Positions 1 through 64,000 of a stretch of 64,000 bases of DNA are shown here, piece by piece. The stretch is from Sediminispirochaeta bajacaliforniensis DSM 16054. GTDB lineage: Bacteria > Spirochaetota > Spirochaetia > DSM-16054 > Sediminispirochaetaceae. Under the pieces are notes generated by a model. That model did not search any database. It was not told the origin of the DNA and saw only the letters and a program-made list of their open reading frames with translations. The stretch lies in the NCBI RefSeq assembly GCF_000378205.1, contig NZ_KB899407.1:186001-250000 (forward strand), given 5' to 3'. Both the position numbers and the translations under genes were made by a program. Within the stretch, counting starts at the first letter, position 1. Every line of letters starts with the position of its first letter.

Positions 1-236
1 GAAAGCGCTTTTCCCAATCGCTGTATATCGGTATCAGTAAGTCGCGGACCTACTACCGCACAGCAATGTGCACACTTAAGGCAGTCGATGCGCCTGAAAG
101 CTTCATCGTGAAGTTCCTGCATAACCGCCGCAAGCTCTTTCGGTGCCACGCGCCGCAGTTTTCGTACAAGGTCCCGATAAAGACGACCACGACTTTCCGC
201 CGTCTGGATCAAGATACGGTATTCAGGATCCATCAT
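1..236 (-). CDS. YkgJ-type cysteine-cluster protein, N-terminal part (runs off left edge)
   Basis: Read leftwards from the ATG at 236, this open frame stays open to base 1. An AGGAAAA Shine-Dalgarno lies just upstream, and a second in-frame ATG is at 233. The first 59 residues end in the cysteine cluster CLKCAHCC (C52, C55, C58, C59), the CxxCxxCC signature of the YkgJ/putative zinc- or iron-chelating family. The rest of the protein is outside the window. Family members are thought to bind metal or an Fe-S cluster, but the reaction is unknown. It is divergent from the FeoC-like gene at 291, with 54 bases between the starts, so the two may share a regulatory region. Confidence 0.75.
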   Translation of the reverse strand, partial: MMDPEYRILIQTAESRGRLYRDLVRKLRRVAPKELAAVMQELHDEAFRRIDCLKCAHCCAVVGPRLTDTDIQRLGKAL

Positions 237-290
237 CACCCTTTTCCTCCCACGCTTTTTTTACTATCTTGATCATAATAGGAAGGTGCC

Positions 291-554
291 ATGCAATATC
301 GCTCCATATTACAACAGATTAAAAAAGAGGGAATGGTTGATAAAGCATCCATCGCCGAAAAGCAAGAAACTACGGTGGCTATGATCGAAATGCTCCTCAC
401 TGAATTGGAACGACTCGGGTACCTGCAACGAGATGCCCTTGCCCGCTGCAGCGGAGCCTGTACTCATTGCTCTTCGGGCTGTACCTTTGCCCATGTCGGG
501 CTGCCGCAAAACTTCTGGACCATAACAAACAAGGGCGAACGCCTCATATCCTGA
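291..554 (+). CDS. FeoC-like winged-helix protein with Cys cluster
   Basis: 87-residue protein with an AGGAAGGTG ribosome site. Residues 1-48 look like the winged helix of FeoC (alternating helices, then a LERLGYLQR wing). Residues 53-64 hold four cysteines (C53, C57, C60, C64; C-x3-C-x2-C-x3-C) in the loop where FeoC proteins carry an oxygen-sensitive Fe-S cluster. The tail reads like the end of a second strand (LTxKGxR type). FeoC proteins act on FeoB or its stability, or as small transcription factors. Here the gene is not next to feoAB: both feo sets lie more than 40 kb away. Its 3' end overlaps the convergent ankyrin gene by 91 bases. Confidence 0.7.
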   Translation: MQYRSILQQIKKEGMVDKASIAEKQETTVAMIEMLLTELERLGYLQRDALARCSGACTHCSSGCTFAHVGLPQNFWTITNKGERLIS

Positions 555-2131
555 AAGACAGGAGAGAGGTCAAGAGGACTCTTGCCTGCAATATCCCGGT
601 TTTCGGGAGAGGCCCCCTTTTCCAACAGCAATTTCGCAACAGCAAGGTAATCATGCCGTGCCGCCCAATGAAGGGCACTCCTTCCCCGTATATCCGGCAA
701 ATCCACATTCACTCCGGCCCGAAGCAGGGTAAGAACACACCAGACATCACCACCTGAAGCGGCCTCAATTAATGGAGTGGAACCATCCTTGGTCAGGTAA
801 TCCCCATGGGCCCGTGCAAGCAGTACATCCTCCAGCAGTCGAGCATCCCCCTGCTCAACAGCATAGTCGACGGCCCGTTTTCCCGAAGGACCAGAGGCAT
901 CGGGATTTACCCCAAGAGAAATAAAAAGCTTCAACAGCGCTTCCCGCCGCGGATCATCCCGATCGAAATCGAGAAATATCTTATGCCAAAAGGGTTCGCC
1001 ATGAGAGTCGGGGAAGTGAATGCTACCGGTCTCTCTTACGATAGTTTGGAGTTCCAGTCGTAATAGCGATACATCTCCAACATGGAGCAACTCAGAAAGA
1101 ACTGCCAAACGGTGGGAGTCTAGAAGAGTATCCTCCGCTGGAAATTGTAGGGTGGAGAGGAGAGAAGACGCTTCGCCCAACAGGAGGTCCCCATCTGCTG
1201 CGGGATGAGAGGAATCGACCATGGAGAAAAGCGATACAACGAAAAGCTGATCCCCCTGTTTGAGATAAAGACGACCTTCTGCGCCGGTCTCTACACCATC
1301 GGGAGCAGAGAAAAAGGGCTGAAACCAGATAGTATCGGCAAAGAAATCTCCCACGGCGACCTTTTTTGCAATGGCAAACGGCATTCCCGGTCGCAGAGGA
1401 AGATAGGTATCGTTTCCATTGACCGCCTTCTCCATACGGACCTTGATACAGCTTGCCATGGCAATCGGGTCCCGACGAATATCATAGCCCGGACCGACCC
1501 GTTTTCGATCATATCCCAGCCCCCGAAGAAATCCCTCATCCCCATATACCAAGGTCCGAGCCAAGGGGGTCGATCCTGAAGGCAGGAGCTTCCAGGCAAC
1601 ATCGGGCAGAAGAATCGAAACGCCGTCCCCCAGTCCACGTCGTTTTAGAAAGGTGGGAAAGGGGAAAAAGCGAGGCACCGCCTTTTTCATGTCTTCCTGG
1701 TTGTCAATCGCAAGAAAGGCGTTTAGGATCGCCCTATTTCTTTCGTTAACAGAATCATTACCCAACCTTTTTCCAAAGGCGGATTCGGCAAGTGCCCACC
1801 CCTTCTCAGTGAGAAAGGAGACACACGACATATAGATCATTGAGGAAAATCCGGTTCCCTCCCCGGTAAACCAGCGATGCGGCATGGGAAGGGCCTTCCC
1901 CTCATTACAGGCCTCAATCCAGGCGCGGACACGGGCCCCATCGTAGAGAAGGGTTATGTCGGCAAGGGGCGGATAGGGAATCTCATAGCGGTCATGCACC
2001 TGTACTATAGCTTGAGATAGTTCCTCCATCGACAAGGGAGAGGGACGATGATTCTCGGGAAGCGAAAAGCCCCAGCCGGAAAAGCAAAGAAGAAGGAGCG
2101 CCACGGCAGCCCCTCTTTGCAGCTCAACCAT
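464..2131 (-). CDS. Exported ankyrin-repeat protein
   Basis: About 555 residues from the ATG at 2131, chosen because it starts a clean signal peptide (MVELQRG, then a run of A/L, then FSGWGFS). An in-frame ATG at 2158 lies further inside the upstream gene. The first 400 residues match nothing I recognise. Residues around 415-540 form about four ankyrin repeats (GSTPLIEAA, GRSALHWAA, AKLLLEKGAS, GKSPLDLS). The start overlaps the end of the gene at 2124-3227 by 8 bases, so the two are probably co-transcribed and both are exported. Ankyrin repeats suggest protein-protein binding in the periplasm or at the surface; the function is unknown. Confidence 0.75.
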   Translation of the reverse strand: MVELQRGAAVALLLLCFSGWGFSLPENHRPSPLSMEELSQAIVQVHDRYEIPYPPLADITLLYDGARVRAWIEACNEGKALPMPHRWFTGEGTGFSSMIYMSCVSFLTEKGWALAESAFGKRLGNDSVNERNRAILNAFLAIDNQEDMKKAVPRFFPFPTFLKRRGLGDGVSILLPDVAWKLLPSGSTPLARTLVYGDEGFLRGLGYDRKRVGPGYDIRRDPIAMASCIKVRMEKAVNGNDTYLPLRPGMPFAIAKKVAVGDFFADTIWFQPFFSAPDGVETGAEGRLYLKQGDQLFVVSLFSMVDSSHPAADGDLLLGEASSLLSTLQFPAEDTLLDSHRLAVLSELLHVGDVSLLRLELQTIVRETGSIHFPDSHGEPFWHKIFLDFDRDDPRREALLKLFISLGVNPDASGPSGKRAVDYAVEQGDARLLEDVLLARAHGDYLTKDGSTPLIEAASGGDVWCVLTLLRAGVNVDLPDIRGRSALHWAARHDYLAVAKLLLEKGASPENRDIAGKSPLDLSPVFQDMRRSPLFVMVQKFCGSPTWAKVQPEEQ

Positions 2132-3227
2132 CGGCAGGCTCCATGATCCTGGCGACAAACTCGGTACGCTTCTGGGTCAACATCGCTTCGGAAGCAAGGA
2201 TATCATCCTCCATCCCCTTCCAACGACGCAAAAGCGCAGACAGCTTCATCTTGATTGGTTCCGGGGCGTCATAGACGGGAAACCGACCGGGAAGCAGGGC
2301 AAGATACCACCCCTGAAAGATCCACATGGTTGCCACCCTGTTTCGGTAGATCAAAAGATCAAACTCACTACCTTGTTCGGGGTCCGGAGCATTGTCCTCG
2401 GCTCCCTGTATCATTTGGTCCAAACCGTCGATAAACGACTCAAAGTTTTCCTGTTGGGAAAGCAGGGTCTGGTAACGGGTATCAAGGAATTTCATCATCC
2501 GCTGATCGATACCGTAGCCAAGCATCATAACGCTGTCCATCTGATCCCGAAAAAAGGAATCGGCGAGAAAAAATTCGGCGCCCTCCAGAGTTTTATCCGA
2601 AGCATCAAGGTAAAATTCGATGACAGAATCCTGCACCATCAAGGCGTCACGGATGTAAAGAAACTCCTCGGAAAGGTTTCTTCCGTTAATAAACTGGACG
2701 ATGCTGTTGTGGTTGGCGTCGTAGAATTGCTTCAAAAGATTTGCAAACTGTGCAACGGCAACAGCGGTTGCTACGCCTTCCTCATCGAATGCCCGCTTCG
2801 AGAGGACAAGGCGAATCGTCTCATCATTGCCATCAGGGGTGAATTTCGGCTCAATGACGGGAAAAAGCGATGGGAAATCATCCCCCGCAGCATAGGTGCC
2901 AATTGAAAAAGCCCCTTCAGCAAAGGCTTTTGTACCGTAATCGCGGGCGTCTATCAGATAGGGATGGGGATCTTCGTCTTTATCAAGGTAGTCGCCCAAA
3001 ACCGAAAAAAGTTCTTGAGCCCGTTGCTCCTCTAAAGGCGAAAAAGAATCCTCCAACGCACCAGAAGGAAAGAATCTCACATCAAAAAGAGGGTAGACGG
3101 AAGTAACAAGGGTATCGAAATGTTCCTTGTACAGGGCCTCCAGTCCGGGATCGGCCCAAAGAGGTGAGCTAAGGCACAAAAAAAGTCCCAAACAAATCAA
3201 CAAGATGATTCTGCGTTTTTTCTCCAT
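2124..3227 (-). CDS. Exported protein of unknown function
   Basis: 367 residues. The start MEKKRRIILLI is followed by a hydrophobic stretch ending near SSPLWA-DP, a typical signal peptide cleaved after about residue 25. No lipobox cysteine is present. The mature part is rich in Asp, Phe and Leu and looks mainly helical; no domain was recognised. It is followed directly by the ankyrin protein gene (8-base overlap), which suggests a two-gene exported pair. Upstream, 64 bases separate it from the M20 peptidase gene, so it could also sit at the end of that transcript. Confidence 0.65.
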   Translation of the reverse strand: MEKKRRIILLICLGLFLCLSSPLWADPGLEALYKEHFDTLVTSVYPLFDVRFFPSGALEDSFSPLEEQRAQELFSVLGDYLDKDEDPHPYLIDARDYGTKAFAEGAFSIGTYAAGDDFPSLFPVIEPKFTPDGNDETIRLVLSKRAFDEEGVATAVAVAQFANLLKQFYDANHNSIVQFINGRNLSEEFLYIRDALMVQDSVIEFYLDASDKTLEGAEFFLADSFFRDQMDSVMMLGYGIDQRMMKFLDTRYQTLLSQQENFESFIDGLDQMIQGAEDNAPDPEQGSEFDLLIYRNRVATMWIFQGWYLALLPGRFPVYDAPEPIKMKLSALLRRWKGMEDDILASEAMLTQKRTEFVARIMEPADG

Positions 3228-3291
3228 ATGCTAAGTGTAACAGGTATAGGGACCCTTACAAACGGACTTTTTTAAATTCTATCCATTTCTA

Positions 3292-4491
3292 TCAGAGCTT
3301 CGACAACAGAGCACAGCAGTCAACAAGTTGCTGTTTTTCGATGTATTCATTCTTCCCGTGGGCCCTGTCAATCGAACCCGGTCCCCAGATCAAGGAGGGA
3401 ATCCCGGCCTGGTCATATTTCCCCGCCTCGGTACCAAACGCGACGGTTGTAGCAGGTTGGGGAATTTTGTTACCTGCGACCATCATGGCTTGATAATAGC
3501 CATATGCCATAGAGGCCTTCGGGCTAAGCCCGGGAAGAAAGGAGTCGAGCCGATGGGTAAACACCAACTTCTTTCCGTTAGGGAGTGTCTCTGACAGGTG
3601 GCGGGAAAAGTCTTCAATATGTTGCAGGTATTGCTGGGGGTCCTCCCAGGGAAGGGCCCGTGCCTCCCAGCCCAATTCACACTGCTCTGCCACGACGTTG
3701 ATTGCCGTTCCCCCATGAATGGTCCCAAGGGAAATGGTTGAATAGGGGGGATCGAAACGCCGGGCTTCCGGGTCCTGGGAACTCCGGCTTTGTATCTCTC
3801 CGGCAAATCTCTGAAGTTCGGCAATAAGATGATTTGCCCCATAGATGGCGTTTGCCCCGGAGGCAGGACGGCTGGAATGGGCGGATACACCTTTAACGGT
3901 GGTGATATAGCGTGATGCACTTTTATGTCCGTCTGCGGGCTGCAGCAAGGTAGGCTCTCCAACAAGCACCGCATCGGGACGGGGGAGGCAAGAACCCAAT
4001 TCGGCGATAAGATCGTCGACGCCAATACATCCGATCTCCTCGTCATAGGTAAAGGCAAGATGAATCGGCTCCTTATCGCAACCCGATCGTTCTTCGATCC
4101 AGAGAGGGACCAGCGCAAGAATAGCGGCAAGAAAACCCTTCATATCGCAGGCACCCCGTCCATACAGCCTCTCTTCCCCACACACCTGGCGGGGAGTCAG
4201 TACAAAGGGGTCCGAATCCCAGCCTGCGCCGGATGCGGGGACAATATCGGTATGCCCGGAGAGCAGCACGCCTCCATCCCGGCTTTCCCCTAGGGTCACG
4301 AAAAGATTATTACTGTGCGAACGACCGGCGGAGACCTGCTTGGGGGATAAACCATACGAAACAAGGTAATCGGCAATGTATGTGATGATATCCGCATTAT
4401 CCGAACCGCTTACACTTCTGAAGGAAACGAGATCCGACAAAATGCGCAGCAATTCCCGGGAAATCTTTTCCAATTGTTGTTCCATGAACAT
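3292..4491 (-). CDS. M20 family acetylornithine deacetylase-like metallopeptidase
   Basis: 399 residues, the usual length for ArgE/DapE-type enzymes. Metal-site motifs are visible: LSGHTDIVPA (first His and Asp), GRGACDMKG (bridging Asp), TYDEEIGC (Glu pair; the first Glu is the general base), and the late AHGKNEY motif with the last metal-binding His. The family hydrolyses N-acyl amino acids with two zinc ions in the cytoplasm. The gene starts 3 bases after the TetR regulator stop, and lies in the same orientation as the NRAMP-like transporter, DapA-like aldolase and epimerase-like genes. A role in that catabolic set is therefore as likely as arginine synthesis; no other arg gene is near. 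Confidence 0.85.
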   Translation of the reverse strand: MFMEQQLEKISRELLRILSDLVSFRSVSGSDNADIITYIADYLVSYGLSPKQVSAGRSHSNNLFVTLGESRDGGVLLSGHTDIVPASGAGWDSDPFVLTPRQVCGEERLYGRGACDMKGFLAAILALVPLWIEERSGCDKEPIHLAFTYDEEIGCIGVDDLIAELGSCLPRPDAVLVGEPTLLQPADGHKSASRYITTVKGVSAHSSRPASGANAIYGANHLIAELQRFAGEIQSRSSQDPEARRFDPPYSTISLGTIHGGTAINVVAEQCELGWEARALPWEDPQQYLQHIEDFSRHLSETLPNGKKLVFTHRLDSFLPGLSPKASMAYGYYQAMMVAGNKIPQPATTVAFGTEAGKYDQAGIPSLIWGPGSIDRAHGKNEYIEKQQLVDCCALLSKL

Positions 4492-4494
4492 ATA

Positions 4495-5094
4495 TCATTT
4501 TCCATTAAGCATCTTTGTTGCTTCTTCAATCATCCCCTCAACAACATCATTGTTGGTGAGGTTTATCGAGAGGGACTGGCTCATGGTGCACCTATTCGAA
4601 GCATAGAAAAACGAAACGGCAGTGATGACGAACATATAGGTCTCGAAAGAGACCTCACGAGAGAAGGATCCCAGCTCCTGCCCCCTTGCATAGAGTCTAC
4701 GCAAATGTTTATAAGGCCTTTCTTTGAATCCCTTTACCTTTTCCGTATGTTTTCCATCAAGCATATTTTCCCACACGAAGATCTTCCAGAATTCCGAATG
4801 TTCCTGATGAAAATGCACATACCGTTTCAATATGATTCCGGTGAGGGATGGGATATCCTCATCGGTTAGGTCCATAAACTGTTCATCAACTTCGATGATA
4901 AGCATATAGGTACGTTTCCATACCTCGATGAAAAGGTCTTCTTTGCTGCCGAAATAGGCGTAGATGCGTTCCTTATTGCTCTTAGCCTTTTTCGCAATAT
5001 TATCTACACGTGCACCGTGAAACCCCGACTTGGCAAATTCCTCTACCGCGGCCTTGAAAATACGTTCCTTTGTGTCCCTGCTCCGTTTTTGCAT
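4495..5094 (-). CDS. TetR/AcrR family transcriptional regulator
   Basis: 199 residues from the ATG at 5094. This start puts the helix-turn-helix (KERIFKAAVEEFAKSGF ... VDNIAKKAKSNKERIYAYFGSKEDLF) about 8 residues in, as in most TetR proteins. An upstream in-frame ATG at 5124 is possible but has no ribosome site. The C-terminal ligand domain is typical in length (about 130 residues) but gives no hint of the effector. It lies between the NRAMP-like transporter and the M20 deacetylase, all in one direction. The palindrome at 8549-8564 in the promoter of this gene set is the best candidate operator; the inverted repeat at 5127-5164 just upstream is another. Confidence 0.85.
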   Translation of the reverse strand: MQKRSRDTKERIFKAAVEEFAKSGFHGARVDNIAKKAKSNKERIYAYFGSKEDLFIEVWKRTYMLIIEVDEQFMDLTDEDIPSLTGIILKRYVHFHQEHSEFWKIFVWENMLDGKHTEKVKGFKERPYKHLRRLYARGQELGSFSREVSFETYMFVITAVSFFYASNRCTMSQSLSINLTNNDVVEGMIEEATKMLNGK

Positions 5095-5126
5095 GACAAT
5101 CCCATCGGATTCAAATTTTAGCATTG

Positions 5127-5164
5127 ATATAAAGAGCAATACCAGTACGTATTGCTCTTTATAT
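5127..5164. promoter_or_regulatory. Perfect 15-bp inverted repeat upstream of the TetR gene
   Basis: Left arm 5127-5141 reads ATATAAAGAGCAATA; right arm 5150-5164 is its exact reverse complement; the spacer is 8 bases. It fills the gap between the end of the NRAMP-like gene (5188) and the TetR start (5094). There is no T-run after it on the minus strand, so a classical terminator is unlikely. It could be an operator for autoregulation or an RNA hairpin that lowers read-through between transporter and regulator. Confidence 0.5.
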
Positions 5165-5187
5165 GCTAATCCCGACCGCATTCTAAC

Positions 5188-6399
5188 TCAACCGATGAAG
5201 GCCATCAATTGGTTATAGGAGAGATAACTTATCCAGAGGATGGCCAGCACGGCGATGACATTGGTAACAGGTTTGTTGGTATGCTCCTGCAACACGTCTT
5301 TGTTGTTTCCAAGAAGCAGGAGCACGATGGCAACCAACGGCCCTCCCAGAATTGTCGAGGCCTGGGCAACCACGAGCACCTCTATGGGGTTCGTCTTCAG
5401 TATCACGGCAAGGGTGGTGCTGAAAAGTAGAAGCAAGGTTGTAAATACCTTCACGGAAATGTCGTTGAGGCTTTTACCAAGCCCGAAGCCGTCGGAAAGG
5501 AACATCCCGCCGAGAACGGCATTTGAGACAAAGGAAGAAAAGGAGGCTGCCAATAGCCCAAAGAGGAAAAGCAATTTTGCCAAAGGCCCCAGCAGCGGCT
5601 CAAGCTGGATTGCCATGTCAACGGCGCTCTTGACCCCGATACCCCGCGGTGCAAGAACCGCCGCCGATGTAATCATGATAAGGGCCGCCAGGCCACACAA
5701 AATGACGATTCCTATGGTCGCATCCCGCTGTGCTTTTTTTAGAAACGCAGCACTCCATCCCTTTCCCTGTACCAGGTAGGCCTGATATGCGGCAGCTGCA
5801 ATGCTAAAACTTGTTGCGGATATGGCAATGACGAGGCCCCATATTTTAGGCTGAGAAGGAACAAGCCCTAAGGCTATCTTTCCAACACTGGGAGCAGCCA
5901 TAAAGACGTTCGCTATGAAGGCAACAATCATAATCACAACCAAGGTCATCATCACCTTTTCGAGCAGCTTGTAAAAATCCCGCGATATCCAAATAAAGAG
6001 AAGGGCAATAATGGTAAAAATCGGTGCCCACAGCATCATGCCACCACCGAACATTGCATCCATTGCAAGGCCAACACCGATATTGTTCCCTGTCTGGAAG
6101 CCCCCCGCAATAAGAAATACGCTCAAGCCGACCACCACTGCCAGAACAGGATGCTGTTTTGTTCTGACGATGTTTAAGAGTGAATCATCATTCAGACAAC
6201 CGATCCTTGCAGCCATTCTGGTAAATGTCGCCATGAAAACCCCTGCGATAACAACTGCCCAAAGCACGCTATATTCCATCAGCGCGCCGGATTTGCTGCT
6301 TACCGTGATGCTTCCCGGGCCAAGGACCGTGGCGGCTGTTATCACCCCCGGTCCAAGTAAGAAGGCCAATCGAGATATCCCTTTTTCCTTTTTATCCAT
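5188..6399 (-). CDS. NRAMP-fold transporter lacking the canonical metal-binding motifs
   Basis: 403 residues with about 11 membrane segments and an overall NRAMP (LeuT-fold) pattern starting FLLGPGVITAAT. In true Mn/Fe NRAMPs, TM1 carries D-P-G-N and TM6 carries M-P-H. Here TM1 reads G-P-G-S at residues 27-30, and TM6 has A-A-Y-Q at about 203-206, so the metal-coordinating Asp, Asn, Met and His all appear to be missing. That argues against transport of a transition metal by the known mechanism. The gene is 12 bases downstream of a DapA-like aldolase and in the same set as an epimerase-like protein and a deacetylase, so an organic substrate or another cation is possible. The assignment to the fold is firm; the substrate is unknown. 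Confidence 0.75.
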   Translation of the reverse strand: MDKKEKGISRLAFLLGPGVITAATVLGPGSITVSSKSGALMEYSVLWAVVIAGVFMATFTRMAARIGCLNDDSLLNIVRTKQHPVLAVVVGLSVFLIAGGFQTGNNIGVGLAMDAMFGGGMMLWAPIFTIIALLFIWISRDFYKLLEKVMMTLVVIMIVAFIANVFMAAPSVGKIALGLVPSQPKIWGLVIAISATSFSIAAAAYQAYLVQGKGWSAAFLKKAQRDATIGIVILCGLAALIMITSAAVLAPRGIGVKSAVDMAIQLEPLLGPLAKLLFLFGLLAASFSSFVSNAVLGGMFLSDGFGLGKSLNDISVKVFTTLLLLFSTTLAVILKTNPIEVLVVAQASTILGGPLVAIVLLLLGNNKDVLQEHTNKPVTNVIAVLAILWISYLSYNQLMAFIG

Positions 6400-6411
6400 A
6401 GATTCCCCCTT

Positions 6412-7470
6412 TTAGTTTGTTAGCCATTGGTCAATATGTAATGATATAAATGCATCATCCTGGAGTTCAGGATATGCACCAATCACCCTTTCAATCTCTC
6501 CCATCTGGGACGGTGATAGTTCCAAAGAAGGATCAAGGCAACGTCTCGATTCAAGAAGCCCCTGCCGGCGAAGGATCTCATAGACCCCTGGGATTACCCC
6601 GGCGAAATCGTTCTGTGCATCGAAAATAGCGGCATTTGCATCGGTAATCTTTTGGGCCCGTTCCAGCAGCTCAAAAGGGATATCCGAGCCCTCTGCCTTA
6701 AGCTTCTTGATCTCCTCAAGTAGTTCCACCGCCTTGCTGGTCCAGACACACCAGTGTCCCAACAGACCGCCGGAAAAGCGTAGTGCCCTACCCGCTTTCT
6801 CTGAACACGGGTAGGATGAAAGCAGATCGAAAACAATGCTATCATCGTTTCCTGTGTACAAAGCGACCTCATGGCCGCGCCCTGCCTCCGAGATTCCCTG
6901 AACAACATCGAGGGTTTTATAGCGGTTGAAGGGCGCCACCTTAATGCCAAGCACATTGGGAATCGACGCAAAGTCTTTCCAGAACTCGCGAGACAGGGGA
7001 ATACCGCCGACCGCAGGCTGCAGATAAAATCCGAACAAGGGGATCTCGTTTGCAACCTTTCTGCAATGTTCAAGGATGCTATCGGAGCTCTTTCCCTTGA
7101 AAGTTGCAAGACTAAGAAGCCCAAGATCGAAACCCTTTTCTCTGAGAAGTCCGGCCTCCAAAACGGCAGCCTCCGTATTTCCACAAACACCACCGATCTT
7201 TAGTATCTGCCGTCCTTTTTTTGCAGCGTAAGAGGAAATTTCCCCGGAAACGAAGGTGAGGAAGTCCCGGAAAAAGTCAGGCCGTTCCCGAATCTCAAAC
7301 TGCGTGGTATGGACTGCAGCTGCAATCCCTCCTACCCCGGAATCGATGTAGTAGCGGAGCAGGGCGCGTTGATGCAAGGGATCAAATGTACCATCTTCAT
7401 GCAAGGCAAGGGGAATTGCCGGAATAGCCATTCCCTGGAAAAGCAGACGACGAATTTCTTTCATGTTCAT
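6412..7470 (-). CDS. DapA/NanA family class I aldolase-like protein
   Basis: 352 residues, longer than DapA (about 290) but common for sugar-acid members of the family. The Schiff-base lysine is seen in GIKVAPFNRY, and the conserved tyrosine in FGFYLQPAVGG. The N-terminal family motif GTTGE is replaced by AVHTTQF, so this is probably not dihydrodipicolinate synthase. The family makes or splits carbon-carbon bonds of pyruvate-type substrates, or dehydrates sugar acids. It lies 11 bases after the epimerase-like gene and 12 bases before the NRAMP-like transporter, in what looks like one operon. The substrate cannot be read from the sequence. Confidence 0.82.
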   Translation of the reverse strand: MNMKEIRRLLFQGMAIPAIPLALHEDGTFDPLHQRALLRYYIDSGVGGIAAAVHTTQFEIRERPDFFRDFLTFVSGEISSYAAKKGRQILKIGGVCGNTEAAVLEAGLLREKGFDLGLLSLATFKGKSSDSILEHCRKVANEIPLFGFYLQPAVGGIPLSREFWKDFASIPNVLGIKVAPFNRYKTLDVVQGISEAGRGHEVALYTGNDDSIVFDLLSSYPCSEKAGRALRFSGGLLGHWCVWTSKAVELLEEIKKLKAEGSDIPFELLERAQKITDANAAIFDAQNDFAGVIPGVYEILRRQGLLESRRCLDPSLELSPSQMGEIERVIGAYPELQDDAFISLHIDQWLTN

Positions 7471-7481
7471 AAGGTCCGCTC

Positions 7482-8540
7482 CTAGAATATCCCGTTTCGG
7501 GAGGCAAAATGGGTCGGTTTATCAAGGGAAGCCCCCCCGATCTCCAGCCAATGGGCAATCCACTTCACCATTGTCAAAAGACTCACATGCGGGTAACCAA
7601 AAAGAGAAGCGGCATACGAAGCATTGTTCAGCAAGGCGGTACCACCTTCCTCCCCCTCGAGCCTCAATGGTCTGTTGAAAAGTCGGCTAAAAAGCTCTGC
7701 CACATACCTGATAGAGACTGTTTCGGGCCCGGTAATATTGATGATATTCGCTGGTGATGTGCAGTGAGCAAAGGAAAGCAGGGTTTGGTTGATGACGTCT
7801 CCCTGCCATATCACGTTTACGTTTCCCATGGAAAGGTCTATAACCTCCTGGTTTTTCACCTTTTCTCCAATCTCCCGCAGCACACCGTAGCGAAGATCAA
7901 TTGCATAGTTGAGGCGCAGAATGGAGATCGGAGTCTCATTCTTTTTGCTGTAATACTGGAAAATCCGTTCCCGTCCGAGGGCGCTTATTGCATATTCTCC
8001 TTGGGGATGAAGGGTATCGGCCTCTATAGAACCGCCGCAGTTGACGGGAACCAGGCCGTATACGTTTCCCGTTGAGTAGACGACAATAGCACTATCGGCA
8101 TAGCGCCTTGCTACATAATCGGGAACAAGGGTGTTCATTGCCCAGGTTTCCTCTTCCGAGCCGCAGGTCCCGAATTTTTTACCGACCATAAACACAACGT
8201 TTTTTGCATCGGGAAGCTGCTTTACCGCAGCAGGATCGGAAAGATCACAACTGATGGTCTCTATTCCCTTCTCTTCGAGTTGTGTCCTTTTCTCCGGATT
8301 ACTAAAACGAGAGACCCCGATGATCCGCCTCGGTACGCCTGCAGCTATAGATGCCTTTTTTGCAGCCAGTGCCAACTGAACACCAATCTTGCCCCCAACC
8401 CCCAAAATTATGAGGTCGCCCTCCAAGTTTTTTTGAAAGTCGATAAGCGGCTTCGATGGCAGACTCATGAGATCATCCAGCTCCTCTTCGGATTCAATGT
8501 ATTCAGGGAGTCTCTCCCTTTTCAGATACGACATAAGCAT
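7482..8540 (-). CDS. NAD(P)-dependent epimerase/dehydratase-like protein
   Basis: 352 residues, extended SDR fold. The nucleotide-binding loop is GVGGKIG at about residue 50; the catalytic Ser/Thr region is VVYSTGNVYG. The usual YxxxK active-site motif reads Y-A-I-S-A, so the lysine appears to be replaced by alanine. The first 40 residues form an N-terminal extension before the Rossmann fold. It is the first gene behind a near-consensus promoter (8567-8596). Two starts are possible, ATG 8540 and ATG 8534; the GGAGAG ribosome site favours the second slightly by spacing. It probably acts on a sugar or sugar acid together with the DapA-like aldolase. Confidence 0.8.
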   Translation of the reverse strand: MLMSYLKRERLPEYIESEEELDDLMSLPSKPLIDFQKNLEGDLIILGVGGKIGVQLALAAKKASIAAGVPRRIIGVSRFSNPEKRTQLEEKGIETISCDLSDPAAVKQLPDAKNVVFMVGKKFGTCGSEEETWAMNTLVPDYVARRYADSAIVVYSTGNVYGLVPVNCGGSIEADTLHPQGEYAISALGRERIFQYYSKKNETPISILRLNYAIDLRYGVLREIGEKVKNQEVIDLSMGNVNVIWQGDVINQTLLSFAHCTSPANIINITGPETVSIRYVAELFSRLFNRPLRLEGEEGGTALLNNASYAASLFGYPHVSLLTMVKWIAHWLEIGGASLDKPTHFASRNGIF

Positions 8541-8548
8541 TACTCTCC

Positions 8549-8564
8549 AACCAACTAGTTGGTT
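8549..8564. promoter_or_regulatory. 16-bp perfect palindrome, candidate TetR operator
   Basis: AACCAACTAGTTGGTT reads the same on both strands. It begins 3 bases after the -10 element of the promoter below, so it covers the likely transcription start. A repressor bound here would block the epimerase/aldolase/transporter operon. The TetR protein encoded at 4495-5094 in the same set is the obvious candidate, by inference only. Confidence 0.65.
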
Positions 8565-8566
8565 TT

Positions 8567-8596
8567 ATTATATGGTTGAATTACAAGTGTTGTCAA
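8567..8596 (-). promoter_or_regulatory. Sigma-70 type promoter of the epimerase/aldolase/NRAMP operon
   Basis: On the minus strand TTGACA (8591-8596) is followed after 18 bases by TATAAT (8567-8572). Both hexamers are perfect consensus. The palindrome at 8549-8564 lies right after it. Confidence 0.8.
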
Positions 8597-8645
8597 CTAT
8601 TTTTGACCGAAAGAAAACATACGTGAAACACACATACTCCGGAAA

Positions 8646-8687
8646 TTGACAAACCTCTTCATTTATCCTATATTTTGATTATTCAAA
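8646..8687 (+). promoter_or_regulatory. tro operon promoter with candidate TroR operator
   Basis: TTGACA (8646-8651), 17 bases, TATATT (8669-8674). Directly overlapping the end of the -10 is an inverted repeat TTTGA-TTAT-TCAAA (8674-8687). This position fits repression by the DtxR-type regulator TroR encoded at the end of the operon. An AAGGAG ribosome site follows before troA. Confidence 0.65.
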
Positions 8688-8703
8688 CTAAGGAGTTTTA
8701 AGA

Positions 8704-9645
8704 ATGAAAAATATACTACGTATATTGCTGATGCTCGGAATCGCATCATTCTTTTTCGGATGCGGAAACCAAAAAGAAGGAACGAAGAGTGCAGACGATG
8801 GAGAAAAGAAGCTTTCGGTAGTCGCAACCATCGGCATGATCGGCGATGTTGCACAAAAGATCGGTGGTGAGAGGATCTCCGTCTATTCAATGATGGGGCC
8901 GGGGGTGGACCCTCACCTTTATAAGGCAAAGGCTGGCGACCTCGAACGGTTGAACAAGGCGGATCTTGTCCTCTACAACGGCATTCACCTTGAGGCAAAG
9001 ATGGCCGATGTACTTGAGAAACTATCCGAGCGTAAGAATATCATAGCGGTCTCGCGGTCAATCCCCGAAGACCAGCTTATCACCATAGAAGGGGCCCATG
9101 ACCCCCATATCTGGTTTGACGTCAAAAACTGGATCCGCGCATCGGAAGAGATACGTGATGCACTTATTCACACCGATCCTCAAGGCGAACGACGCTACAG
9201 AGAACAACAGAAGGCGTACAAGGAAGAGCTGGAAGAACTCGATGCCTATGTGATAAAACGCGCCGAGGAAGTAACGAAGGAACAACGCATCCTGATTACC
9301 GCGCACGACGCATTCAACTACTTTGGCAGGGCCTATGGATTTGAGGTCAGGGGTTTGCAGGGAATCAGTACCGTCGACGAGGCGGGAACCGGCGATGTAC
9401 GGGCACTTGCAGATTTTATTGCGGAAAAGAAAATCGGAGCACTTTTCGTCGAGTCTTCGGTTTCCCCCAAAAGTATCAAAGCGCTGCAGGCAGCGGTCCG
9501 CGACCGGGGATGGGATGTAAAGATAGGCGGAGAGCTGTTTTCCGATGCCATGGGAACACTCGGCACGCCCGAGGGGACCTATATTGGTATGGTCAAGCAC
9601 AATATCGATACCATTGTTGCAGGATTAACGATCACGGAGGAATGA
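8704..9645 (+). CDS. troA: Metal ABC transporter substrate-binding lipoprotein TroA
   Basis: 313 residues. The signal peptide ends in the lipobox FFFGC with C20 as the lipid-anchored residue. Four metal-site positions of the TroA/PsaA family can be seen: H in DPHLYKA, H in DPHIWFD, H in ITAHDAF and D in LFSDAMG. There is no His-rich loop, which favours Mn/Fe/Zn binding of the TroA kind over ZnuA. It is the first gene of troA-B-C-D-R, the same order as in Treponema. It captures metal in the periplasm and delivers it to TroC/TroD. Confidence 0.9.
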
Positions 9646-10394
9646 TGATGCAGCAACGCTGGGCTATTGAGGCGGAAGATGTAACAATCGCGTATCATGA
9701 TAAACCGGTAGTCTGGGATGTCGACCTGCGGATCCCTGTAGGGGTGATGATGGCAATCATCGGCCCCAACGGGGCAGGAAAATCAACATTACTTAAAGGG
9801 CTGCTTGGGTTGATTCCTCTTACCGCAGGACAGGTTTCCATTTTTGGAAAGCCTTACTCTCGACAGAGAAAACTCGTGGGCTATGTCCCTCAGCGTACCG
9901 CTGTTGACTGGGATTTTCCAACGACGGTTTTGGATGTGGTGCTGATGGGGAGCTACGGAAAATTGGGCTGGATAAAACGGCCGGGACAAGAGGAACATTT
10001 TCAGGCGATAGAGGCACTGGAAAAGGTTGGAATGAAGGATTTTGCCGACCGTCAGATCAGCCAACTCTCCGGCGGACAACAGCAGAGGGTCTTTCTTGCT
10101 CGAGCACTCATACAAGATGCCGAAATATACCTAATGGACGAACCCTTTCAGGGTGTAGACGCCTCCACCGAACGTGCCATCATCGCCTTATTGAAGGATT
10201 TAAGGAACCGGGGAAAGACTGTCGTAGCAGTACACCACGACTTACAGACGGTAAGCGATTATTTCGACTGGGTCACCCTTCTGAATGTACGCAGAATAGC
10301 AGGAGGAACGGTAGCAGAGGCTTTCACCACCGAAAATCTTCGTAAGGCCTACGGCGGACGTCTATCATTCTTGGATGACGCCAAGGAGCAGTAG
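9642..10394 (+). CDS. troB: Metal ABC transporter ATP-binding protein TroB
   Basis: About 250 residues. Walker A is GPNGAGKST, the signature is LSGGQQQR, and Walker B is YLMDEPF followed by a switch-region HHD. Three ATG codons in a row (9642, 9645, 9648) follow GGAGG at 9636-9640; the third has the best spacing, and the first overlaps the troA stop. The protein powers metal import through the two TroC/TroD permeases. Translational coupling to troA is likely from the overlap. Confidence 0.92.
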
Positions 10395-10395
10395 G

Positions 10396-11517
10396 ATGGA
10401 CACACTTATCCAGGTATTTGGCGATTTCACTCTTCGGACAGTGGCCCTTGGGGCGGCCCTCATTGGTATCACCTCGGGAGCTCTGGGCTGTTTTGCATTG
10501 CTTAGAAAACAGAGTCTCTTGGGTGATTCCATTTCTCACGCGGCCCTTCCTGGTATCGTGCTGGCCTTTATGGTCACCGGCAGTAAAAACCCATTAGTCC
10601 TTCTGGTCGGGGCAGCTATTGCCGGCTGGATAGCTACCACATGTATTCTTGCGGTTATCCGCAATACTCGAATCGTCAGTGACGGAGCCCAGGGCGTTGT
10701 GCTCAGTGTATTCTTCGGAATAGGCTTGCTCTTACTTACCTTTATCCAATCACGTCCGGACGCGGCCCAGGCAGGACTTGACAAATATCTTTTCGGGCAG
10801 GCCGCGGCCCTTCTCCCTGCGGATGTCAAAACAACAGCCTTCTTCGGGGGAATAGCGCTCATCCTTATGATGTTGTTCTGGAAGGAACTTAAATTGATGA
10901 CCTTTGATCCGGTTTTCGGCGAGAGCATCGGATTTTCGGGGAAGCTCCTTGATTTCATCATTACCGGTTTGATCGTTATCGCCATCGTTACCGGGCTGCA
11001 AACGGTAGGAGTCATCCTCATGAGTTCCATGTTAATCGCACCGGCAGCAGCGGCAAGGCAATGGACTAACAAACTTGGCCACATGGTTTTGCTTTCTGCT
11101 TTTTTTGGCGCATTGGCAGGAGTAATAGGTGCTTTACTTTCCAGTTTAGTTTCCGATCTTCCGACAGGGCCAACCATTGTCCTTGTTTTGACTGCTTTAG
11201 TTCTCATTTCTTTGCTTTTTGCACCAGACAGGGGATTCGTATCTCAGATAGCAAGGCGTTATCAAAATCGTTTTTCGTTTTCTCTCCACCGTCTTTTGCT
11301 CGATCTCTACCACCTGGAACAGCAACATGGGAAAGATAGGCGTGCCCACGATCAGAGAACGATTGCCATGATCCGACGGCGGAAGGGGACTATCCGGGTT
11401 GCACTGAAAGCCCTGCAATCTCGCGGATGGGTAGAAGAACAAAGCAAACGGCTGTGGAACCTTACACCAAAGGGCAGGGAAGAAGCAGAAGCTCTGGAAA
11501 AGGGAGTAACAACATGA
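10396..11517 (+). CDS. troC: Metal ABC transporter permease TroC with winged-helix-like tail
   Basis: 373 residues from the ATG at 10396, just after the troB stop and an AAGGAG site. The first 290 residues are an eight-helix permease of the ABC-3 family (SLLGDSISHAALPGI and the later EGxG-like loop regions). The last 80 residues are soluble and resemble a winged helix (IRVALKALQSRGWVEEQ, then a LTPKGREEA wing), similar to the N-terminal part of DtxR-type proteins. The permease homologue TroD has the same kind of tail. The stop overlaps the troD start (ATGA). Confidence 0.9.
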   Translation: MDTLIQVFGDFTLRTVALGAALIGITSGALGCFALLRKQSLLGDSISHAALPGIVLAFMVTGSKNPLVLLVGAAIAGWIATTCILAVIRNTRIVSDGAQGVVLSVFFGIGLLLLTFIQSRPDAAQAGLDKYLFGQAAALLPADVKTTAFFGGIALILMMLFWKELKLMTFDPVFGESIGFSGKLLDFIITGLIVIAIVTGLQTVGVILMSSMLIAPAAAARQWTNKLGHMVLLSAFFGALAGVIGALLSSLVSDLPTGPTIVLVLTALVLISLLFAPDRGFVSQIARRYQNRFSFSLHRLLLDLYHLEQQHGKDRRAHDQRTIAMIRRRKGTIRVALKALQSRGWVEEQSKRLWNLTPKGREEAEALEKGVTT

Positions 11518-12614
11518 TAGCAGAAATTATTTTGATAGCGGTACTTGTGTCCGTTGCCTGTGCCATCCCCGGAGTCTTTTTGGTGCTCAGAAAAATGTCC
11601 CTCATGAGCGATGCAATCAGTCATGCTGTACTGCCGGGAATCGTCGTCGGCTTCTTGATAACCCACACCCTTGCCTCGCCTTTACTTTTTATCGGAGCAG
11701 TTGCAACGGGACTGCTGACGGTGGTTCTCTCGGAACTACTGGTACGCACATCACTTGTAAAAGAAGACGCTGCCATCGGCCTCGTTTTTCCGGCCCTCTT
11801 CAGCATCGGCGTAATATTGGTAAGCCAATACACGGGAAACGTGCATCTCGATACCGACGCTGTTTTGTTGGGTGAACTGGTATTTACTCCGTTAGACAGA
11901 ATCATCGTCCAGGGAATTGATTTGGGACCTCGGACCGCTTGGGTAATGGGTTTTATTCTCATAATGAATATTGCTCTGTTCTTGCTTTTCTTCAAGGAAC
12001 TTAAACTGGCCACCTTCGACCCAGGCTTGGCTGCATCGATAGGCTTCTCCCCTTCCCTGATTCAATACATTCTCATGATCGATGTAAGCATTACCACTGT
12101 CGGGGCCTTTGACGCGGTAGGATCGATTCTTGTTGTGGCGCTCATGATCGCCCCTGCGGCAACAGCCTATTTATTGACAGACGATCTTCGCGTGATGGTA
12201 CTTCTTGCAGTACTTTTTGCCATACTCTCTTCGATTATAGGATTCTGGGCCTCCTGGATCATGGACGCCTCAGCAGCCGGTGCGATGGCATCTATCGCAG
12301 GCCTTTTCTTCCTAGCGGCTTTTCTTTTTGCCCCCGATAGGGGTATAGTATCAATTCGGAAAAAAAGAAAACGTCAGAAGATTGAATTCGGAATAAGCAT
12401 GCTTGCGGTGCACTTGTTACACCATAGGGATGAAGAGCGATCGGCAACGGAATGCAGTGAGGATCATCTGCTTGAACATATTAATTGGGATGTCCGGTTC
12501 GCGCATGTGGTTCTTTCCACAGCCATAAGCAAAGGGCTTATCCGGTCCGAGGGGCACGTGTTACGCTTAACCCATAGGGGGATCTCTTTTGCCCGGGAAG
12601 CCATGTCGAGGTAA
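11514..12614 (+). CDS. troD: Metal ABC transporter permease TroD with winged-helix-like tail
   Basis: 366 residues from the ATG at 11514, overlapping the troC stop by 4 bases, with AGGGAG upstream. Permease motif SLMSDAISHAVLPGIVVG near the start, about eight to nine membrane segments, and the family motif KLATFDPGLAASIG. After about residue 290 a cytoplasmic tail contains a winged-helix-like end (LSTAISKGLIRSEG ... LTHRGISFA). It forms the membrane channel with TroC; the tail may sense metal or contact the ATPase, which is not known. Confidence 0.9.
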   Translation: MIAEIILIAVLVSVACAIPGVFLVLRKMSLMSDAISHAVLPGIVVGFLITHTLASPLLFIGAVATGLLTVVLSELLVRTSLVKEDAAIGLVFPALFSIGVILVSQYTGNVHLDTDAVLLGELVFTPLDRIIVQGIDLGPRTAWVMGFILIMNIALFLLFFKELKLATFDPGLAASIGFSPSLIQYILMIDVSITTVGAFDAVGSILVVALMIAPAATAYLLTDDLRVMVLLAVLFAILSSIIGFWASWIMDASAAGAMASIAGLFFLAAFLFAPDRGIVSIRKKRKRQKIEFGISMLAVHLLHHRDEERSATECSEDHLLEHINWDVRFAHVVLSTAISKGLIRSEGHVLRLTHRGISFAREAMSR

Positions 12615-12619
12615 ATGCG

Positions 12620-13306
12620 TTGGGAGAAAACCTTTCGAAAACGGTAGAAGACTATCTGAAAATCATCCTGGAGGAATCAGGCGATAATAGCTCCGAGATC
12701 GTTCACCTGGGCTTGCTGGCCCAACGGATGAAGGTAACCCCGGGAACCGTTACAACAATGATAAAACGGATTGCCACTGAAGGTTTGGTAGAATATATTC
12801 CGAGGAAGGGTTGCCGATTAACTGAGAAGGGAACGTATCAAGCCTTAACGCTGCTTCGGAAACATCGTTTAGTTGAAGCCCTTTTGGTAACGGTTCTGAA
12901 AATGGATTGGTCCGATGTCCATGAAGAGGCAGAATCTCTCGAACATGAGCTTTCGGATAAAGTCGTTGAATACATCGACCGCCTGTTAGGTTACCCGGAA
13001 AAAGATCCCCATGGACAGCCGATTTTTCGCGACGTGGAAAGTTATCGGGCATATAGTACCGAGTCGCTATTGAGACTTGATCAGGCAAAACCGGGCAATC
13101 GCTATTGTATTATCAAAGTGGAAGAGCGAAAAGAACATCGAGAATTTCTGAAATATCTTGAGCAAAACGGAATGAGACCGGGAGAACTGATTGATGTAAT
13201 AGGACGCTCCGAAGGCGGGGGCTGGCTCGAAATAGAGACGGCAAAGGGAAAGGTTCTCAAATTAGGCACGCAAAAGGGAACCAGCCTTTATGTTTCTGAG
13301 GCATAG
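12620..13306 (+). CDS. troR: DtxR-family metalloregulator TroR
   Basis: 228 residues starting at TTG 12620, 8 bases after a GAGG site; an ATG at 12615 is out of frame. N-terminal winged helix (VEDYLKIILEE ... RMKVTPGTVTTMIKRI ... LVEYIPRKG, LTEKG), then the dimerisation and metal-site region (LRKHRLVEALL, HEEAESLEH), and a C-terminal SH3/FeoA-like domain (about 160-228). This is the full-length DtxR/MntR/TroR plan. It should bind Mn, Fe or Zn and repress the tro promoter, for which an inverted repeat is seen at 8674-8687. Confidence 0.9.
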   Translation: MGENLSKTVEDYLKIILEESGDNSSEIVHLGLLAQRMKVTPGTVTTMIKRIATEGLVEYIPRKGCRLTEKGTYQALTLLRKHRLVEALLVTVLKMDWSDVHEEAESLEHELSDKVVEYIDRLLGYPEKDPHGQPIFRDVESYRAYSTESLLRLDQAKPGNRYCIIKVEERKEHREFLKYLEQNGMRPGELIDVIGRSEGGGWLEIETAKGKVLKLGTQKGTSLYVSEA

Positions 13307-13341
13307 TCCCTATCTCTCGAAACCTCATGGTTCCATATCTT

Positions 13342-13755
13342 TTATTTTTCCCCGCTATCAAGCCCCTTTTCAAGCTCTTTCATCTGTTCGATAATCTCGT
13401 TGCTCTCCTCTATAACCTCTTCCGCCTTCTCTATCGCAGGCTCAGCATCACGTTCACGATCGAGTTTAACGTTGCGAAAATAGAGCCCCATATCGATGGT
13501 AATCTCCACAATATTCAAGATGTAGAAAAACCACCCAAGATAGAAGAGAAAATTCAGGGATGCGGAACCACTTCCATACCATTGGAGAATTTTTCTGGAA
13601 ATACCAAAGACATATCCAATCCATAAAAATACTTCGAAAAAGAGACTTTTCCCTTTTGCCGTCCGGGAAACATAGGAACGGTAAATCGAAATGGGCCAGG
13701 AAAGACCAAAACATAAGATCATCAAGGCTTCCAGTAAATCAAGCATATTTTTCAT
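13342..13755 (-). CDS. PQ-loop-like small membrane protein with charged tail
   Basis: 137 residues. Three hydrophobic segments lie in the first 95 residues (LEALMILCFGLSWPI, FFEVFLWIGYVFGI, NFLFYLGWFFYILNIV). The stretch SWPISIYRSYVSRTAKGKS resembles the PQ-loop pattern of the SWEET/MtN3-type repeat, though only one repeat seems present, so it may act as an oligomer. The last 40 residues are acidic and probably coiled-coil. It is convergent with troR (35 bases between the stops) and divergent from a LysR gene. The substrate is unknown. Confidence 0.65.
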   Translation of the reverse strand: MKNMLDLLEALMILCFGLSWPISIYRSYVSRTAKGKSLFFEVFLWIGYVFGISRKILQWYGSGSASLNFLFYLGWFFYILNIVEITIDMGLYFRNVKLDRERDAEPAIEKAEEVIEESNEIIEQMKELEKGLDSGEK

Positions 13756-13823
13756 CCTTTTAGCGTTCAGCTTTATCTTCGGCTGATTATATACAAAGCG
13801 GAGGAAGTGTTAAAATAAATAGT

Positions 13824-13842
13824 TGATATTGTTATCATATCA
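13824..13842. promoter_or_regulatory. Candidate LysR box between divergent genes
   Basis: TGATAT (13824-13829), 7 bases, ATATCA (13837-13842): a 6-bp inverted repeat of the T-N11-A style bound by LysR proteins. It lies 37 bases before the LysR gene start and 69 bases before the divergent membrane-protein gene, the usual place for autoregulation and control of a divergent target. Confidence 0.45.
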
Positions 13843-13878
13843 GAAACGCATAATAAGCAAAGAAGGGCAGGAAAGATT

Positions 13879-14790
13879 TTGACCAATCCGAATTTCGAAT
13901 ATTACAAGGTTTTCTATTATGTGGGCAAACATCAGAATCTCACAACCGCAGCCCATCTCCTTTCGACCAGCCAACCTTCCGTAAGCCGAAGCATCAAGAA
14001 TCTGGAATACGATCTATCGTGCCGTCTATTTGTTCGCTCGAAAAAAGGGGTTACCTTTACTCCGGAGGGGGCACTACTCTACAACCATATAGCTTCTGCC
14101 TGTGAATCGATATTTGAAGGAGAAAAAGCTCTGTCAAGGGCCTTGCATTTGGAAAGCGGTACGGTTGCCATCGGAACCACGGAAATCGCTATTCACTGTT
14201 ATCTACTGGAAAAACTGGCATCATTTCACAAGGCTCATCCCAAGGTTACTCTTACTATCATCAACCGCAGTGCTCCTGTACTTATCGATGAAATCAAATC
14301 GGGAGCGATCGATATTGCGGTGCTAACAACTCCCATCAAAGACGAAAAAAATTTGGCCATTACCGAGGTAAAAAGATTCCGGGATGTTCTTGTGGCCGGA
14401 CCTGCGTTTTCCCATTTGGGAAACCGAATTCTTACCATTGAGGAATTACCGACATACCCATTAATCACCCTTTCGAAAGAAACCGCAACATATCGTTTTT
14501 ACTCCTCCCTCTATGCCTCGCATGAAATGGCATGGAAGGCCGATATTGAACTTGCAACAGCGGACTTGCTTATCCCTTTTATCAAACAGAATCTGGGGAT
14601 AGGTTTCGTACCCCAAATAATGGCATCTCCCGCACTTGCCTCAGGTGAGATTCGCGCGCTTACCCTTTCAATCGATATACCTGAACGGGAAATCTGTATT
14701 GTACAAGACAAACGCCATCCGTTAAGTGCGGCAAGTCGGCAACTCATTCACTCTCTTGCCTCAGGAGATCCCTCGCAAGAGCGAACATAA
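13879..14790 (+). CDS. LysR family transcriptional regulator
   Basis: 303 residues starting at TTG 13879 with AGGAAAG upstream. The N-terminal helix-turn-helix is standard (NLTTAAHLLSTSQPSVSRSIKNLEYDLSCRLFVRSKKGVTFTPEG). Residues 90-295 form the two-lobed substrate-binding domain. The LysR gene is divergent from the PQ-loop-like membrane protein, so that gene is the likely target. It is followed after 42 bases by the L,D-transpeptidase gene on the same strand. Confidence 0.9.
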   Translation: MTNPNFEYYKVFYYVGKHQNLTTAAHLLSTSQPSVSRSIKNLEYDLSCRLFVRSKKGVTFTPEGALLYNHIASACESIFEGEKALSRALHLESGTVAIGTTEIAIHCYLLEKLASFHKAHPKVTLTIINRSAPVLIDEIKSGAIDIAVLTTPIKDEKNLAITEVKRFRDVLVAGPAFSHLGNRILTIEELPTYPLITLSKETATYRFYSSLYASHEMAWKADIELATADLLIPFIKQNLGIGFVPQIMASPALASGEIRALTLSIDIPEREICIVQDKRHPLSAASRQLIHSLASGDPSQERT

Positions 14791-14832
14791 TGGGGTACTG
14801 TTTCAGACAGAGAATATAGTTTAGGAGCCGCT

Positions 14833-16038
14833 ATGCAAAGTCATTTCAAGAACACTATACGGTTCTTTTTTATGGGGATGGTAGTGATAATCACGACCAA
14901 TCTATCGGCAGAACCAGTAATCAGAGAAGGAGGGTTTCCTCCAAATGCTCCCGAATTGCAGGAATCGGCGTATGTGGTAATGGTGAATCTGGATGAACAA
15001 AGGGTTTTTGTCTACCACAACGGGAAAGAGATCCGCAGGATGATCTGCTCCTCAGGCCTTCCCGAAAATGATAATGCAACACCTACCGGTCGTTTTATCA
15101 TCGATGAAAGTGGACACAAGCGAGGCCAATGGTTCTATTCGGACACATACGGAGAAGGGGCGAAGTACTGGGTCGGATTTATTGGGGGAACATATCTCTT
15201 CCATTCCGTACCCATGGATAAAGACCAGCATATTATTGAGGAGGAGGCCAAGCGCATAGGACAACCTGCCTCCCATGGCTGTATCCGCCTCTCGGTAGCA
15301 GATGCCCAGTGGTTTTACGAAACGATTCCTTCGGGATCTGTTTTATATATCACGGGGACAACGCCAAATTCTTCGGATGCCTCCTCTGCCGAGTTACCAA
15401 TGTATCGGCCGCTCACGAAACAGGAAGTCTGTACATGGCTTGCCGATCACCATCAGGAGTTCTATCAACAGCATCTTTTAAGCTGCGAGGCGGCCTTGGT
15501 TCGTATGACCGCCGCATGTATCGGGATCCCGGACCTTACCGAAGAAGGAATCCTTGCGGATTTTCCGAAGGGGCTCGACCCGGAAACCGCCTTTGTCTGC
15601 AACAACATAGACCAGGGAAGAAGAGGCCCCGGAAACACCATTCGCTGGAACAACTATGGTACGCATCCACCTGTCGTGGTAAAACAGTTGAATCACTACA
15701 TTGCAGATCATCATCTTGCATCCCTTTACACGCTACAGGAAGTGAAGGCCGATGATGCTCAGCTCAAGGATTTAATCAGTACTGATGAGCATTTTCTCGG
15801 TGCCATTGTCTGGCTTGTAGGCCACCCCGAGCGCTGGGGAGCACATCCACCGGTGAATGATCGAGGGATGGTACTGGGAGAACATGTCAGGTTCGTGGCG
15901 CCGAAACTGGATGCTTCCGGTAATTTCATCGTCTGGGATCCCGAAAATCACCCCAACCAGCCCTACCATGTCCCGACGCTGGCAGGAAGAGAACTTTTTA
16001 ACTACCGGATTGCGGTCCTGCTGGCGGCATCTCCGTAA
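14833..16038 (+). CDS. L,D-transpeptidase fused to a C39-like cysteine peptidase domain
   Basis: 401 residues with an N-terminal signal peptide (cleavage near LSA-EP, residue 29). Residues 45-175 are a YkuD L,D-transpeptidase domain with the catalytic motif SHGCIRLS (H148, G149, C150). Residues about 200-400 look like the peptidase C39-like family: SCEAALVRMTAACIGI with C218 as candidate nucleophile, a GEHVRFV His and a WDPENH motif later. The first domain would make 3-3 crosslinks or anchor proteins on peptidoglycan in the periplasm. The second could cut peptides or be a non-enzymatic binding module. The C39 call rests on motif shape only. Confidence 0.8.
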   Translation: MQSHFKNTIRFFFMGMVVIITTNLSAEPVIREGGFPPNAPELQESAYVVMVNLDEQRVFVYHNGKEIRRMICSSGLPENDNATPTGRFIIDESGHKRGQWFYSDTYGEGAKYWVGFIGGTYLFHSVPMDKDQHIIEEEAKRIGQPASHGCIRLSVADAQWFYETIPSGSVLYITGTTPNSSDASSAELPMYRPLTKQEVCTWLADHHQEFYQQHLLSCEAALVRMTAACIGIPDLTEEGILADFPKGLDPETAFVCNNIDQGRRGPGNTIRWNNYGTHPPVVVKQLNHYIADHHLASLYTLQEVKADDAQLKDLISTDEHFLGAIVWLVGHPERWGAHPPVNDRGMVLGEHVRFVAPKLDASGNFIVWDPENHPNQPYHVPTLAGRELFNYRIAVLLAASP

Positions 16039-16056
16039 AGAATCTCCGGAAGGTAG

Positions 16057-16092
16057 TTGACATCTCATAAGACCAGTATTACTTTGTAATAC
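16057..16092 (+). promoter_or_regulatory. Promoter and operator of the RHH-znu operon
   Basis: TTGACA (16057-16062), 17 bases, TACTTT (16080-16085). A perfect inverted repeat GTATTAC-TTT-GTAATAC (16076-16092) covers the -10. A GAGGAGAG ribosome site follows before the gene at 16127. The first gene encodes a likely ribbon-helix-helix DNA-binding protein, so this is a good candidate for an autoregulatory, metal-responsive operator. Confidence 0.65.
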
Positions 16093-16126
16093 CATACTCA
16101 CAAAAAATCGAGAGGAGAGAAAACCG

Positions 16127-16417
16127 ATGGCACAACAAAAGGAAGAGACCATAACCTTTAAAGCCGACCCGACTCTGGCGGAACTACTCCGGAGGGTTCC
16201 CAATAGATCCGAGTTTATAAGAAAGGCGCTCTTTGCCCAACTGGACAATATCTGTCCGCTCTGCCAGGGAAGTGGTTATCTCACCCCTGATCAAAAGAAT
16301 CATTGGGAAAAGTTTTCAAAACATCACCATGTGGTGCGTTGTGAGTCGTGCCACGAATACTATCTTTCGTGCGATCTCAAGGAGGATCATCATGAAGCGT
16401 CACAAAAAGAGATGTAG
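16127..16417 (+). CDS. Small ribbon-helix-helix / zinc-ribbon protein, candidate metal sensor
   Basis: 96 residues. Residues 7-38 fit a ribbon-helix-helix fold: a short strand (ETITFKA), then helices LAELLRRV and SEFIRKALFAQL. Residues 43-46 (CPLC) and 72-75 (CESC) form two Cys pairs like a zinc ribbon, with an HHH run at 66-68, C82 and H88-H89 as further possible ligands. It overlaps the start of the znuA-like gene by 26 bases and lies directly behind an operator-like palindrome. I infer a repressor that senses zinc or a related metal through its own C-terminal Cys/His domain, but no named family was recognised with certainty. Confidence 0.65.
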   Translation: MAQQKEETITFKADPTLAELLRRVPNRSEFIRKALFAQLDNICPLCQGSGYLTPDQKNHWEKFSKHHHVVRCESCHEYYLSCDLKEDHHEASQKEM

Positions 16418-17348
16418 TATTGTTAGTGCACTGCTTTTTATGCTTATAGCAAGCCTTCCGCTCATGGCAGGAGGCAATCGTGAATCGGCTCCCACATCCG
16501 GGAATAGTGAAAAACCGATCGTCTATTCTTCTATTCTGCCGGCCCAGTTTTTGGCCGATAGAATCGGCGGTGATCGCATTACATCAGAGGTAGTAGTACT
16601 TCCCGGCGAAAGTCCGGCTACCTACGAACCCACACCAAAGCAGATGAGCGCTCTTGCTCAAGCCTCAGTCCTTTTCCGGATCGGGGTTCCCTTTGAAAAC
16701 GGCTTTTTGCCGAAGGTAAAAGAGCTTAGTCCTGATCTTACCATTATCGACCTTCGAAAAGGGCTAACCCTTAGAACCATGGATGCTGCCCATTCCCACG
16801 ATGAAGAACATGATGGGGATCACGAAGGTGAGGGGGAAGACGGCCACGACCATGAGGCAGGAACTCCCGATCCCCATATCTGGATGAGTCCCCGTAACAT
16901 GATGGTCATGGCACAGACCATGGCCGACGCCCTTGCTGCAGCGGATCCCGACGGGGCCGAAATATATATGGATAACCTTGCAGGCCTTGAATCGGATTTA
17001 AAGGCCCTTGATACGCGACTTGCGCAGGATTTGGAACCACTACGCGGAAAGCGCTTTTTCGTCTATCATCCGGCTTTCGGCTATTTTGCCGACGACTACG
17101 GCCTGATACAGATTCCCCTGGAAATAGAGGGGAAGGAGCCGACCCCAAAACAGCTGGCCTTTTATATCAAGGAAGCAAAGGAACTTGATGTGGAAATCAT
17201 CTTTGTGCAGCCCGAATTTCCCCGGCAGAGCGCCCAAACCGTGGCAAAAGAGATCGGAGGAATGGTTGTGCCGGTCAGCGCCCTGGCAAAGGAGTATATT
17301 GCCAACCTCGACGCCGTGGCATCGGCCCTGGAGGAAGGCCTCCGCTGA
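16392..17348 (+). CDS. znuA: ZnuA-like metal ABC transporter substrate-binding protein
   Basis: 318 residues from the ATG at 16392 (AAGGAGG 7 bases upstream), inside the end of the previous gene. Signal peptide ends near LPLMAGG; no lipobox Cys. A His/Asp/Glu-rich loop (HSHDEEHDGDHEGE ... GHDHE, about residues 136-157) is the hallmark of zinc-binding ZnuA. Two metal His positions are seen (DPHIWMS, VYHPAFGYF). The first ligand motif, normally SPHxY, reads S-P-A-T-Y with A76 in place of His, which is unusual. It binds metal in the periplasm and passes it to ZnuB. Confidence 0.85.
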   Translation: MKRHKKRCSIVSALLFMLIASLPLMAGGNRESAPTSGNSEKPIVYSSILPAQFLADRIGGDRITSEVVVLPGESPATYEPTPKQMSALAQASVLFRIGVPFENGFLPKVKELSPDLTIIDLRKGLTLRTMDAAHSHDEEHDGDHEGEGEDGHDHEAGTPDPHIWMSPRNMMVMAQTMADALAAADPDGAEIYMDNLAGLESDLKALDTRLAQDLEPLRGKRFFVYHPAFGYFADDYGLIQIPLEIEGKEPTPKQLAFYIKEAKELDVEIIFVQPEFPRQSAQTVAKEIGGMVVPVSALAKEYIANLDAVASALEEGLR

Positions 17349-18157
17349 TGAGTGATAATGAAGAAAAAGGGGCTCCGTCAACGGAGCCCCTGTCTGTGGT
17401 AAATTTCGAGGATGTCTCTTTTGGCTACGGTGAGGATCGTGTTCTTGAATCGGTCTCCTTTGAAATCCTTCGGGGAGACTTTGTCGCACTCATCGGGCCG
17501 AACGGCGGCGGAAAAACCACCATTCTCAAACTTATACTCGGACTCCTCATTCCCGATGAAGGTCGGATACGGCTGTTCGATTCTCCTTCGGAGGAAGCCC
17601 GGAAACGGGTGGGCTATGTTCCCCAGTACACGCTCTTTGATCCGCTTTTCCCTGCGACGGTGGAGGATGTGGTTCTGATGGGACGGCTGGGAGCAAAAAG
17701 CAGGCTCGGTTTCTTTCGCCGGGAAGATCGCTGCATTGCTGCCTCCGCCCTAAAAACGGTTGGGCTTGAGGGACTCGAGAAACGCCCCTTTCCGGCCCTT
17801 TCCGGAGGTCAGCGCCAACGGGTACTCATTGCCCGTGCCCTGGCAAGCCAGGCAGATCTTTTGATCCTCGATGAGCCAACCAGCAATGTAGACAGGACGG
17901 CGGAAAAGGAAATTTACGCCCTTCTGGGTTCATTGAAGGGAGAGAAAACCATACTCCTGGTAAGCCATGACACCGCCGTCGTTTCCAATCTGGCTGATAC
18001 CATCCTTTGCATAAACAGGACCCTTGCCAGACATCCTGGCTGCGAACTAACGGGAGAAGACCTTGGAAAACTCTACGGTGACGATATGAAGCTGGTATTA
18101 CACGATATACACAATGAAGCCCCCGCCGCTTCGGCAAAGGAGGATTCACCGTGTTGA
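17348..18157 (+). CDS. znuC: ZnuC-like metal ABC transporter ATP-binding protein
   Basis: 269 residues; the ATG shares its A with the znuA stop. Walker A GPNGGGKTT, signature LSGGQRQR, Walker B LLILDEPT, switch His in LLVSHD. Length and motifs fit ZnuC. It powers import through the single permease ZnuB, presumably as a homodimer. The last 7 bases overlap the GTG start of znuB. Confidence 0.9.
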   Translation: MSDNEEKGAPSTEPLSVVNFEDVSFGYGEDRVLESVSFEILRGDFVALIGPNGGGKTTILKLILGLLIPDEGRIRLFDSPSEEARKRVGYVPQYTLFDPLFPATVEDVVLMGRLGAKSRLGFFRREDRCIAASALKTVGLEGLEKRPFPALSGGQRQRVLIARALASQADLLILDEPTSNVDRTAEKEIYALLGSLKGEKTILLVSHDTAVVSNLADTILCINRTLARHPGCELTGEDLGKLYGDDMKLVLHDIHNEAPAASAKEDSPC

Positions 18158-18999
18158 ATTTCTTCGGCCAGTTTTTTCACGACCTTGTTACCTTTCCTTT
18201 CTTGTTGAACGCCCTCCTTGCCTGTCTCTTTCTTGCGCCGGCTGCAGGGATCATCGGTACCTACGTCACCGTGGAGAGGATCAATTCCATGGCAGGAGCC
18301 GTAGCCCATTCGGTGCTCGCAGGACTGGGAGCCGCACGTTTTCTCCAGGTGAGCTTCGGCTGGAGCTATCCGACACCGCTCCAGGGCGCGGCTGTGGCGG
18401 CAGTCATCGTCGCTCTGATCATAGGAGGCATCACGGGACGGGGCAGGGAGCGAACGGAAACGGTTCTGGCCGCAATCTGGGCCATCGGCATGGCAATCGG
18501 TATCTTTTTCATCGCCGCAACCCCTGGTTACTCTCAGGATCTCATGAGCTATCTCTTCGGAAATATTCTGATGATCAGGAAAAGCGACACCATGCTCCTC
18601 CTGGTCATGGATCTTGTACTGATTCTGGTGATTCTATTTCGCTATAAGGAGATATTCGCCGTTACCTTCGACGGTGAGTTTGCGGCGCTGCGGGGAGTAA
18701 AGGTGCGCAGGATCTATTATCTGATGCTTCTGCTTACCAGCCTTACCATCGTGCTGGCCGTTCAGCTCGTGGGTATTGTCATGGTTATAGCACTTTTGAC
18801 CCTTCCGGCTGCCACTGCAGGACTCTTTTCCCATAACCTTTGGAAGATGATGATCTTTGCGTCGCTGTTGAGTTTTCTCTACACGGGAGGGGGACTTGCC
18901 ATCAGCTACTCGGCGGACAAACCGGCAGGTGCCACCATCATCCTTTTCGCCGCAGCGGTCTATCTGGGGACAATGCTGATCAAGCGGAAAATACGGTAA
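18151..18999 (+). CDS. znuB: ZnuB-like metal ABC transporter permease
   Basis: 282 residues from GTG 18151 (TTG at 18154 also possible), overlapping znuC. Eight or so membrane segments; the family motif NSMAGAVAHSVLAGLG is near residue 50. Unlike the two Tro permeases it has no soluble tail, ending KRKIR. Only one permease gene is present, as in znuABC, so it should act as a homodimer. cbiL follows after 69 bases on the same strand. Confidence 0.9.
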   Translation: MLNFFGQFFHDLVTFPFLLNALLACLFLAPAAGIIGTYVTVERINSMAGAVAHSVLAGLGAARFLQVSFGWSYPTPLQGAAVAAVIVALIIGGITGRGRERTETVLAAIWAIGMAIGIFFIAATPGYSQDLMSYLFGNILMIRKSDTMLLLVMDLVLILVILFRYKEIFAVTFDGEFAALRGVKVRRIYYLMLLLTSLTIVLAVQLVGIVMVIALLTLPAATAGLFSHNLWKMMIFASLLSFLYTGGGLAISYSADKPAGATIILFAAAVYLGTMLIKRKIR

Positions 19000-19068
19000 C
19001 GCTTCCCGATGGCGACGATTTCGCAATGTATCTTGACCCGGCCCTGCCGACAGGCATAGTATCGCCCC

Positions 19069-19806
19069 ATGGCAGAAAAGAAGAGCCTGCACACAAGAGC
19101 AACAGCGAAATTAATCGGCATTGGTGTCGGACCGGGAGATCCCAGCCTTTTAACCCTTGCTGCGGCCCAGGCCGTCAAGGAAGCGGACATCGTCTTCACA
19201 CCGGTTTCAAGATTTTCAAAAGCATCCCTGGCGGCCTCCATCGCTGCTGGTACGGGAATAGACGAAAGCAAGATTCAAAAGATCACCTTTCCCATGGCGA
19301 AAGATACCGAAACCCTGCAGAAAGCCTGGAGTCAGGCGGCCGCCCCGGTTATCAAGGCCCTCGACAGCGGGCTTCGGGCGGTATTCCTCACCCTGGGAGA
19401 CCCATCGGTCTACAGCACCTGGATCTATCTTCGCCGAGAGGTCGAGGCGCAACAACCGAACGCCGGCATTGCGGTAATCCCCGGCATCATGGCGGCAAAT
19501 GCTGCAGCAGCCCGCCTGGGGCTGCCCCTGGTCGAAGGGAAAGAGCGGCTTGCGCTCCTCCCGCTGCCTGAGAACCTCGATGAACTCGATGCCTACCTCC
19601 CCCTTGCGGACTGTATCGTCGTATACAAAATCGGCTCACGTCTGGAGGAGTTGGCCCGGTGGGTTAGCGAAAGGGGCTTGGCTGAGCAGGCCCATCTTGT
19701 CGTAGGTGTTGGCCTGGAGCGGGAAGCAGCAGGGCGCCTTATCGACCTGGCAGAGAAGGAGCAAGGCTACCTTTCGGTGGCTCTCATCCGAAGCAGGCGG
19801 AAGTAA
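19069..19806 (+). CDS. cbiL: Cobalt-precorrin-2 C20-methyltransferase
   Basis: 245 residues with the tetrapyrrole methylase fold: GIGVGPGDPSLLTLAA at the start binds SAM, LTLGDPSVYSTW is the C20-methyltransferase form of the second motif, and VIPGIMAANAAAA the third. It adds the C20 methyl group early in the anaerobic corrin ring pathway. It is separate from the main cbi operon, pointing towards it and placed 69 bases behind the metal importer znuA-C-B. It is convergent with the nitrilase gene (8 bases between the stops). Confidence 0.88.
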   Translation: MAEKKSLHTRATAKLIGIGVGPGDPSLLTLAAAQAVKEADIVFTPVSRFSKASLAASIAAGTGIDESKIQKITFPMAKDTETLQKAWSQAAAPVIKALDSGLRAVFLTLGDPSVYSTWIYLRREVEAQQPNAGIAVIPGIMAANAAAARLGLPLVEGKERLALLPLPENLDELDAYLPLADCIVVYKIGSRLEELARWVSERGLAEQAHLVVGVGLEREAAGRLIDLAEKEQGYLSVALIRSRRK

Positions 19807-19814
19807 AAACGCGA

Positions 19815-20660
19815 TTAGTAGAGTTCCGGCCGGCGAAGGGAAGGAAACCAGCGGTCTCCCATGGCCGGGTTTTTCGTGTTTTCCTGCTGCCGAAGATGTT
19901 TTACAAGGGAGAGGTCGATATCTGCACAGAGCAAGGCCTGTCGGCCGGAAAAATCTTCGGCCACAACCTGTCCTTTTGGATCGATGATGAGCGCGCCGCC
20001 GCCGAAGTGCCCTCCGCAAAGGTTGCAGGAAGCGACATAGAGGCCGTTATCATAGGCCCGGGCCGGGAGATATCGAAGCCAAAGCTCCCGGCGCCTTTGG
20101 ACGGAAAGAGGAGAGGCAAAGGGGGCTAAGATCAGAGCCGCCCCTCTAAGACTTTGGACCAGGGCAATCTCGGGCAGATGTGTCTCGATGCACAGCTGGA
20201 TGCCGACCGTGGGCCCTGCCGAGCCCCCGACACCAATCATCCCGCCGATGTCGAAAAGGCCTATCTCATTGCCCGCCTCAAACCATTCCTGCTCCAAAGT
20301 GCCCAGATGACTTTTTCGGTACAATCCAATCTCAGAAGCCCCGGGCAGCGCCACGGCCTGGGAAACAATGGGTTTGCCACCTGACTCACCGGCCTCGATA
20401 AAACCACAAAAGATTGTCAGCCCGTAGCGATCGGCCAGAGGCAGAAGAATGGATGATACCGCCTCCGGATAGAGGGCAAATTCCCGGGCCTTGGGGCCGC
20501 TATAGGAAGTGAGGGCTGCCTCGGGAAAACAGATCAGCATGGCCCCCGCTTCGGCCGCCTGCTCGCACAAGTGCCCTACCATCGCGGCGTTGTGCCGAAG
20601 ATCTCCGGGCCTTGCTTCCATGACGGCAAGGCCGATGCGCAGTTTATCCACCCCAGCCAT
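19815..20660 (-). CDS. Nitrilase-family carbon-nitrogen hydrolase
   Basis: 281 residues. The Glu-Lys-Cys triad of the family is visible: FPEAALTSY (Glu), YRKSHLG (Lys), IQLCIETHLPE (Cys). The sequence around the Cys suggests an amidase or N-carbamoylase branch rather than a true nitrilase. It is the last gene of the riboswitch-led cobalamin operon, 5 bases after the cysteine-rich small protein. It may work on an amide linked to corrinoid metabolism or ammonia supply for the CbiA/CbiP amidations; that is speculation from position. The start is uncertain: GTG at 20651 is an alternative. Confidence 0.82.
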   Translation of the reverse strand: MAGVDKLRIGLAVMEARPGDLRHNAAMVGHLCEQAAEAGAMLICFPEAALTSYSGPKAREFALYPEAVSSILLPLADRYGLTIFCGFIEAGESGGKPIVSQAVALPGASEIGLYRKSHLGTLEQEWFEAGNEIGLFDIGGMIGVGGSAGPTVGIQLCIETHLPEIALVQSLRGAALILAPFASPLSVQRRRELWLRYLPARAYDNGLYVASCNLCGGHFGGGALIIDPKGQVVAEDFSGRQALLCADIDLSLVKHLRQQENTKNPAMGDRWFPSLRRPELY

Positions 20661-20665
20661 GAAAC

Positions 20666-20935
20666 CTATTTCTTCTTCCCACCAGGGGAAGCTTTTCGCC
20701 GTTTGAGTTCGGCAATGATGAGATCGTAGTTTTCAGGAATGTGCGGCCTGATGCAGCCGGTACAATCCTTGACCCCGTCGGCAGTTAAGCGATAATCCCC
20801 TCCGCAATCGGGAAATTGATAGAGAGGACAGAAGCAGAAAAGACAGTTCATCTCTTCGATCCCCCGGTGGCAGGGATAATAGCGACAGTCGCGGTTTTCA
20901 AAGAATTTGTGGCTATAGGGTCGTTTATCCTTCAT
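20666..20935 (-). CDS. Cysteine-rich small domain protein
   Basis: 89 residues with nine cysteines and several conserved aromatic residues: NRDCRYYPCH, NCLFCFCPLY, DCGG, DCTGC. This is the pattern of the 'cysteine-rich small domain' family (PF04071), which is often found inside anaerobic cobalamin gene clusters. It probably binds metal or an Fe-S cluster; no reaction is known. The gene overlaps the end of the cbiG-cbiH fusion by 11 bases. Confidence 0.8.
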   Translation of the reverse strand: MKDKRPYSHKFFENRDCRYYPCHRGIEEMNCLFCFCPLYQFPDCGGDYRLTADGVKDCTGCIRPHIPENYDLIIAELKRRKASPGGKKK

Positions 20936-22580
20936 GTGACTCCTCGATTTTGTACCCCCTGGGGGTGATAAACCATCGCCCCTGCCGATAGGAACTGCTG
21001 TTGCCGATTACCACAACCGAGGACATGCCGATATCAGGATCATCGGCATCGATGCTTCCAAGGCTCTCAAGACGGACCGATTGGCCCTCGCGCAGGGCGT
21101 TTGTCACCACCGCAGCCGGAGTATCCAGAGACCGACGAGCGCGAAAGAACTCCAAAGCCTTTTCCAGCAAGGCCTTTCTGCTTCGGCTTTTCGGATTATA
21201 TAGCACGGTGATGAAATCTCCCTCGGCGGCAAGGCGCAGCCGTTTCTCGATCAGGGAAGCCTCGGTCAGCAGATCGCTTAGGGAGATGACCGCAAAGTCG
21301 TGCATCAGCGGCGCACCAAGCAAGGCAGCGGCAGAAGAAGCAGCGGTGACTCCGGGAAGGATGCGCAGATCAAAGCACTCTCCCGCATCGGTCCCGGCCA
21401 ACTCCAGGATCAACCCCGCCATACCGTAGATACCGGCATCCCCGGTGGAAACAACAGCAACACGTCTCCCCGTTCGGGCAAGATCGATGGCAGCGACGGC
21501 CCGATCCTTCTCTTTCCGCATCCCCGAAGCAACGGTCTCCTTTCCCTCAATGAGCTCCCCCAGAAATTGGAGATAGCGATTGTAACCGACCACAACCTCA
21601 CACGCTTCGATGGCCCGAATCGCCGCAAGGGTCATATGCTCCGGCGATCCCGGTCCGATCCCGACCACGTACAACACGCCTTTTGTATGATGCTGTTTGC
21701 GGTGGGGGGGCAGCCCTTCGACCTCGTCTCCCGCATGCTCCCCGGCCCTCCCTTCATCCACACTATTGATCGCTTCGGCCACTTGCGGCAAATCGACCGA
21801 AGCAGCCGAAGCGGCCAGCTCGTCGGAAATGGAAAGAGGGCCTATCCGCTCCCGGACAATCGCAACCGTCACCCCGTCGCGGCGATACAGGGGCGCAATT
21901 ATAGAACCTTGTCTGGCAGTAAGCAGGGCGCAGGGCTCTGCCACGGCGGGAATGCCGATGTGCCGGGAGGCGGCACTGGGGAGAAAGGCGCCGGAGAAGC
22001 GGCTGATCTCCCGGGCACTCACCCGGGTAAGGGGAATGTCGAGGTCGGCAAGAGCCTCGAAGAGGCCTGGTTCCAGGCATTTCTTACCGATGGTGGCTGC
22101 AATTCTGACATCCGATAGAGAAAGGCCGGCCTCCATAAGGGCGGTGGTAACGGCCTCCTTCACGGCGGATGCAAGGATGTCCTTACGGGCCCCAATACCA
22201 AGCACAATCGAGCGCCGGGCCTCGGTGGCGGTACTCACAACGGGGCGACAGCCCAGGATACGGGAGACCTCCCAACAGAGCCGGTTTGCTCCACCCTCGT
22301 GTCCGGAAAGGAGGCTCACCGCATTGCGGCAGCCATTATCGACAACCACCACCGCAGGATCGTGATACTTATCCCGGAGAAAAGCGGAAATCATCCTGAC
22401 GGCGATTCCCACCGCAGAGAAAAAAATAAGTCCATCGCAGAGGACAAAGAGCCGTGCACTCTCTTCTGCGAGACTGCCCGGTCGGCTGCAATCGACAACA
22501 GACAGATTGGGCATCTGCCCGGTAAGCTGGCCTGCGGCGTTCTTCCCTGCTTCATTTATACAGAGAGCAGCCAGTTTCAC
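20925..22580 (-). CDS. cbiGH: CbiG-CbiH fusion: cobalt-precorrin-5A hydrolase / C17-methyltransferase
   Basis: 551 residues, two enzymes in one chain. Residues 1-275 are CbiG: FFSAVGIAVRMI, the LLSGHEGGAN motif and the C-terminal domain starting GIGARKD. After a linker (about 275-300, ending HHTKG) residues 300-551 are CbiH: VGIGPGSPEHMTL, VSTGDAGIYGMAG, LPGVTAASSAAALLGAP, and LYNPKSRSR. CbiH contracts the ring and methylates C17; CbiG opens the lactone and removes acetaldehyde. These steps are consecutive, which makes fusion sensible. The gene overlaps cbiF by 4 bases. Confidence 0.92.
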   Translation of the reverse strand: MKLAALCINEAGKNAAGQLTGQMPNLSVVDCSRPGSLAEESARLFVLCDGLIFFSAVGIAVRMISAFLRDKYHDPAVVVVDNGCRNAVSLLSGHEGGANRLCWEVSRILGCRPVVSTATEARRSIVLGIGARKDILASAVKEAVTTALMEAGLSLSDVRIAATIGKKCLEPGLFEALADLDIPLTRVSAREISRFSGAFLPSAASRHIGIPAVAEPCALLTARQGSIIAPLYRRDGVTVAIVRERIGPLSISDELAASAASVDLPQVAEAINSVDEGRAGEHAGDEVEGLPPHRKQHHTKGVLYVVGIGPGSPEHMTLAAIRAIEACEVVVGYNRYLQFLGELIEGKETVASGMRKEKDRAVAAIDLARTGRRVAVVSTGDAGIYGMAGLILELAGTDAGECFDLRILPGVTAASSAAALLGAPLMHDFAVISLSDLLTEASLIEKRLRLAAEGDFITVLYNPKSRSRKALLEKALEFFRARRSLDTPAAVVTNALREGQSVRLESLGSIDADDPDIGMSSVVVIGNSSSYRQGRWFITPRGYKIEESHEG

Positions 22581-23353
22581 GCTCCACCTCCTGCGTTTTC
22601 CCGACTACTTCGAAACCCGTGAGAGAAATTCGCATCGTAGAGCTTGGAGGCCTCGAAGGTACCGGGGTTCAGAACATCGCCGACAAGGATGATGGCCTGC
22701 CTGTCGATTCCCGCCTTTTGCATAAGCCCGGCAAGGGTGGAAATGGTTCCCTCGATGATCCGCTGGTCCGGCCAGCTTGCCCGGTAAACCGCTGCAGCAG
22801 GGGTGTCGGTACCGTAGAAGGGAGCAATCTCCTCCATTGCTTCTTTTACCATGGAGGCACTGAGAAAGAGCACCAGGGTGCTTTGTGACCGGGCAAGGGC
22901 CCGGAGCCTCTGGGCTTCGGGCACAGGGGTACGTCCCTGCCGTCTGGAAAGAATCACCGTCTGGCTTATCCCAGGAAGGGTCAGCTCCCGGCCCAGGGCA
23001 GCCGCCGATGCGGAAAAAGAACTGACACCGGGGACAAGCTCCCAGGGAATCTGTTCGGCTCGGCAGAAGCAAATCTGCTCGCCGATGGCACCGTAGAGAG
23101 AGGGGTCTCCGGTATGGAGCCGGGCGATACTCCCATTGTGGTCGGCTCCCTTCTTGAAAACGGCACATATGGCATCGAGATCCATGGAACTGGTGTCGTA
23201 TATCTCTGCCTCGGGCAGCGCCCAGTCAAGCAGTTTGGGATTCACCAGAGAACCGGCATACATGACAATCTCGGCTTCTTCGATAAGCCGACGCCCCCGG
23301 AGGGTGATGAGTTCGGGATCCCCGGGTCCCGCACCGATGAAATAAACCTTCAC
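22577..23353 (-). CDS. cbiF: Cobalt-precorrin-4 C11-methyltransferase
   Basis: 258 residues from GTG 23353 (overlaps the cbiE stop by 4 bases). Tetrapyrrole methylase motifs: FIGAGPGDPELITLRG, LHTGDPSLYGAIGEQ, VPGVSSFSASAAALG, and the late VYRASWPD stretch. Length and motifs fit CbiF/CobM, which methylates C11 of the contracted ring. It is in the middle of the overlapping cbiA-C-D-E-F-GH series. Confidence 0.92.
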   Translation of the reverse strand: MKVYFIGAGPGDPELITLRGRRLIEEAEIVMYAGSLVNPKLLDWALPEAEIYDTSSMDLDAICAVFKKGADHNGSIARLHTGDPSLYGAIGEQICFCRAEQIPWELVPGVSSFSASAAALGRELTLPGISQTVILSRRQGRTPVPEAQRLRALARSQSTLVLFLSASMVKEAMEEIAPFYGTDTPAAAVYRASWPDQRIIEGTISTLAGLMQKAGIDRQAIILVGDVLNPGTFEASKLYDANFSHGFRSSRENAGGGA

Positions 23354-24024
23354 ACTGACTCCTTTTCCATCCTGGGTATGATAACCGTACACAGCCGCCC
23401 ACCTTCCTGAACGGCATCCAGGCGACAATAGACGATCGACTCCCCCTCTTCGCCGATGTCCCGACAAAACCACGCCTTGTATCCGCTATAACCTGGATCT
23501 TCCGCAATAATCCTCTCGGCAAGATCCCGGCCGCCGCAAGGACCTGCGGTAAGGACGACAAATCCACTCATCCCCGAAGGGGGATGGGAAACGAATCTGC
23601 GGACAAAGGATGCGATATCCTCGCCTCCGCTGCCGTGGAGGGATACCAGTTCCAGTTCCTGCCAGGGGATGCCGATCTTTGCACAGGCCACCTGAAAGGC
23701 GCTTAGGCCGGGAACGATGCGAAGCTCCCACTGAGGGTAGCGGGAACGGACCAGGGGAAGCAGGCTATGAAAACCGGGGTCCCCGGATACCAGGATACCG
23801 ATCTCGTCTTCCCCCTCCAGGCGCAGGCGCTCTATCTCATTCAGCCCTGAATAGATGCCCCTTCCTCCCTCCGAAGAGAGATCGATAAAAGGGATTGAGG
23901 GAGGGATAAAGCGGAGGGCATGGCTCCGAAATCCGGCAAAAGCCGTGCACCTTTTTATGGTTTCACGGGCCTGATCGAGGGTGTAGCGCCCATCTCCGGG
24001 CCCTGTTCCGATGATATGGATCAT
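23350..24024 (-). CDS. cbiE: Cobalt-precorrin-7 C5-methyltransferase
   Basis: 224 residues from ATG 24024, which overlaps the cbiD stop (ATGA) and has GGAAGG 9 bases upstream; ATG 24033 is an alternative. Motifs IIGTGPGDGRYTLDQA, LVSGDPGFHSLL, and VPGLSAFQVACAKIGIPW fit the CbiE/CobL N-terminal methylase. The length is that of CbiE alone: the CbiT domain that does C15 methylation and decarboxylation is absent here and is not seen elsewhere in the window. Confidence 0.88.
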   Translation of the reverse strand: MIHIIGTGPGDGRYTLDQARETIKRCTAFAGFRSHALRFIPPSIPFIDLSSEGGRGIYSGLNEIERLRLEGEDEIGILVSGDPGFHSLLPLVRSRYPQWELRIVPGLSAFQVACAKIGIPWQELELVSLHGSGGEDIASFVRRFVSHPPSGMSGFVVLTAGPCGGRDLAERIIAEDPGYSGYKAWFCRDIGEEGESIVYCRLDAVQEGGRLCTVIIPRMEKESV

Positions 24025-25160
24025 TTCAGCCATCCTTCCACCCGCTCCTTCGGCCAGGAGCCCAGGGCATTGCCTTTCAAATCGAGAAGCACGACGCCGA
24101 TCGCACAACGCCTCTCCACCAGTTTCTCCGTCCGCTCGGCAGCCCGGCGGGCAATAGCGTTCCAAATTTCATCGAGGCCCCAGTCGTGTATCAAGGCAAC
24201 CGCCTCTTCGGCAAGGTTCAGCGACAGAAGCCTGCGGACCATCTCGGCCGAGGCACCGGCGGCGCCTGCATAGGCGGCGATCACCTCGAGCCTGGCATCC
24301 CCGCTGCTCCAGTGCGTGTTGAACATGGCAACGGCGATCTTTGTTAGCTTTCCGATATGGCCGACCAGAAGAAGTTCCTTTGCCCCATGGTCGGCCCCGC
24401 GGAGCAGGGCATGGCCCACATGATCCCCCACGGTAACCACCCGGTCCAACGCGATGCCCCTGGAAGAGAGAAAGGCCTCACCCACATAGCCTGGGGTAAT
24501 AATCAAACGGCTCATCCCGCTTTTCAGATAACTGTGGATCACCCGGTTGATGGATGCCTTGTAGGCCTCCTCCGACTTGGGTTCGACCACCCCCTTGGTT
24601 CCGATAATCGAGATCCCGCCCAGGATACCGATCCGGGGATTCCAGGTCTTTCCGGCCAGGGCAGCCCCTTCGGGAACGAAGATTTCGACCTGACAGCCCC
24701 TCCCTTCTGGCAGTAAGGGTAAAAGCTCCTCTCGTATCATCTTCCGGGGAACCGGATTAATGGCCGCCTCTCCCACCTTGCCGGCAAGCCCCGGTCGGGT
24801 AATGCGCCCGACCCCTTCTGCGCCGTCGATTTCGACCCCGTTCCCTTCTTTTAGGCGAACCCTGGCACCGATCAGTATGCCGTCGGTGATGTCGGGATCA
24901 TCCCCCGAATCCTTGCGCACCAGAGCCTCGGCCCCTATTCCGTCGGAAGTCGCCCCTATGTGCTCTATGGGAACAAGAATCTGCCTGCCGCTGTAGCGCC
25001 TGTGACCCTTCGGAAGGGTGATTTCGACCCGTTTATCCGCAAAGGTGCCGAGGAGAAATTCAAGGGCGGCCCTGGCCGCTGCCTGAGCGCAGCTGCCGGT
25101 GGTGATCCCCAGACGCATGCCCGAGACCTTCCCCAGCTCCTGATCGTACCACTGTGCCAT
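24021..25160 (-). CDS. cbiD: Cobalt-precorrin-5B C1-methyltransferase
   Basis: 379 residues, the usual length. The N-terminal family motif LGITTGSCAQAAA is clear, followed by GGISIIGTKGVVEP and the GHIGKLTKIAVAMFNTHW stretch of CbiD proteins. It methylates C1 in the anaerobic route and is not related to the other methylases of the pathway. It starts 2 bases before the cbiC stop and overlaps cbiE by 4 bases. Confidence 0.92.
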   Translation of the reverse strand: MAQWYDQELGKVSGMRLGITTGSCAQAAARAALEFLLGTFADKRVEITLPKGHRRYSGRQILVPIEHIGATSDGIGAEALVRKDSGDDPDITDGILIGARVRLKEGNGVEIDGAEGVGRITRPGLAGKVGEAAINPVPRKMIREELLPLLPEGRGCQVEIFVPEGAALAGKTWNPRIGILGGISIIGTKGVVEPKSEEAYKASINRVIHSYLKSGMSRLIITPGYVGEAFLSSRGIALDRVVTVGDHVGHALLRGADHGAKELLLVGHIGKLTKIAVAMFNTHWSSGDARLEVIAAYAGAAGASAEMVRRLLSLNLAEEAVALIHDWGLDEIWNAIARRAAERTEKLVERRCAIGVVLLDLKGNALGSWPKERVEGWLK

Positions 25161-25162
25161 GC

Positions 25163-25807
25163 TCAGCCCCTCTGTTCCGCCCTTTGTTCGGCAAGAAAAA
25201 GCAATCCGTTCACGATGGCCGCGGCAATGGGACTTCCGCCTCGTTCGCTCAGGTTGGTAATGCAGGGATAACCGGAATCGTAAAGGGCCTGTTTCGACTC
25301 AAGGGCCCCGACAAAGCCCACCGGAATACCGACCACAAGCGCCGGTTTCACCCGGCCCGATTCTATCATCGAAAGGAGCGCAAAAAGGGCGGTTGGCGCA
25401 TTGCCGATGGCAACCACGGCCCCGTTCAAAAGAGAGCACTCTGCCGCCTGCCGCATTCCCAGGGCCGACCGGGTCTCTCCGCTCTGCCTGGCCCCATCAA
25501 TCACCTCGGTATCGTTGAGAAAACAGTGTACACGGCATCCCAGTTTCTCTGCCAAAGCAGCACGAATTCCCGTCCGCACCATCTCCACATCGGTGACAAT
25601 GGGGCAGCCCGAAGATATCGCCTCTATTCCCCGCTTCACGGAAAGCTTAGGCACATAACAGCTCTTTCCAAACTCAACATCGCCGGTGGTATGGGCAATA
25701 CGGATCACGATCTCCGTCACATCATCGCCTGCGGAAAAATCCCCAAGCCTGCTCCTGATGATGCGGAAACTCTCTTCGGTAATCACCTTTCCTCTGCTAC
25801 TGTTCAT
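25163..25807 (-). CDS. cbiC: Cobalt-precorrin-8X methylmutase
   Basis: 214 residues from ATG 25807 with GGAG 8 bases upstream. Family motifs include VIRIAHTTGDVEFGKS (with the catalytic His), GCPIVTDVEMVRTGI, and AVVAIGNAPTALF. It moves the C11 methyl group to C12 to give cobyrinate. The start overlaps the end of cbiA by 11 bases. Confidence 0.93.
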   Translation of the reverse strand: MNSSRGKVITEESFRIIRSRLGDFSAGDDVTEIVIRIAHTTGDVEFGKSCYVPKLSVKRGIEAISSGCPIVTDVEMVRTGIRAALAEKLGCRVHCFLNDTEVIDGARQSGETRSALGMRQAAECSLLNGAVVAIGNAPTALFALLSMIESGRVKPALVVGIPVGFVGALESKQALYDSGYPCITNLSERGGSPIAAAIVNGLLFLAEQRAEQRG

Positions 25808-27284
25808 CGTTCTTACTCCTTGATTGCCGATACTCCCTGCAAGCCGCCACAAGGTGTCGCGCAGGTTCGGGAACGCCGGTAAAGTGGAGATGAAGATAGG
25901 CAGCCGTACTCCTACGCACCGAAAGGCCGTCAAAGCCTATCGTTCCTTCCTTGTCGAGTCGAAAAAGCCATTCGTTTTCGGATGGACCTTTCACCATATT
26001 TGACCAACGGTAAATGTGTCCCACCAACTCCATTCCCGCAGGACCGATCACACTCGGCCTTAGTGCCCTGGCCTTGTGGTAGCCCAGGGCCGAAAGCTTG
26101 TTGCCCATCTCGATCTCTGTATCGAAGAGGCCGGCCATGGGATACCCTTTTCCCCCGACAAACAGCCTCCGACAAAGGTACATGAGCCCTCCGCATTCGG
26201 CGTAGATGGGCATATTGTCAAAAGAAGCGGCCCGAATCGATTCGATCATCGTGCGGTTTGCCGAAAGTCGCTCTGCATGAAGCTCGGGATAACCGCCACC
26301 AATGTAGACACCGTCACAGCCATCGGGAAGCCGGCTTGCCGAAAGAGGCGAGAAAGGAACGATTCTGGCTCCCAAGGCTTCCAGCATATCGAGGTTGTCC
26401 TGGTAGTAGAAGTGGAAGGCATCGTCCATTGCCACGGCAAGACAAGGAGTATCGGTCCCGATCCCGGCTATAGCCCTATCGGCCCCACCAGACCTGCCCG
26501 AAATATCGATACCATCGCTGCTTTCGCCCCGGATCGGTGTAAGGGAAGAAACGGAGTCGGCGATGGCAAGCAGAGCATCCAGGTCGATATGCTCGGCAGC
26601 AGCATCGCCGAGGATATGCAGGAGCGAGGAAAGCCGTTGCCGCCCCTCCTTCTCCCAGGCGGCCACCAGGCCGAGATGGCGTTCCGGCATGGACGGCATG
26701 GACGATTTCGGAAGCCAGCCCAGAACCGGAAGACCGGTGGCCCCTTCCACGGCCCTACGAACCATGGAGAAGTGGCGCTCCGATCCGATTCTGTTGGCGA
26801 TAAAACCGGCGACAGGGCAGTCGGGATCGAACTGCTGCATGCCCAGGGCAACCGCCCCGGCGGTCTGGGCGGCAGCTCCCGCATCGATGACCACAATCAC
26901 GGGAGCCGAGAGGCTTTTTGCAACCGAGGCGGTGGAGCCTTCGGAAGAGATTCCGCCCCTGCCGTCGAAAAGGCCCATAACACCCTCTATAACCGCAAGG
27001 CTTTTCTGCTCTTTTCGGCAGGCCTCATTACAGTGCCCGACAAAAGAGGAAACCATTCCCGCTTCGCCCATCAGCACCGGATCGAGATTTCGGCAAGGGA
27101 GGCCTGCGGCTGCAGAGAGGTGACCGGGATCGATATAGTCGGGCCCGACTTTCCAGGGAAGAGGCCGATAGCCGCGCCGACGAAGTGCCTCAATCAGCGC
27201 AAGGGTCAGCGTACTCTTGCCGCTGCCGGAAGATGCTCCTGCAATCACGAAACGGGGAAGGGTAAGGGAAGAGATACGCTTCAT
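25797..27284 (-). CDS. cbiA: Cobyrinate a,c-diamide synthase
   Basis: 495 residues from ATG 27284, which overlaps the stop of the ATPase gene (ATGA). N-terminal P-loop GASSGSGKST and DPGHLSAAAG belong to the DRTGG/CbiA ATPase domain; the C-terminal half is a class I glutamine amidotransferase with the nucleophile in YAECGGLMYL. It amidates the a and c side chains using glutamine and ATP. It links the import genes and the ring-building genes in the riboswitch operon. Confidence 0.93.
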   Translation of the reverse strand: MKRISSLTLPRFVIAGASSGSGKSTLTLALIEALRRRGYRPLPWKVGPDYIDPGHLSAAAGLPCRNLDPVLMGEAGMVSSFVGHCNEACRKEQKSLAVIEGVMGLFDGRGGISSEGSTASVAKSLSAPVIVVIDAGAAAQTAGAVALGMQQFDPDCPVAGFIANRIGSERHFSMVRRAVEGATGLPVLGWLPKSSMPSMPERHLGLVAAWEKEGRQRLSSLLHILGDAAAEHIDLDALLAIADSVSSLTPIRGESSDGIDISGRSGGADRAIAGIGTDTPCLAVAMDDAFHFYYQDNLDMLEALGARIVPFSPLSASRLPDGCDGVYIGGGYPELHAERLSANRTMIESIRAASFDNMPIYAECGGLMYLCRRLFVGGKGYPMAGLFDTEIEMGNKLSALGYHKARALRPSVIGPAGMELVGHIYRWSNMVKGPSENEWLFRLDKEGTIGFDGLSVRRSTAAYLHLHFTGVPEPARHLVAACREYRQSRSKNDEQ

Positions 27285-28066
27285 TGCTGTTTTCCTCCCA
27301 GGGGAACGACAAAGGGACAATCAAGTTCCTCGTCCTGCAGAAGCCGCACATCGATGGAAAAGACATCCCCAAGGAGCTGCGGAGTAAGGACCACCGAGGG
27401 TTCCCCGGTAGCAAAAATACAACCGTTTTTCATCACAAAAAGCTGGTCGGAGTAACGGGCCGCCTGGTTGAGATCATGGAGCACCGTCACCACCGTCCGC
27501 CCCATCTCCTTTCGCAACCTGTCAATCAACTCGAGAATCTGGAACTGGTAGGCAATATCAAAATGAGTCGTCGGCTCGTCGAAAAGCAGGAGTTCCGCCT
27601 CCTGGGCCAGGGCCATGGCGATCCAGGCCCGCTGGCGTTCACCACCGGAAAGGCTTGCAACCTCACGCTCGCTAAAGTCAAGCATGTCCGTTGCCTCCAG
27701 CGCTTGCTCAACAGCCTCCCGGTCCCGGGGACGTAGGCTGCCGAACCATCCGGTATGGGGATATCTGCCATAGCCCACCAGTTCCTTCACGGAAAAATAA
27801 TCGGGGATCTGGGGAGTTTGGGCGAGAAAGGCCATGGTTCGGGCAAGGCTCCGTCCTCCGTAATTCTCCAAGGGCCGGTCCATGACCCTAACGGAACCGG
27901 AAACAGGCTTCAGGTTGCGGGAAAGGGCCTTCAGAAGCGTCGATTTCCCGCAGCCGTTGGGACCGATGATTGATGCCCAGGAGCCGGCAGGCACGGAAAG
28001 AGAGAGATCTTTAACAACCGGTTTGCCGCCGTACCCAAGACAAAGCTTATCAGCCTCAATGACCAT
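27281..28066 (-). CDS. BtuD/FepC-type ABC transporter ATP-binding protein
   Basis: 261 residues from ATG 28066 (GGGAGG 5 bases upstream), starting inside the end of the permease gene. Walker A GPNGCGKST, signature LSGGERQR, Walker B LLLFDEPT, and the HDL of the switch region. It belongs to the siderophore/cobalamin importer family. With the permease and binding protein under a cobalamin riboswitch, it is most likely the BtuD of a corrinoid importer. Confidence 0.88.
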   Translation of the reverse strand: MVIEADKLCLGYGGKPVVKDLSLSVPAGSWASIIGPNGCGKSTLLKALSRNLKPVSGSVRVMDRPLENYGGRSLARTMAFLAQTPQIPDYFSVKELVGYGRYPHTGWFGSLRPRDREAVEQALEATDMLDFSEREVASLSGGERQRAWIAMALAQEAELLLFDEPTTHFDIAYQFQILELIDRLRKEMGRTVVTVLHDLNQAARYSDQLFVMKNGCIFATGEPSVVLTPQLLGDVFSIDVRLLQDEELDCPFVVPLGGKQQ

Positions 28067-29081
28067 GGCCGCCTCCCATTTTCTCCCCCTTTTGCCTGAG
28101 CAGGTAAAGGAAAAAGGGTGCACCCAACATCGCCATGATGATACCCACCGGCAGCTCCTGAGGCCGAAGGAGGACCCGCCCGAGGGTGTCGCAGAGAAGA
28201 ACAACAACGGCCCCGAGAAGGGCTGAAGCGGGAATGAGGTAACGGGCGTTATTCCCGATCACAAGCCGCGCCACATGGGGAACGATCAGCCCCACAAAGC
28301 CCAGGAGTCCCACAATACTGACCGCAGATGCGGCGAGGAGGGAGGCAATCAGCATGAAAAACATGCGGGAGGCCTCGACATTGAGGCCCAGGCTATTGGC
28401 CGTTTCGTCGCCGAGAAGCAGAATGTTGAGTCGGTCCGCCAATAGCATGGAAAAAAGAAACCCTATGAGGGCGTAGGGCCACAGGATTTGGACCTGCTGC
28501 CAGGTGACGGCAGAGAGATTTCCCACCATAAAGCCGATCACGTGCTGAACCCGATCGGGAAAGAAGATCATCAAGGCGTTACTTCCGGCGCCGAGAAAGG
28601 AGGAGACGGCGATTCCCGAAAGGACGAGACGCAATGGGGATGCTCCCCCCTTCCAGGCCAGCAGGTAGACCAAAAGAGTGGCCAAAAAGGCCCCGCCGAA
28701 TGCCACCGGCGTCACAAGGAAATAGTGGCCGGGAAAAAGGATATAGATGCAGACCGCCGCAAGCCCGGCCCCGGCGGAAACCCCGATCACATTCGGCGAG
28801 GCAAGGGGATTGCGCATCACCCCCTGCAGGAGTGTACCGGAAAGGGCAAGACAAAAACCGACCAGGGCCGCGGCAATGGCTCGCGGCATCCGCACCATCA
28901 TCAGGATGCGGTGGTCCACCGACGTAGTGTCGGAAAACAGAGCCCGAAGGATCTGGCGGAAGCTAAAACCGGAAGAGCCGAAACGAATCGCTAAAAGGAG
29001 GGCGACAAACAGCAGACAGAGAAGAAGTACTAAAATTGCAAGACGGTAACTGGTGCGGCTCCTGATATCGAAACGGCTCAC
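28056..29081 (-). CDS. BtuC/FecCD-type ABC transporter permease
   Basis: 341 residues with about ten membrane segments. Family motifs: MRMPRAIAAALVGFCLALSGT, NPLASPNVIGVSAGAG, LLGDETANSLGLNVE and GFVGLIVPHVARL. This is the FecCD family that moves B12, haem or siderophores across the inner membrane. Overlaps of 4 bases with the binding protein gene and 11 bases with the ATPase gene show one operon. Confidence 0.9.
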   Translation of the reverse strand: MSRFDIRSRTSYRLAILVLLLCLLFVALLLAIRFGSSGFSFRQILRALFSDTTSVDHRILMMVRMPRAIAAALVGFCLALSGTLLQGVMRNPLASPNVIGVSAGAGLAAVCIYILFPGHYFLVTPVAFGGAFLATLLVYLLAWKGGASPLRLVLSGIAVSSFLGAGSNALMIFFPDRVQHVIGFMVGNLSAVTWQQVQILWPYALIGFLFSMLLADRLNILLLGDETANSLGLNVEASRMFFMLIASLLAASAVSIVGLLGFVGLIVPHVARLVIGNNARYLIPASALLGAVVVLLCDTLGRVLLRPQELPVGIIMAMLGAPFFLYLLRQKGEKMGGGHGH

Positions 29082-30109
29082 TCAGCCTTCCCCTCCCCGG
29101 AACCGAGACTGAAATCCGTTCCGGGATACAGGAGTTCGGCAATCCTCTGAAATGCCTCGGGATAGGCACGGCTCGGCTTATAGATGGAAAAGGACTTATC
29201 CAGGTAATGAAACCGTCGGTTTTTCACAGCCGAAAGGGAAGCCCACACGGGATTGGATGAAACCTCCATCTCTATTCTGGCCGTACACTTTTCCACATCA
29301 CCCATGGTGGTGACGAATATGAAATCAGGATCCTGTTCGAGGATATATTCAAGACTGAGGTCGACTCGACCGGCTCCTTCGAAGGCCGATTCACGATAAA
29401 TATTCACCGCTCCAAGACGCTTGCAGTAGTCTCCGGTCACGGTCTCCTCGGTTTCCACCTTCACGTAGTTAGTGGAAGCAAAGAGGATGCACACCTTCGG
29501 GTGTACTCCCTTCGGTACCCGATCGATAATGGACTGAACATTTTCCTGCGTCGGTATCAGATACTCTTCGTAGAGATCCCGTCGGCCGTTGAGCCTGGTA
29601 AAGAGATCGAAGATGAGACGGAAATCATCATAGTTTTCATAATTGATCCCAAGGCTTGCCACCCCTTCGGAGGCAAAAAAATCACTGATTTTTCGCTGGT
29701 ATTCACTTGTTCCCGAAAAGATAAGTAAGTCCGGTTCCAGTTTCATGATTTTTTCGACATCGATACTGGCAATGGAACCAAGCACGGGAAGATCTTTTGC
29801 CTCGGCGGGCACATTGATTGCCCCCCTCAGGCGGGCAAGGCTTGTTCCTCCGGCCATATACCAGAGGTCGAGTATCGAATTGTGCATGACGACGGTTCGT
29901 TTGGGGAATTTGGGAATCTCGACAATCCGGCCCGAAGCCTCCCGAAAGCGTACCGACGCGTCGCTCTCGCCCAAAATCGCCATCCCCGACTGCGGGCTAC
30001 CTACCGCCTTTCGACCGGATGTCGGCTCCTGTGTCCCTCCGGCAGAAAGCAGAGTTGACATACACAAAAGCAAAAGAAAAATGGCGAAAGCCCTTCGAAC
30101 GAAAACCAT
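29078..30109 (-). CDS. BtuF-like periplasmic binding protein of the corrinoid importer
   Basis: 343 residues from ATG 30109 with GAGGAGG upstream. Signal peptide ends LLSAGG; the lipobox position has Gly rather than Cys. The mature part is the PF01497 periplasmic-binding fold (TVVMHNSILDLW, VLGSIASIDVEKIMKLEPDLLIFSG). It is the first gene after the cobalamin riboswitch at 30198-30371, so B12 or a precursor corrinoid is the expected ligand. It delivers the ligand to the permease encoded next. Confidence 0.87.
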   Translation of the reverse strand: MVFVRRAFAIFLLLLCMSTLLSAGGTQEPTSGRKAVGSPQSGMAILGESDASVRFREASGRIVEIPKFPKRTVVMHNSILDLWYMAGGTSLARLRGAINVPAEAKDLPVLGSIASIDVEKIMKLEPDLLIFSGTSEYQRKISDFFASEGVASLGINYENYDDFRLIFDLFTRLNGRRDLYEEYLIPTQENVQSIIDRVPKGVHPKVCILFASTNYVKVETEETVTGDYCKRLGAVNIYRESAFEGAGRVDLSLEYILEQDPDFIFVTTMGDVEKCTARIEMEVSSNPVWASLSAVKNRRFHYLDKSFSIYKPSRAYPEAFQRIAELLYPGTDFSLGSGEGKAE

Positions 30110-30155
30110 TGTTCCTCCTCTGATAGACACAGGAGGACCAGAGACAGGAAGATCC

Positions 30156-30192
30156 GGAGAGCTGCGAAAGTGCAAAAGCATGGATGCTCTCC
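30156..30192 (-). promoter_or_regulatory. Candidate expression-platform hairpin after the riboswitch
   Basis: GGAGAGC (30186-30192 on the minus strand) pairs with GCTCTCC (30156-30162), with a 23-base loop. It lies between the aptamer and the ribosome site of the BtuF-like gene. There is no U-run, so control is more likely by translation or by pairing switch than by intrinsic termination. Confidence 0.4.
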
Positions 30193-30197
30193 GTTTT

Positions 30198-30371
30198 CCC
30201 AGGCAGGTCTTCTGACTTACGGATCTTCTTACTTCTACCGTCTTCCCACACCTTCAGATGCAGTGACGTTCCGCCTGTGGCGGATGGTAGGTTTATCCCC
30301 GTTTACAGCTCTCTTACCGAGTGCAGGACTCGCACCTGCTTCCCTATTCTGCCGATTCTGGCCACCTGGAA
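30198..30371 (-). promoter_or_regulatory. Cobalamin riboswitch upstream of the btu-cbi operon
   Basis: On the minus strand the conserved elements follow in order: GGGAA..CAGGTGCGAGTCCTG, the CACTG core with CTGTAA, GGGAAGAC, and the terminal AGTCAGAAGACCTGCC, closed by a short P1 (CCAGG with CCTGG). This is the B12 aptamer consensus. It lies 89 bases before the BtuF-like start and should lower expression of the whole importer and cbi operon when B12 is plentiful. A promoter lies just upstream (30383-30410). Confidence 0.9.
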
Positions 30372-30382
30372 TGGTTGGCTTC

Positions 30383-30410
30383 ATTATAGCCCCAAGGAAA
30401 GGCCTTGCAA
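30383..30410 (-). promoter_or_regulatory. Promoter of the riboswitch-controlled cobalamin operon
   Basis: TTGCAA (30405-30410), 16 bases, TATAAT (30383-30388) on the minus strand, directly before the aptamer. The rest of the gap to cbiP at 30524 shows an AT-rich stretch but no other feature that I can support. Confidence 0.65.
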
Positions 30411-30523
30411 GAGGCATGCCCCTTTGGAAAGGGACCGGAATCTTCTTTTTCGAAAAATAGTACAAAAATAAAAACAATACTCCTTGAGGAAAGAGAAGAT
30501 TTCGGCTCTACTAGATCTACACT

Positions 30524-32011
30524 ATGTCACAAACTTTGATGATCCAGGGAACATCCTCGAATGTCGGCAAAAGCCTCCTTGTCGCCGCCCTTTGCCGAAT
30601 TTTTGCGCGAAAAGGGCTTCGGGTCTTTCCCTTTAAAAGCCAGAACATGGCCCTCAACTCTTTCGTAACCAGCGAGGGGCTGGAGATCGGCAGAGCCCAG
30701 GCCCTCCAGGCTACCGCGGCCAAACGGAATGCCGAGGTAGCCATGAATCCGGTACTTCTTAAGCCGGAGGGTAACAGCAGCTCCCAAGTGGTGCTGATGG
30801 GAAAGCCATGGCGCCGCCTGAGCGGAGGTGAGTATTACAAGGCGAAGCCTGCGTTGTGGGGAACCATCACCGAGGTCCTGGATACGATACGAAAAAAGAA
30901 CGACCTGCTTATCGTCGAAGGAGCAGGCAGCCCCGCCGAGATCAACCTGAAGGAACACGAAATCGTCAACATGCGGGTGGCAAGCTATCTACAGGCCCCG
31001 GTTCTTCTGGCCGCCGATATCGACAGGGGGGGCGTTTTCGCATTCCTTTACGGTACCCTTGCCCTTCTCGAACCGGAGGAACGGGAACTGGTCAAAGGTT
31101 TTATCATCAATAAATTCCGGGGCGATGTCGAACTGCTCAAACCGGGGCTCGATATGCTCCGGGATCTGACAGGAGGCGTCCCGACCCTGGGCGTAGTTCC
31201 CTACCTGAAGGAGATATCCCTTGCCCAGGAAGATTCGGTGTTTCTCGAAGAGCACCGCTTTTTCGGCTCGGGAAGTACCGGGATAGCGGTCATACTCCTG
31301 CCCCACATCTCCAATTACGATGATTTCGACGCCCTGACCATGGAGCCGGGCCTGCAGCTTCGCTTTGTGGAACATCCAAGAGAGCTGGGGAACCCTGCGG
31401 CAATCATCCTGCCGGGAACAAAAACCACCATGGCCGATCTCCTCTGGCTCAGGCAGAGCGGCCTTGCCGAGGCCATTTGCCGCAAAGCCGAAGAGGGGAC
31501 TTCGATTATCGGCATGTGCGGGGGCTTTCAGATGCTGGGTAAGCGGATCATCGACAAAGAGGGGGTGGAGGGCAGCGCCGGAAGCCTCCGGGGCCTCGGT
31601 CTGCTGGATGTAACCACCTACTTCAGTCGGGAAAAGAAAACTATTCAGGAGACAGGTGTCCTCTGCAGCAACCAGGGAACCCTTGCTCCGCTCAAAGGGT
31701 GTAAGGTCGACGGTTATGAAATCCACATGGGTCATAGCGCGCTGGGAGAGTCGGCTGGCCCATTTCTTGCAACCGGCTCAGGGGGGCATGACGGTGCGGT
31801 TTCCCCGGACGGCCGCATCATCGGAACCTACTTTCACGGCCTCTTCGACGAGGCCGCTTTCAGACGGGGCTGGCTCGCATCTCTGGGCTGGGAGCCGGAA
31901 GGCAAGCCGGTAAGCCTTGTCCAGAAGCGGGAAGAAGAACTGGTGGCCCTGGCCGATGAGGTGGAAGCGGCCATCGATATGAAGCAGCTGGAGGCAATCA
32001 TCGGACTATGA
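30524..32011 (+). CDS. cbiP: Cobyric acid synthase
   Basis: 495 residues. N-terminal ATPase domain with MIQGTSSNVGKSLL and the SQNMALNS motif of CobQ/CbiP; C-terminal glutamine amidotransferase domain with nucleophile IIGMCGGFQMLG and the late His in GTYFHGLFD. It amidates the b, d, e and g side chains. No clear ribosome site is seen before ATG 30524. It heads a plus-strand operon with cbiB, cobD and cobT, divergent from the riboswitch operon; no riboswitch is seen on this side. Confidence 0.94.
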   Translation: MSQTLMIQGTSSNVGKSLLVAALCRIFARKGLRVFPFKSQNMALNSFVTSEGLEIGRAQALQATAAKRNAEVAMNPVLLKPEGNSSSQVVLMGKPWRRLSGGEYYKAKPALWGTITEVLDTIRKKNDLLIVEGAGSPAEINLKEHEIVNMRVASYLQAPVLLAADIDRGGVFAFLYGTLALLEPEERELVKGFIINKFRGDVELLKPGLDMLRDLTGGVPTLGVVPYLKEISLAQEDSVFLEEHRFFGSGSTGIAVILLPHISNYDDFDALTMEPGLQLRFVEHPRELGNPAAIILPGTKTTMADLLWLRQSGLAEAICRKAEEGTSIIGMCGGFQMLGKRIIDKEGVEGSAGSLRGLGLLDVTTYFSREKKTIQETGVLCSNQGTLAPLKGCKVDGYEIHMGHSALGESAGPFLATGSGGHDGAVSPDGRIIGTYFHGLFDEAAFRRGWLASLGWEPEGKPVSLVQKREEELVALADEVEAAIDMKQLEAIIGL

Positions 32012-32973
32012 ACCTTTGCCTGCCGATTCTTGCCGGGGCCCTGCTTTACGACCTGCTTTGGGGTGATCCTCCCAACCGTTTTCATCCGGTAGCCTGGATG
32101 GGAAGACTCATTTCCCGTCTCTGGCAGCATCGCCCCAAACAGGGGAAGTTACTTCTTTTTTCCTACGGCGCCCTTATGACCATCTGCGGGGCCCTGCTTT
32201 TTTCCCTTCCCCTACTTCTTTTGCAGAGGATTCCGGTCCTGCCGAGCTTTGTTCTGTCGATCGTTCTTTTGAAAATGAGCTTTTCTCTCACCATCCTCCT
32301 GCGAACGGGAGGTAAGATCGCACGGGCACTGGAAGCCGGTGACCTTGCATCGGCGAGAAAGCTGACAGCCTTTCACCTTGTCAGTCGGGACACGAGCGAA
32401 CTGGAGGAGTCGGAGCTTTGCGGTGCGGTGGTCGAATCCCTTGCGGAGAACCTTACCGACAGTTTTACCTCACCCCTTTTGTACTATCTTCTTGCGGGCC
32501 TTCCCGGTGCCTTTGCCTTCCGCTATATCAATACCAGCGATGCCATGCTGGGCTACCGCACGGGAGACTTCGAGTTCGGGGGTAAATGGGCGGCTCGCTG
32601 CGACGACCTTCTGAACTTCATACCGGCCAGGTTAACGGCCCTGCTCATCATTCTGGCCGGAAGCATCATGCCGATACGATCACTCCATGAGAAAAAAGGT
32701 AACGGTGCCCGGGGGAAAAATCCCCTTACATCCCTTTTTGCATGGCAGAATGCTACCGAAAGCCCCAACGCAGGCTGGACCATGGGCGCTGCAGCCGCTA
32801 TTTTAGGCTTACGCCTGGAAAAAAGAGGGCACTACGTCATAAACAGTGAAGGTCGCCCTCCGGAACCCGCCGATATTCGCTGTTGCATTAGGCTGGTTCG
32901 AAAATCTGCCCTCCTTTTTCTTCTACTTTTGGCCGGTATCCTTGCCTGTACGGGGGTGATCTTTGGTTCCTGA
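32008..32973 (+). CDS. cbiB: Adenosylcobinamide-phosphate synthase
   Basis: 321 residues, membrane protein with four or five hydrophobic segments. Family motifs: DLLWGDPPNRFHPVAWMGR near the start, ESLAENLTDSFTSPLLYY, and NAGWTMGAAAAILGLRL. It joins aminopropanol (or its phosphate) to cobyric acid. The ATG overlaps the cbiP stop. Confidence 0.93.
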   Translation: MNLCLPILAGALLYDLLWGDPPNRFHPVAWMGRLISRLWQHRPKQGKLLLFSYGALMTICGALLFSLPLLLLQRIPVLPSFVLSIVLLKMSFSLTILLRTGGKIARALEAGDLASARKLTAFHLVSRDTSELEESELCGAVVESLAENLTDSFTSPLLYYLLAGLPGAFAFRYINTSDAMLGYRTGDFEFGGKWAARCDDLLNFIPARLTALLIILAGSIMPIRSLHEKKGNGARGKNPLTSLFAWQNATESPNAGWTMGAAAAILGLRLEKRGHYVINSEGRPPEPADIRCCIRLVRKSALLFLLLLAGILACTGVIFGS

Positions 32974-34105
32974 TGCAAAACACCAAGCAGGGAAACCGGA
33001 ACAAGCGGCGCTGATACGCCCCGAGCTTCTTACATCTCAAAGGGTGGTTCACGGCGGAAGAGAGGCAAAACCCTTTGACTTCTCGGTCTGTCTGAACCCC
33101 TACCCTCTTCCCGATTCGGTTGCCACGGCCATTGCAGCCGCTCCGATGGAGCGCTACCCCGACACAAGAGGCCAGAAGCTTACCGGGGAGCTTGCAATGT
33201 TACACGGCTGTGATCCCGAACGTCTGTTGCTTACGAACGGGGTGAGCCAGGCCATCTTTCTTACCGCCTTCGGCCTCCTGGAACGGGGAAGAAACGTGCT
33301 GATTATCGGGCCAACCTACGAAGAGTATGCAAAAAACAGTGCCCTCATGGGGGCGAGGCTTTCTATTTTTCGGGCACAGCCACAGGAAGGCTTCACGCTA
33401 TCCATCCCTTCCCTTATCAGGACCATTGGGGAGTTGAAGCCCGCGCTGACATGGATCTGCAATCCCAATAACCCCACAGGGCTTCTTCTCGATAAACGGG
33501 ACATTGAGGAGTTAGCCGACTCTTGTTCCAGCTACGGCGGTCTTCTGGTGGTGGACGAGGCGTATATGAACTTTGTCGATGAAAACAGACGCTACTGCGC
33601 GGAGGCCAAAAACGTCGTGGTGCTACGTTCCATGACAAAGGATTTTGCCCTCCCCGGACTCAGACTGGGCTATATTATTGCACCCCACCGGATTGCAAGG
33701 GCCCTTAGCGCCGCCTGCCCCGAGTGGAGCATCAACGCCCCGGCCCTCGCTGCAGGCCTTGCCGCCATAAGGCTGCGGGAAGCCTTCGAAACACAGTGGC
33801 AACGGCTCCGACTGCAGCGGCAGAGCCTTGAGGGGGCAGCCGCAGCATTAGGTTACGGCATATTCCCTGGAACGGCCAACTTTTTCCTCCTGTACTCCGG
33901 AGCAAATGCGCGTGCACGGCGGTTCCGTGAACATCTTGCCGCCTCGGACATCGCCCTGCGCGACTGTACATCCTTTAACCTGCCGGGGTTTTACCGGATA
34001 GGAATTTCAAGCGAAGAAAACAATAGACAACTGCTCGGTTTCCTTGCCGCCGAAAGCGGTCCAACCGGACAGGATGAAACAACAGAGAGACGGGAGAAGA
34101 CATGA
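32963..34105 (+). CDS. cobD: Threonine-phosphate decarboxylase-like aminotransferase
   Basis: 380 residues from TTG 32963, overlapping cbiB by 11 bases. Class I/II PLP enzyme: WICNPNNPTGLLL, DEAYMNF and the PLP lysine in SMTKDFALPGLRLGY. It resembles HisC, but its place between cbiB and cobT points to CobD, which makes the aminopropanol phosphate arm from threonine phosphate. The first 35 residues are an extension before the usual fold. A HisC activity cannot be excluded from sequence alone. Confidence 0.85.
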   Translation: MVPDAKHQAGKPEQAALIRPELLTSQRVVHGGREAKPFDFSVCLNPYPLPDSVATAIAAAPMERYPDTRGQKLTGELAMLHGCDPERLLLTNGVSQAIFLTAFGLLERGRNVLIIGPTYEEYAKNSALMGARLSIFRAQPQEGFTLSIPSLIRTIGELKPALTWICNPNNPTGLLLDKRDIEELADSCSSYGGLLVVDEAYMNFVDENRRYCAEAKNVVVLRSMTKDFALPGLRLGYIIAPHRIARALSAACPEWSINAPALAAGLAAIRLREAFETQWQRLRLQRQSLEGAAAALGYGIFPGTANFFLLYSGANARARRFREHLAASDIALRDCTSFNLPGFYRIGISSEENNRQLLGFLAAESGPTGQDETTERREKT

Positions 34106-35130
34106 ACAACGAACAAATCAGAACAGCAGCCCGGAAGCACCTTGACGGACTGACCAAACCGGTTGGAAGCCTGGGAAAACTGGAGGACTTTGCCGTCAAA
34201 ATGGCGGAGATTCAGGGAAAGGTAGTTCCAGAATCGGGAAAAATGGGCGCCTTTGTCATCGCCGCAGACCACGGCATCAATGAAGCAGGGGTTTCCATGT
34301 ATCCCAAGGAGGTCACCAAGCAGATGGTTGCCAATTTTACCCAAAACGGTGCGGGGATCAACGTACTTGCGCGTCACTGCGGATTCGATGTTTTTATCGT
34401 CGATGCAGGAATAGCCTCGGACATCGAGCTTTCCCAGGTGATCGGCTGTAAGGTAGGATACGGAACCCGGAACTTTCACGAAACAGAAGCAATGACTGCC
34501 GACCAACTCGAAACCTGTCTTGCGAATGGAAAACATCTGGCGGAAAAAGCGGTTGCCGACGGCTACAAAATCCTCGCCCTCGGTGATATGGGGATCAGTA
34601 ACACGACGACCGCCGCGGCCATGGCAATTGCCGGAGGGCTGCCTGCCGAATCGATCATCGACAAGGGAACGGGTATCAGCAGCGAAATGCTCGATCACAA
34701 ACGACGTGTCATCCTCGAATCTGTCGAACGCCACGCCCCTTTTTCCGATGCAAAGGATATCATGCGCAAGGTCGGCGGCTTCGAGTTGGCTACCATGGCA
34801 GGCTTTATCCTTGGTCTTAAGGGAAAGGGCTGCGCCTGTATGATCGACGGATTTCCGGTAACAGCCGGGGCCTATATGGCCTGGCTCATGGACAACGAAG
34901 TTTCGTCTTACCTCTTCGCCGGCCACAAGTCAAAGGTGAAAGGACACGCGGTGATGCTCGATGCCATGGGTCTCGAGGCGATTGTGGAGCTGGATATGCG
35001 GCTGGGAGAAGGGACGGGGGCGGTTATCGGCGGCTTTCTGGTCAATCTTGGTATCAAAATCGCTTCGGAAATGGCATCCTTCGACGATGCTGGAGTCTCC
35101 CAAAGTACCGGCAAAGAAGAAAACTACTAA
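34102..35130 (+). CDS. cobT: Nicotinate-nucleotide-dimethylbenzimidazole phosphoribosyltransferase
   Basis: 342 residues; ATG overlaps the previous stop (ATGA). Motifs: LTKPVGSLGKLED, AADHGINEAGVS, LGDMGISNTTTAAA and the catalytic Glu region LDMRLGEGTGAV. It activates the lower-ligand base as its ribotide. The partner genes cobU, cobS and cobC are not in the window. It ends the cbiP operon. Confidence 0.95.
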   Translation: MNNEQIRTAARKHLDGLTKPVGSLGKLEDFAVKMAEIQGKVVPESGKMGAFVIAADHGINEAGVSMYPKEVTKQMVANFTQNGAGINVLARHCGFDVFIVDAGIASDIELSQVIGCKVGYGTRNFHETEAMTADQLETCLANGKHLAEKAVADGYKILALGDMGISNTTTAAAMAIAGGLPAESIIDKGTGISSEMLDHKRRVILESVERHAPFSDAKDIMRKVGGFELATMAGFILGLKGKGCACMIDGFPVTAGAYMAWLMDNEVSSYLFAGHKSKVKGHAVMLDAMGLEAIVELDMRLGEGTGAVIGGFLVNLGIKIASEMASFDDAGVSQSTGKEENY

Positions 35131-35193
35131 GGGTGAGTAGTATCGCCGCCGGATGATGCTTCGGCGGCGATCCCTGCTTCCACTGTATAATAT

Positions 35194-35340
35194 AGTGTCC
35201 GGAATCCTGGTGGTTGAAGGGAGACAATTCTCTTCCCCGCAGTCAATTGAAAGTCAAGCTATGAAAAAAAGTAAGCACCGACATAAACGCAAGGATATTA
35301 CCGGCAAAAAGGCATGCATATCACCAGGATTCCGAACACT
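35194..35340. repeat. 147-bp element with 19-bp terminal inverted repeats (MITE-like)
   Basis: Left end 35194-35212 reads AGTGTCCGGAATCCTGGTG. Right end 35322-35340 is its reverse complement with one mismatch. The inside has no convincing gene; a short in-frame stretch starting at 35261 has no ribosome site. No clear target-site duplication is seen next to the ends. It may be a miniature transposable element, a deletion remnant of an insertion sequence, or a long hairpin. It occupies most of the gap between cobT and the second cobalamin riboswitch. Confidence 0.55.
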
Positions 35341-35414
35341 AAGAAATAAATACCAATTCGCAATAAAAAGTACTATACCAATCGATTTTTTTCCGTCATG
35401 CTTTTATCGTACAT

Positions 35415-35570
35415 ATTTAGATGGTGTTGGGTTCGGGGAATCCGGTGAGAATCCGGAACAGACCCCGCTACTGTAACCGGGTACCAAGTTTCTACAAAGC
35501 CACTGGCGCAGGACGCCGGGAAGGCGGAAACGAGGGCCAATCCGGGAGTCAGGATATCCGGCCTTGAAAA
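35415..35570 (+). promoter_or_regulatory. Cobalamin riboswitch upstream of the HmuY-like/TonB receptor operon
   Basis: The aptamer consensus is clear: GGGGAATCCGGTGAGAATCC, then CCCGCTACTGTAA, GCCACTG, CGCCGGGAAGGCGG, and AGTCAGGATATCCGGCC. A 7-bp hairpin (ACCTTTC/GAAAGGT, 35574-35593) follows and may belong to the expression platform. About 170 bases separate the aptamer from the lipoprotein start at 35740. It should repress the downstream uptake genes when B12 is present. Confidence 0.92.
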
Positions 35571-35739
35571 AGGACCTTTCTGAAACGAAAGGTGCCCACC
35601 GCCATGCAAAGCGCATCTCGGGGAAGAGTGTGCCGAAGAAAAATCCTACCATTCCGGTTCACTGTCGGCCCGGCCTTCTGCTGTGATTTTTCCAGGTAGT
35701 TTCTCTATCCCCGTGATTCAATCAAACGAGGAGGAGACT

Positions 35740-36570
35740 ATGCGAAAACATGTGTACATGAAAAAAGTGGGAAAGGCCATCACGCCATTCCTGATAATCC
35801 TTCTGTTCTTTGCTGGCTGCGATCTTAATAGTTCCGATTCCGACGGTGACACCGTTACCTACACAGGCGAAAAAGTCAAATCAGGTACCACCACTACCTA
35901 TCATTACCTTTTTATCGACCTTGAAGATCCTGAAAACCCGGTGGAAGTTACCGGAGGGGATGATCTTTCAACTATTACAGAAGGATCAAACACCAATTGG
36001 GAGATCATGATTACGGCCCAGAAGGAAATCCTGACCAACAGCGGGGTAACCGCAACATCTTTAAGTTCCAGCGGCCAGGGTGGCGTGGTCTATGCCGAGA
36101 CAAGCAACTTCGACGCGTCGATAAGTATTCCCGAAGCACAGGCCCTTTTTGCCGCCGATTCAAATGACTACTCAAGCGACGGCAACGGAAAAGATTATTC
36201 CTATTATGATAAATACAAAACGACCAGTGCTGAACCCACCGAACCGACCACGGGGAATGCCATTTCCTACCCCGGCTATGCCTACAATGATAGTTATCCC
36301 CAGACCCCTGAACGAAACGGACGAACAACTTCCACTGCATGGATTTTCAGTGAAGATGTTAACTTCAGCCTCGGCAGGGCCTATGCCGAATGGGAGAGGA
36401 TGGCACCCAATTATTCCAACTTCACAAATAATCTCTACATCGTCCGAAGCGGCGACGGGAGTTCCTACTACAAGTTGCAGATCCTTGATGCCGAGTACGT
36501 GAAGGCGAAGTCTGAGAGCCAGACCAGTTATAAGTACATCTACAAGGTCAGGACCGCCCAAATTCAGTGA
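35740..36570 (+). CDS. HmuY-like surface lipoprotein
   Basis: 276 residues from ATG 35740 with a GAGGAG site; an upstream in-frame ATG at 35683 lies in the riboswitch leader. Lipobox LFFAGC gives a lipid anchor at about residue 27. The mature protein is rich in Ser, Thr, Tyr and Asn, and its start (FIDLEDPENP, NWEIMITAQKEILTNSG) fits the HmuY family, whose founder binds haem at the surface of Porphyromonas. Control by a cobalamin riboswitch and the overlap with a TonB-dependent receptor suggest a corrinoid-binding partner instead. The ligand is inference; the family call is moderate. Confidence 0.7.
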   Translation: MRKHVYMKKVGKAITPFLIILLFFAGCDLNSSDSDGDTVTYTGEKVKSGTTTTYHYLFIDLEDPENPVEVTGGDDLSTITEGSNTNWEIMITAQKEILTNSGVTATSLSSSGQGGVVYAETSNFDASISIPEAQALFAADSNDYSSDGNGKDYSYYDKYKTTSAEPTEPTTGNAISYPGYAYNDSYPQTPERNGRTTSTAWIFSEDVNFSLGRAYAEWERMAPNYSNFTNNLYIVRSGDGSSYYKLQILDAEYVKAKSESQTSYKYIYKVRTAQIQ

Positions 36571-38546
36571 TGGCCATGACAAAACAGCTTTTGCCTGCCG
36601 TATTGCTCATTGCGGGGGCCTTTGTATGGCCCCCGGCCCTTTCCGCCCAGCAACAGGAGGAAACAGCAGAAAATGCAGCAGCCGAAACACAAGCGGAAAT
36701 AGTAGAAGAGCAAACAGAGGAAGCAGTTGCACTGCCGGTGCTGAATATCGTGGTGGCGGGAACGCGGACCGAAAAAGAGCAGAAGGATTCGCCGATTCAG
36801 ACCGAGGTGATCACGAAGGATCAGGTTGAGGCTTCCGGTTCCGATACTCTTGAAGGAGTTCTGGGAGAAGCGGGCCTTCAGTTTGCCGAAACGGGAATGG
36901 GAAGCCATATCCAGATGCAGGGTATGGACGGGGAGCGGATTCTTTTTCTCATCGACGGACGGAGGGTAAGCGGCAGGGTTGCATCAAACATCGTGGCGAA
37001 TACCATTGCCATGGATAACGTAGAACGGATTGAGATCATACGAGGTCCGCAGTCGGCCCTATACGGCTCCGAGGCAATCGGCGGAGTGATCAACATCATC
37101 ACCAAGAAACCGGACTACGAACTATCGGGGGATTATCAGGTCACGACCCGGGCCCTGATACCGATCTCGGAGAGTTCCGATCCCGCTTACACATCATTGG
37201 CGAACAAACAAAGCGGCATGGCCCACCTGAACCTCCCTATCGGGGCCTTCGCCAACCGCCTTACCCTGTCGGCGGAACACGCCTTTCCCTATCTGGACGA
37301 TGAAGACCAGTCCCTCTATCCGGGCGCCACCAGGGCAGACGCAGGACTTGATTCCGACATCGTTTTTTCATCCGGAGGGACCCTGGCCTTCGGTAGTGCT
37401 TACTCCTTTCATCGCCAGAAGGAGAATATCTCCTCGGGAGGGGCCTTCGACCGAATCGATACCCAGAGGCTTAACTCCTACATCGCCTATGACTTCCCCA
37501 CAGAGAAGAAGGGCTTTTTCAAAGCGAACCTTTATCACAACTATTTTCAGCGGGACAAATCCCAATACAGCGGCATTCTGGACGAGTGGAACGATTCTGG
37601 CAGCGAATATCAGCACTATCTAAGCGGGGATCTCCAGTACACCCAGCCGCTTGGAGACCAGAACGAACTGACGATGATCGGTTCCTACGGATACGACAGA
37701 CTCAAAAAATACAACATCGGAGACTATGCGGTTCACCAACGCCATACCTTTTCTCTGGTATTGCAGGATGAACAGTACAAGAAGGACCACTATTCCCTGC
37801 TTGCAGGCTTGCGGAGTGAATACAGCAACGATTACGGCATCTTCTTCGCACCAAAACTATCCGGCATGTATGTGCCTAGGCCCGGGATACGAATCCTACC
37901 CTCTGTCGGACTTGGTTACCGTGCGCCCTCATTTCTCGAGCTCTATCTCGATTCCGCAGGCAATATCTATCACAAATACGGCAATCCCGACCTGGATCCG
38001 GAAAGATCCGTTTCCTTCAATATCGGTGTGGATTGGACCAGGGAAAACGTAACGCTGCAATTCGCCGGGTATCATAGCGAATTAAGCGACGAAATCGTCT
38101 ATGACTACACGGACCAGGCCGACGACGACGGACGCCAGGTCATCACCAAGGAAAACCTCGATCGTTCATCGAGAAGCGGTTTCGACCTTTCCTTGAACTG
38201 GAATGTGCTAACCGACCTCTCCATGACCGCACGTTATGGGTATCTGTTTGCCTACGACAGAAGCGCAGGTGAAGAGCTCGACCTTGTACCAAGCCATACA
38301 GGAGGGGCATCTGTGCACTACCTCCTGAAGCCTCTTGCCTTGAAGGCCAAGTTTTCGACTTCGGTGACAGGCCCCCACGAAAGAAGCGAGCATACCCTCG
38401 TTACCTTTGATGTGTATCTCGAAAAGGGCCTTAAGGACAATTTTGAACTATTCGGAGGCGTGGACAATATTACGGGTGTACAAGACGATTTCTCGGACCT
38501 TCTTGCAGGGCCGGTCATCTATCTCGGCATCCGCGGCAGCTTCTGA
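36570..38546 (+). CDS. TonB-dependent outer-membrane receptor, BtuB-like
   Basis: 658 residues from ATG 36570, which shares its A with the previous stop. Signal peptide ends ALSA-QQ. An acidic spacer leads to a TonB-box/plug start (LPVLNIVVAGTRTEKEQ) and the plug motifs ILFLIDGRRVSG, VERIEIIRGPQSALYGSEAIGGVINIITKK. The rest is a 22-strand-type barrel with a terminal Phe (YLGIRGSF). Size is close to BtuB. With the riboswitch and the HmuY-like lipoprotein it is most likely a corrinoid receptor; haem or another tetrapyrrole is the alternative. No TonB/ExbBD genes are in the window. Confidence 0.88.
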   Translation: MAMTKQLLPAVLLIAGAFVWPPALSAQQQEETAENAAAETQAEIVEEQTEEAVALPVLNIVVAGTRTEKEQKDSPIQTEVITKDQVEASGSDTLEGVLGEAGLQFAETGMGSHIQMQGMDGERILFLIDGRRVSGRVASNIVANTIAMDNVERIEIIRGPQSALYGSEAIGGVINIITKKPDYELSGDYQVTTRALIPISESSDPAYTSLANKQSGMAHLNLPIGAFANRLTLSAEHAFPYLDDEDQSLYPGATRADAGLDSDIVFSSGGTLAFGSAYSFHRQKENISSGGAFDRIDTQRLNSYIAYDFPTEKKGFFKANLYHNYFQRDKSQYSGILDEWNDSGSEYQHYLSGDLQYTQPLGDQNELTMIGSYGYDRLKKYNIGDYAVHQRHTFSLVLQDEQYKKDHYSLLAGLRSEYSNDYGIFFAPKLSGMYVPRPGIRILPSVGLGYRAPSFLELYLDSAGNIYHKYGNPDLDPERSVSFNIGVDWTRENVTLQFAGYHSELSDEIVYDYTDQADDDGRQVITKENLDRSSRSGFDLSLNWNVLTDLSMTARYGYLFAYDRSAGEELDLVPSHTGGASVHYLLKPLALKAKFSTSVTGPHERSEHTLVTFDVYLEKGLKDNFELFGGVDNITGVQDDFSDLLAGPVIYLGIRGSF

Positions 38547-38573
38547 AGAGAATACAATGGAAAGGAGTAAAGA

Positions 38574-39473
38574 ATGAAAAGCAAAAGCATGAGGAAAGTA
38601 GCCTGCATAGCTCTTGCCCTCGCAGGTATCTTGATGCTTGCAGCGTGTGCAAGTACAGGAGGAGAAAAGCTGACAATGAACACAAACGGCAAAAAGGGAA
38701 TTCTTGTGATAAGCTTTGGTACAAGCTACCCCGAAACACGGGCAGTGACCATCGATGCCTGCGAACAAAAGATTGCCGAGGCCTTCCCCGAATACGAGGT
38801 ACGACGCGCTTTTACCAGCCACATTATCATTGGTATTCTGGATAAACGGGATGGTATTCATGTCGACGCGCCCGCAGAGGCTTTGGAAAAGATGTACAAA
38901 GAAGGCTTTTCGGAGGTGCTCATCCAGCCCCTGCACATCATTCCCGGAGAGGAATACACGGACGAGGTTCTCGCCGTTGCACGCCGCTATTCCGGAAAAT
39001 TCGAAAAGATAGCGATAGGTTCTCCGATCCTTTCCACCACGGAGAATTATTGGAAAGCGGTCGACGCCGTTAAGGCCCAGTTACCGTCTCTCGGACAGGG
39101 AGAGGCTGTGGTACTGATGGGGCATGGGACCGAGCATCCCGCAAACTGTGCCTATGCGGCCTTTCAGTACATGCTCGCGCGAAAGGGTTTACCCGTGTAT
39201 GTGGGAACCGTGGAAGGGTATCCTGCACTCGATGATGTTATCGATCTGCTGCATCGTGGTCATATCTCAAAGGTGACATTAATGCCTTTCATGGTTGTGG
39301 CAGGAGATCATGCAACAAACGATATGGCTGGGGACGAGGACGATTCCTGGAAGAGTATTCTTACCAAAGAAGGCTTTACGGTCGATGTCTACCTCCACGG
39401 ACTTGGGGAAAACAGCATAATCCAGAAGATGTACATTGATAATCTGCGTAGCGCCGATGTCATAAACGAATAG
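38574..39473 (+). CDS. cbiK: CbiK-type cobalt chelatase with lipoprotein signal
   Basis: 299 residues. The N-terminus is a lipoprotein signal with lipobox LMLAAC (C25), so the enzyme should sit in the periplasm on a membrane anchor. The mature part is CbiK: ILVISFGTSYPETR, LIQPLHIIPGEEY, and a metal site that keeps spacing with Salmonella CbiK (H184 in MGHGTEH, E214 in GTVEGYP, H246 in AGDHATND). Cytoplasmic CbiK puts cobalt into sirohydrochlorin. An exported form is known in Desulfovibrio (CbiK-P) and its role there is unclear. It follows the TonB receptor by 27 bases. Confidence 0.88.
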   Translation: MKSKSMRKVACIALALAGILMLAACASTGGEKLTMNTNGKKGILVISFGTSYPETRAVTIDACEQKIAEAFPEYEVRRAFTSHIIIGILDKRDGIHVDAPAEALEKMYKEGFSEVLIQPLHIIPGEEYTDEVLAVARRYSGKFEKIAIGSPILSTTENYWKAVDAVKAQLPSLGQGEAVVLMGHGTEHPANCAYAAFQYMLARKGLPVYVGTVEGYPALDDVIDLLHRGHISKVTLMPFMVVAGDHATNDMAGDEDDSWKSILTKEGFTVDVYLHGLGENSIIQKMYIDNLRSADVINE

Positions 39474-39494
39474 CTGGCCGATTCTACCAAAGAC

Positions 39495-39525
39495 GGGGCC
39501 GTTCGGCATGTTACCGAACGGCCCC
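39495..39525. terminator. Hairpin between convergent cbiK and flavodoxin genes
   Basis: GGGGCCGTTCGG (39495-39506) and its exact reverse complement (39514-39525), loop of 7 bases. No T-run follows on either strand, but the 12-bp GC-rich stem between convergent genes fits a bidirectional terminator. Confidence 0.6.
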
Positions 39526-39567
39526 TCAAGACTAACCCCAAACGAAAGAACTCATGTGATATGTTTT

Positions 39568-40065
39568 TTACAACTCCTTTTTAACCTGTTCGGCCCATGA
39601 AGCGATACGCCCATCGCTTAGATCGGACTGGTTATCCTCGTCCAGGGCAAGGCCGACAAAGGCATTGTCCCTGACCGCACTGGATTCTTCAAAATCATAG
39701 CCGTCGGTCGGCCACTGGCCGATGCAGCTTACATCCTTTTTGGCAAAGGCATCATACAGTTGTCCCATACCGTCGACAAAGGTATCGGAATAACTTTCCT
39801 GATCGCCGAGCCCAAAAAATGCCATCTTTTTCCCTGCCAGGGTCACCCCTCCAAGCTTTCCAACGGCCATCTCCCAATCGTCCTGCAGATCCCCAGCACC
39901 CCATGTAGAGGTTCCTACGACAACGGCATCGTACTCTTCCATCTTTTCAACCGAAGTATCGGCAATATCGAACAGTTCCGCATCGCCAAGGGCATTCTGT
40001 ATCCGTTCGGCAACATCCTTTGTGTTCCCTGTCGTAGAGCCATAAAATATAGCAATTTTGCTCAT
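39568..40065 (-). CDS. fldA: Flavodoxin
   Basis: 165 residues. The FMN phosphate loop is GSTTGNTKDVA at residues 10-20, and the family stretches VVVGTSTWGAGDLQDDW and FGLGDQESYSDTF are present, so this is a long-chain flavodoxin. It replaces ferredoxin as an electron carrier when iron is short. The gene has a strong promoter (40146-40175) overlapping an operator of the same kind as those before the feoA genes, in line with iron control. Confidence 0.93.
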   Translation of the reverse strand: MSKIAIFYGSTTGNTKDVAERIQNALGDAELFDIADTSVEKMEEYDAVVVGTSTWGAGDLQDDWEMAVGKLGGVTLAGKKMAFFGLGDQESYSDTFVDGMGQLYDAFAKKDVSCIGQWPTDGYDFEESSAVRDNAFVGLALDEDNQSDLSDGRIASWAEQVKKEL

Positions 40066-40104
40066 AAAAACTCCTTCCCATCCGAACAGCTCGGATCGTT
40101 TCGC

Positions 40105-40133
40105 TTGACATTATTTGCTTTAAGTAATCTAAT
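40105..40133 (+). promoter_or_regulatory. Promoter for the HD-GYP gene
   Basis: TTGACA (40105-40110), 17 bases, TCTAAT (40128-40133) on the plus strand, ending in the operator at 40130-40149. A 54-base leader would precede the gene at 40187. Confidence 0.5.
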
Positions 40134-40149
40134 TAGTTACAACTAATTA
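40130..40149. promoter_or_regulatory. Operator between divergent flavodoxin and HD-GYP genes
   Basis: TAATTAGTTACAACTAATTA: two 9-bp arms with a 2-base centre. The core TTAGT-N4-ACTAA (40133-40146) has the same layout as the TTAGG-N4-CCTAA boxes before the two feoA genes at 43959 and 44350. It overlaps the -10 of both facing promoters. Confidence 0.6.
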
Positions 40150-40175
40150 TACAAAAAAAGTATGAATACCGTCAA
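40146..40175 (-). promoter_or_regulatory. Flavodoxin promoter
   Basis: On the minus strand TTGACG (40170-40175), 18 bases, TATAAT (40146-40151). The operator core starts within the -10, so a bound repressor would block transcription. Confidence 0.65.
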
Positions 40176-40186
40176 GAGGAGATTGC

Positions 40187-40825
40187 ATGGCAACGGCAGA
40201 AGATGAAATCACCCTCCATGAGATGGTGGAAGTCATTGTGACGATTCTAAACGCACGGGATCCCTATACCTACGAACATTCCTGGAGGGTAGCGGCACTA
40301 TGCGAGCAAATCGCAAAAGAGATGAATGTTCCTCAAAAATGGATAGATACTTTGCATATCGCGGCACATCTTCACGACATAGGAAAGGTGGGCATTCCCG
40401 ATTTTATTCTAAACAAACCTGGTAAGCTTTTGCCCTATGAGTACGAACTTATCAAGGCTCATTCGATCATAGGGTATCAAATCGTCCACAAGATTCCCAT
40501 TCTGCAGGAGATTGCACTCTATATCAGACATCATCACGAGCGGTGGGACGGCAAGGGGTACCCCGATGGTCTGGCGGGAAAAGAAATACCCCTCGGGGCA
40601 AGAATCATCGCTGTGGCAGATACCTTCGATGCCATCACAACCCATAGACCATATCGCTCCCCTCGGTCATTAGGAGAAGCCTTCACCGAGATAAAAGCAG
40701 CGGCAGGAAGCCAGCTTTGTCCCGAAACCTGTGAAGTTTTCATCGGGATGGAGAAAAAGATAACACAACTTCTCGGTATCGTTGAACAAGAGCTAAAGGA
40801 AACCGGCAGATCATTAAAAAAATAA
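40187..40825 (+). CDS. HD-GYP domain phosphodiesterase
   Basis: 212 residues, a stand-alone HD-GYP domain without receiver or sensor part. Metal and catalytic motifs are intact: YEHSWRVA, HLHDIGKVGIPD, HSIIGYQIV, HHERWDGKGYPDGLAG, and ADTFDAIT. The family breaks down cyclic-di-GMP. The gene is divergent from flavodoxin and shares an operator region with it, so its expression may respond to iron or redox state. Confidence 0.9.
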   Translation: MATAEDEITLHEMVEVIVTILNARDPYTYEHSWRVAALCEQIAKEMNVPQKWIDTLHIAAHLHDIGKVGIPDFILNKPGKLLPYEYELIKAHSIIGYQIVHKIPILQEIALYIRHHHERWDGKGYPDGLAGKEIPLGARIIAVADTFDAITTHRPYRSPRSLGEAFTEIKAAAGSQLCPETCEVFIGMEKKITQLLGIVEQELKETGRSLKK

Positions 40826-40837
40826 CAGGAAAGACAC

Positions 40838-40875
40838 AGAAAACCAGTTAATCAGCGTTGATCAGCCGGTTTTCT
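40838..40875. terminator. Hairpin between convergent HD-GYP and DUF2023 genes
   Basis: AGAAAACC (40838-40845) pairs with GGTTTTCT (40868-40875), with extra partial pairing inside. The right arm reaches 14 bases into the DUF2023 gene end. On the plus strand the stem ends in a short T-rich stretch. Candidate bidirectional terminator. Confidence 0.45.
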
Positions 40876-41248
40876 CCAATGATCCTGAAGGCAGAAATGA
40901 TAGGTCACGAGCAGTTTCAGCCTCTATCCCGAAAATTTCTTTTCTGGCCAGATAGCGCTTACACTGCTCGGTCCTGTTGTAGCCAAGCATAATTCCCAAA
41001 ATGAAATCTTCTTCTGGCGTAAAGGCGTTCAAAGGTTTGTCACCGAAACTTGTTACAACATGGACGCAGGCCTTGTTACCGAAAAAAATATTAATTTTCC
41101 GCTTGTTCACCCTTCTGATCAAATAGCTGATATTATTTCGCTCAAGACGACGAACGGCTTCAGCCTCAGATGAGGCATCCAGGGTATGCAGAACCAGGCT
41201 GCGAAGCCCCTTTTTGTATTCATAGATATGGTGAGCAAGTACCTTCAT
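40862..41248 (-). CDS. DUF2023 family protein
   Basis: 128 residues from ATG 41248 with GGAG 9 bases upstream; ATG 41263 is an alternative. The start MKVLAHHIYEYKKGLRSLVLHT and the middle part (FFGNKACVHVV, FTPEEDFILGIMLGYNRTEQC) fit DUF2023 (PF09633), small soluble proteins of unknown function. It lies between the flavodoxin/HD-GYP genes and the feo operon, which suggests a role linked to iron status. Confidence 0.75.
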   Translation of the reverse strand: MKVLAHHIYEYKKGLRSLVLHTLDASSEAEAVRRLERNNISYLIRRVNKRKINIFFGNKACVHVVTSFGDKPLNAFTPEEDFILGIMLGYNRTEQCKRYLARKEIFGIEAETARDLSFLPSGSLEKTG

Positions 41249-41321
41249 CAGCAAACACTCCACGTCCCCAGATCAGGGGAATAGACACTTTTTTCCATCA
41301 AACTTTTTCCCAAAGGGGGTG

Positions 41322-41355
41322 GGCAGCCTGTGAATGCATCCACCCACAGGCTGCC
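41322..41355. terminator. Hairpin after feoB
   Basis: GGCAGCCTGTG (41322-41332) and its exact reverse complement (41345-41355), 24 bases past the feoB stop on the minus strand. An A-rich stretch but no clean T-run follows. Probable end of the feoA-feoA-feoB transcript. Confidence 0.55.
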
Positions 41356-41378
41356 TTACGTTAGAGAGAAGCAATGTA

Positions 41379-43679
41379 TTAGGCAGACTGGAGAGCTGCC
41401 TTCTTCCGATTGCGGTTGCCGATCACCCTGAACATAAAGAACTGAGCGACCATGATTGCGGCCGAGACAATCATCCACAAGAGGCTTCCGCCTTCGGCAA
41501 TCTGATAATAAAGTACCGCCACAGCCCAGGCGGTCAGGGTAAGATAAAGTCCATGAAGAGCGCCGAATCCTATTCCCATCTCCTTTACAGCAGCACCGAA
41601 TGCGGCAAGGCAGGGGAAATAGACCAGCACAAAGAGCAGGTATGCATATCCCGATACGGAAGTGAAATTCCTTCGCATGAGTGCAAAAATCGAGATATCC
41701 ACCTCTTCGGCTTCAGCAACCGCTTCTTCATCTCCACCACTGATAACATCGGCACCGACTATGGAACCTATTCCACCGGAAATACCAAGAACCCCGTCCT
41801 TTAAGGCGCCAAAGGATTCGCCGATACCGGCCCATAGGTTAAAGGGTTCTTCCTCTTCACCCGCTGCATCGATCGCTGCATTCTCGCTGGCGGCCATCTG
41901 GCCGTAAAGCCCGTTCAGAGTCCCGACGACCGCTTCTTTTGCAAAAAGGCCGGTAAAAAGTCCAACGGTTGCAGGCCAGTTGTCGCTCTCGATTCCCATG
42001 GGTGAGAAAACGGGAGTGATTGCCTTTCCGGTAACGGCAAGAACCGAATTCTCGGTATCTTCATTTCCGAAACTACCGTCGGTGCCAAGACTATTGAGGA
42101 CACCCAAGAGAAATACCGCAAGAACGATAACCTTTCCGGCCCTGGCAATGAAGACCTTTAATCGCGTCCAAGTGTGTAACATGACATGCTTAAACCGAGG
42201 TGCATGATAAGGAGGCAATTCCATGATGAAATATCCGGGTTCACCACGAAAGAGTGAATGTTTTAGAAAGAGCCCGGTCAGGATGGCGAGCACAACACCT
42301 ACGATGTAGATCGAGAAAACGATACCTCCGGCACGGGCTCCGAAAAGAGCAGCTCCAAAAAGGGCATATACCGGAAGACGGGCCCCACAGCTCATAAAAG
42401 GTGCCATGAAGATCGTCATGAAGCGGTCCCGCTTGTTTTCAAGGGTCCTGGTCGCCAGGATGGCCGGAACCGTACATCCGAAACCGACGATCATCGGGAC
42501 AAAGGCCTTACCGGGAAGTCCGAGTGCCCGCATTAAACGGTCCATGACAAAGGCGGCCCTGGCCATATAGCCGGAATCCTCAAGAAGACTTAATGCAAGA
42601 AACATAAAGAAGACGACAGGGACGAAGGTTGCAACGGTCTGGATACCAACGCCTACCCCGCCTGCCAGGAAACCAACGACCCAGGCAGGGGCCCCGATAT
42701 TTTCCAACAACACCCCAAAACCGTCGACAAAAACGGTTCCGAACAGAACATCGAAGAAATCAATAAATGCCGATCCGACAGAAATTGCGAGCCAAAACAT
42801 CAGATACATTACGACAAGGAAAATCGGGATACCGAGAAATCGATTCAGAACTACATTGTCGATCCGCTCGGAAATACTCCGCCTACTCTCCTGGGCCCGA
42901 AATACATCAGTGACCACACCCCGGACAAATCCGTACCGGCCATCCGCCAGAATAACCTCGGCATCCTCTTTCAGGAGAGATGAAATCTTCTCACGCTCGG
43001 CAAGAATCTCTTTTTCCGGTATGAGGCCGTGGATTTCGGAAGGTGCCGTGCCTTCATAAAGGGCCAGTGCATTCCAGCGCCCCCCGGCTCGTTCTTCCCA
43101 TTTTGAGATCAATGCTTCGACCTCATTTGGGTAGGTCGGTTTATGCTTAGAAGGATGGACCTTACCAACAAGTTCGGCAATTCGCTCAACTGCTTCGGCT
43201 ACACTTTTCTTGTTCGTAGCAGTACCGGCAACAACAGGGACCCCTAAGGAGGATTCAAGTTCCTTAATATCGATGGTGCTTCCCTCTTTTTCAAGAAGAT
43301 CCATCATATTGAGAAACAGAACGACGGGAACTCCCATTTCCAAAATCGTTGTGGTTAGATAAAGGTTTCTTTCTAAATGAGATGCATCGACAATATTTAC
43401 AACCAGATCGGCATCCCCGGAAAGCAGATAATCCCGTGCGGCTTTTTCATCCTCACTACCTGCATTCAGGCTGTAAATACCGGGAAGGTCGACAACCTTT
43501 TTCCTTCTACTACCGGAAAGCCAGCCCTCTTTCTTTTCTACTGTAACGCCCGGCCAGTTTCCAATGCGCTGGTTTCCACCGGTCAGAGCATTAAAAAGTG
43601 TTGTCTTTCCACAATTCGGGTTTCCGGCAAGGGCGATGGTGAAATCGGTCACCGAGGCGCCACCTTCTACTCGTTTCAT
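41379..43679 (-). CDS. feoB: Ferrous iron transporter FeoB
   Basis: 766 residues. N-terminal G domain: GNPNCGKTT (G1), DLPG (G3), NMMD (G4). The membrane part has the gate motifs GFGCTVPAILATRTLENKRDR and MSCGARLPVY with the conserved cysteines. A charged insert (about 590-660, EEEEP and EEAVAEAEEVD) lies between late membrane segments. It imports Fe2+ across the inner membrane, using GTP. The start overlaps the feoA stop by 4 bases. It is a different subtype from the FeoB at 47212, and longer by 53 residues. Confidence 0.95.
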   Translation of the reverse strand: MKRVEGGASVTDFTIALAGNPNCGKTTLFNALTGGNQRIGNWPGVTVEKKEGWLSGSRRKKVVDLPGIYSLNAGSEDEKAARDYLLSGDADLVVNIVDASHLERNLYLTTTILEMGVPVVLFLNMMDLLEKEGSTIDIKELESSLGVPVVAGTATNKKSVAEAVERIAELVGKVHPSKHKPTYPNEVEALISKWEERAGGRWNALALYEGTAPSEIHGLIPEKEILAEREKISSLLKEDAEVILADGRYGFVRGVVTDVFRAQESRRSISERIDNVVLNRFLGIPIFLVVMYLMFWLAISVGSAFIDFFDVLFGTVFVDGFGVLLENIGAPAWVVGFLAGGVGVGIQTVATFVPVVFFMFLALSLLEDSGYMARAAFVMDRLMRALGLPGKAFVPMIVGFGCTVPAILATRTLENKRDRFMTIFMAPFMSCGARLPVYALFGAALFGARAGGIVFSIYIVGVVLAILTGLFLKHSLFRGEPGYFIMELPPYHAPRFKHVMLHTWTRLKVFIARAGKVIVLAVFLLGVLNSLGTDGSFGNEDTENSVLAVTGKAITPVFSPMGIESDNWPATVGLFTGLFAKEAVVGTLNGLYGQMAASENAAIDAAGEEEEPFNLWAGIGESFGALKDGVLGISGGIGSIVGADVISGGDEEAVAEAEEVDISIFALMRRNFTSVSGYAYLLFVLVYFPCLAAFGAAVKEMGIGFGALHGLYLTLTAWAVAVLYYQIAEGGSLLWMIVSAAIMVAQFFMFRVIGNRNRKKAALQSA

Positions 43680-43912
43680 GATACTCTCCTTTCAACAAGA
43701 AGCGCTTCTGCTTCGCCTTTCCTAAGTGTGATCCGGCTGCCCCGAACCGTTATTTCCACGGGATCCCCCAGTGGTGCCACACGCTCCACCTGGAATGCCG
43801 TTCCTACGGTCATTCCCATCGCAAGAAGCCGACTTTTCCATTGTGCAGAACCGGGAACAAATCCGACAACGGTTCCATTATCGCCGACTCGAAAATCCTT
43901 GAGCTGCCCCAT
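43676..43912 (-). CDS. feoA: FeoA protein
   Basis: 78 residues, SH3-like fold: VGDNGTVVGFVPGSAQWKSRLLAMGMTVGTAF, VAPLGDPVEITVRGSRITLRKGEA. FeoA is thought to help or regulate FeoB at the membrane. It is directly upstream of feoB (4-base overlap) and follows a second, longer feoA-like gene with a 99-base gap that carries its own operator-like box. Confidence 0.92.
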   Translation of the reverse strand: MGQLKDFRVGDNGTVVGFVPGSAQWKSRLLAMGMTVGTAFQVERVAPLGDPVEITVRGSRITLRKGEAEALLVERRVS

Positions 43913-43939
43913 ACTTCCCCCTATTTTGATTTGATATAG

Positions 43940-43972
43940 TTAGGCAATATTTTTTATATTAGGATTGCCTAA
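43940..43972. promoter_or_regulatory. Iron-box-like operator upstream of feoA
   Basis: The core TTAGG-ATTG-CCTAA is at 43959-43972. It is also part of a larger repeat: TTAGGCAAT (43940-43948) and ATTGCCTAA (43964-43972) are exact reverse complements. TTAGG/CCTAA half-sites recall DtxR/IdeR boxes, though spacing differs. A weak promoter (TTGTGC, 17 bases, AATATT) can be drawn just upstream on the minus strand. Confidence 0.55.
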
Positions 43973-44011
43973 TATTTGCCCTAAAAAAACCAAGCACAAC
44001 ACGTATCAAAA

Positions 44012-44335
44012 TCATGCCGCAACAACACGGATTTTTTCCGCAAGTCCCCGCCCGATCATGATACGACTTCCCTGAACCTGCAATAAAAGAGGGCCGTCGC
44101 TGTCGTTTCGGATAACGCGAAGGAGTTCGCCGGGCACAAGCCCCATATCGAGGAGTTTGCGTTTGGCATCCTGACCTCCGAAAAGGCATACCACACGCAC
44201 AGAGTTTCCGGCATCCACACCACTCAATACCACAGAGCCCATCTCCTGACAGTGGTGGTTTCTGTGACCATGTCCGTGAAACATATGCCGCCGGCCTCTA
44301 TCAAGCCCAAATTTCATTGCAAAGGTATTGTGCAT
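44012..44335 (-). CDS. FeoA-like protein with His-rich N-terminus
   Basis: 107 residues. Residues 30-107 are a FeoA SH3-like domain (VRVVCLFGGQDAKRKLLDMGLVPGELLRVI, LLLQVQGSRIMIGRGLAEKI). The first 28 residues form an extension with several His (RRHMFHGHGHRNHH), which could bind metal. It is the first gene after the promoter at 44371-44399, and feoA-feoB follow. Two FeoA proteins in front of one FeoB are seen in several anaerobes. Confidence 0.88.
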   Translation of the reverse strand: MHNTFAMKFGLDRGRRHMFHGHGHRNHHCQEMGSVVLSGVDAGNSVRVVCLFGGQDAKRKLLDMGLVPGELLRVIRNDSDGPLLLQVQGSRIMIGRGLAEKIRVVAA

Positions 44336-44348
44336 CAGTCCTTCCTTA

Positions 44349-44364
44349 GTTAGGCATTCCTAAC
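44349..44364. promoter_or_regulatory. Iron-box-like operator of the feo operon
   Basis: GTTAGG-CATT-CCTAAC, a perfect 6-bp inverted repeat with 4-base centre, 6 bases downstream of the -10. The same TTAGG-N4-CCTAA core is at 43959-43972, and a close variant at 40133-40146. Confidence 0.6.
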
Positions 44365-44370
44365 ATTTGC

Positions 44371-44399
44371 ATAGTACTGTCCCTTGCTATTTCTGTCAA
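44371..44399 (-). promoter_or_regulatory. feo operon promoter
   Basis: On the minus strand TTGACA (44394-44399), 17 bases, TACTAT (44371-44376). The -35 lies partly in the loop of the inverted repeat at 44379-44408. Confidence 0.65.
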
Positions 44400-44408
44400 G
44401 CAAGGGAC
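44379..44408. terminator. Hairpin after metE, overlapping the feo promoter
   Basis: GTCCCTTGCT (44379-44388) and its exact reverse complement (44399-44408), loop of 10 bases. It lies 19 bases past the metE stop, so it may end the metE transcript. It also frames the -35 of the feo promoter, so it may be a regulatory site. No T-run follows. Confidence 0.4.
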
Positions 44409-44426
44409 TATGAAGAATCTGATTAT

Positions 44427-46691
44427 CTATGCCAAAGGAGACTCATTCCGTTCCAGGGCGAGCCTGACGGTTCGGGTAGCGGATACCATGTGCTGTAGTG
44501 CGGGACGAACCTCTTCCCAGCTTCGTGTTTTCAGCCCACAGTCGGGATTGATCCACATGCGTTTCCCATCAAGGACCTCGAGACGGGAAAGAATCTGCTT
44601 CTCAAACTCTTCTTCCGAAGGGATGCGGGGGGAGTGGATATCGTACACACCTGGACCGATTTCATTGTGGTAGCCTTCCCGTTCAAACACATCCAAGAGC
44701 CGATTGCCGCCCCTGGCCGTTTCAATCGTTATGACATCGGCATCCATGGCCTCAATCGTTTTTATAATGTCGGTAAAATCGCTGTAGCACATATGTGTAT
44801 GGATTTGGGTTTCTTTAGCCGCAGAAGAAACAGCCAAACGGAAACTATCGACCGCCCACCGCTCATATGCGGAAACATTCTCCCTGCGCAGGGGATATCC
44901 TTCGCGAAAAGCAGCCTCATCGACCTGGATGATCGCGATCCCGGCAGCCTGAAGATCCGCCACTTCATCACATAAGGCAGCCGCAATCTGTCGTGCCACA
45001 AGGGGGCGGGGGATATCTTCCCGAACAAAAGACCAGTTGAGGATCGTCACAGGCCCGGTCAGCATCCCTTTGACAGGCTTTCTGCTTCGCCTCTGGGCAT
45101 AGCTGATCCATCGCACAGTCATGGGCTTCGGTCGGCTGATATCGCCATATATAATAGGCGGTTTTACACAGCGGCTCCCATAGCTCTGCACCCATCCGTT
45201 GTCGGTAAAATGGAAGCCTTCAAGCATTTCGCCGAAATATTCAACCATATCGTTTCGCTCGGGCTCCCCATGAACCAGAACATCAAGGCCAATTTCCTCC
45301 TGAAACGCAATACAGTCATCAATATAGGCCTTTATACCCTGTTCATACGCCTCTTCCGATATGACACCTTTTTTGAAATCCCGTCTCAGGCTTCTTAATT
45401 CCAGAGTCTGAGGAAAGCTGCCGATTGTCGTCGTCGGAAGTTTCGGCAAATGAAATCTCTTTCGCTGAAGGGCGTTTCGCTCGGCAAAATCACCGGCACG
45501 CACCTTTTGCTCTCCGAACGCGGAATCGGCCGGACCATCGTATTGTGTGCCGAGGGGTCGGTTCCTGGCCGTTTCCATACCTATCTTATCCGAATCCGAT
45601 ACGACCTCACCATGGAAGGCGCTACCGAGCAAAGACAACTCCTCGACCTTCTCACAGCAGAAAGCAAGATACTGTTTTCTATCGCTTTCTGCCTCGTTAC
45701 GGAGCGAATAGGGAACATGAAGGAGAGAGCAACTCGTGGAAACGACGACCTGTTCCTTGCCGACTATATCTGCGATTTTCCCAAGGAGAAAAAGAGAGGC
45801 ACCAAGATCATTCCTCCAAATATTGCGCCCGTCGACAACACCGGCAAAGATTGTCTTATCCTTTGCATACTTCAGGCCCTGAATATTTTGGGTGCCGTGA
45901 ACGAAATCAAGGCCCAGCCCCCAGATAGGGGTTTCGGCAAGAATTTTCGTTGCCTCGTTCGAGTGCTCAAAGTAGCTTGTCACGATAATCCGAATATTGG
46001 AGCTGACGGAAGCCAAGTCCTGATATGCCGCTTTAAGCAGAGCAAGCACCTCCTCAGTCGGATTCTTCACAAGATAAGGTTCTTCCATCTGAATATAAAG
46101 GGTATCATCCAGCTCCGCACACCTTGCCAAAAATTCTTTGTAAAGCAGTATAATGCGATTCGCATAGCCGAAAGGGTTTTCACCTTTGGAAGCCCGCGAT
46201 AGGCCCATAAAGGTAATGGGGCCTATCACATTTATTTTTGTTTTTACCCCGAGCTTTTTTGCTTCGGCATACTCAGTCAAGATTTTGCCGGGACAAAGGC
46301 GAAAATCAAGCGTCCCGGAAAGCTCAGGAACGATATAGTGATAGTTTGTATCAAACCATTTGGACATGGTCATGGCCGAAGCTCCAGCCGTCCCCCTCGC
46401 CATGGCAAAATAACGCTCGGTCTCATCCTCGATACCGGAAAAGCGCTCGGGAACGGCATTCAGCATCACAATGGTGTCAAGCATATTGTCGTAATAGCTA
46501 AAATCATTTGAGCTGATAAAGTCGATGTTTTGTCTTTTTTGGAACAGCCAATGCCGTTTTCGCAACTCAACAGCCGTTGTGCGGAGCTCCTGAAGCGAAG
46601 CAGTTTTCGACCAATAGTGTTCGAGGGCCCTTTTCAGCTCTCTGTTTTCCCCAATCCGAGGGAAACCGGTAACCAGAGTTTTGTAGATCAT
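44427..46691 (-). CDS. metE: Cobalamin-independent methionine synthase
   Basis: 754 residues, the full MetE length. N-terminal barrel starts VTGFPRIGENRELKRALE; the C-terminal catalytic barrel has TTTIGSFPQT, DVLVHGEPERNDMVEYFGE, IQVDEAAFREG, HTHMCYSDF and NPDCGLKTR, with the zinc ligands His, Cys, Glu and the last Cys present. It makes methionine without B12. A variant cobalamin riboswitch lies 44 bases upstream, so it should be made only when B12 is short. It separates the two feo systems. Confidence 0.95.
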   Translation of the reverse strand: MIYKTLVTGFPRIGENRELKRALEHYWSKTASLQELRTTAVELRKRHWLFQKRQNIDFISSNDFSYYDNMLDTIVMLNAVPERFSGIEDETERYFAMARGTAGASAMTMSKWFDTNYHYIVPELSGTLDFRLCPGKILTEYAEAKKLGVKTKINVIGPITFMGLSRASKGENPFGYANRIILLYKEFLARCAELDDTLYIQMEEPYLVKNPTEEVLALLKAAYQDLASVSSNIRIIVTSYFEHSNEATKILAETPIWGLGLDFVHGTQNIQGLKYAKDKTIFAGVVDGRNIWRNDLGASLFLLGKIADIVGKEQVVVSTSCSLLHVPYSLRNEAESDRKQYLAFCCEKVEELSLLGSAFHGEVVSDSDKIGMETARNRPLGTQYDGPADSAFGEQKVRAGDFAERNALQRKRFHLPKLPTTTIGSFPQTLELRSLRRDFKKGVISEEAYEQGIKAYIDDCIAFQEEIGLDVLVHGEPERNDMVEYFGEMLEGFHFTDNGWVQSYGSRCVKPPIIYGDISRPKPMTVRWISYAQRRSRKPVKGMLTGPVTILNWSFVREDIPRPLVARQIAAALCDEVADLQAAGIAIIQVDEAAFREGYPLRRENVSAYERWAVDSFRLAVSSAAKETQIHTHMCYSDFTDIIKTIEAMDADVITIETARGGNRLLDVFEREGYHNEIGPGVYDIHSPRIPSEEEFEKQILSRLEVLDGKRMWINPDCGLKTRSWEEVRPALQHMVSATRTVRLALERNESPLA

Positions 46692-46734
46692 TCATATCTC
46701 CCTTTGCTGACGCGACAAAATCGGATTATTTCCC

Positions 46735-46830
46735 ATCATGGCATTCGGACTAAGAGCATGCACTTTACGAGCTTCTCAACACCGCAGCGCGACTGTGCCT
46801 GATTCCCACAGGACTTCCCCATATACGACG
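46735..46830 (-). promoter_or_regulatory. Cobalamin riboswitch (short variant) upstream of metE
   Basis: On the minus strand: GGGGAAGTCCTGTGGGAATC, then CAGG-CACAG, CGCGCTGCGGTG, and the end motif AGTCCGAATGCC. These match the compact form of the B12 aptamer that lacks the GCCACTG/GGGAAGG arm found in the other two. Its place before metE is a classic one. Exact ends (P1) could not be fixed by eye. Confidence 0.75.
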
Positions 46831-46868
46831 GAAACGTTTTTGTATCGTGCATAAAACAATTCGTCATG

Positions 46869-46899
46869 TCAATCACGGGAGAGGGACACGGGATTGACA
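46869..46899. promoter_or_regulatory. Mirror-image -35 elements between metE and feoA2
   Basis: ATGTCAATC and its exact reverse complement GATTGACAT lie around 46865-46873 and 46892-46900. Each carries a TTGACA, one for metE (minus) and one for feoA (plus). On the plus strand TTGACA (46894-46899) is followed after 17 bases by TTATCT (46917-46922). The metE -10 is less clear. Confidence 0.5.
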
Positions 46900-46933
46900 T
46901 AGATAGCAGCACCTCTTTATCTTACTAGTACCT

Positions 46934-47212
46934 ATGAAGAAAACGCTCAGTCAATATCGCCAGGGAGACATCGTCACTATAACAAGATTAAACGGAAGCG
47001 GAAGGCTCAAAAATAGACTCATGGAATTGGGCTTCCGCCGAGGTGAAACGATATCAATTATCAGATACGCCCCCCTAAAAGATCCGGTTGAAATTTTGGT
47101 TGCGGGATGTAATGTTTCGCTGCGAGTCGAAGAAGCAGATATGATAGAAGTTGAGCCGGCGAAAGATCAGTACATACATGCAGCCGAAGGCGAATGTGCG
47201 GGGAGCCTTTGA
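46934..47212 (+). CDS. feoA: FeoA protein, second feo operon
   Basis: 92 residues with the FeoA domain in residues 8-78 (QGDIVTITRLNGSGRLKNRLMELGFRRGETISII, APLKDPVEILVAGCNVSLRVEEA). No ribosome site is seen before the ATG, and the likely -10 ends only 11 bases upstream, so the message may be almost leaderless. A weak copy of the feo box (TTACT-AGTA-CCTAT, 46922-46935) overlaps the start. feoB follows with a shared base. Confidence 0.9.
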   Translation: MKKTLSQYRQGDIVTITRLNGSGRLKNRLMELGFRRGETISIIRYAPLKDPVEILVAGCNVSLRVEEADMIEVEPAKDQYIHAAEGECAGSL

Positions 47213-49353
47213 TGAGCTCATTTCGTTTTGCTCTGACCGGAAATCCTAACTCGGGAAAAACATCAATCTTTAATGCTGCAACGGGCGCTAATCAAAAGGT
47301 TGGGAACTGGGGAGGGGTCACCGTCGACGTCAAAGAGGGGAATATACGACGGGGAAGCGATCGCATTACCTTGATCGATATCCCGGGGACCTACAGCCTG
47401 TCTGCCTACACCATGGAGGAACTGGTCGCCAGAGAAGTCATCATCAAGGGCGATGCAGATGTCATCATCAACGTTCTCGATTCAACCAACCTGGAGCGAA
47501 ACCTCTACCTCGGAGTCCAGGTCATGGAAATGGGCCGCCCCATGGTGTTGGCCTTTAACATGAGTGATGAGTTAAAGCGATCGGGAACGGTCATCGATAC
47601 CGAAGCCCTCAGCAGACTCTTCGGAATTCCCATTCGCTTTACCGTGGGCCGCAATGGAGAAGGGGTCCGCGAGCTCCTTGACGAAGCGGTCCGGGTCGCA
47701 AAGGGAAAGCACCCGGCAACTCGCCAGGTTTCCGTCAACTACGGCAAGGAGATCGAGGCAGCCATCGAAAGCCTTGCCGGACTTGTAGAAAAAAGCTCCT
47801 TTAATCTTCGGGGAATAAGCCCGCGTTGGTATGCATTGAAACTACTGGAACGGGACGATGAAATTCTCCGCAAGGTGCGGCAAAGTGTTCCCGCAGATTC
47901 TTCCGACGACAATGTTATCTTCAAAGAGCTGGAAAGCCGGAGCAAGGAAATCGAGCAGCTCTACAGAGAAGATGCGGCAACGATCATTAGTGAACGACGT
48001 TACGGCTTCATCATCGGAGCACTGAACGAAACCGTCAACAAACCGAAAGCAAATAGGATCAATATCAGTGAAAAGATAGATGATGTTCTCACAAACCGTT
48101 TTCTGGCATATCCTATCTTCGCCTTTTTTATGTGGATACTGTTCCAGACAACCTTCGGACTGGGTGCCTATCCCATGGCCTGGATCGAATCGGGGATAAC
48201 CACATTAGGTAACTGGATCGGTATGACCATGGCACCGGGAGTGATTCGCGATCTGCTGACCGACGGAGTTATTGCAGGGGTCGGCGGCGTTCTTGTGTTT
48301 CTTCCGAATATTCTCATCCTCTTTCTTGGAATCTCCATCCTTGAAGACACCGGATACATGGCAAGAATCGCCTTTATCATGGACAAGGTCATGCACAGGA
48401 TCGGACTTCATGGAAAAAGCTTCATTCCTCTGGTCATGGGAGTGGGCTGCAGTGTACCGGCCATCATGGCAGCCAGAACCCTGGAGTCCAAAAAAGACCG
48501 TATCCTAACCATTTTAATTGCCCCCCTGATTACCTGCAGCGCCCGACTTCCGGTTTACATCCTGTTTACTGGTGCCTTTTTTCCAAATATCGCCGGCAAT
48601 GTGATCTTTATACTCTACTTTTTGAGTTTCCTTTTTGCCTTTGGTATGGGATGGCTTTTTCGAAAGACAATATTCCGCGGCGAAGAATATCCTTTTGTGA
48701 TGGAACTCCCCCCATATCGAATTCCAACCTTTCGCAGTGCATTGATCCATATGTGGGAAAAAGCAAAGCACTACCTCCAGAAAATGGGAGGTGTTGTGCT
48801 GATCTTCTCCATCATCATTTGGTTCCTCGGGAATTACCCGAAGCAGCCCGAAATGGAAAAACAGTACGATAGGGTGATCGCCGAACAGCAGGAACAGGGG
48901 CATCAGGAGGCGGTCCAGACTCTACAGCGAGAGTTTAAGCGTAAGCAGGTGATGCAGAGCTATATAGGAAAGGCAGGGACCTTTATCGAGCCGGTGCTCG
49001 CCCCCCTCGGTTTTGATTGGCGCATGGATGTCAGTCTCATGACTGGCTTTGTAGCAAAAGAGGTCGTCGTTTCAACCCTCGGTGTCCTTTTTACCGCTGG
49101 CGACGAAGAAGCAAAAGAGGAATCGGGAACCGAACTCAGGGATGCACTCAGAGATGCATATTCGCCGTTGATCGGCTTCGCCTTTTTGATTTTCGTCATG
49201 CTCTATACGCCCTGTATCGTAGCTTTCGTCACCCTTGTGAAAGAGGTCGCCTCGTGGAAATGGTCGTTTTTTTCTCTTGGATACCAGCTTACCCTCGCCT
49301 GGATTGCCGCTTTTATTGTATACCGGGGCGGTATCATCCTTGGCCTGGGATAA
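47212..49353 (+). CDS. feoB: FeoB-type transporter, second system
   Basis: 713 residues from ATG 47212, sharing its A with the feoA stop. G domain: GNPNSGKTS, DIPG, NMSD. Gate motifs GVGCSVPAIMAARTLESKKDR and ITCSARLPVY keep the Cys residues. It lacks the charged insert of the other FeoB and has a hydrophilic loop near 545-590 (EMEKQYDRVIAEQQEQ). Family knowledge allows Fe2+ or, for some second FeoBs, Mn2+. It is followed by DUF1007 and NicO-type genes on the same strand. Confidence 0.93.
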   Translation: MSSFRFALTGNPNSGKTSIFNAATGANQKVGNWGGVTVDVKEGNIRRGSDRITLIDIPGTYSLSAYTMEELVAREVIIKGDADVIINVLDSTNLERNLYLGVQVMEMGRPMVLAFNMSDELKRSGTVIDTEALSRLFGIPIRFTVGRNGEGVRELLDEAVRVAKGKHPATRQVSVNYGKEIEAAIESLAGLVEKSSFNLRGISPRWYALKLLERDDEILRKVRQSVPADSSDDNVIFKELESRSKEIEQLYREDAATIISERRYGFIIGALNETVNKPKANRINISEKIDDVLTNRFLAYPIFAFFMWILFQTTFGLGAYPMAWIESGITTLGNWIGMTMAPGVIRDLLTDGVIAGVGGVLVFLPNILILFLGISILEDTGYMARIAFIMDKVMHRIGLHGKSFIPLVMGVGCSVPAIMAARTLESKKDRILTILIAPLITCSARLPVYILFTGAFFPNIAGNVIFILYFLSFLFAFGMGWLFRKTIFRGEEYPFVMELPPYRIPTFRSALIHMWEKAKHYLQKMGGVVLIFSIIIWFLGNYPKQPEMEKQYDRVIAEQQEQGHQEAVQTLQREFKRKQVMQSYIGKAGTFIEPVLAPLGFDWRMDVSLMTGFVAKEVVVSTLGVLFTAGDEEAKEESGTELRDALRDAYSPLIGFAFLIFVMLYTPCIVAFVTLVKEVASWKWSFFSLGYQLTLAWIAAFIVYRGGIILGLG

Positions 49354-49375
49354 GGAGCAGTATAGAATAGCCTTC

Positions 49376-50029
49376 ATGAAATTAGAAAAGCGGCATCTTC
49401 CTTTGTTCCTCTTTGTGTTCACGCTTCTCATGCCCTGTGCCCTATTTGCCCATCCACATATGTTCATCGACAGTAAAACCACCCTTGAATTCGACGAGGC
49501 AGGTGTGAAGGGCTTCTGGGTCGAATGGCTTTTCGATCAGTTTTTTACGGCTCAAATTCTTCTTGATTACGATCGTAATATGGACAAGAATTTTTCAGCA
49601 GATGAAATTTCAGCCATTGAGGCCGGAGCCTTCAGCAATCTGGCCAACTACCATTACTTTATTAGCGTCACTACCGGAGAAGCTCAAGTCGATATTAAAA
49701 AGGTCTCCAATTTCAGCGCCTTTATGAAGGATGATCGCCTTGGCTATACCTTTTTTGTCCCTATGGCTATTCCCACAAACAATGATAAGAAGCCCGTAAA
49801 GTTTCGGATTTCCATCTTCGACGATACCTTTTTTTGTGATATTGCATGGATGGAAAAGGACTCCGTTATCGTCCGTGCTCCCGGCGTTTTTTCCGTTGAT
49901 TGGAAAATTCTGCGGAATAAAAACGCACCAATCATCTACGATCCGACCGGAGGTACGGCAAGAAGAGATGGGGTCAATTATTCAGGAACCGTTTATCCCG
50001 AAGAGCTATATATTGAGGTATCGAAATAG
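49376..50029 (+). CDS. DUF1007 family periplasmic protein
   Basis: 217 residues from ATG 49376, 22 bases after feoB. Signal peptide ends CALFA-HP; the mature protein starts HPHMFID, the His-rich start typical of DUF1007. Other family stretches: GFWVEWLFDQFF, DRNMDKNFSADEI. DUF1007 genes regularly sit next to NicO/RcnA-type metal transporters, as here (11 bases before the next gene). Its N-terminal His may bind the metal in the periplasm. Confidence 0.82.
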   Translation: MKLEKRHLPLFLFVFTLLMPCALFAHPHMFIDSKTTLEFDEAGVKGFWVEWLFDQFFTAQILLDYDRNMDKNFSADEISAIEAGAFSNLANYHYFISVTTGEAQVDIKKVSNFSAFMKDDRLGYTFFVPMAIPTNNDKKPVKFRISIFDDTFFCDIAWMEKDSVIVRAPGVFSVDWKILRNKNAPIIYDPTGGTARRDGVNYSGTVYPEELYIEVSK

Positions 50030-50040
50030 GACCCAAAACT

Positions 50041-50922
50041 ATGAATACCCGAAATCGGTATGTTCTATTCCTTTTTGTTTTTATTTTCGTCACAAATAGC
50101 TGGGGACAACAAGTAAATCCCTTTACTGCGACGCAAAAAGCTCCTGCAGAATCGGAGCAAAACTCGCAACCACAAAAGGCGGTGGAGAGCGGAACACTGC
50201 AAACCCTGTCGTCGCTGCAGAAACGGTTGAATGCCGCATTGTCCGACACCATGAAGCAGCTGAAAGATCACCCATCGGCCGCCGTTATGGCCCTTACCAT
50301 GCTTATAGCCTTCGGCTATGGCTTTATTCACGCCTTGGGTCCAGGGCACAGAAAGACCATTATAGCGGCTCTTTTTGCTTCGGGACGTTATAGAAAACGA
50401 GATGCCCTGGCAGCGGGTATGGGGTTTGCCTTTCTCCATGCAGGCAGCGCCGTCGCCATCGTCGGGCTTCTCTACCTCCTTTCCTCCGGGCCAATTTCGG
50501 CGGGAATGGACGAGATAGGATTTGCCCTTGAAAAAGGAAGTTTTCTGTTGCTGGTTGCTATCGGTCTCTGGATCATGATATCGGCAATAAGAGAATTAAT
50601 GGCAAAAGAGGACAAATCAGCAAAAAAGGGGGTGACGGTAATTACCATCATAGGCTCGGGCCTCATTCCCTGTCCCGGAGCAGCGTTAATTCTTTCTTTC
50701 GCCCTTGTCTACGACATCGTTCCCTACGGTATTGCCGCCGTACTTTGTATGTCGGTCGGTATGGGAACGGCATTAAGCATCATTGCAGTTGCAGCAAAGA
50801 TCATAGGAGCATCTTTGATCAAACTAGGTGAAAGATCAAAGAGGACCGACCGAATTCATTCGGTCCTCGAGTTTGCAGGAGGTGTGGTAATAACAACCTT
50901 TGCTCTGTTCATGCTGACATGA
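50041..50922 (+). CDS. NicO/RcnA family nickel-cobalt type transporter
   Basis: 293 residues. Signal peptide-like start (ends SWG-QQ), a soluble stretch to about residue 75, then six membrane segments. Family motifs: HALGPGHRKTII with the two His, FLHAGSAVAIVG, and GLIPCPGAALIL. Members move Ni2+ or Co2+, mostly outwards but sometimes inwards. In this operon, behind feoAB and DUF1007, it may handle a divalent metal brought in by FeoB or balance iron against cobalt or nickel. Direction cannot be read from the sequence. Confidence 0.83.
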   Translation: MNTRNRYVLFLFVFIFVTNSWGQQVNPFTATQKAPAESEQNSQPQKAVESGTLQTLSSLQKRLNAALSDTMKQLKDHPSAAVMALTMLIAFGYGFIHALGPGHRKTIIAALFASGRYRKRDALAAGMGFAFLHAGSAVAIVGLLYLLSSGPISAGMDEIGFALEKGSFLLLVAIGLWIMISAIRELMAKEDKSAKKGVTVITIIGSGLIPCPGAALILSFALVYDIVPYGIAAVLCMSVGMGTALSIIAVAAKIIGASLIKLGERSKRTDRIHSVLEFAGGVVITTFALFMLT

Positions 50923-50931
50923 TACCGCAGA

Positions 50932-51297
50932 TCAGCCAGCAACCCTCCGCACGGCAGCCATCAGTTTATCGGTTGAAAAAGGCTTAACGATCCAACCGGT
51001 GGCCCCCGCAGCTTTGCCGTCTTCCATAACGGATTTCTGCGACTCCGTAGTCAGCACCAGGATGGGTATGAATCGAAAAGCATCTAACTCCCGAATCTTT
51101 TTAATAAAGGTGATACCATCCATGTTCGGCATATTCACATCGGTAATGATAAGCTCAACCGTACCTTCTTCAAGCTTCGCAAGCCCCACCACTCCATCAC
51201 TCGCCTCAAGCACCTCATACCCGTTCTGCTCAAGCACGAAGCTTATACTTTGGCGGATGGCCCGAGAGTCGTCAACAACTAGTACCTTCTTCGTCAT
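50932..51297 (-). CDS. CheY-like single-domain response regulator
   Basis: 121 residues, a receiver domain only. Acidic pocket VLVVDDSRAIR, phosphoacceptor Asp in LIITDVNMPNMDG, Thr in LVLTTES, Lys in IVKPFS. An AGGAGG site precedes the ATG. It is probably a chemotaxis CheY or a similar adaptor; no kinase gene is beside it. It is convergent with the NicO gene (9 bases between the stops). Confidence 0.92.
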   Translation of the reverse strand: MTKKVLVVDDSRAIRQSISFVLEQNGYEVLEASDGVVGLAKLEEGTVELIITDVNMPNMDGITFIKKIRELDAFRFIPILVLTTESQKSVMEDGKAAGATGWIVKPFSTDKLMAAVRRVAG

Positions 51298-51387
51298 TAG
51301 ATCTTTTCCATCCTCCTTCAGACTTTATCCGTAAGTATAATGCCATGCTGTTAGGATTGCCAGAGTATAAAGTAAAAAAGAGGCTTT

Positions 51388-52356
51388 CTACACGATCTCT
51401 TCAAGCTCCTGTATAGCAGCGATACTGCGTAATTTCTCGATCGCCTTATTCTGGATTTGTCGAACCCTCTCCCGGGTAATACCGAGAATGGAGCCAATCT
51501 CCTCAAGAGTAAGAGGAGTCCGATCGGCAAGCCCGAAACGCAGCTTAATGATGGTCTGCTCACGCTCGGAGAGCTGACCCAAGATATTATCAAGCAAATC
51601 CTTCAGGGTCACATGAAAGACAGACTCGAAAGGTTCAATGTAATCGTCACTGAAAACAAGATCGGAAAGGCTTGTAATATTTTCATCATCGACGGTCACA
51701 TCAAGACTCGCCGTCTCGCCGGAATACTGAAGGATACTCTCGACCTTTTCCACAGGAAGATCCATATAGGCGGCAATCTCTGCAGAGGAGGGATCGCGAC
51801 CGAGCTCCTGGGTAAGATGCTTGGTAACCGAGAAAAGCTTGCGAATGATATTGAGAACATGGATGGGGATACGAATGGTACGCCCCTTATCCGCAAGCGC
51901 CTTGATAACGGATTGCTGGATCCACCAGGTTCCATACGTGGAAAATTTGCAGCGCTTGGTGTAATCGAAACGTTCCACCGCCTCAATCAATCCGATATTT
52001 CCTTCGTCGATCAAATCGAGAAAGCTCAAACCACGATGTTGGTACTTTTTAGCGATGGATACAACCAGCCGCAGGTTGCTGGTAATCATTCGATCCCTAC
52101 TTTTCCGAAGTACGGCTTCGATCGTTCGTTTTCGAAAAAGATAGGCACTCCGTTCGATTTCTCCCTTGCCTAAGAGCTCCTCAAGCTCAAGCAACTCCTG
52201 TTTTCTTTCTTGGATTTCCCTTCCGATCATCAGTTCCTCTTCTTTTGTCAACAGTGGATAAGCAGAAATTTGCTTTAAATAGAGGGAGAGAGGATCGCTG
52301 TCGTTGAAATCCACATCGGAATCGATAACTGTGTCGCTGTATGTACCGTATTTCAT
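51388..52356 (-). CDS. Group 2 sigma factor (RpoS/RpoD-like)
   Basis: 322 residues from ATG 52356 with GGTGGAAG upstream. Region 1.2 (DPLSLYLKQISAYPLLTKEEE), region 2 (LRLVVSIAKKYQHRGLSFLDLIDEGNIGLIEAVERFDY, FSTYGTWWIQQSV), region 3 (PIHVLNIIRKL), and region 4.2 (TLEEIGSILGITRERVRQIQNKA). It lacks the long region 1.1 of the main sigma factor, so it is probably an alternative sigma-70 for stress or stationary phase. Confidence 0.9.
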   Translation of the reverse strand: MKYGTYSDTVIDSDVDFNDSDPLSLYLKQISAYPLLTKEEELMIGREIQERKQELLELEELLGKGEIERSAYLFRKRTIEAVLRKSRDRMITSNLRLVVSIAKKYQHRGLSFLDLIDEGNIGLIEAVERFDYTKRCKFSTYGTWWIQQSVIKALADKGRTIRIPIHVLNIIRKLFSVTKHLTQELGRDPSSAEIAAYMDLPVEKVESILQYSGETASLDVTVDDENITSLSDLVFSDDYIEPFESVFHVTLKDLLDNILGQLSEREQTIIKLRFGLADRTPLTLEEIGSILGITRERVRQIQNKAIEKLRSIAAIQELEEIV

Positions 52357-52439
52357 CTTCCACCCCTTACCAGAGAAATGGTTGATGTTACTATGCAACG
52401 GCTTGGGTTAGAAAACAATAAGGCGTTTTTGAGAGTTCA

Positions 52440-52458
52440 TATAGGGCTTTCCCCTATA
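52440..52458. terminator. Short hairpin after the alpha-galactosidase gene
   Basis: TATAGGG and CCCTATA with a 5-base loop, directly past the stop of the GH36 gene on the minus strand. Weak stem, short AT-rich tail. Low-confidence terminator. Confidence 0.3.
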
Positions 52459-54507
52459 CTATAGGAGACGTTTTTCAACTACACAGAGACGAAAGCCGAC
52501 CTTCTCCTCCGCCTCTATGTCGATACCATTGACACTGCAACCACCGGCCCCCTGAGGGGCCCGAAAGAAGAGCAGCCCCTCGGATAAGGTCCCGGGAACA
52601 AGGGAAAGCGTCACGTGCTCTCCATCCACATCTATCTTTTCGACTTCACTACCGGGGAAAAGCATGCCGGTAGAACCTGCAACGGCAAAATCGGTTTCAC
52701 CAACAACAAGAAAACAGATCGACTGATGGGGACGCAGGTCAAGGGGACCTTCCCGCCGGAACCCTTCGCCATATGCATAGTAAAGCCCGGAAGCCAGGGT
52801 AACATGATGAGGTCGATTCTCAAGATTAATAAAAGCAAGATAGCAAAGGGTACCGATAGAGAATTCAATCTCGAAGCACTCTCCTATCCGGTTCACCCGG
52901 AGACCATGCTTCTTTCGAAGAGGATATCCCGAACGAAACAGGGCAAGAGTCGCCTCGTCATAGCGGCCGGGATCGTCACCGGTAAAAAGCAAAGAGCCAA
53001 ATATATGATTGCAAAGGAAAAGGGTAAAACGTTCCTGCTCATTCAGGTCGGAATTCCAGTCCCGGAGCAGAAAAACATCGGGATCATTAAGAAAAAACCG
53101 ACCGTCCAGGCCCCTGCGGGAAATGGTGCTGCGTAAGGCATTGAGGGTGGAAACACGCTCAGGGTAACCGAGGGCCCGTAGCCGACGATCTTCCCAGCGC
53201 AGTGCCGCATCTGCCCCAACTCTGCAGTATTCGACAAGCCCGGCCGCGGAAACAAGAGGAACCCCGCAGCCCAAGAGCTTGGCGTCACCGGAGATCTCAC
53301 GAAGGAACGCCACAGCATCCCGCATCACCTCTCCTCTGGTCTTTCCTTCAGGCCGGCGAAGAGCCGCAGCATAAAGAAAATCAAGCTTAAGGAAACGAAA
53401 GCCCCATTGTTTCACAATTATAGAAAAGAGCGTACGAAGATACGTCCTCACTTCGGGGTGATAGATATTCAGGGCATAAAAACAGCCGCTCCAATTGAAA
53501 GGATTATTACCCGCGGCAAGAGGTTCTGCAGCGTCATCGATGAGAAACCAGTCGCGATGCCCGGCAAAAAGCAGGGAAGAGCCCTCTGCAATAAAGGGCG
53601 CCAGCCAAAGCCCCGGTTCCATCCCGGCCCTGGAAATATCGGCGGCAAGAGGAGCCATTCCGCGGGAAAATGTCGATTTGACACGCAACCAGTCACCGAC
53701 AGACTGCTGCCAACCATCATCTATTTGGATAACCCCGGGAGGAAGAGAAAGCCGCTGCCACGAATCAAGCACCCTCAGCACATCCTCCTCCGTCACTTTT
53801 TCGTAGTGGTCGTACCAGCTGGTCCAGCCGCCCAGGCTCTCGCCAGGTTCCACAGGCCCGAAACCGTTGGCAGCCGAGGCCCAGCCGTCATAGACGGCTT
53901 CTTCTTCTCCTGTCAGCACAACAAGATCCATCAAGGTCCGAACACCACTGATTTTGTTGCTGGAGAGCTCGGGCAGAAAACTCAAGTATCCACGTCCATG
54001 GCGCTCCGATCTCCACTCGATTCGGGAAAAGGCCCTATCCTCCATCATCCCGGCGAGCAATGTCACCTGCTTTCCTTCACGAAGCGTGGCAAAAGAAAAT
54101 CCATGATACCGCTTTTTTGAAAAAGAACGACCGGTAAAACATGCATCACCATAGCGGTCGAGAAGGTAATGGTTGGTCCATGGACGAAATAAGCGCCGAA
54201 ATCGAAACGGGAAAACCTCTGCCTCCAGTTCCCTGCTCTCGGTCCAGCTTTGATAGCCGTTGAGAAAAACCGCTTCACAGGAGGAACACCGTAACCTAAG
54301 CTCCAAACGTTCGGCAACAGGAAAAAGCCCCTCCCCCCCGGGAGCCGGTTCGGCATGGAAAAGAATACGCTCCCCCAATGGAAGTTTTCTCTGCTCAACG
54401 ACGATACGGACTCCGTCGGCAAAGGTGGCACCACCGCTTAAGCCGCGCAACTCGAATTCTTCCGAGCCGAGGCGATACGAAAAAAGGATCGACCAGGAGG
54501 TATTCAA
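52459..54507 (-). CDS. GH36 alpha-galactosidase-like glycoside hydrolase
   Basis: 682 residues. An N-terminal beta-sandwich (about 1-200) is followed by the catalytic barrel: GGWTSWYDHYEKV, VIQIDDGWQ, GLWLAPFIAE, and the nucleophile Asp in FLKLDFLY. The acid/base Asp is probably in CRVGADAAL. A C-terminal beta domain ends the protein. No signal peptide is seen, so it acts in the cytoplasm on imported alpha-galactosides or related sugars. It starts 2 bases after the HPt gene stop; no sugar transporter is nearby. Confidence 0.85.
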   Translation of the reverse strand: MNTSWSILFSYRLGSEEFELRGLSGGATFADGVRIVVEQRKLPLGERILFHAEPAPGGEGLFPVAERLELRLRCSSCEAVFLNGYQSWTESRELEAEVFPFRFRRLFRPWTNHYLLDRYGDACFTGRSFSKKRYHGFSFATLREGKQVTLLAGMMEDRAFSRIEWRSERHGRGYLSFLPELSSNKISGVRTLMDLVVLTGEEEAVYDGWASAANGFGPVEPGESLGGWTSWYDHYEKVTEEDVLRVLDSWQRLSLPPGVIQIDDGWQQSVGDWLRVKSTFSRGMAPLAADISRAGMEPGLWLAPFIAEGSSLLFAGHRDWFLIDDAAEPLAAGNNPFNWSGCFYALNIYHPEVRTYLRTLFSIIVKQWGFRFLKLDFLYAAALRRPEGKTRGEVMRDAVAFLREISGDAKLLGCGVPLVSAAGLVEYCRVGADAALRWEDRRLRALGYPERVSTLNALRSTISRRGLDGRFFLNDPDVFLLRDWNSDLNEQERFTLFLCNHIFGSLLFTGDDPGRYDEATLALFRSGYPLRKKHGLRVNRIGECFEIEFSIGTLCYLAFINLENRPHHVTLASGLYYAYGEGFRREGPLDLRPHQSICFLVVGETDFAVAGSTGMLFPGSEVEKIDVDGEHVTLSLVPGTLSEGLLFFRAPQGAGGCSVNGIDIEAEEKVGFRLCVVEKRLL

Positions 54508-54509
54508 AT

Positions 54510-54854
54510 TTACACCTCAGACTTGAGGACCGACAGCTCTTTTTCTCCTGCAGAAAATGAGACCTCTATCTGTTCGAGTGTAGATAAAAGTAAAGAGGGA
54601 TCGGTATCCGAAGAACTTTTTTCAAGAGTTTGGGCCAGGGTCCCGATTTTTGTGACCCGCAGATTATTGGCAGCCCCTTTGAGGCGGTGTGCTTCACTTC
54701 TCAAGGCTTCGGCATCCCGAGATGCTATCGCCCCCTTGATCGGTTTGATATAGTCCTCTCTTGTCGAAAAAAAAGCGTCCAAAAGCATGAGGAGCGTTTC
54801 CCGGTCCAGGCGAAGCGCCGACTCGGCAGCATCGAAGTGGATGATTGTTTCCAT
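54510..54854 (-). CDS. HPt domain protein
   Basis: 114 residues from ATG 54854 (GAGGTGT site close by); ATG 54863 is an alternative. The four-helix Hpt fold shows the phospho-His motif EAHRLKGAANNL. It relays phosphate between a hybrid kinase and a response regulator. No kinase gene is beside it. Its partner could be any receiver in the genome, including the CheY-like protein at 50932. Confidence 0.87.
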   Translation of the reverse strand: METIIHFDAAESALRLDRETLLMLLDAFFSTREDYIKPIKGAIASRDAEALRSEAHRLKGAANNLRVTKIGTLAQTLEKSSSDTDPSLLLSTLEQIEVSFSAGEKELSVLKSEV

Positions 54855-54929
54855 ACACCTCATAGTAGAAAGCCGTCGAGCCGCTGTCAACTAAAAAGAA
54901 CTATACAAGGAGATAGGAGATCACGATAC

Positions 54930-55871
54930 TCATGCTTTTCTGGACGATAAACGTCTTCTGAATACAATAACGGCAATACCGGCAAGAATCATTGCGAAGC
55001 AGAAAATCTGTCCTGTGGAAATGTTCAACGGCGATAGGAAAAGAGAGGGTGGGCTATCGGGGCCAAGAGCAATCGGGAAACCGATATCTGCATCGGGTTG
55101 ACGAAAATACTCAATAAAGAAACGAATAATCCCATACCCAATCAGATAGACACCAAGAAGAGTACCCTGAATCTGTTTCCGTTTACGAAAAACAAACCAG
55201 ATGATGAGCCACAAAAACACTCCTTCGAAAAAGGCCTCATAGAGCTGCGACGGATGGCGGGGAAGGTTCACCAAACTCCCGGGGCTATAGCCAATGCCTA
55301 CACTATCGGCTATGCGGCGGACCCACTCGTAACGGGAAGAGAGACCTGGGGCATGGGGAAATATCATTCCGAGGGGAGAGGCTGTCACACGGCCCCAGAG
55401 TTCGCCATTGATAAAGTTGCCCAATCGCCCGAAGGTGTATCCCAGAGGAATGCCGGCAACCGCGGTATCGGCGACTGCCCAAAAACTGATCTTTTCCTTT
55501 CTGCAGTAGAGAACGCCCGCAACGACACCCCCGACAAGACCGCCGTGATAACTCATGCCCTGGAGTCCGACAAGGTGCATATGTTCATCAAAAGGCCAGA
55601 AAATCAACCAGGGCCGCCTAAGGTATTGTCCGCTCGTATCATAGACCAGGGTTGCAACAATTCTCGCGCCAATGAGCAGGCCAAGAATTACCCAGAAAAA
55701 AATACTGGCCATCTGGTCCTCGCTCACCGCGATTTCTCCATGCTTTCGCTGATAATTGAATAAAAGATAGGTGATACCGAAGGCCACCAGGTACATCATT
55801 CCGTACCAGTGAAACGGCAGACCAGGAATGATTTGGGGGCTTATCCATTCCGGGTAGTTGATATATATCAT
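54930..55871 (-). CDS. lgt: Prolipoprotein diacylglyceryl transferase
   Basis: 313 residues with seven membrane segments. The Lgt signature GRLGNFINGELWGRVT is present, as are HPSQLYEAFFEG and FIEYFRQPD. It adds the diacylglyceryl group to the lipobox Cys of prelipoproteins such as TroA, the HmuY-like protein and CbiK of this window. It overlaps the stop of the FapA gene by 4 bases. Confidence 0.95.
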   Translation of the reverse strand: MIYINYPEWISPQIIPGLPFHWYGMMYLVAFGITYLLFNYQRKHGEIAVSEDQMASIFFWVILGLLIGARIVATLVYDTSGQYLRRPWLIFWPFDEHMHLVGLQGMSYHGGLVGGVVAGVLYCRKEKISFWAVADTAVAGIPLGYTFGRLGNFINGELWGRVTASPLGMIFPHAPGLSSRYEWVRRIADSVGIGYSPGSLVNLPRHPSQLYEAFFEGVFLWLIIWFVFRKRKQIQGTLLGVYLIGYGIIRFFIEYFRQPDADIGFPIALGPDSPPSLFLSPLNISTGQIFCFAMILAGIAVIVFRRRLSSRKA

Positions 55872-58819
55872 GCAGATTTTTCCCCTTCCTTGGGCTCCGC
55901 TTCGGAAGCCTCGATAATTCGGCCGGTTTCCTGATCGAAGATTAGGGTAATCCCCTTTTTCGGCGTTTCGGTGCTCCAGTAACGGCCGTGACTTTCTATA
56001 ACGACTCCGGGATAGACAGTCCCCCGGACAACAACCGAAGAATCGTAATGCTGTTCGAATCTCTCACGCAGGGTAAAGAGCAACATACTTCGCTTTTCGA
56101 GCATCTTCATCATTTTAAGTTTTTCTTTTCTCGCCATCTCAAGACGCCCTTTGTCTCCCTGCTTCTCCAAGCCGGCCATGGTGGTATCGATTCTGGCAAG
56201 GGCGTTGCGGAGCTTTTTCACCTCGCGCTCTTCAAGTTCGATACGATCCATGACCAGATAGTCTTGTCCAAAAGAGATTTCTGTTCGGGATCCTTTCGGA
56301 TTTCCGATGTTGGCGGCAATAACCCCCTCCCTGGCACGTACCACACCGCCGATAAGATTGCCTTTTTCCCCTACCAGACGAAGCCGTCCATTACACTTCA
56401 CCATACATCGGAGACAGGCATTCTTCATGGAAACCGACCCCACGGCGAGAAGGGTAGCCTGCTCTGCAAAAATTGTCTCAATGCTGCTTTTTGCCCGTAT
56501 AACAGCCTTACCGCCGCTAACGATTCCCTGCGCTATGGTAATACTTTCTCCCGAGGATATAAGCGATGCCTCCGCATTACCGGCAACCTTTACATGTCCT
56601 TCGGCAAGGATCGAAAAGCCGCTTCGTACACTCCCGCTTACCGCCACGGTACCGGAGAATTTAACATTGCCCGAAGAAAAATCGACATCCCCGGAGACCG
56701 TATGGACCTTGAGAATATCCAGCTTTTTTTTCTCGTATACGAACTCACCGGAACAGGCCGCATAAAGTTTTATACGATTGCCTTCTTCTTCCTGCCTGAT
56801 ATTCTCGCCGATTTCGATATCAAGGGCCGGAGCATCTTTAGCGGAAATAGGCTTCCCGGTAAGATCCCATCCGTCCTCTGCAGGCTGATCGTTCGGAAGG
56901 ATCTCAGCCAATAGATCCCCTTCTTTAACCGATACGAAACGGTCCTGATTTCGGTAATCGGCCCGACCGGATCGGGTAATCGTTACCCCTTTGCCCGAGG
57001 GCCTATCGGCAATAAGTGCAATCCGGCTTCCTCCCGCATCATCTGGGCGCTTGCCCCTGGCAACGACACTTCTTCGGACGGGACTTCCCGCTCCGCTGAT
57101 CTCAAGGGCATCGGTTATTGCTTCTTCAATAATTCCTTTTACGATACCGGCCTCTTTCAAAGCCTGATCGATCTCGCTTCTGTTTGCCTTTGTGCCGCTG
57201 CCCGACGGGGGTTCTATGGTGAGCCACGCTTCCATTTTATCGGTCGAAAGCTCGATTTTTACCTCTGCATCCCGATAAGGTCTCACCCTGAGGACAATAC
57301 CGTCGGCACCGTCAAAAACCTCAAGAAGCCCTGTTGTCTCGGCGATAAAACGGTCCTTTTCCATCCGGACGTTTTCCAGGAGTTCAATATGAGGGTCGAT
57401 CCCGGGAATTCCGGGAATGACCTTACCGTACACATCTTTTCCAGGGCTTCCTTCCTGCGCAGACGAGAGCACACCGACGACCGTCCCTTCTGCAACCCTG
57501 GCAAGGGATCGGGCCTGACCCATCGGATATGCCTCTTCCGAGGGGAAGCCGCTCTCCCCCACCTTTAGGGCCTCATATTCGGTCTCGGGAAGAAAATCAA
57601 CGGAAAAGTCGAAGGAACGATCCTCGCCCCGACTAGGGGCAGCACCTTCCGCCAGAAGGTAATCACGCAACTCGATACCGTTGCCGTGATAAAACTCAAG
57701 CAGGTCGTTCTGTATTTTCCCAAAATCAAGCCCGGAAAAGCCGCTGGCTTTGATAGCCGCACCGACCTCCCTCAAGATCAGCGGTTTTCCCCGGCCACTT
57801 CCCTTTACGACGGTAAGCAGCCCTTTTAGATTATCCGATGAGACTTCAACGGAAAAGAATGCATCCCGGTCTCGCGTCAAAGGGATGCGTTCGAGGGCTT
57901 TTCCGGTCTGAACACTCCTGGTCATCACCTCTCGAAGCTTATCGGGCCCCTTCAACTGTTCGACGGAAAACCCGAACTCTTCGCCGGCCTTGGCAATAAT
58001 CAGAGAAGGCTCGGGAATGGAAGCCTCCCGATGCCCAGGAGTAAAGGCAAAAAGGAGTGTTGCCTTGTCCTTTGAGAGCGAAAGCTCCCAGCTATGGGAA
58101 AGGAAATCAAAAACCTCGACCCAGTTGCTCCCACGGCGAAAAAAACCACTTTTTTCGGCAAGCAGCCCGTTCCTATCGACCTTTACCCCTTTTCCGGGAT
58201 AAAAAAGAACAGGCTTGGCAGGATCGGGGGAAAGTGGCTTACCCAAAACACTTCTACCATCCCTACCCGGCTCTCCCGCCCTCAGCTCCGCAAGATAGTC
58301 ACCTTGTTCGACATAGCCTGTTGCCGCTACCTTCGGATTTATCGGGGCTGGTTCTTCAACGATTTTTTTTTGCCACTCTTCAACAATCTGTTCCTTCGGA
58401 GCGACAAAAAGAAGCTTTGACTTTTTCAGGACCTTCTTTCGGACCTTGACCTTCTCGGTTCGTTTTATCTTGATATCGGGAAAAGCATATTCCCGAAACA
58501 GACGATCGGCCTGCGTTTTCAGAGATTCGGGAAGGGGAAGCTTTTTCCACTCGTAATATTCACTCGTGGCAGGTTCCGGTTTGGTTCCCCGGGCAATCTC
58601 TTTACGCACAGAGGTGCCCGCTTCGGCCTCGGCGAAAGCCTTTAAAGCTTCCTGCACGGCCGCCTTGGAAACCCCTTCGATGATGCCCTTTTCTTCGAGA
58701 ACATTCTGGACTTTGGGAAGGCTCCAGACCTCCCCTTCAGGGTCGGCCGTCAGAACAAGCGTTGCATTCAAACCACCTTCATTAATCTCAATCTTCAGCG
58801 AACCCTTTCCCTGCTCCAT
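55868..58819 (-). CDS. FapA (DUF342) family protein, very long form
   Basis: 983 residues, well above the usual 450-700 for this family. The N-terminal module (strand KIEINEGGLNATLVL, then a helix pair) appears to recur, with diverged copies near residues 8-60, 247-300, 322-380 and 520-575. FapA-type modules with the GDxLAE and GKPxS motifs lie between them. Residues 650-860 form a right-handed beta-helix (VSGDVDFSSGNVKFSG, SISSGESITIAQG type), then a coiled coil (860-930). FapA proteins are linked to polar flagellum placement and cell envelope. The next gene encodes a MinD/FlhG-like ATPase, in line with that. Confidence 0.85.
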   Translation of the reverse strand: MEQGKGSLKIEINEGGLNATLVLTADPEGEVWSLPKVQNVLEEKGIIEGVSKAAVQEALKAFAEAEAGTSVRKEIARGTKPEPATSEYYEWKKLPLPESLKTQADRLFREYAFPDIKIKRTEKVKVRKKVLKKSKLLFVAPKEQIVEEWQKKIVEEPAPINPKVAATGYVEQGDYLAELRAGEPGRDGRSVLGKPLSPDPAKPVLFYPGKGVKVDRNGLLAEKSGFFRRGSNWVEVFDFLSHSWELSLSKDKATLLFAFTPGHREASIPEPSLIIAKAGEEFGFSVEQLKGPDKLREVMTRSVQTGKALERIPLTRDRDAFFSVEVSSDNLKGLLTVVKGSGRGKPLILREVGAAIKASGFSGLDFGKIQNDLLEFYHGNGIELRDYLLAEGAAPSRGEDRSFDFSVDFLPETEYEALKVGESGFPSEEAYPMGQARSLARVAEGTVVGVLSSAQEGSPGKDVYGKVIPGIPGIDPHIELLENVRMEKDRFIAETTGLLEVFDGADGIVLRVRPYRDAEVKIELSTDKMEAWLTIEPPSGSGTKANRSEIDQALKEAGIVKGIIEEAITDALEISGAGSPVRRSVVARGKRPDDAGGSRIALIADRPSGKGVTITRSGRADYRNQDRFVSVKEGDLLAEILPNDQPAEDGWDLTGKPISAKDAPALDIEIGENIRQEEEGNRIKLYAACSGEFVYEKKKLDILKVHTVSGDVDFSSGNVKFSGTVAVSGSVRSGFSILAEGHVKVAGNAEASLISSGESITIAQGIVSGGKAVIRAKSSIETIFAEQATLLAVGSVSMKNACLRCMVKCNGRLRLVGEKGNLIGGVVRAREGVIAANIGNPKGSRTEISFGQDYLVMDRIELEEREVKKLRNALARIDTTMAGLEKQGDKGRLEMARKEKLKMMKMLEKRSMLLFTLRERFEQHYDSSVVVRGTVYPGVVIESHGRYWSTETPKKGITLIFDQETGRIIEASEAEPKEGEKSA

Positions 58820-58837
58820 ATGACTTCCGCGGCCTCG

Positions 58838-59980
58838 TTATATCTGAAAACCGTTTTCCGCTGCTTTCAGTAGTTTTGATTTTAACAGCTGATTCTCTTT
58901 TTTCAATGTTGATATCTCATATTGTTGAGACCGAATCGTATCAATCAGGTCTCCCCGGGTAAGGGCCCCGGAATGGAGAAGGTTCTCCATATCCTGGACC
59001 TTTGCTTCGAAATCGATCTCAGCCTCCATCTCGGCAACCTGATAACTCTCTTCAAGACTCATCAGGTCAAGAGGACTTTCTCCCTCGTCCTGTTTCTGGA
59101 TCAATTTATCGGCAATCCGGTAAATCCCCTGGCTCAAAACCGACTGGGGTTTATATGCGACAATGGGAATTCGGCTTCCTAAAGCGATCTCCTGAAGATG
59201 GTCAAAGTAAAGCACCCCAAGATGCTCCATATCTACGTCAAGGTATTGCTTACAGGAACGACGGATTCTTGCCGCCTTCTTCCCGTCCTCGGGATCTTCC
59301 AGCATATTGAGAACCAGCATCGGGTGAAAATTCGCCATACTACGGGCGAAATTTTTATAACTTTCAGGATCCTCTTCCATGATCCGTTCCAATAACCGGG
59401 GGATGTACACCCGCTGGAGCGGCGTTCCCTCGCGTTGAAGATTCTCAATATACTTTCCTGCAGGACTACTCTTGCGGAAAGCCCCATTCATAAGCCTGAA
59501 AACGGAATTTTTCAGGAAAAGATAGGCATTCAATGTAGCAGTCAAGGTTGGTGCGGTGACGATAATCCCTCGAGAGCTGGAAAGAAAAAAATCGAGCGTA
59601 TTGTAGCTGGTCCCGGCGCCCAGGTCGATAATGATATAGTCAGCTTCGATTGTCCTAAGTTTCCGAATCAACTTTGCTTTTTGAGAACTCTTCAGGTTGG
59701 CCATACCGGGGATTTCTGCATCTCCGGGGATAAATCGTAGATTGGGATAATCGGTAGGAAGAATAACCTCCTCAAATTCGATCTCAGCGTTGGTCAGAAA
59801 TGTCCCAATGCCCTGTTTAACGGCTCTCACTCCGAGAATGAGATGCAAATTCGAAGCTCCCAGATCCAAATCAGCAAGAACGACTTTTTTCCCGGACTGG
59901 GCGAGGGCAATGGAAAGATTCGCAGCGACAAGAGATTTGCCGACGCCTCCTTTACCGCTTGCAATCGGCAAGATTCGCAT
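58838..59980 (-). CDS. MinD/FlhG-like ParA-family ATPase
   Basis: 380 residues. Deviant Walker A is SGKGGVGKS with the signature first Lys, followed by VLADLDLGASNLHLILG and IIIDLGAG. After about residue 260 the protein carries a helical, Gln/Lys/Glu-rich extension ending in a coiled coil (ISTLKKENQLLKSKLLK). ParA/MinD proteins place flagella, septa or plasmids. It is directly upstream of fapA, and a polar flagellar or envelope role is likely. Confidence 0.88.
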   Translation of the reverse strand: MRILPIASGKGGVGKSLVAANLSIALAQSGKKVVLADLDLGASNLHLILGVRAVKQGIGTFLTNAEIEFEEVILPTDYPNLRFIPGDAEIPGMANLKSSQKAKLIRKLRTIEADYIIIDLGAGTSYNTLDFFLSSSRGIIVTAPTLTATLNAYLFLKNSVFRLMNGAFRKSSPAGKYIENLQREGTPLQRVYIPRLLERIMEEDPESYKNFARSMANFHPMLVLNMLEDPEDGKKAARIRRSCKQYLDVDMEHLGVLYFDHLQEIALGSRIPIVAYKPQSVLSQGIYRIADKLIQKQDEGESPLDLMSLEESYQVAEMEAEIDFEAKVQDMENLLHSGALTRGDLIDTIRSQQYEISTLKKENQLLKSKLLKAAENGFQI

Positions 59981-60442
59981 CTATTCCTCCTCAACAACAG
60001 TGAAACGATAATCAGAATCGGGACGAGATTTACCGGGCCCATCCTTCAGTAATAATAACAGAAAGCCGATGCAAAGCAAATCAACAAAACTCACCAAGGC
60101 GATGATGTTCCGAAAGGGAAACAGCAGAAGCGGGGCCTGATCCTGCTGGGGGCCCACTCCGGAAAGCAGTAAAAAAAGCATAATGCCGGGCAAAAGCGTG
60201 ACAAACTTGCCGAGAGCGGCGATGCCGGATAAAATACGACTACCCTGGGCCGTCAGCCCACGAAAAAGGAGTAAGGCCTCGGTCGCCAAAACAGTGAGAG
60301 AACCGGAAAAAAGCCATCCCATAAGTAGTGTTGTTTCCGTACGGTATGTTGGGTTAAGGAGCGCAACGGCAGAAAAAAAGAGTCCGACGGCGCGAAAAGC
60401 TTCCCAGAGCACGATGAGAAGAAGCACAAGTTTCTTAATCAT
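59981..60442 (-). CDS. Small membrane protein of unknown function
   Basis: 153 residues from ATG 60442. Four or five hydrophobic segments (KKLVLLLIVLWEAF, LLMGWLFSGSLTVLATEALLL, ALGKFVTLLPGIMLFLLL, LVSFVDLLCIGFLLLLL) and a short charged C-terminal tail in the cytoplasm. No family recognised. It abuts the MinD-like gene (stop and start touch), so it may be in the same transcript. Confidence 0.65.
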   Translation of the reverse strand: MIKKLVLLLIVLWEAFRAVGLFFSAVALLNPTYRTETTLLMGWLFSGSLTVLATEALLLFRGLTAQGSRILSGIAALGKFVTLLPGIMLFLLLSGVGPQQDQAPLLLFPFRNIIALVSFVDLLCIGFLLLLLKDGPGKSRPDSDYRFTVVEEE

Positions 60443-60531
60443 GAAAAAAGTGTACGCCGCAGGCCGCCGGGGCGTCAATAACTTGACAAATTATACGGAA
60501 CCTAGAGAATAACAAAAGATGAGGTACTCCA

Positions 60532-62034
60532 ATGAAACAGATACGAAATAGACTCGCCTGGCTTATGGTCGCCATCGTTACCGTAAGCTTTTCTTTATTC
60601 TTGATCATCACCCCCACCCTTTCGGCACAATCGTCGTCATCGGTTGAGGTGAAAAACTACCTTGCCAGATTTCAGTATATCTTTCAGTACATTCTTCAGG
60701 CATACGTCGACGAGGTGGATCCGAAGCAGCTTTACGAAGGGGCCTTGAACGGTATGTTCGATACCCTTGACGACCCATGGTCCTACTATCTCTCCGAAGA
60801 CGATATGGAAGATCTAAACAACAATACCACGGTCGGAAGATACGGCGGGGTCGGCCTCTATATCGCGCGTCCCGTTCCCGTCGATGAAAAGGAAAAAGGA
60901 AAGGTCGTGAAGGTCCCCGATCAGTGGCCGGAGCTCGATACCACGAAAGATGATCTTCCTTTCATAAAGGTCGTCTCTCCAATCGAAGATACCCCGGCAT
61001 ACCGAAAAGGGATTCACTCCGGGGACTACATCATCGCGATCGGAGACCAGTCGACGGAGAATATGACCTCCGACGATGCTTCGGGGAAGATGAAGGGACT
61101 TCCCGGCACCGATATAACGGTAACCATACTGCGGGGAAAGAATATCATTTTCGATGTGACAATCACCCGCGCAAGTATCGAAATTCCCACGGTAAAAGAA
61201 GCAATGATTCCCGGCAGGATCGGCTATATACGCATCATTCAATTCTCCCCCTATACCGAACCGAGGGTCAGGGAGGCCTTAAAGACCCTCAATAGCCAGG
61301 GGTACGACTCTCTCATTATCGACGTCAGAGGCAATGGAGGAGGGCTTCTGAACGCAGCGGTCAACATCATCGATATGTTTCTCTCCTCCGGCCCCATCGT
61401 CAGCACGAAGGGAAGGGTCGCGGAAGAGAACAAGGTCTTTAACGCAACCTCATCGCTGGAGGTAGCCGCAGATGTACCGATAGCGATTCTGATAGACGGC
61501 GGATCTGCATCGGCATCGGAAATCCTCGCAGGGGCGTTTAAAGATACCGGGAGAGGGTATCTCATCGGAAATACGAGCTTCGGAAAGGGGCTTGTCCAGA
61601 CGGTGGTACCTCTGGGACGGGAAGGCTTCAAGCTTACCATCAGTCGCTATTACACACCATCCGGAGTAAACATCAACGGCACGGGGATCGAACCGAACCT
61701 GAAAATCGCAGAACCGGAGCTTAACGACGAAGAAAATGCATCTCTCAAGAAACTTTTCGAAGAGCATCTTGTGGAAAATTTCGTCAACGGAAACCCCAAA
61801 CCCAGCGAACAGGAGCAGAAAGCCTTTGCCAGACGGCTGCAGCAGGAAGAAGAAATAACACTCCCCTTCGATTTGTTGATGCGACTGATCAGGGGTGAGG
61901 TGTTCAGAAGAATGGACCAGCCGCCGGTCTTCGATCTTGATTACGATCCGGTGCTGAAAAAAGCCGTTTCATTACTGGAGACCGGAGCAATTCAGCCAAA
62001 GACGGGAACGCTGGCTCAGGAGCAGAAACAGTGA
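60532..62034 (+). CDS. ctpA: C-terminal processing protease CtpA (S41 family)
   Basis: 500 residues. N-terminal signal anchor (ends LSAQSSS), the leading helical region with FDTLDDPWSYYL, a PDZ domain (about 100-210, GIHSGDYIIAIGDQ), then the S41 core: DVRGNGGGLL, the nucleophile Ser in GGSASASEI and the Lys in SFGKGLVQ. It cuts periplasmic proteins from the C-terminus. TTGACA at 60483 suggests a promoter close upstream. YjbQ follows with an overlapping GTGA. Confidence 0.93.
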   Translation: MKQIRNRLAWLMVAIVTVSFSLFLIITPTLSAQSSSSVEVKNYLARFQYIFQYILQAYVDEVDPKQLYEGALNGMFDTLDDPWSYYLSEDDMEDLNNNTTVGRYGGVGLYIARPVPVDEKEKGKVVKVPDQWPELDTTKDDLPFIKVVSPIEDTPAYRKGIHSGDYIIAIGDQSTENMTSDDASGKMKGLPGTDITVTILRGKNIIFDVTITRASIEIPTVKEAMIPGRIGYIRIIQFSPYTEPRVREALKTLNSQGYDSLIIDVRGNGGGLLNAAVNIIDMFLSSGPIVSTKGRVAEENKVFNATSSLEVAADVPIAILIDGGSASASEILAGAFKDTGRGYLIGNTSFGKGLVQTVVPLGREGFKLTISRYYTPSGVNINGTGIEPNLKIAEPELNDEENASLKKLFEEHLVENFVNGNPKPSEQEQKAFARRLQQEEEITLPFDLLMRLIRGEVFRRMDQPPVFDLDYDPVLKKAVSLLETGAIQPKTGTLAQEQKQ

Positions 62035-62435
62035 ACAGACGGGAAACAGTTCTAAACATCAAAACCTCAGGTAAAAGCGATATGGTGGATATCACCGGCG
62101 AGATAACATCCGCCGTGCGGGAAAGCGGAGTGCGTAACGGCATATGCATGGTGTATATTCCTCATACCACCTGTGCCGTCACCATCAACGAGAATGCCGA
62201 TCCTGCGGTCAAACACGATATTATGGCGGAACTGGACAAGATAGTCCCCTGGAAGGACGCCTATCATCATATGGAAGGAAACAGCGCCGCACATATCAAG
62301 TCCAGCATGTTCGGCTTTTCACAGACAATTCCAATTACCGAAGGCGCTCTTCCCTTGGGGACCTGGCAGGGGATCTATCTCTGTGAATTCGACGGACCGA
62401 GGAGCAGAACCGTATCAGTCCAAATCTTTGGATAG
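62031..62435 (+). CDS. YjbQ/UPF0047 family protein
   Basis: 134 residues from GTG 62031, overlapping the ctpA stop. Family motifs: VYIPHTTCAVTINENADP, DAYHHMEGNSAAHIKSS, GTWQGIYLCEFDGPR, with the three conserved His. Members have been described as a secondary thiamine-phosphate synthase activity, but the main role is unclear. It is 9 bases before rsmE. Confidence 0.9.
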   Translation: MNRRETVLNIKTSGKSDMVDITGEITSAVRESGVRNGICMVYIPHTTCAVTINENADPAVKHDIMAELDKIVPWKDAYHHMEGNSAAHIKSSMFGFSQTIPITEGALPLGTWQGIYLCEFDGPRSRTVSVQIFG

Positions 62436-62444
62436 GGTCTTCCT

Positions 62445-63263
62445 ATGCGTACTTTCGTTATAGATGATAGTGAGATGGAGCTTGCCTCTGGTGAACCTTT
62501 TTCCCCGGCCCCAGAGCGGGCCCACTATCTGCTTCGGGTGCTCCGCCTCTCGCAGGGAGCGGTATTTCCGGGCCAGGATAGCCGGGGCAAACGCTATCTT
62601 ATCACTCTTGAATCGGAAAGCCCCTGTACACTCAGCCTAAGGAGGGAGGAAGAGGCATCCGCAAAGGAAGTCGAGGCGTGTTTTCGTGAACTTCCCGAAC
62701 AAGGCCCCGTTTTTCCTCCGATTATCTTCTATCAGGCGATCTTAAAGGGGAAGAAAATGGATCAGGTTATCCGTCAGGCAACGGAAGCGGGGGCTGATTT
62801 CATCATACCGGTGCTTACCGACCGCTCGGTGCCCCAATTTACCCCCGGGGAGGCGGAAAAAAAGCAAAAACGGTGGGAAATAATCGTCCGCGAAGCGATC
62901 CAACAAAGCGGGGCCACAGGAACCACCATACTGCTTCCCCGGTCACTAAAAGAGGTACTAGAAGATCCGCCGATGCCGGAGTCTCAAGGTAGAGGAAGGG
63001 ATGTTAAACTCTTTTTTCACGAACGGCCTATTGCAAACGGTTCGCTTCATGGATATCTTTCTGGAGAGATCGGCTCAATAACGGCAGCGGTTGGGCCGGA
63101 GGGAGGTTTTTCCCCGAAAGAAAGCGAGATGTTTTTACAAGCCGGCTTTTGCCCGCTCTTCTTTTCCGGGAACATCCTCAGGGCGGAAACCGCCGCAATT
63201 TATGGCCTGGCAGCTATCAAAGCTCTTGTGGCTGAGCGTGATATATGGAGATTGGTCCAATGA
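62445..63263 (+). CDS. rsmE: 16S rRNA (uracil1498-N3)-methyltransferase
   Basis: 272 residues. N-terminal PUA-like domain, then the SPOUT knot with AVGPEGGFSPKESE and ILRAETAAIYGLAA, and the central REAIQQSGATGTT stretch. It methylates U1498 of 16S rRNA. The stop overlaps the start of the next gene. Confidence 0.93.
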   Translation: MRTFVIDDSEMELASGEPFSPAPERAHYLLRVLRLSQGAVFPGQDSRGKRYLITLESESPCTLSLRREEEASAKEVEACFRELPEQGPVFPPIIFYQAILKGKKMDQVIRQATEAGADFIIPVLTDRSVPQFTPGEAEKKQKRWEIIVREAIQQSGATGTTILLPRSLKEVLEDPPMPESQGRGRDVKLFFHERPIANGSLHGYLSGEIGSITAAVGPEGGFSPKESEMFLQAGFCPLFFSGNILRAETAAIYGLAAIKALVAERDIWRLVQ

Positions 63264-64000
63264 ACGATCAAAACCGGATACAAATTTTCGGTGTCCCCGT
63301 AGATGATATTGATGAAGAACGATTTGGAGAGACAATACGGAGGCTGGCGACCGACAATGGTAAACATCAGATAGTATTTCTCGATTTTCGAGGTTTAATG
63401 AAGGCACGGGGGAAAGGTGAATACGCTGATATGATTAGGACGGCAAGCCTTGTCATCCCCACATCAAAGTCGATTCTTGCCGGAGCACGCTTTCTCAAGC
63501 TCCCGGTTCCCCACCGCCACAACCCCTTTGCCTTCGTTATCAAATTACTTGGCGCCATCGAACAAATCGGAGGAACACTCTATCTGGTAGGTAGTCGCCC
63601 CGATGCCCTTCAGAAGGCTTTCGGTAATGTTAGGGACTCCTTTCCCGGACTTCGGCTGGTCGGCCGTTATGCCGGCTATTTTCGAAAAGATATTGAAAGG
63701 GATGTGATCACAGCAATCAAGAAAGCAGGGCCGACCATCCTGCTGGCAGGCGACGGGCTGAAAGGAAAAGCCCTCTGGTTGAAACGGCACGAAAGGTCCT
63801 TCGGTTTTGGGATCAGTCTTTTCTGTGATGGTTGCTTCAAGATTTTCAGCGGAAAACGACAACGCATCTCAAATAGAAGCTGGGAACGCAATAGCTGGTG
63901 GATTCCAGCAGTAGTGATCCGACCATGGCGCTGGTTTTCCTTTTTGAGATACATCCTTTACGGAATTTTGCTGTTCATCGAGAAAATGCGACGAAGAAAT
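63260..64000 (+). CDS. WecG/TagA/CpsF family glycosyltransferase (cut by right edge)
   Basis: The frame opens at ATG 63260, overlapping the rsmE stop, and stays open to the last base (247 residues so far). Family features: IVFLDFRGLMKARGKGEYADMIRTASLVIPTSKSIL at the start, LYLVGSRPDAL, RLVGRYAGYF, and GPTILLAGDGLKGKALW. The family adds N-acetylmannosamine or a related sugar in teichoic acid, enterobacterial common antigen or capsule synthesis. The protein ends in a basic, hydrophobic segment typical for membrane contact (SFLRYILYGILLFIEK). Confidence 0.85.
   Translation, partial: MNDQNRIQIFGVPVDDIDEERFGETIRRLATDNGKHQIVFLDFRGLMKARGKGEYADMIRTASLVIPTSKSILAGARFLKLPVPHRHNPFAFVIKLLGAIEQIGGTLYLVGSRPDALQKAFGNVRDSFPGLRLVGRYAGYFRKDIERDVITAIKKAGPTILLAGDGLKGKALWLKRHERSFGFGISLFCDGCFKIFSGKRQRISNRSWERNSWWIPAVVIRPWRWFSFLRYILYGILLFIEKMRRRN

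Follow-up and report, generated by a model that had tools for sequence, protein, structure and literature searches.

The 64,000-nucleotide stretch of Sediminispirochaeta bajacaliforniensis DSM 16054 analysed here (the window) carries a cobalamin riboswitch followed by genes for a lipoprotein, a TonB-dependent receptor, and a predicted lipoprotein form of the sirohydrochlorin cobaltochelatase CbiK. With moderate confidence, this set can be considered part of a B12-repressed system for the salvage of a sirohydrochlorin-like tetrapyrrole, with cobalt insertion in the periplasm and import by BtuFCD. The computation behind this reading found the riboswitches, the gene order, an export signal and intact catalytic residues on what is the sole chelatase of the genome (G000), the lack of HemB, uroporphyrinogen-III methyltransferase (SUMT), and precorrin-2 dehydrogenase, and a conserved link between exported CbiK and importers. 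The tight spacing of the three genes, already noted in the initial annotation of this DNA, is borne out: the ATG of the receptor gene overlaps the stop codon of the lipoprotein gene, and the CbiK gene starts after a gap of 27 bp. The coordinates of all features are given in Table 1.

Table 1. Features of the lipoprotein-receptor-CbiK operon and of the surrounding B12 region, in window positions.
Feature	Position	Strand	Basis or remark
Cobalamin riboswitch aptamer RF00174	35382..35579	+	heads the trio operon; cmscan 102.7 bits, E 1.4e-24
Leader / expression platform	35580..35739	+	160 nt between riboswitch and lipoprotein gene
Lipoprotein, candidate surface capture protein, distant HmuY-superfamily relative	35740..36570	+	lipobox FAGC; profile match
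TonB-dependent outer-membrane receptor	36570..38546	+	Pfam Plug + TonB_dep_Rec barrel
CbiK sirohydrochlorin cobaltochelatase, exported lipoprotein (predicted)	38574..39473	+	Pfam CbiK 313.5 bits; lipobox LAAC
Second cobalamin riboswitch	30185..30384	-	heads the btuFCD-cbi operon; cmscan 93.1 bits
BtuF-type substrate-binding protein (Peripla_BP_2)	29078..30181	-	Pfam
BtuC/FecCD permease	28056..29081	-	NCBIfam
BtuD/FecE-type ATPase	27281..28207	-	NCBIfam
cbiA	25797..27320	-	NF002204 463 bits
cbiC	25163..25933	-	precorrin-8X methylmutase, E 1e-49
cbiD	24021..25160	-	TIGR00312 364 bits
cbiE (CbiT part not seen)	23350..24165	-	TIGR02467 98.5 bits, above cut-off
cbiF	22577..23473	-	TIGR01465 314 bits, above cut-off
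cbiG-cbiH fusion	20925..22580	-	TIGR01466 288 bits + CbiG models
cbiL	19069..19806	+	TIGR01467 210 bits, above cut-off
cbiP, cbiB, cobD, cobT, directly upstream of the trio	30524..35130	+	Pfam/NCBIfam

The element at the head of the trio matches RF00174 over the full length of the model and far exceeds the gathering score of 31.5 bits, so its earlier description as a clear cobalamin riboswitch is confirmed. The 4.57-Mb genome contains only three matches to RF00174. Two fall inside the window, the second lying 5 kb upstream of the first on the opposite strand, and the third, a weak one (G000:C6:29944-30074, 33.4 bits), is located outside. In the leader that separates the riboswitch from the lipoprotein gene the predicted fold weakly pairs the AGGAGGAG ribosome site with an upstream UUUCUCU; this pairing is a suggestion only, because the fold z-score of the region, -0.97, is no better than that of shuffled sequences. 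No intrinsic terminator was found on the plus strand of the leader.

The trio is not isolated and forms the end of a B12 region, since a riboswitch-led btuFCD-cbi operon, the cbiPB-cobDT genes, and cbiL are located nearby. Behind the second riboswitch the genes follow in the order btuF-btuC-btuD-cbiA-cbiC-cbiD-cbiE-cbiF-cbiGH, and cbiP, cbiB, cobD, and cobT are placed between the two riboswitches of the window. The corrin and nucleotide-loop genes found thus comprise cbiL, GH, F, E, D, C, A, P, B, cobD, and cobT; cbiT, cbiJ, cobU, and cobS were not seen within the window. Additionally, a gene for a carbon-nitrogen hydrolase (19815-20660, minus strand) adjoins cbiL, and relatives of it are present near exported CbiK or cbiL in loci L087 (genome G108), L129, and L150; this hydrolase may belong to the exported-CbiK/B12 system.

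Against the Pfam model PF06180 the CbiK protein of the window scores far above the cut-off of 26.2 bits and belongs to that domain family; identity with the cytosolic equivalog NF047852, for which it reaches 312 bits against a cut-off of 400, is not claimed. The protein begins with a hydrophobic leader ending in its lipobox; export was called both with a script and by visual inspection, the criteria being hydrophobicity and the lipobox. Residues E127, H184, and H246 align with E89, H145, and H207 of Salmonella enterica CbiK (PDB 1qgo), and the catalytic glutamate and the two metal-binding histidines are invariant across 13 aligned homologues. The earlier call of a CbiK chelatase with a lipobox therefore stands, with a predicted signal peptide and intact catalytic residues. 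Genome searches identified it as the only CbiK in G000 and found no CbiX there. The substrate of CbiK is sirohydrochlorin, and the cobalt bound in a corrin is normally non-exchangeable. Metal exchange by CbiK on a finished corrinoid was ruled out on these chemical grounds, and the earlier proposal that the system changes the metal of a captured corrinoid is not supported.

If CbiK worked in the cytosol, either because its translation begins at an internal start (ATG 38676) or because its export is inefficient, the trio would be the tail of an ordinary cbi operon. A chelatase is indeed required by the pathway, the genome searches found no second one, and the internal ATG has a GGAGG 13 nt upstream that is kept in the sister genome G001; however, the better-placed AAGGAG belongs to the upstream start, export signals with dissimilar leaders recur in the CbiK proteins of 28 spirochaetes and of many Bacillota, and G021 has a lipobox but lacks any start codon from there to the CbiK domain, all of which makes this explanation quite improbable.

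Genome searches with positive controls found no HemB, no SUMT above the cut-off, and no precorrin-2 dehydrogenase of family TIGR01470 in G000 or in the single-contig sister genome G001, from which CbiX is also absent; the genome-wide absence calls cover HemB, SUMT, TIGR01470, and CbiX. Because the first three are missing, the pathway of G000 is cut exactly upstream of the CbiK substrate, and it resumes at CbiL. Judged from its genes, the organism seems unable to make the tetrapyrrole ring (uroporphyrinogen III, sirohydrochlorin), and the predicted pattern is that of a tetrapyrrole precursor salvager with a gap reaching down to sirohydrochlorin. This central point had escaped the initial annotation. 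Three spirochaetes with cytosolic CbiK (G013, G038, and G045) carry HemB, SUMT, and precorrin-2 dehydrogenase, all three. Across 51 genomes HemB and above-cut-off SUMT co-occur, the exceptions being G206, in which a contig end truncates the SUMT match, and G014, whose HemB fragment spans 46 residues of a 1739-aa frame and was scored as absent.

A link between CbiK export and the loss of HemB was considered and rejected: CbiK is exported in 21 of 31 HemB-minus and in 7 of 10 HemB-plus spirochaetes (p = 1), ten HemB-minus spirochaete genomes have a cytosolic CbiK, and in one clostridial operon the exported CbiK is located next to SirC and HemA. Because export does not track HemB loss, salvage cannot explain every exported CbiK; it is needed in genomes like G000, yet it is not the sole use of such proteins. 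Cobalt scavenging, in which exported CbiK would bind or load cobalt for uptake and the tetrapyrrole would, in producers, be a self-made carrier, fits the occurrence of exported CbiK in tetrapyrrole-making genomes and the existence of some CbiK-bearing delta-proteobacteria without any known cobalt transporter (PMC545781). For the window it is highly improbable, considering the apparent inability of G000 to make sirohydrochlorin and the fact that no exporter was identified.

The lipoprotein, whose mature form starts at Cys27, belongs to no Pfam family; HmuY Pfam models at E 0.1 match neither it nor its homologues from G001, G050, and G008, and the closest-relative scan of genome contigs returned no relative. 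A profile built from four lipoprotein relatives matches only two solved structures, 8b61 (HmuY-Bf3, E 0.0003) and 8b6a (HmuY-Bf2, E 0.022), and the AlphaFold model made with four sequences has a pLDDT of 33. On sequence grounds the protein is best called a distant HmuY-superfamily candidate; its initial description as HmuY-like holds at the level of a distant profile match but not as membership in a Pfam HmuY family. Since there is a single His in the mature protein, a bis-His haem site of the Porphyromonas gingivalis type is lacking, and haem held in this way is an unlikely ligand.

This distant likeness to HmuY also favours haem or iron acquisition, in which the exported CbiK, as a protein of the IhtB/FetB or CbiKP type, would bind haem or remove iron and be fed by a HmuY/HmuR-like pair. 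P. gingivalis FetB is the third-best solved relative of the window CbiK (187 bits), IhtB is thought to strip iron from haem beside the receptor IhtA and the importer IhtC-E (PMC10913741), and the literature connects the nearest exported CbiK relatives with haem. We nevertheless regard this explanation as unlikely: the operon is controlled by a cobalamin riboswitch and is contiguous with cbi genes, the closest solved relative of its CbiK is that of S. enterica (221 bits), the lipoprotein has no bis-His site, and the HmuY structures that it matches best are, as reported, one that does not bind haem or PPIX and one that binds PPIX better than haem (PMC12106395).

The receptor falls under every NCBIfam cut-off, those for BtuB and haem receptors included; with the BtuB models it scores 126.7 bits against a cut-off of 599.7 (TIGR01779) and 89.6 against 836 (NF007926). 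It is 35% identical to a TonB-dependent transporter encoded divergently from exported CbiK in G228. Its low BtuB scores count against plain corrinoid uptake, in which the lipoprotein and the receptor would be analogues of BtuB, BtuG, or BtuH for cobamides or cobinamide and CbiK would be there for another purpose. A riboswitch, a TonB receptor, and a lipoprotein do make up the usual layout of B12 uptake, for example in Bacteroides (PMC8941943), and BtuFCD and cobT/cbiB are present, but such uptake leaves unexplained both an exported, by prediction catalytically intact, sole chelatase and the retention of cbiL-cbiA, and it appears improbable.

According to the salvage reading, which we prefer, low B12 would let the riboswitches permit expression of the trio and of btuFCD-cbi. 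The surface lipoprotein and the TonB receptor would then take up a sirohydrochlorin-like tetrapyrrole from outside, CbiK, itself a predicted lipoprotein, would insert cobalt into the captured ring in the periplasm, and BtuFCD, encoded under the second riboswitch in one operon with cbi genes, would import the cobalt form, which CbiL and the later enzymes would convert to B12. The identity of the ligand, the direction of the reaction, the order of the steps, and the place of each lipoprotein are what we infer here. A wider and rather improbable version has sirohydrochlorin as a shared, diffusible compound, released by producers, loaded with cobalt by surface or periplasmic CbiK, and taken up by BtuFCD-type importers; if this were true, the ring would carry cobalt and at the same time be traded as a precursor of B12.

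The initial annotation looked to other genomes for the trio and for a riboswitch in front of it. The exact trio was found in G000 and G001 only. In G001, which is the one further member of the genus in the sample, the lipoprotein, receptor, and CbiK are 82, 95, and 97% identical to those of the window and an orthologous riboswitch (L013 11137-11334, 102.5 bits) stands ahead of them; conservation beyond one genus thus failed to appear, and the riboswitch precedes the trio in both genomes. In G008 and G050, lipoprotein relatives adjoin a TonB receptor 34-35% identical to that of the window, but these pairs are without CbiK, and no riboswitch is present at the scanned G008 locus; this speaks against the salvage reading.

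The link between exported CbiK and uptake genes is much wider than the trio. Among the 41 spirochaete genomes with a full-length CbiK, the protein has a predicted export signal in 28, and in 23 of these 28 loci a cobalamin riboswitch is located in the operon leader; most of the exported CbiK genes are followed by genes for a Peripla_BP_2 substrate-binding protein (SBP), FecCD/BtuC, and BtuD. In G014, G057, and G315 a single riboswitch-led run encodes an outer membrane-like protein, exported CbiK, a NEAT-like protein, SBP, BtuC, BtuD, CbiA, and more Cbi proteins. In G228 the genes for a TonB receptor and then for TonB are oriented divergently from those for exported CbiK-SBP, and each of the two sides has a cobalamin-type riboswitch. 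In G108, BtuFCD proteins 55-69% identical to those of the window (60% for BtuF, 69% for BtuC) are encoded divergently from exported CbiK, also with a riboswitch on both sides.

Outside the spirochaetes 80 CbiK loci were sampled, with 34 scored as exported and 39 as cytosolic. An ABC importer of the metal-chelate/corrinoid type lies no more than three genes away from 27 of the former and one of the latter (p = 2e-12, to be taken as a guide only, the rows being related). All eight of the scanned exported-CbiK loci have a riboswitch in the leader; in the cytosolic-CbiK controls it either heads the cbi operon 3-9 kb upstream or is absent. On the CbiK tree the export label switches 16 times, with at least eight of the switches forced by strong branches, and because label changes recur in this way export was gained or lost repeatedly along with the importer linkage. 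Besides spirochaetes, the taxa in which exported CbiK is paired with an importer include many gut Bacillota, Anaerolineae, and an actinobacterial MAG. The core of the earlier proposal, a B12-switched capture and import set with an extracytoplasmic CbiK, is supported by these repeated ties to uptake genes and cobalamin riboswitches. In some Bacillota loci (L130 and L141) cytosolic and exported copies of CbiK are found in tandem.

Several known systems resemble the locus in part. CbiKP of Desulfovibrio vulgaris (PDB 2xvx/2xvy/2xvz), a 187-bit match, is, like the window CbiK, an exported member of the CbiK family; we take it to be a cobaltochelatase and haem binder, and D. vulgaris presumably also has a second, cytosolic CbiK. 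In the window, by contrast, the exported CbiK is the only copy, is under a cobalamin riboswitch, and is accompanied by an outer membrane receptor. S. enterica CbiK shares the catalytic residues but is cytosolic and encoded inside the cbi operon. The IhtAB(CDE) system of P. gingivalis (PMC10913741), in which IhtB is FetB (PDB 9b86), resembles the window in that a CbiK-like lipoprotein and an ABC importer accompany its TonB receptor; it is read as removing iron from haem, no link with B12 salvage being drawn, and its lipoprotein and receptor genes differ from those described here. With IhtA/IhtB and CbiKP as precedents, the suggestion that a chelatase beside an uptake receptor is new was only partly right. 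According to work cited in PMC6461909, P. gingivalis lacks the steps to precorrin-2 while corrin genes are present.

The precursor salvagers presented by Shelton et al. (PMC6461909) have, like G000, lost early tetrapyrrole genes and kept the corrin pathway; the validated ones take up 5-aminolevulinic acid by uptake machinery that is left unnamed. Unlike in these, the gap in G000 reaches sirohydrochlorin, and a candidate uptake machine can be given. In Bacteroidetes, divergent HmuR/HmuY-type genes are located behind a cobalamin riboswitch, a feature shared with the window, but they have been described with the CobN-like HmuS chelatase family and not with exported CbiK (PMC10100974). Exported CbiK (CbiKP, IhtB/FetB), precursor salvagers, and riboswitch-led HmuR/HmuY-like operons are thus already known. 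In the literature searched, which includes few subscription papers, exported CbiK was nowhere placed in B12-repressed import, nor was it said to feed corrin synthesis in tetrapyrrole auxotrophs.

It has been unclear since 2000 (Roper et al., cited in PMC6461909) from where the working corrin pathway of bacteria such as P. gingivalis, which do not make the tetrapyrrole, is supplied with it. The locus suggests a testable answer, namely B12-switched uptake of a ring at the sirohydrochlorin level with cobalt inserted outside the cytoplasm. Models of gut and sediment communities would then have to include a B12 precursor that is traded, and exported CbiK proteins at present assigned to haem or to B12 synthesis in the cytosol would receive a new role.

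It is also worth describing some variants of CbiK and its neighbours met in the survey. In L163 (9824-11200) an exported CbiK continues at its C-terminus into a domain akin to the NEAT-like partner, possibly a chelatase/tetrapyrrole-binding fusion; the NEAT identity of the 248-aa partner protein itself is sub-threshold (20 against 32.8 bits, with PDB NEAT matches at E 0.06). An unnamed family of partner proteins of 140-370 aa, whose similarity to NEAT domains is sub-threshold, is present in the exported-CbiK operons of L018 (10190-10936), L145, L173, L175, L185, and L201. The SBP beside exported CbiK in L127 (3861-5285) bears S-layer homology domains, which place it at the clostridial cell surface. 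In L113 (9027-12001) of G159, exported CbiK is followed by a TonB receptor; this genome has no HemB and no corrin-methyltransferase match, and no riboswitch was found, so that the exported CbiK of G159 may serve a different purpose. The short and very divergent cytosolic CbiK-like proteins of L116-L119 (family f46) are possibly another chelatase; in six genomes with this family the contig also bears hemB, at a distance of about 8-14 kb. Finally, in L091 (1455-3791, G120) a 778-aa fusion of an ammonium transporter with a methyl-accepting chemotaxis domain adjoins exported CbiK and a riboswitch.
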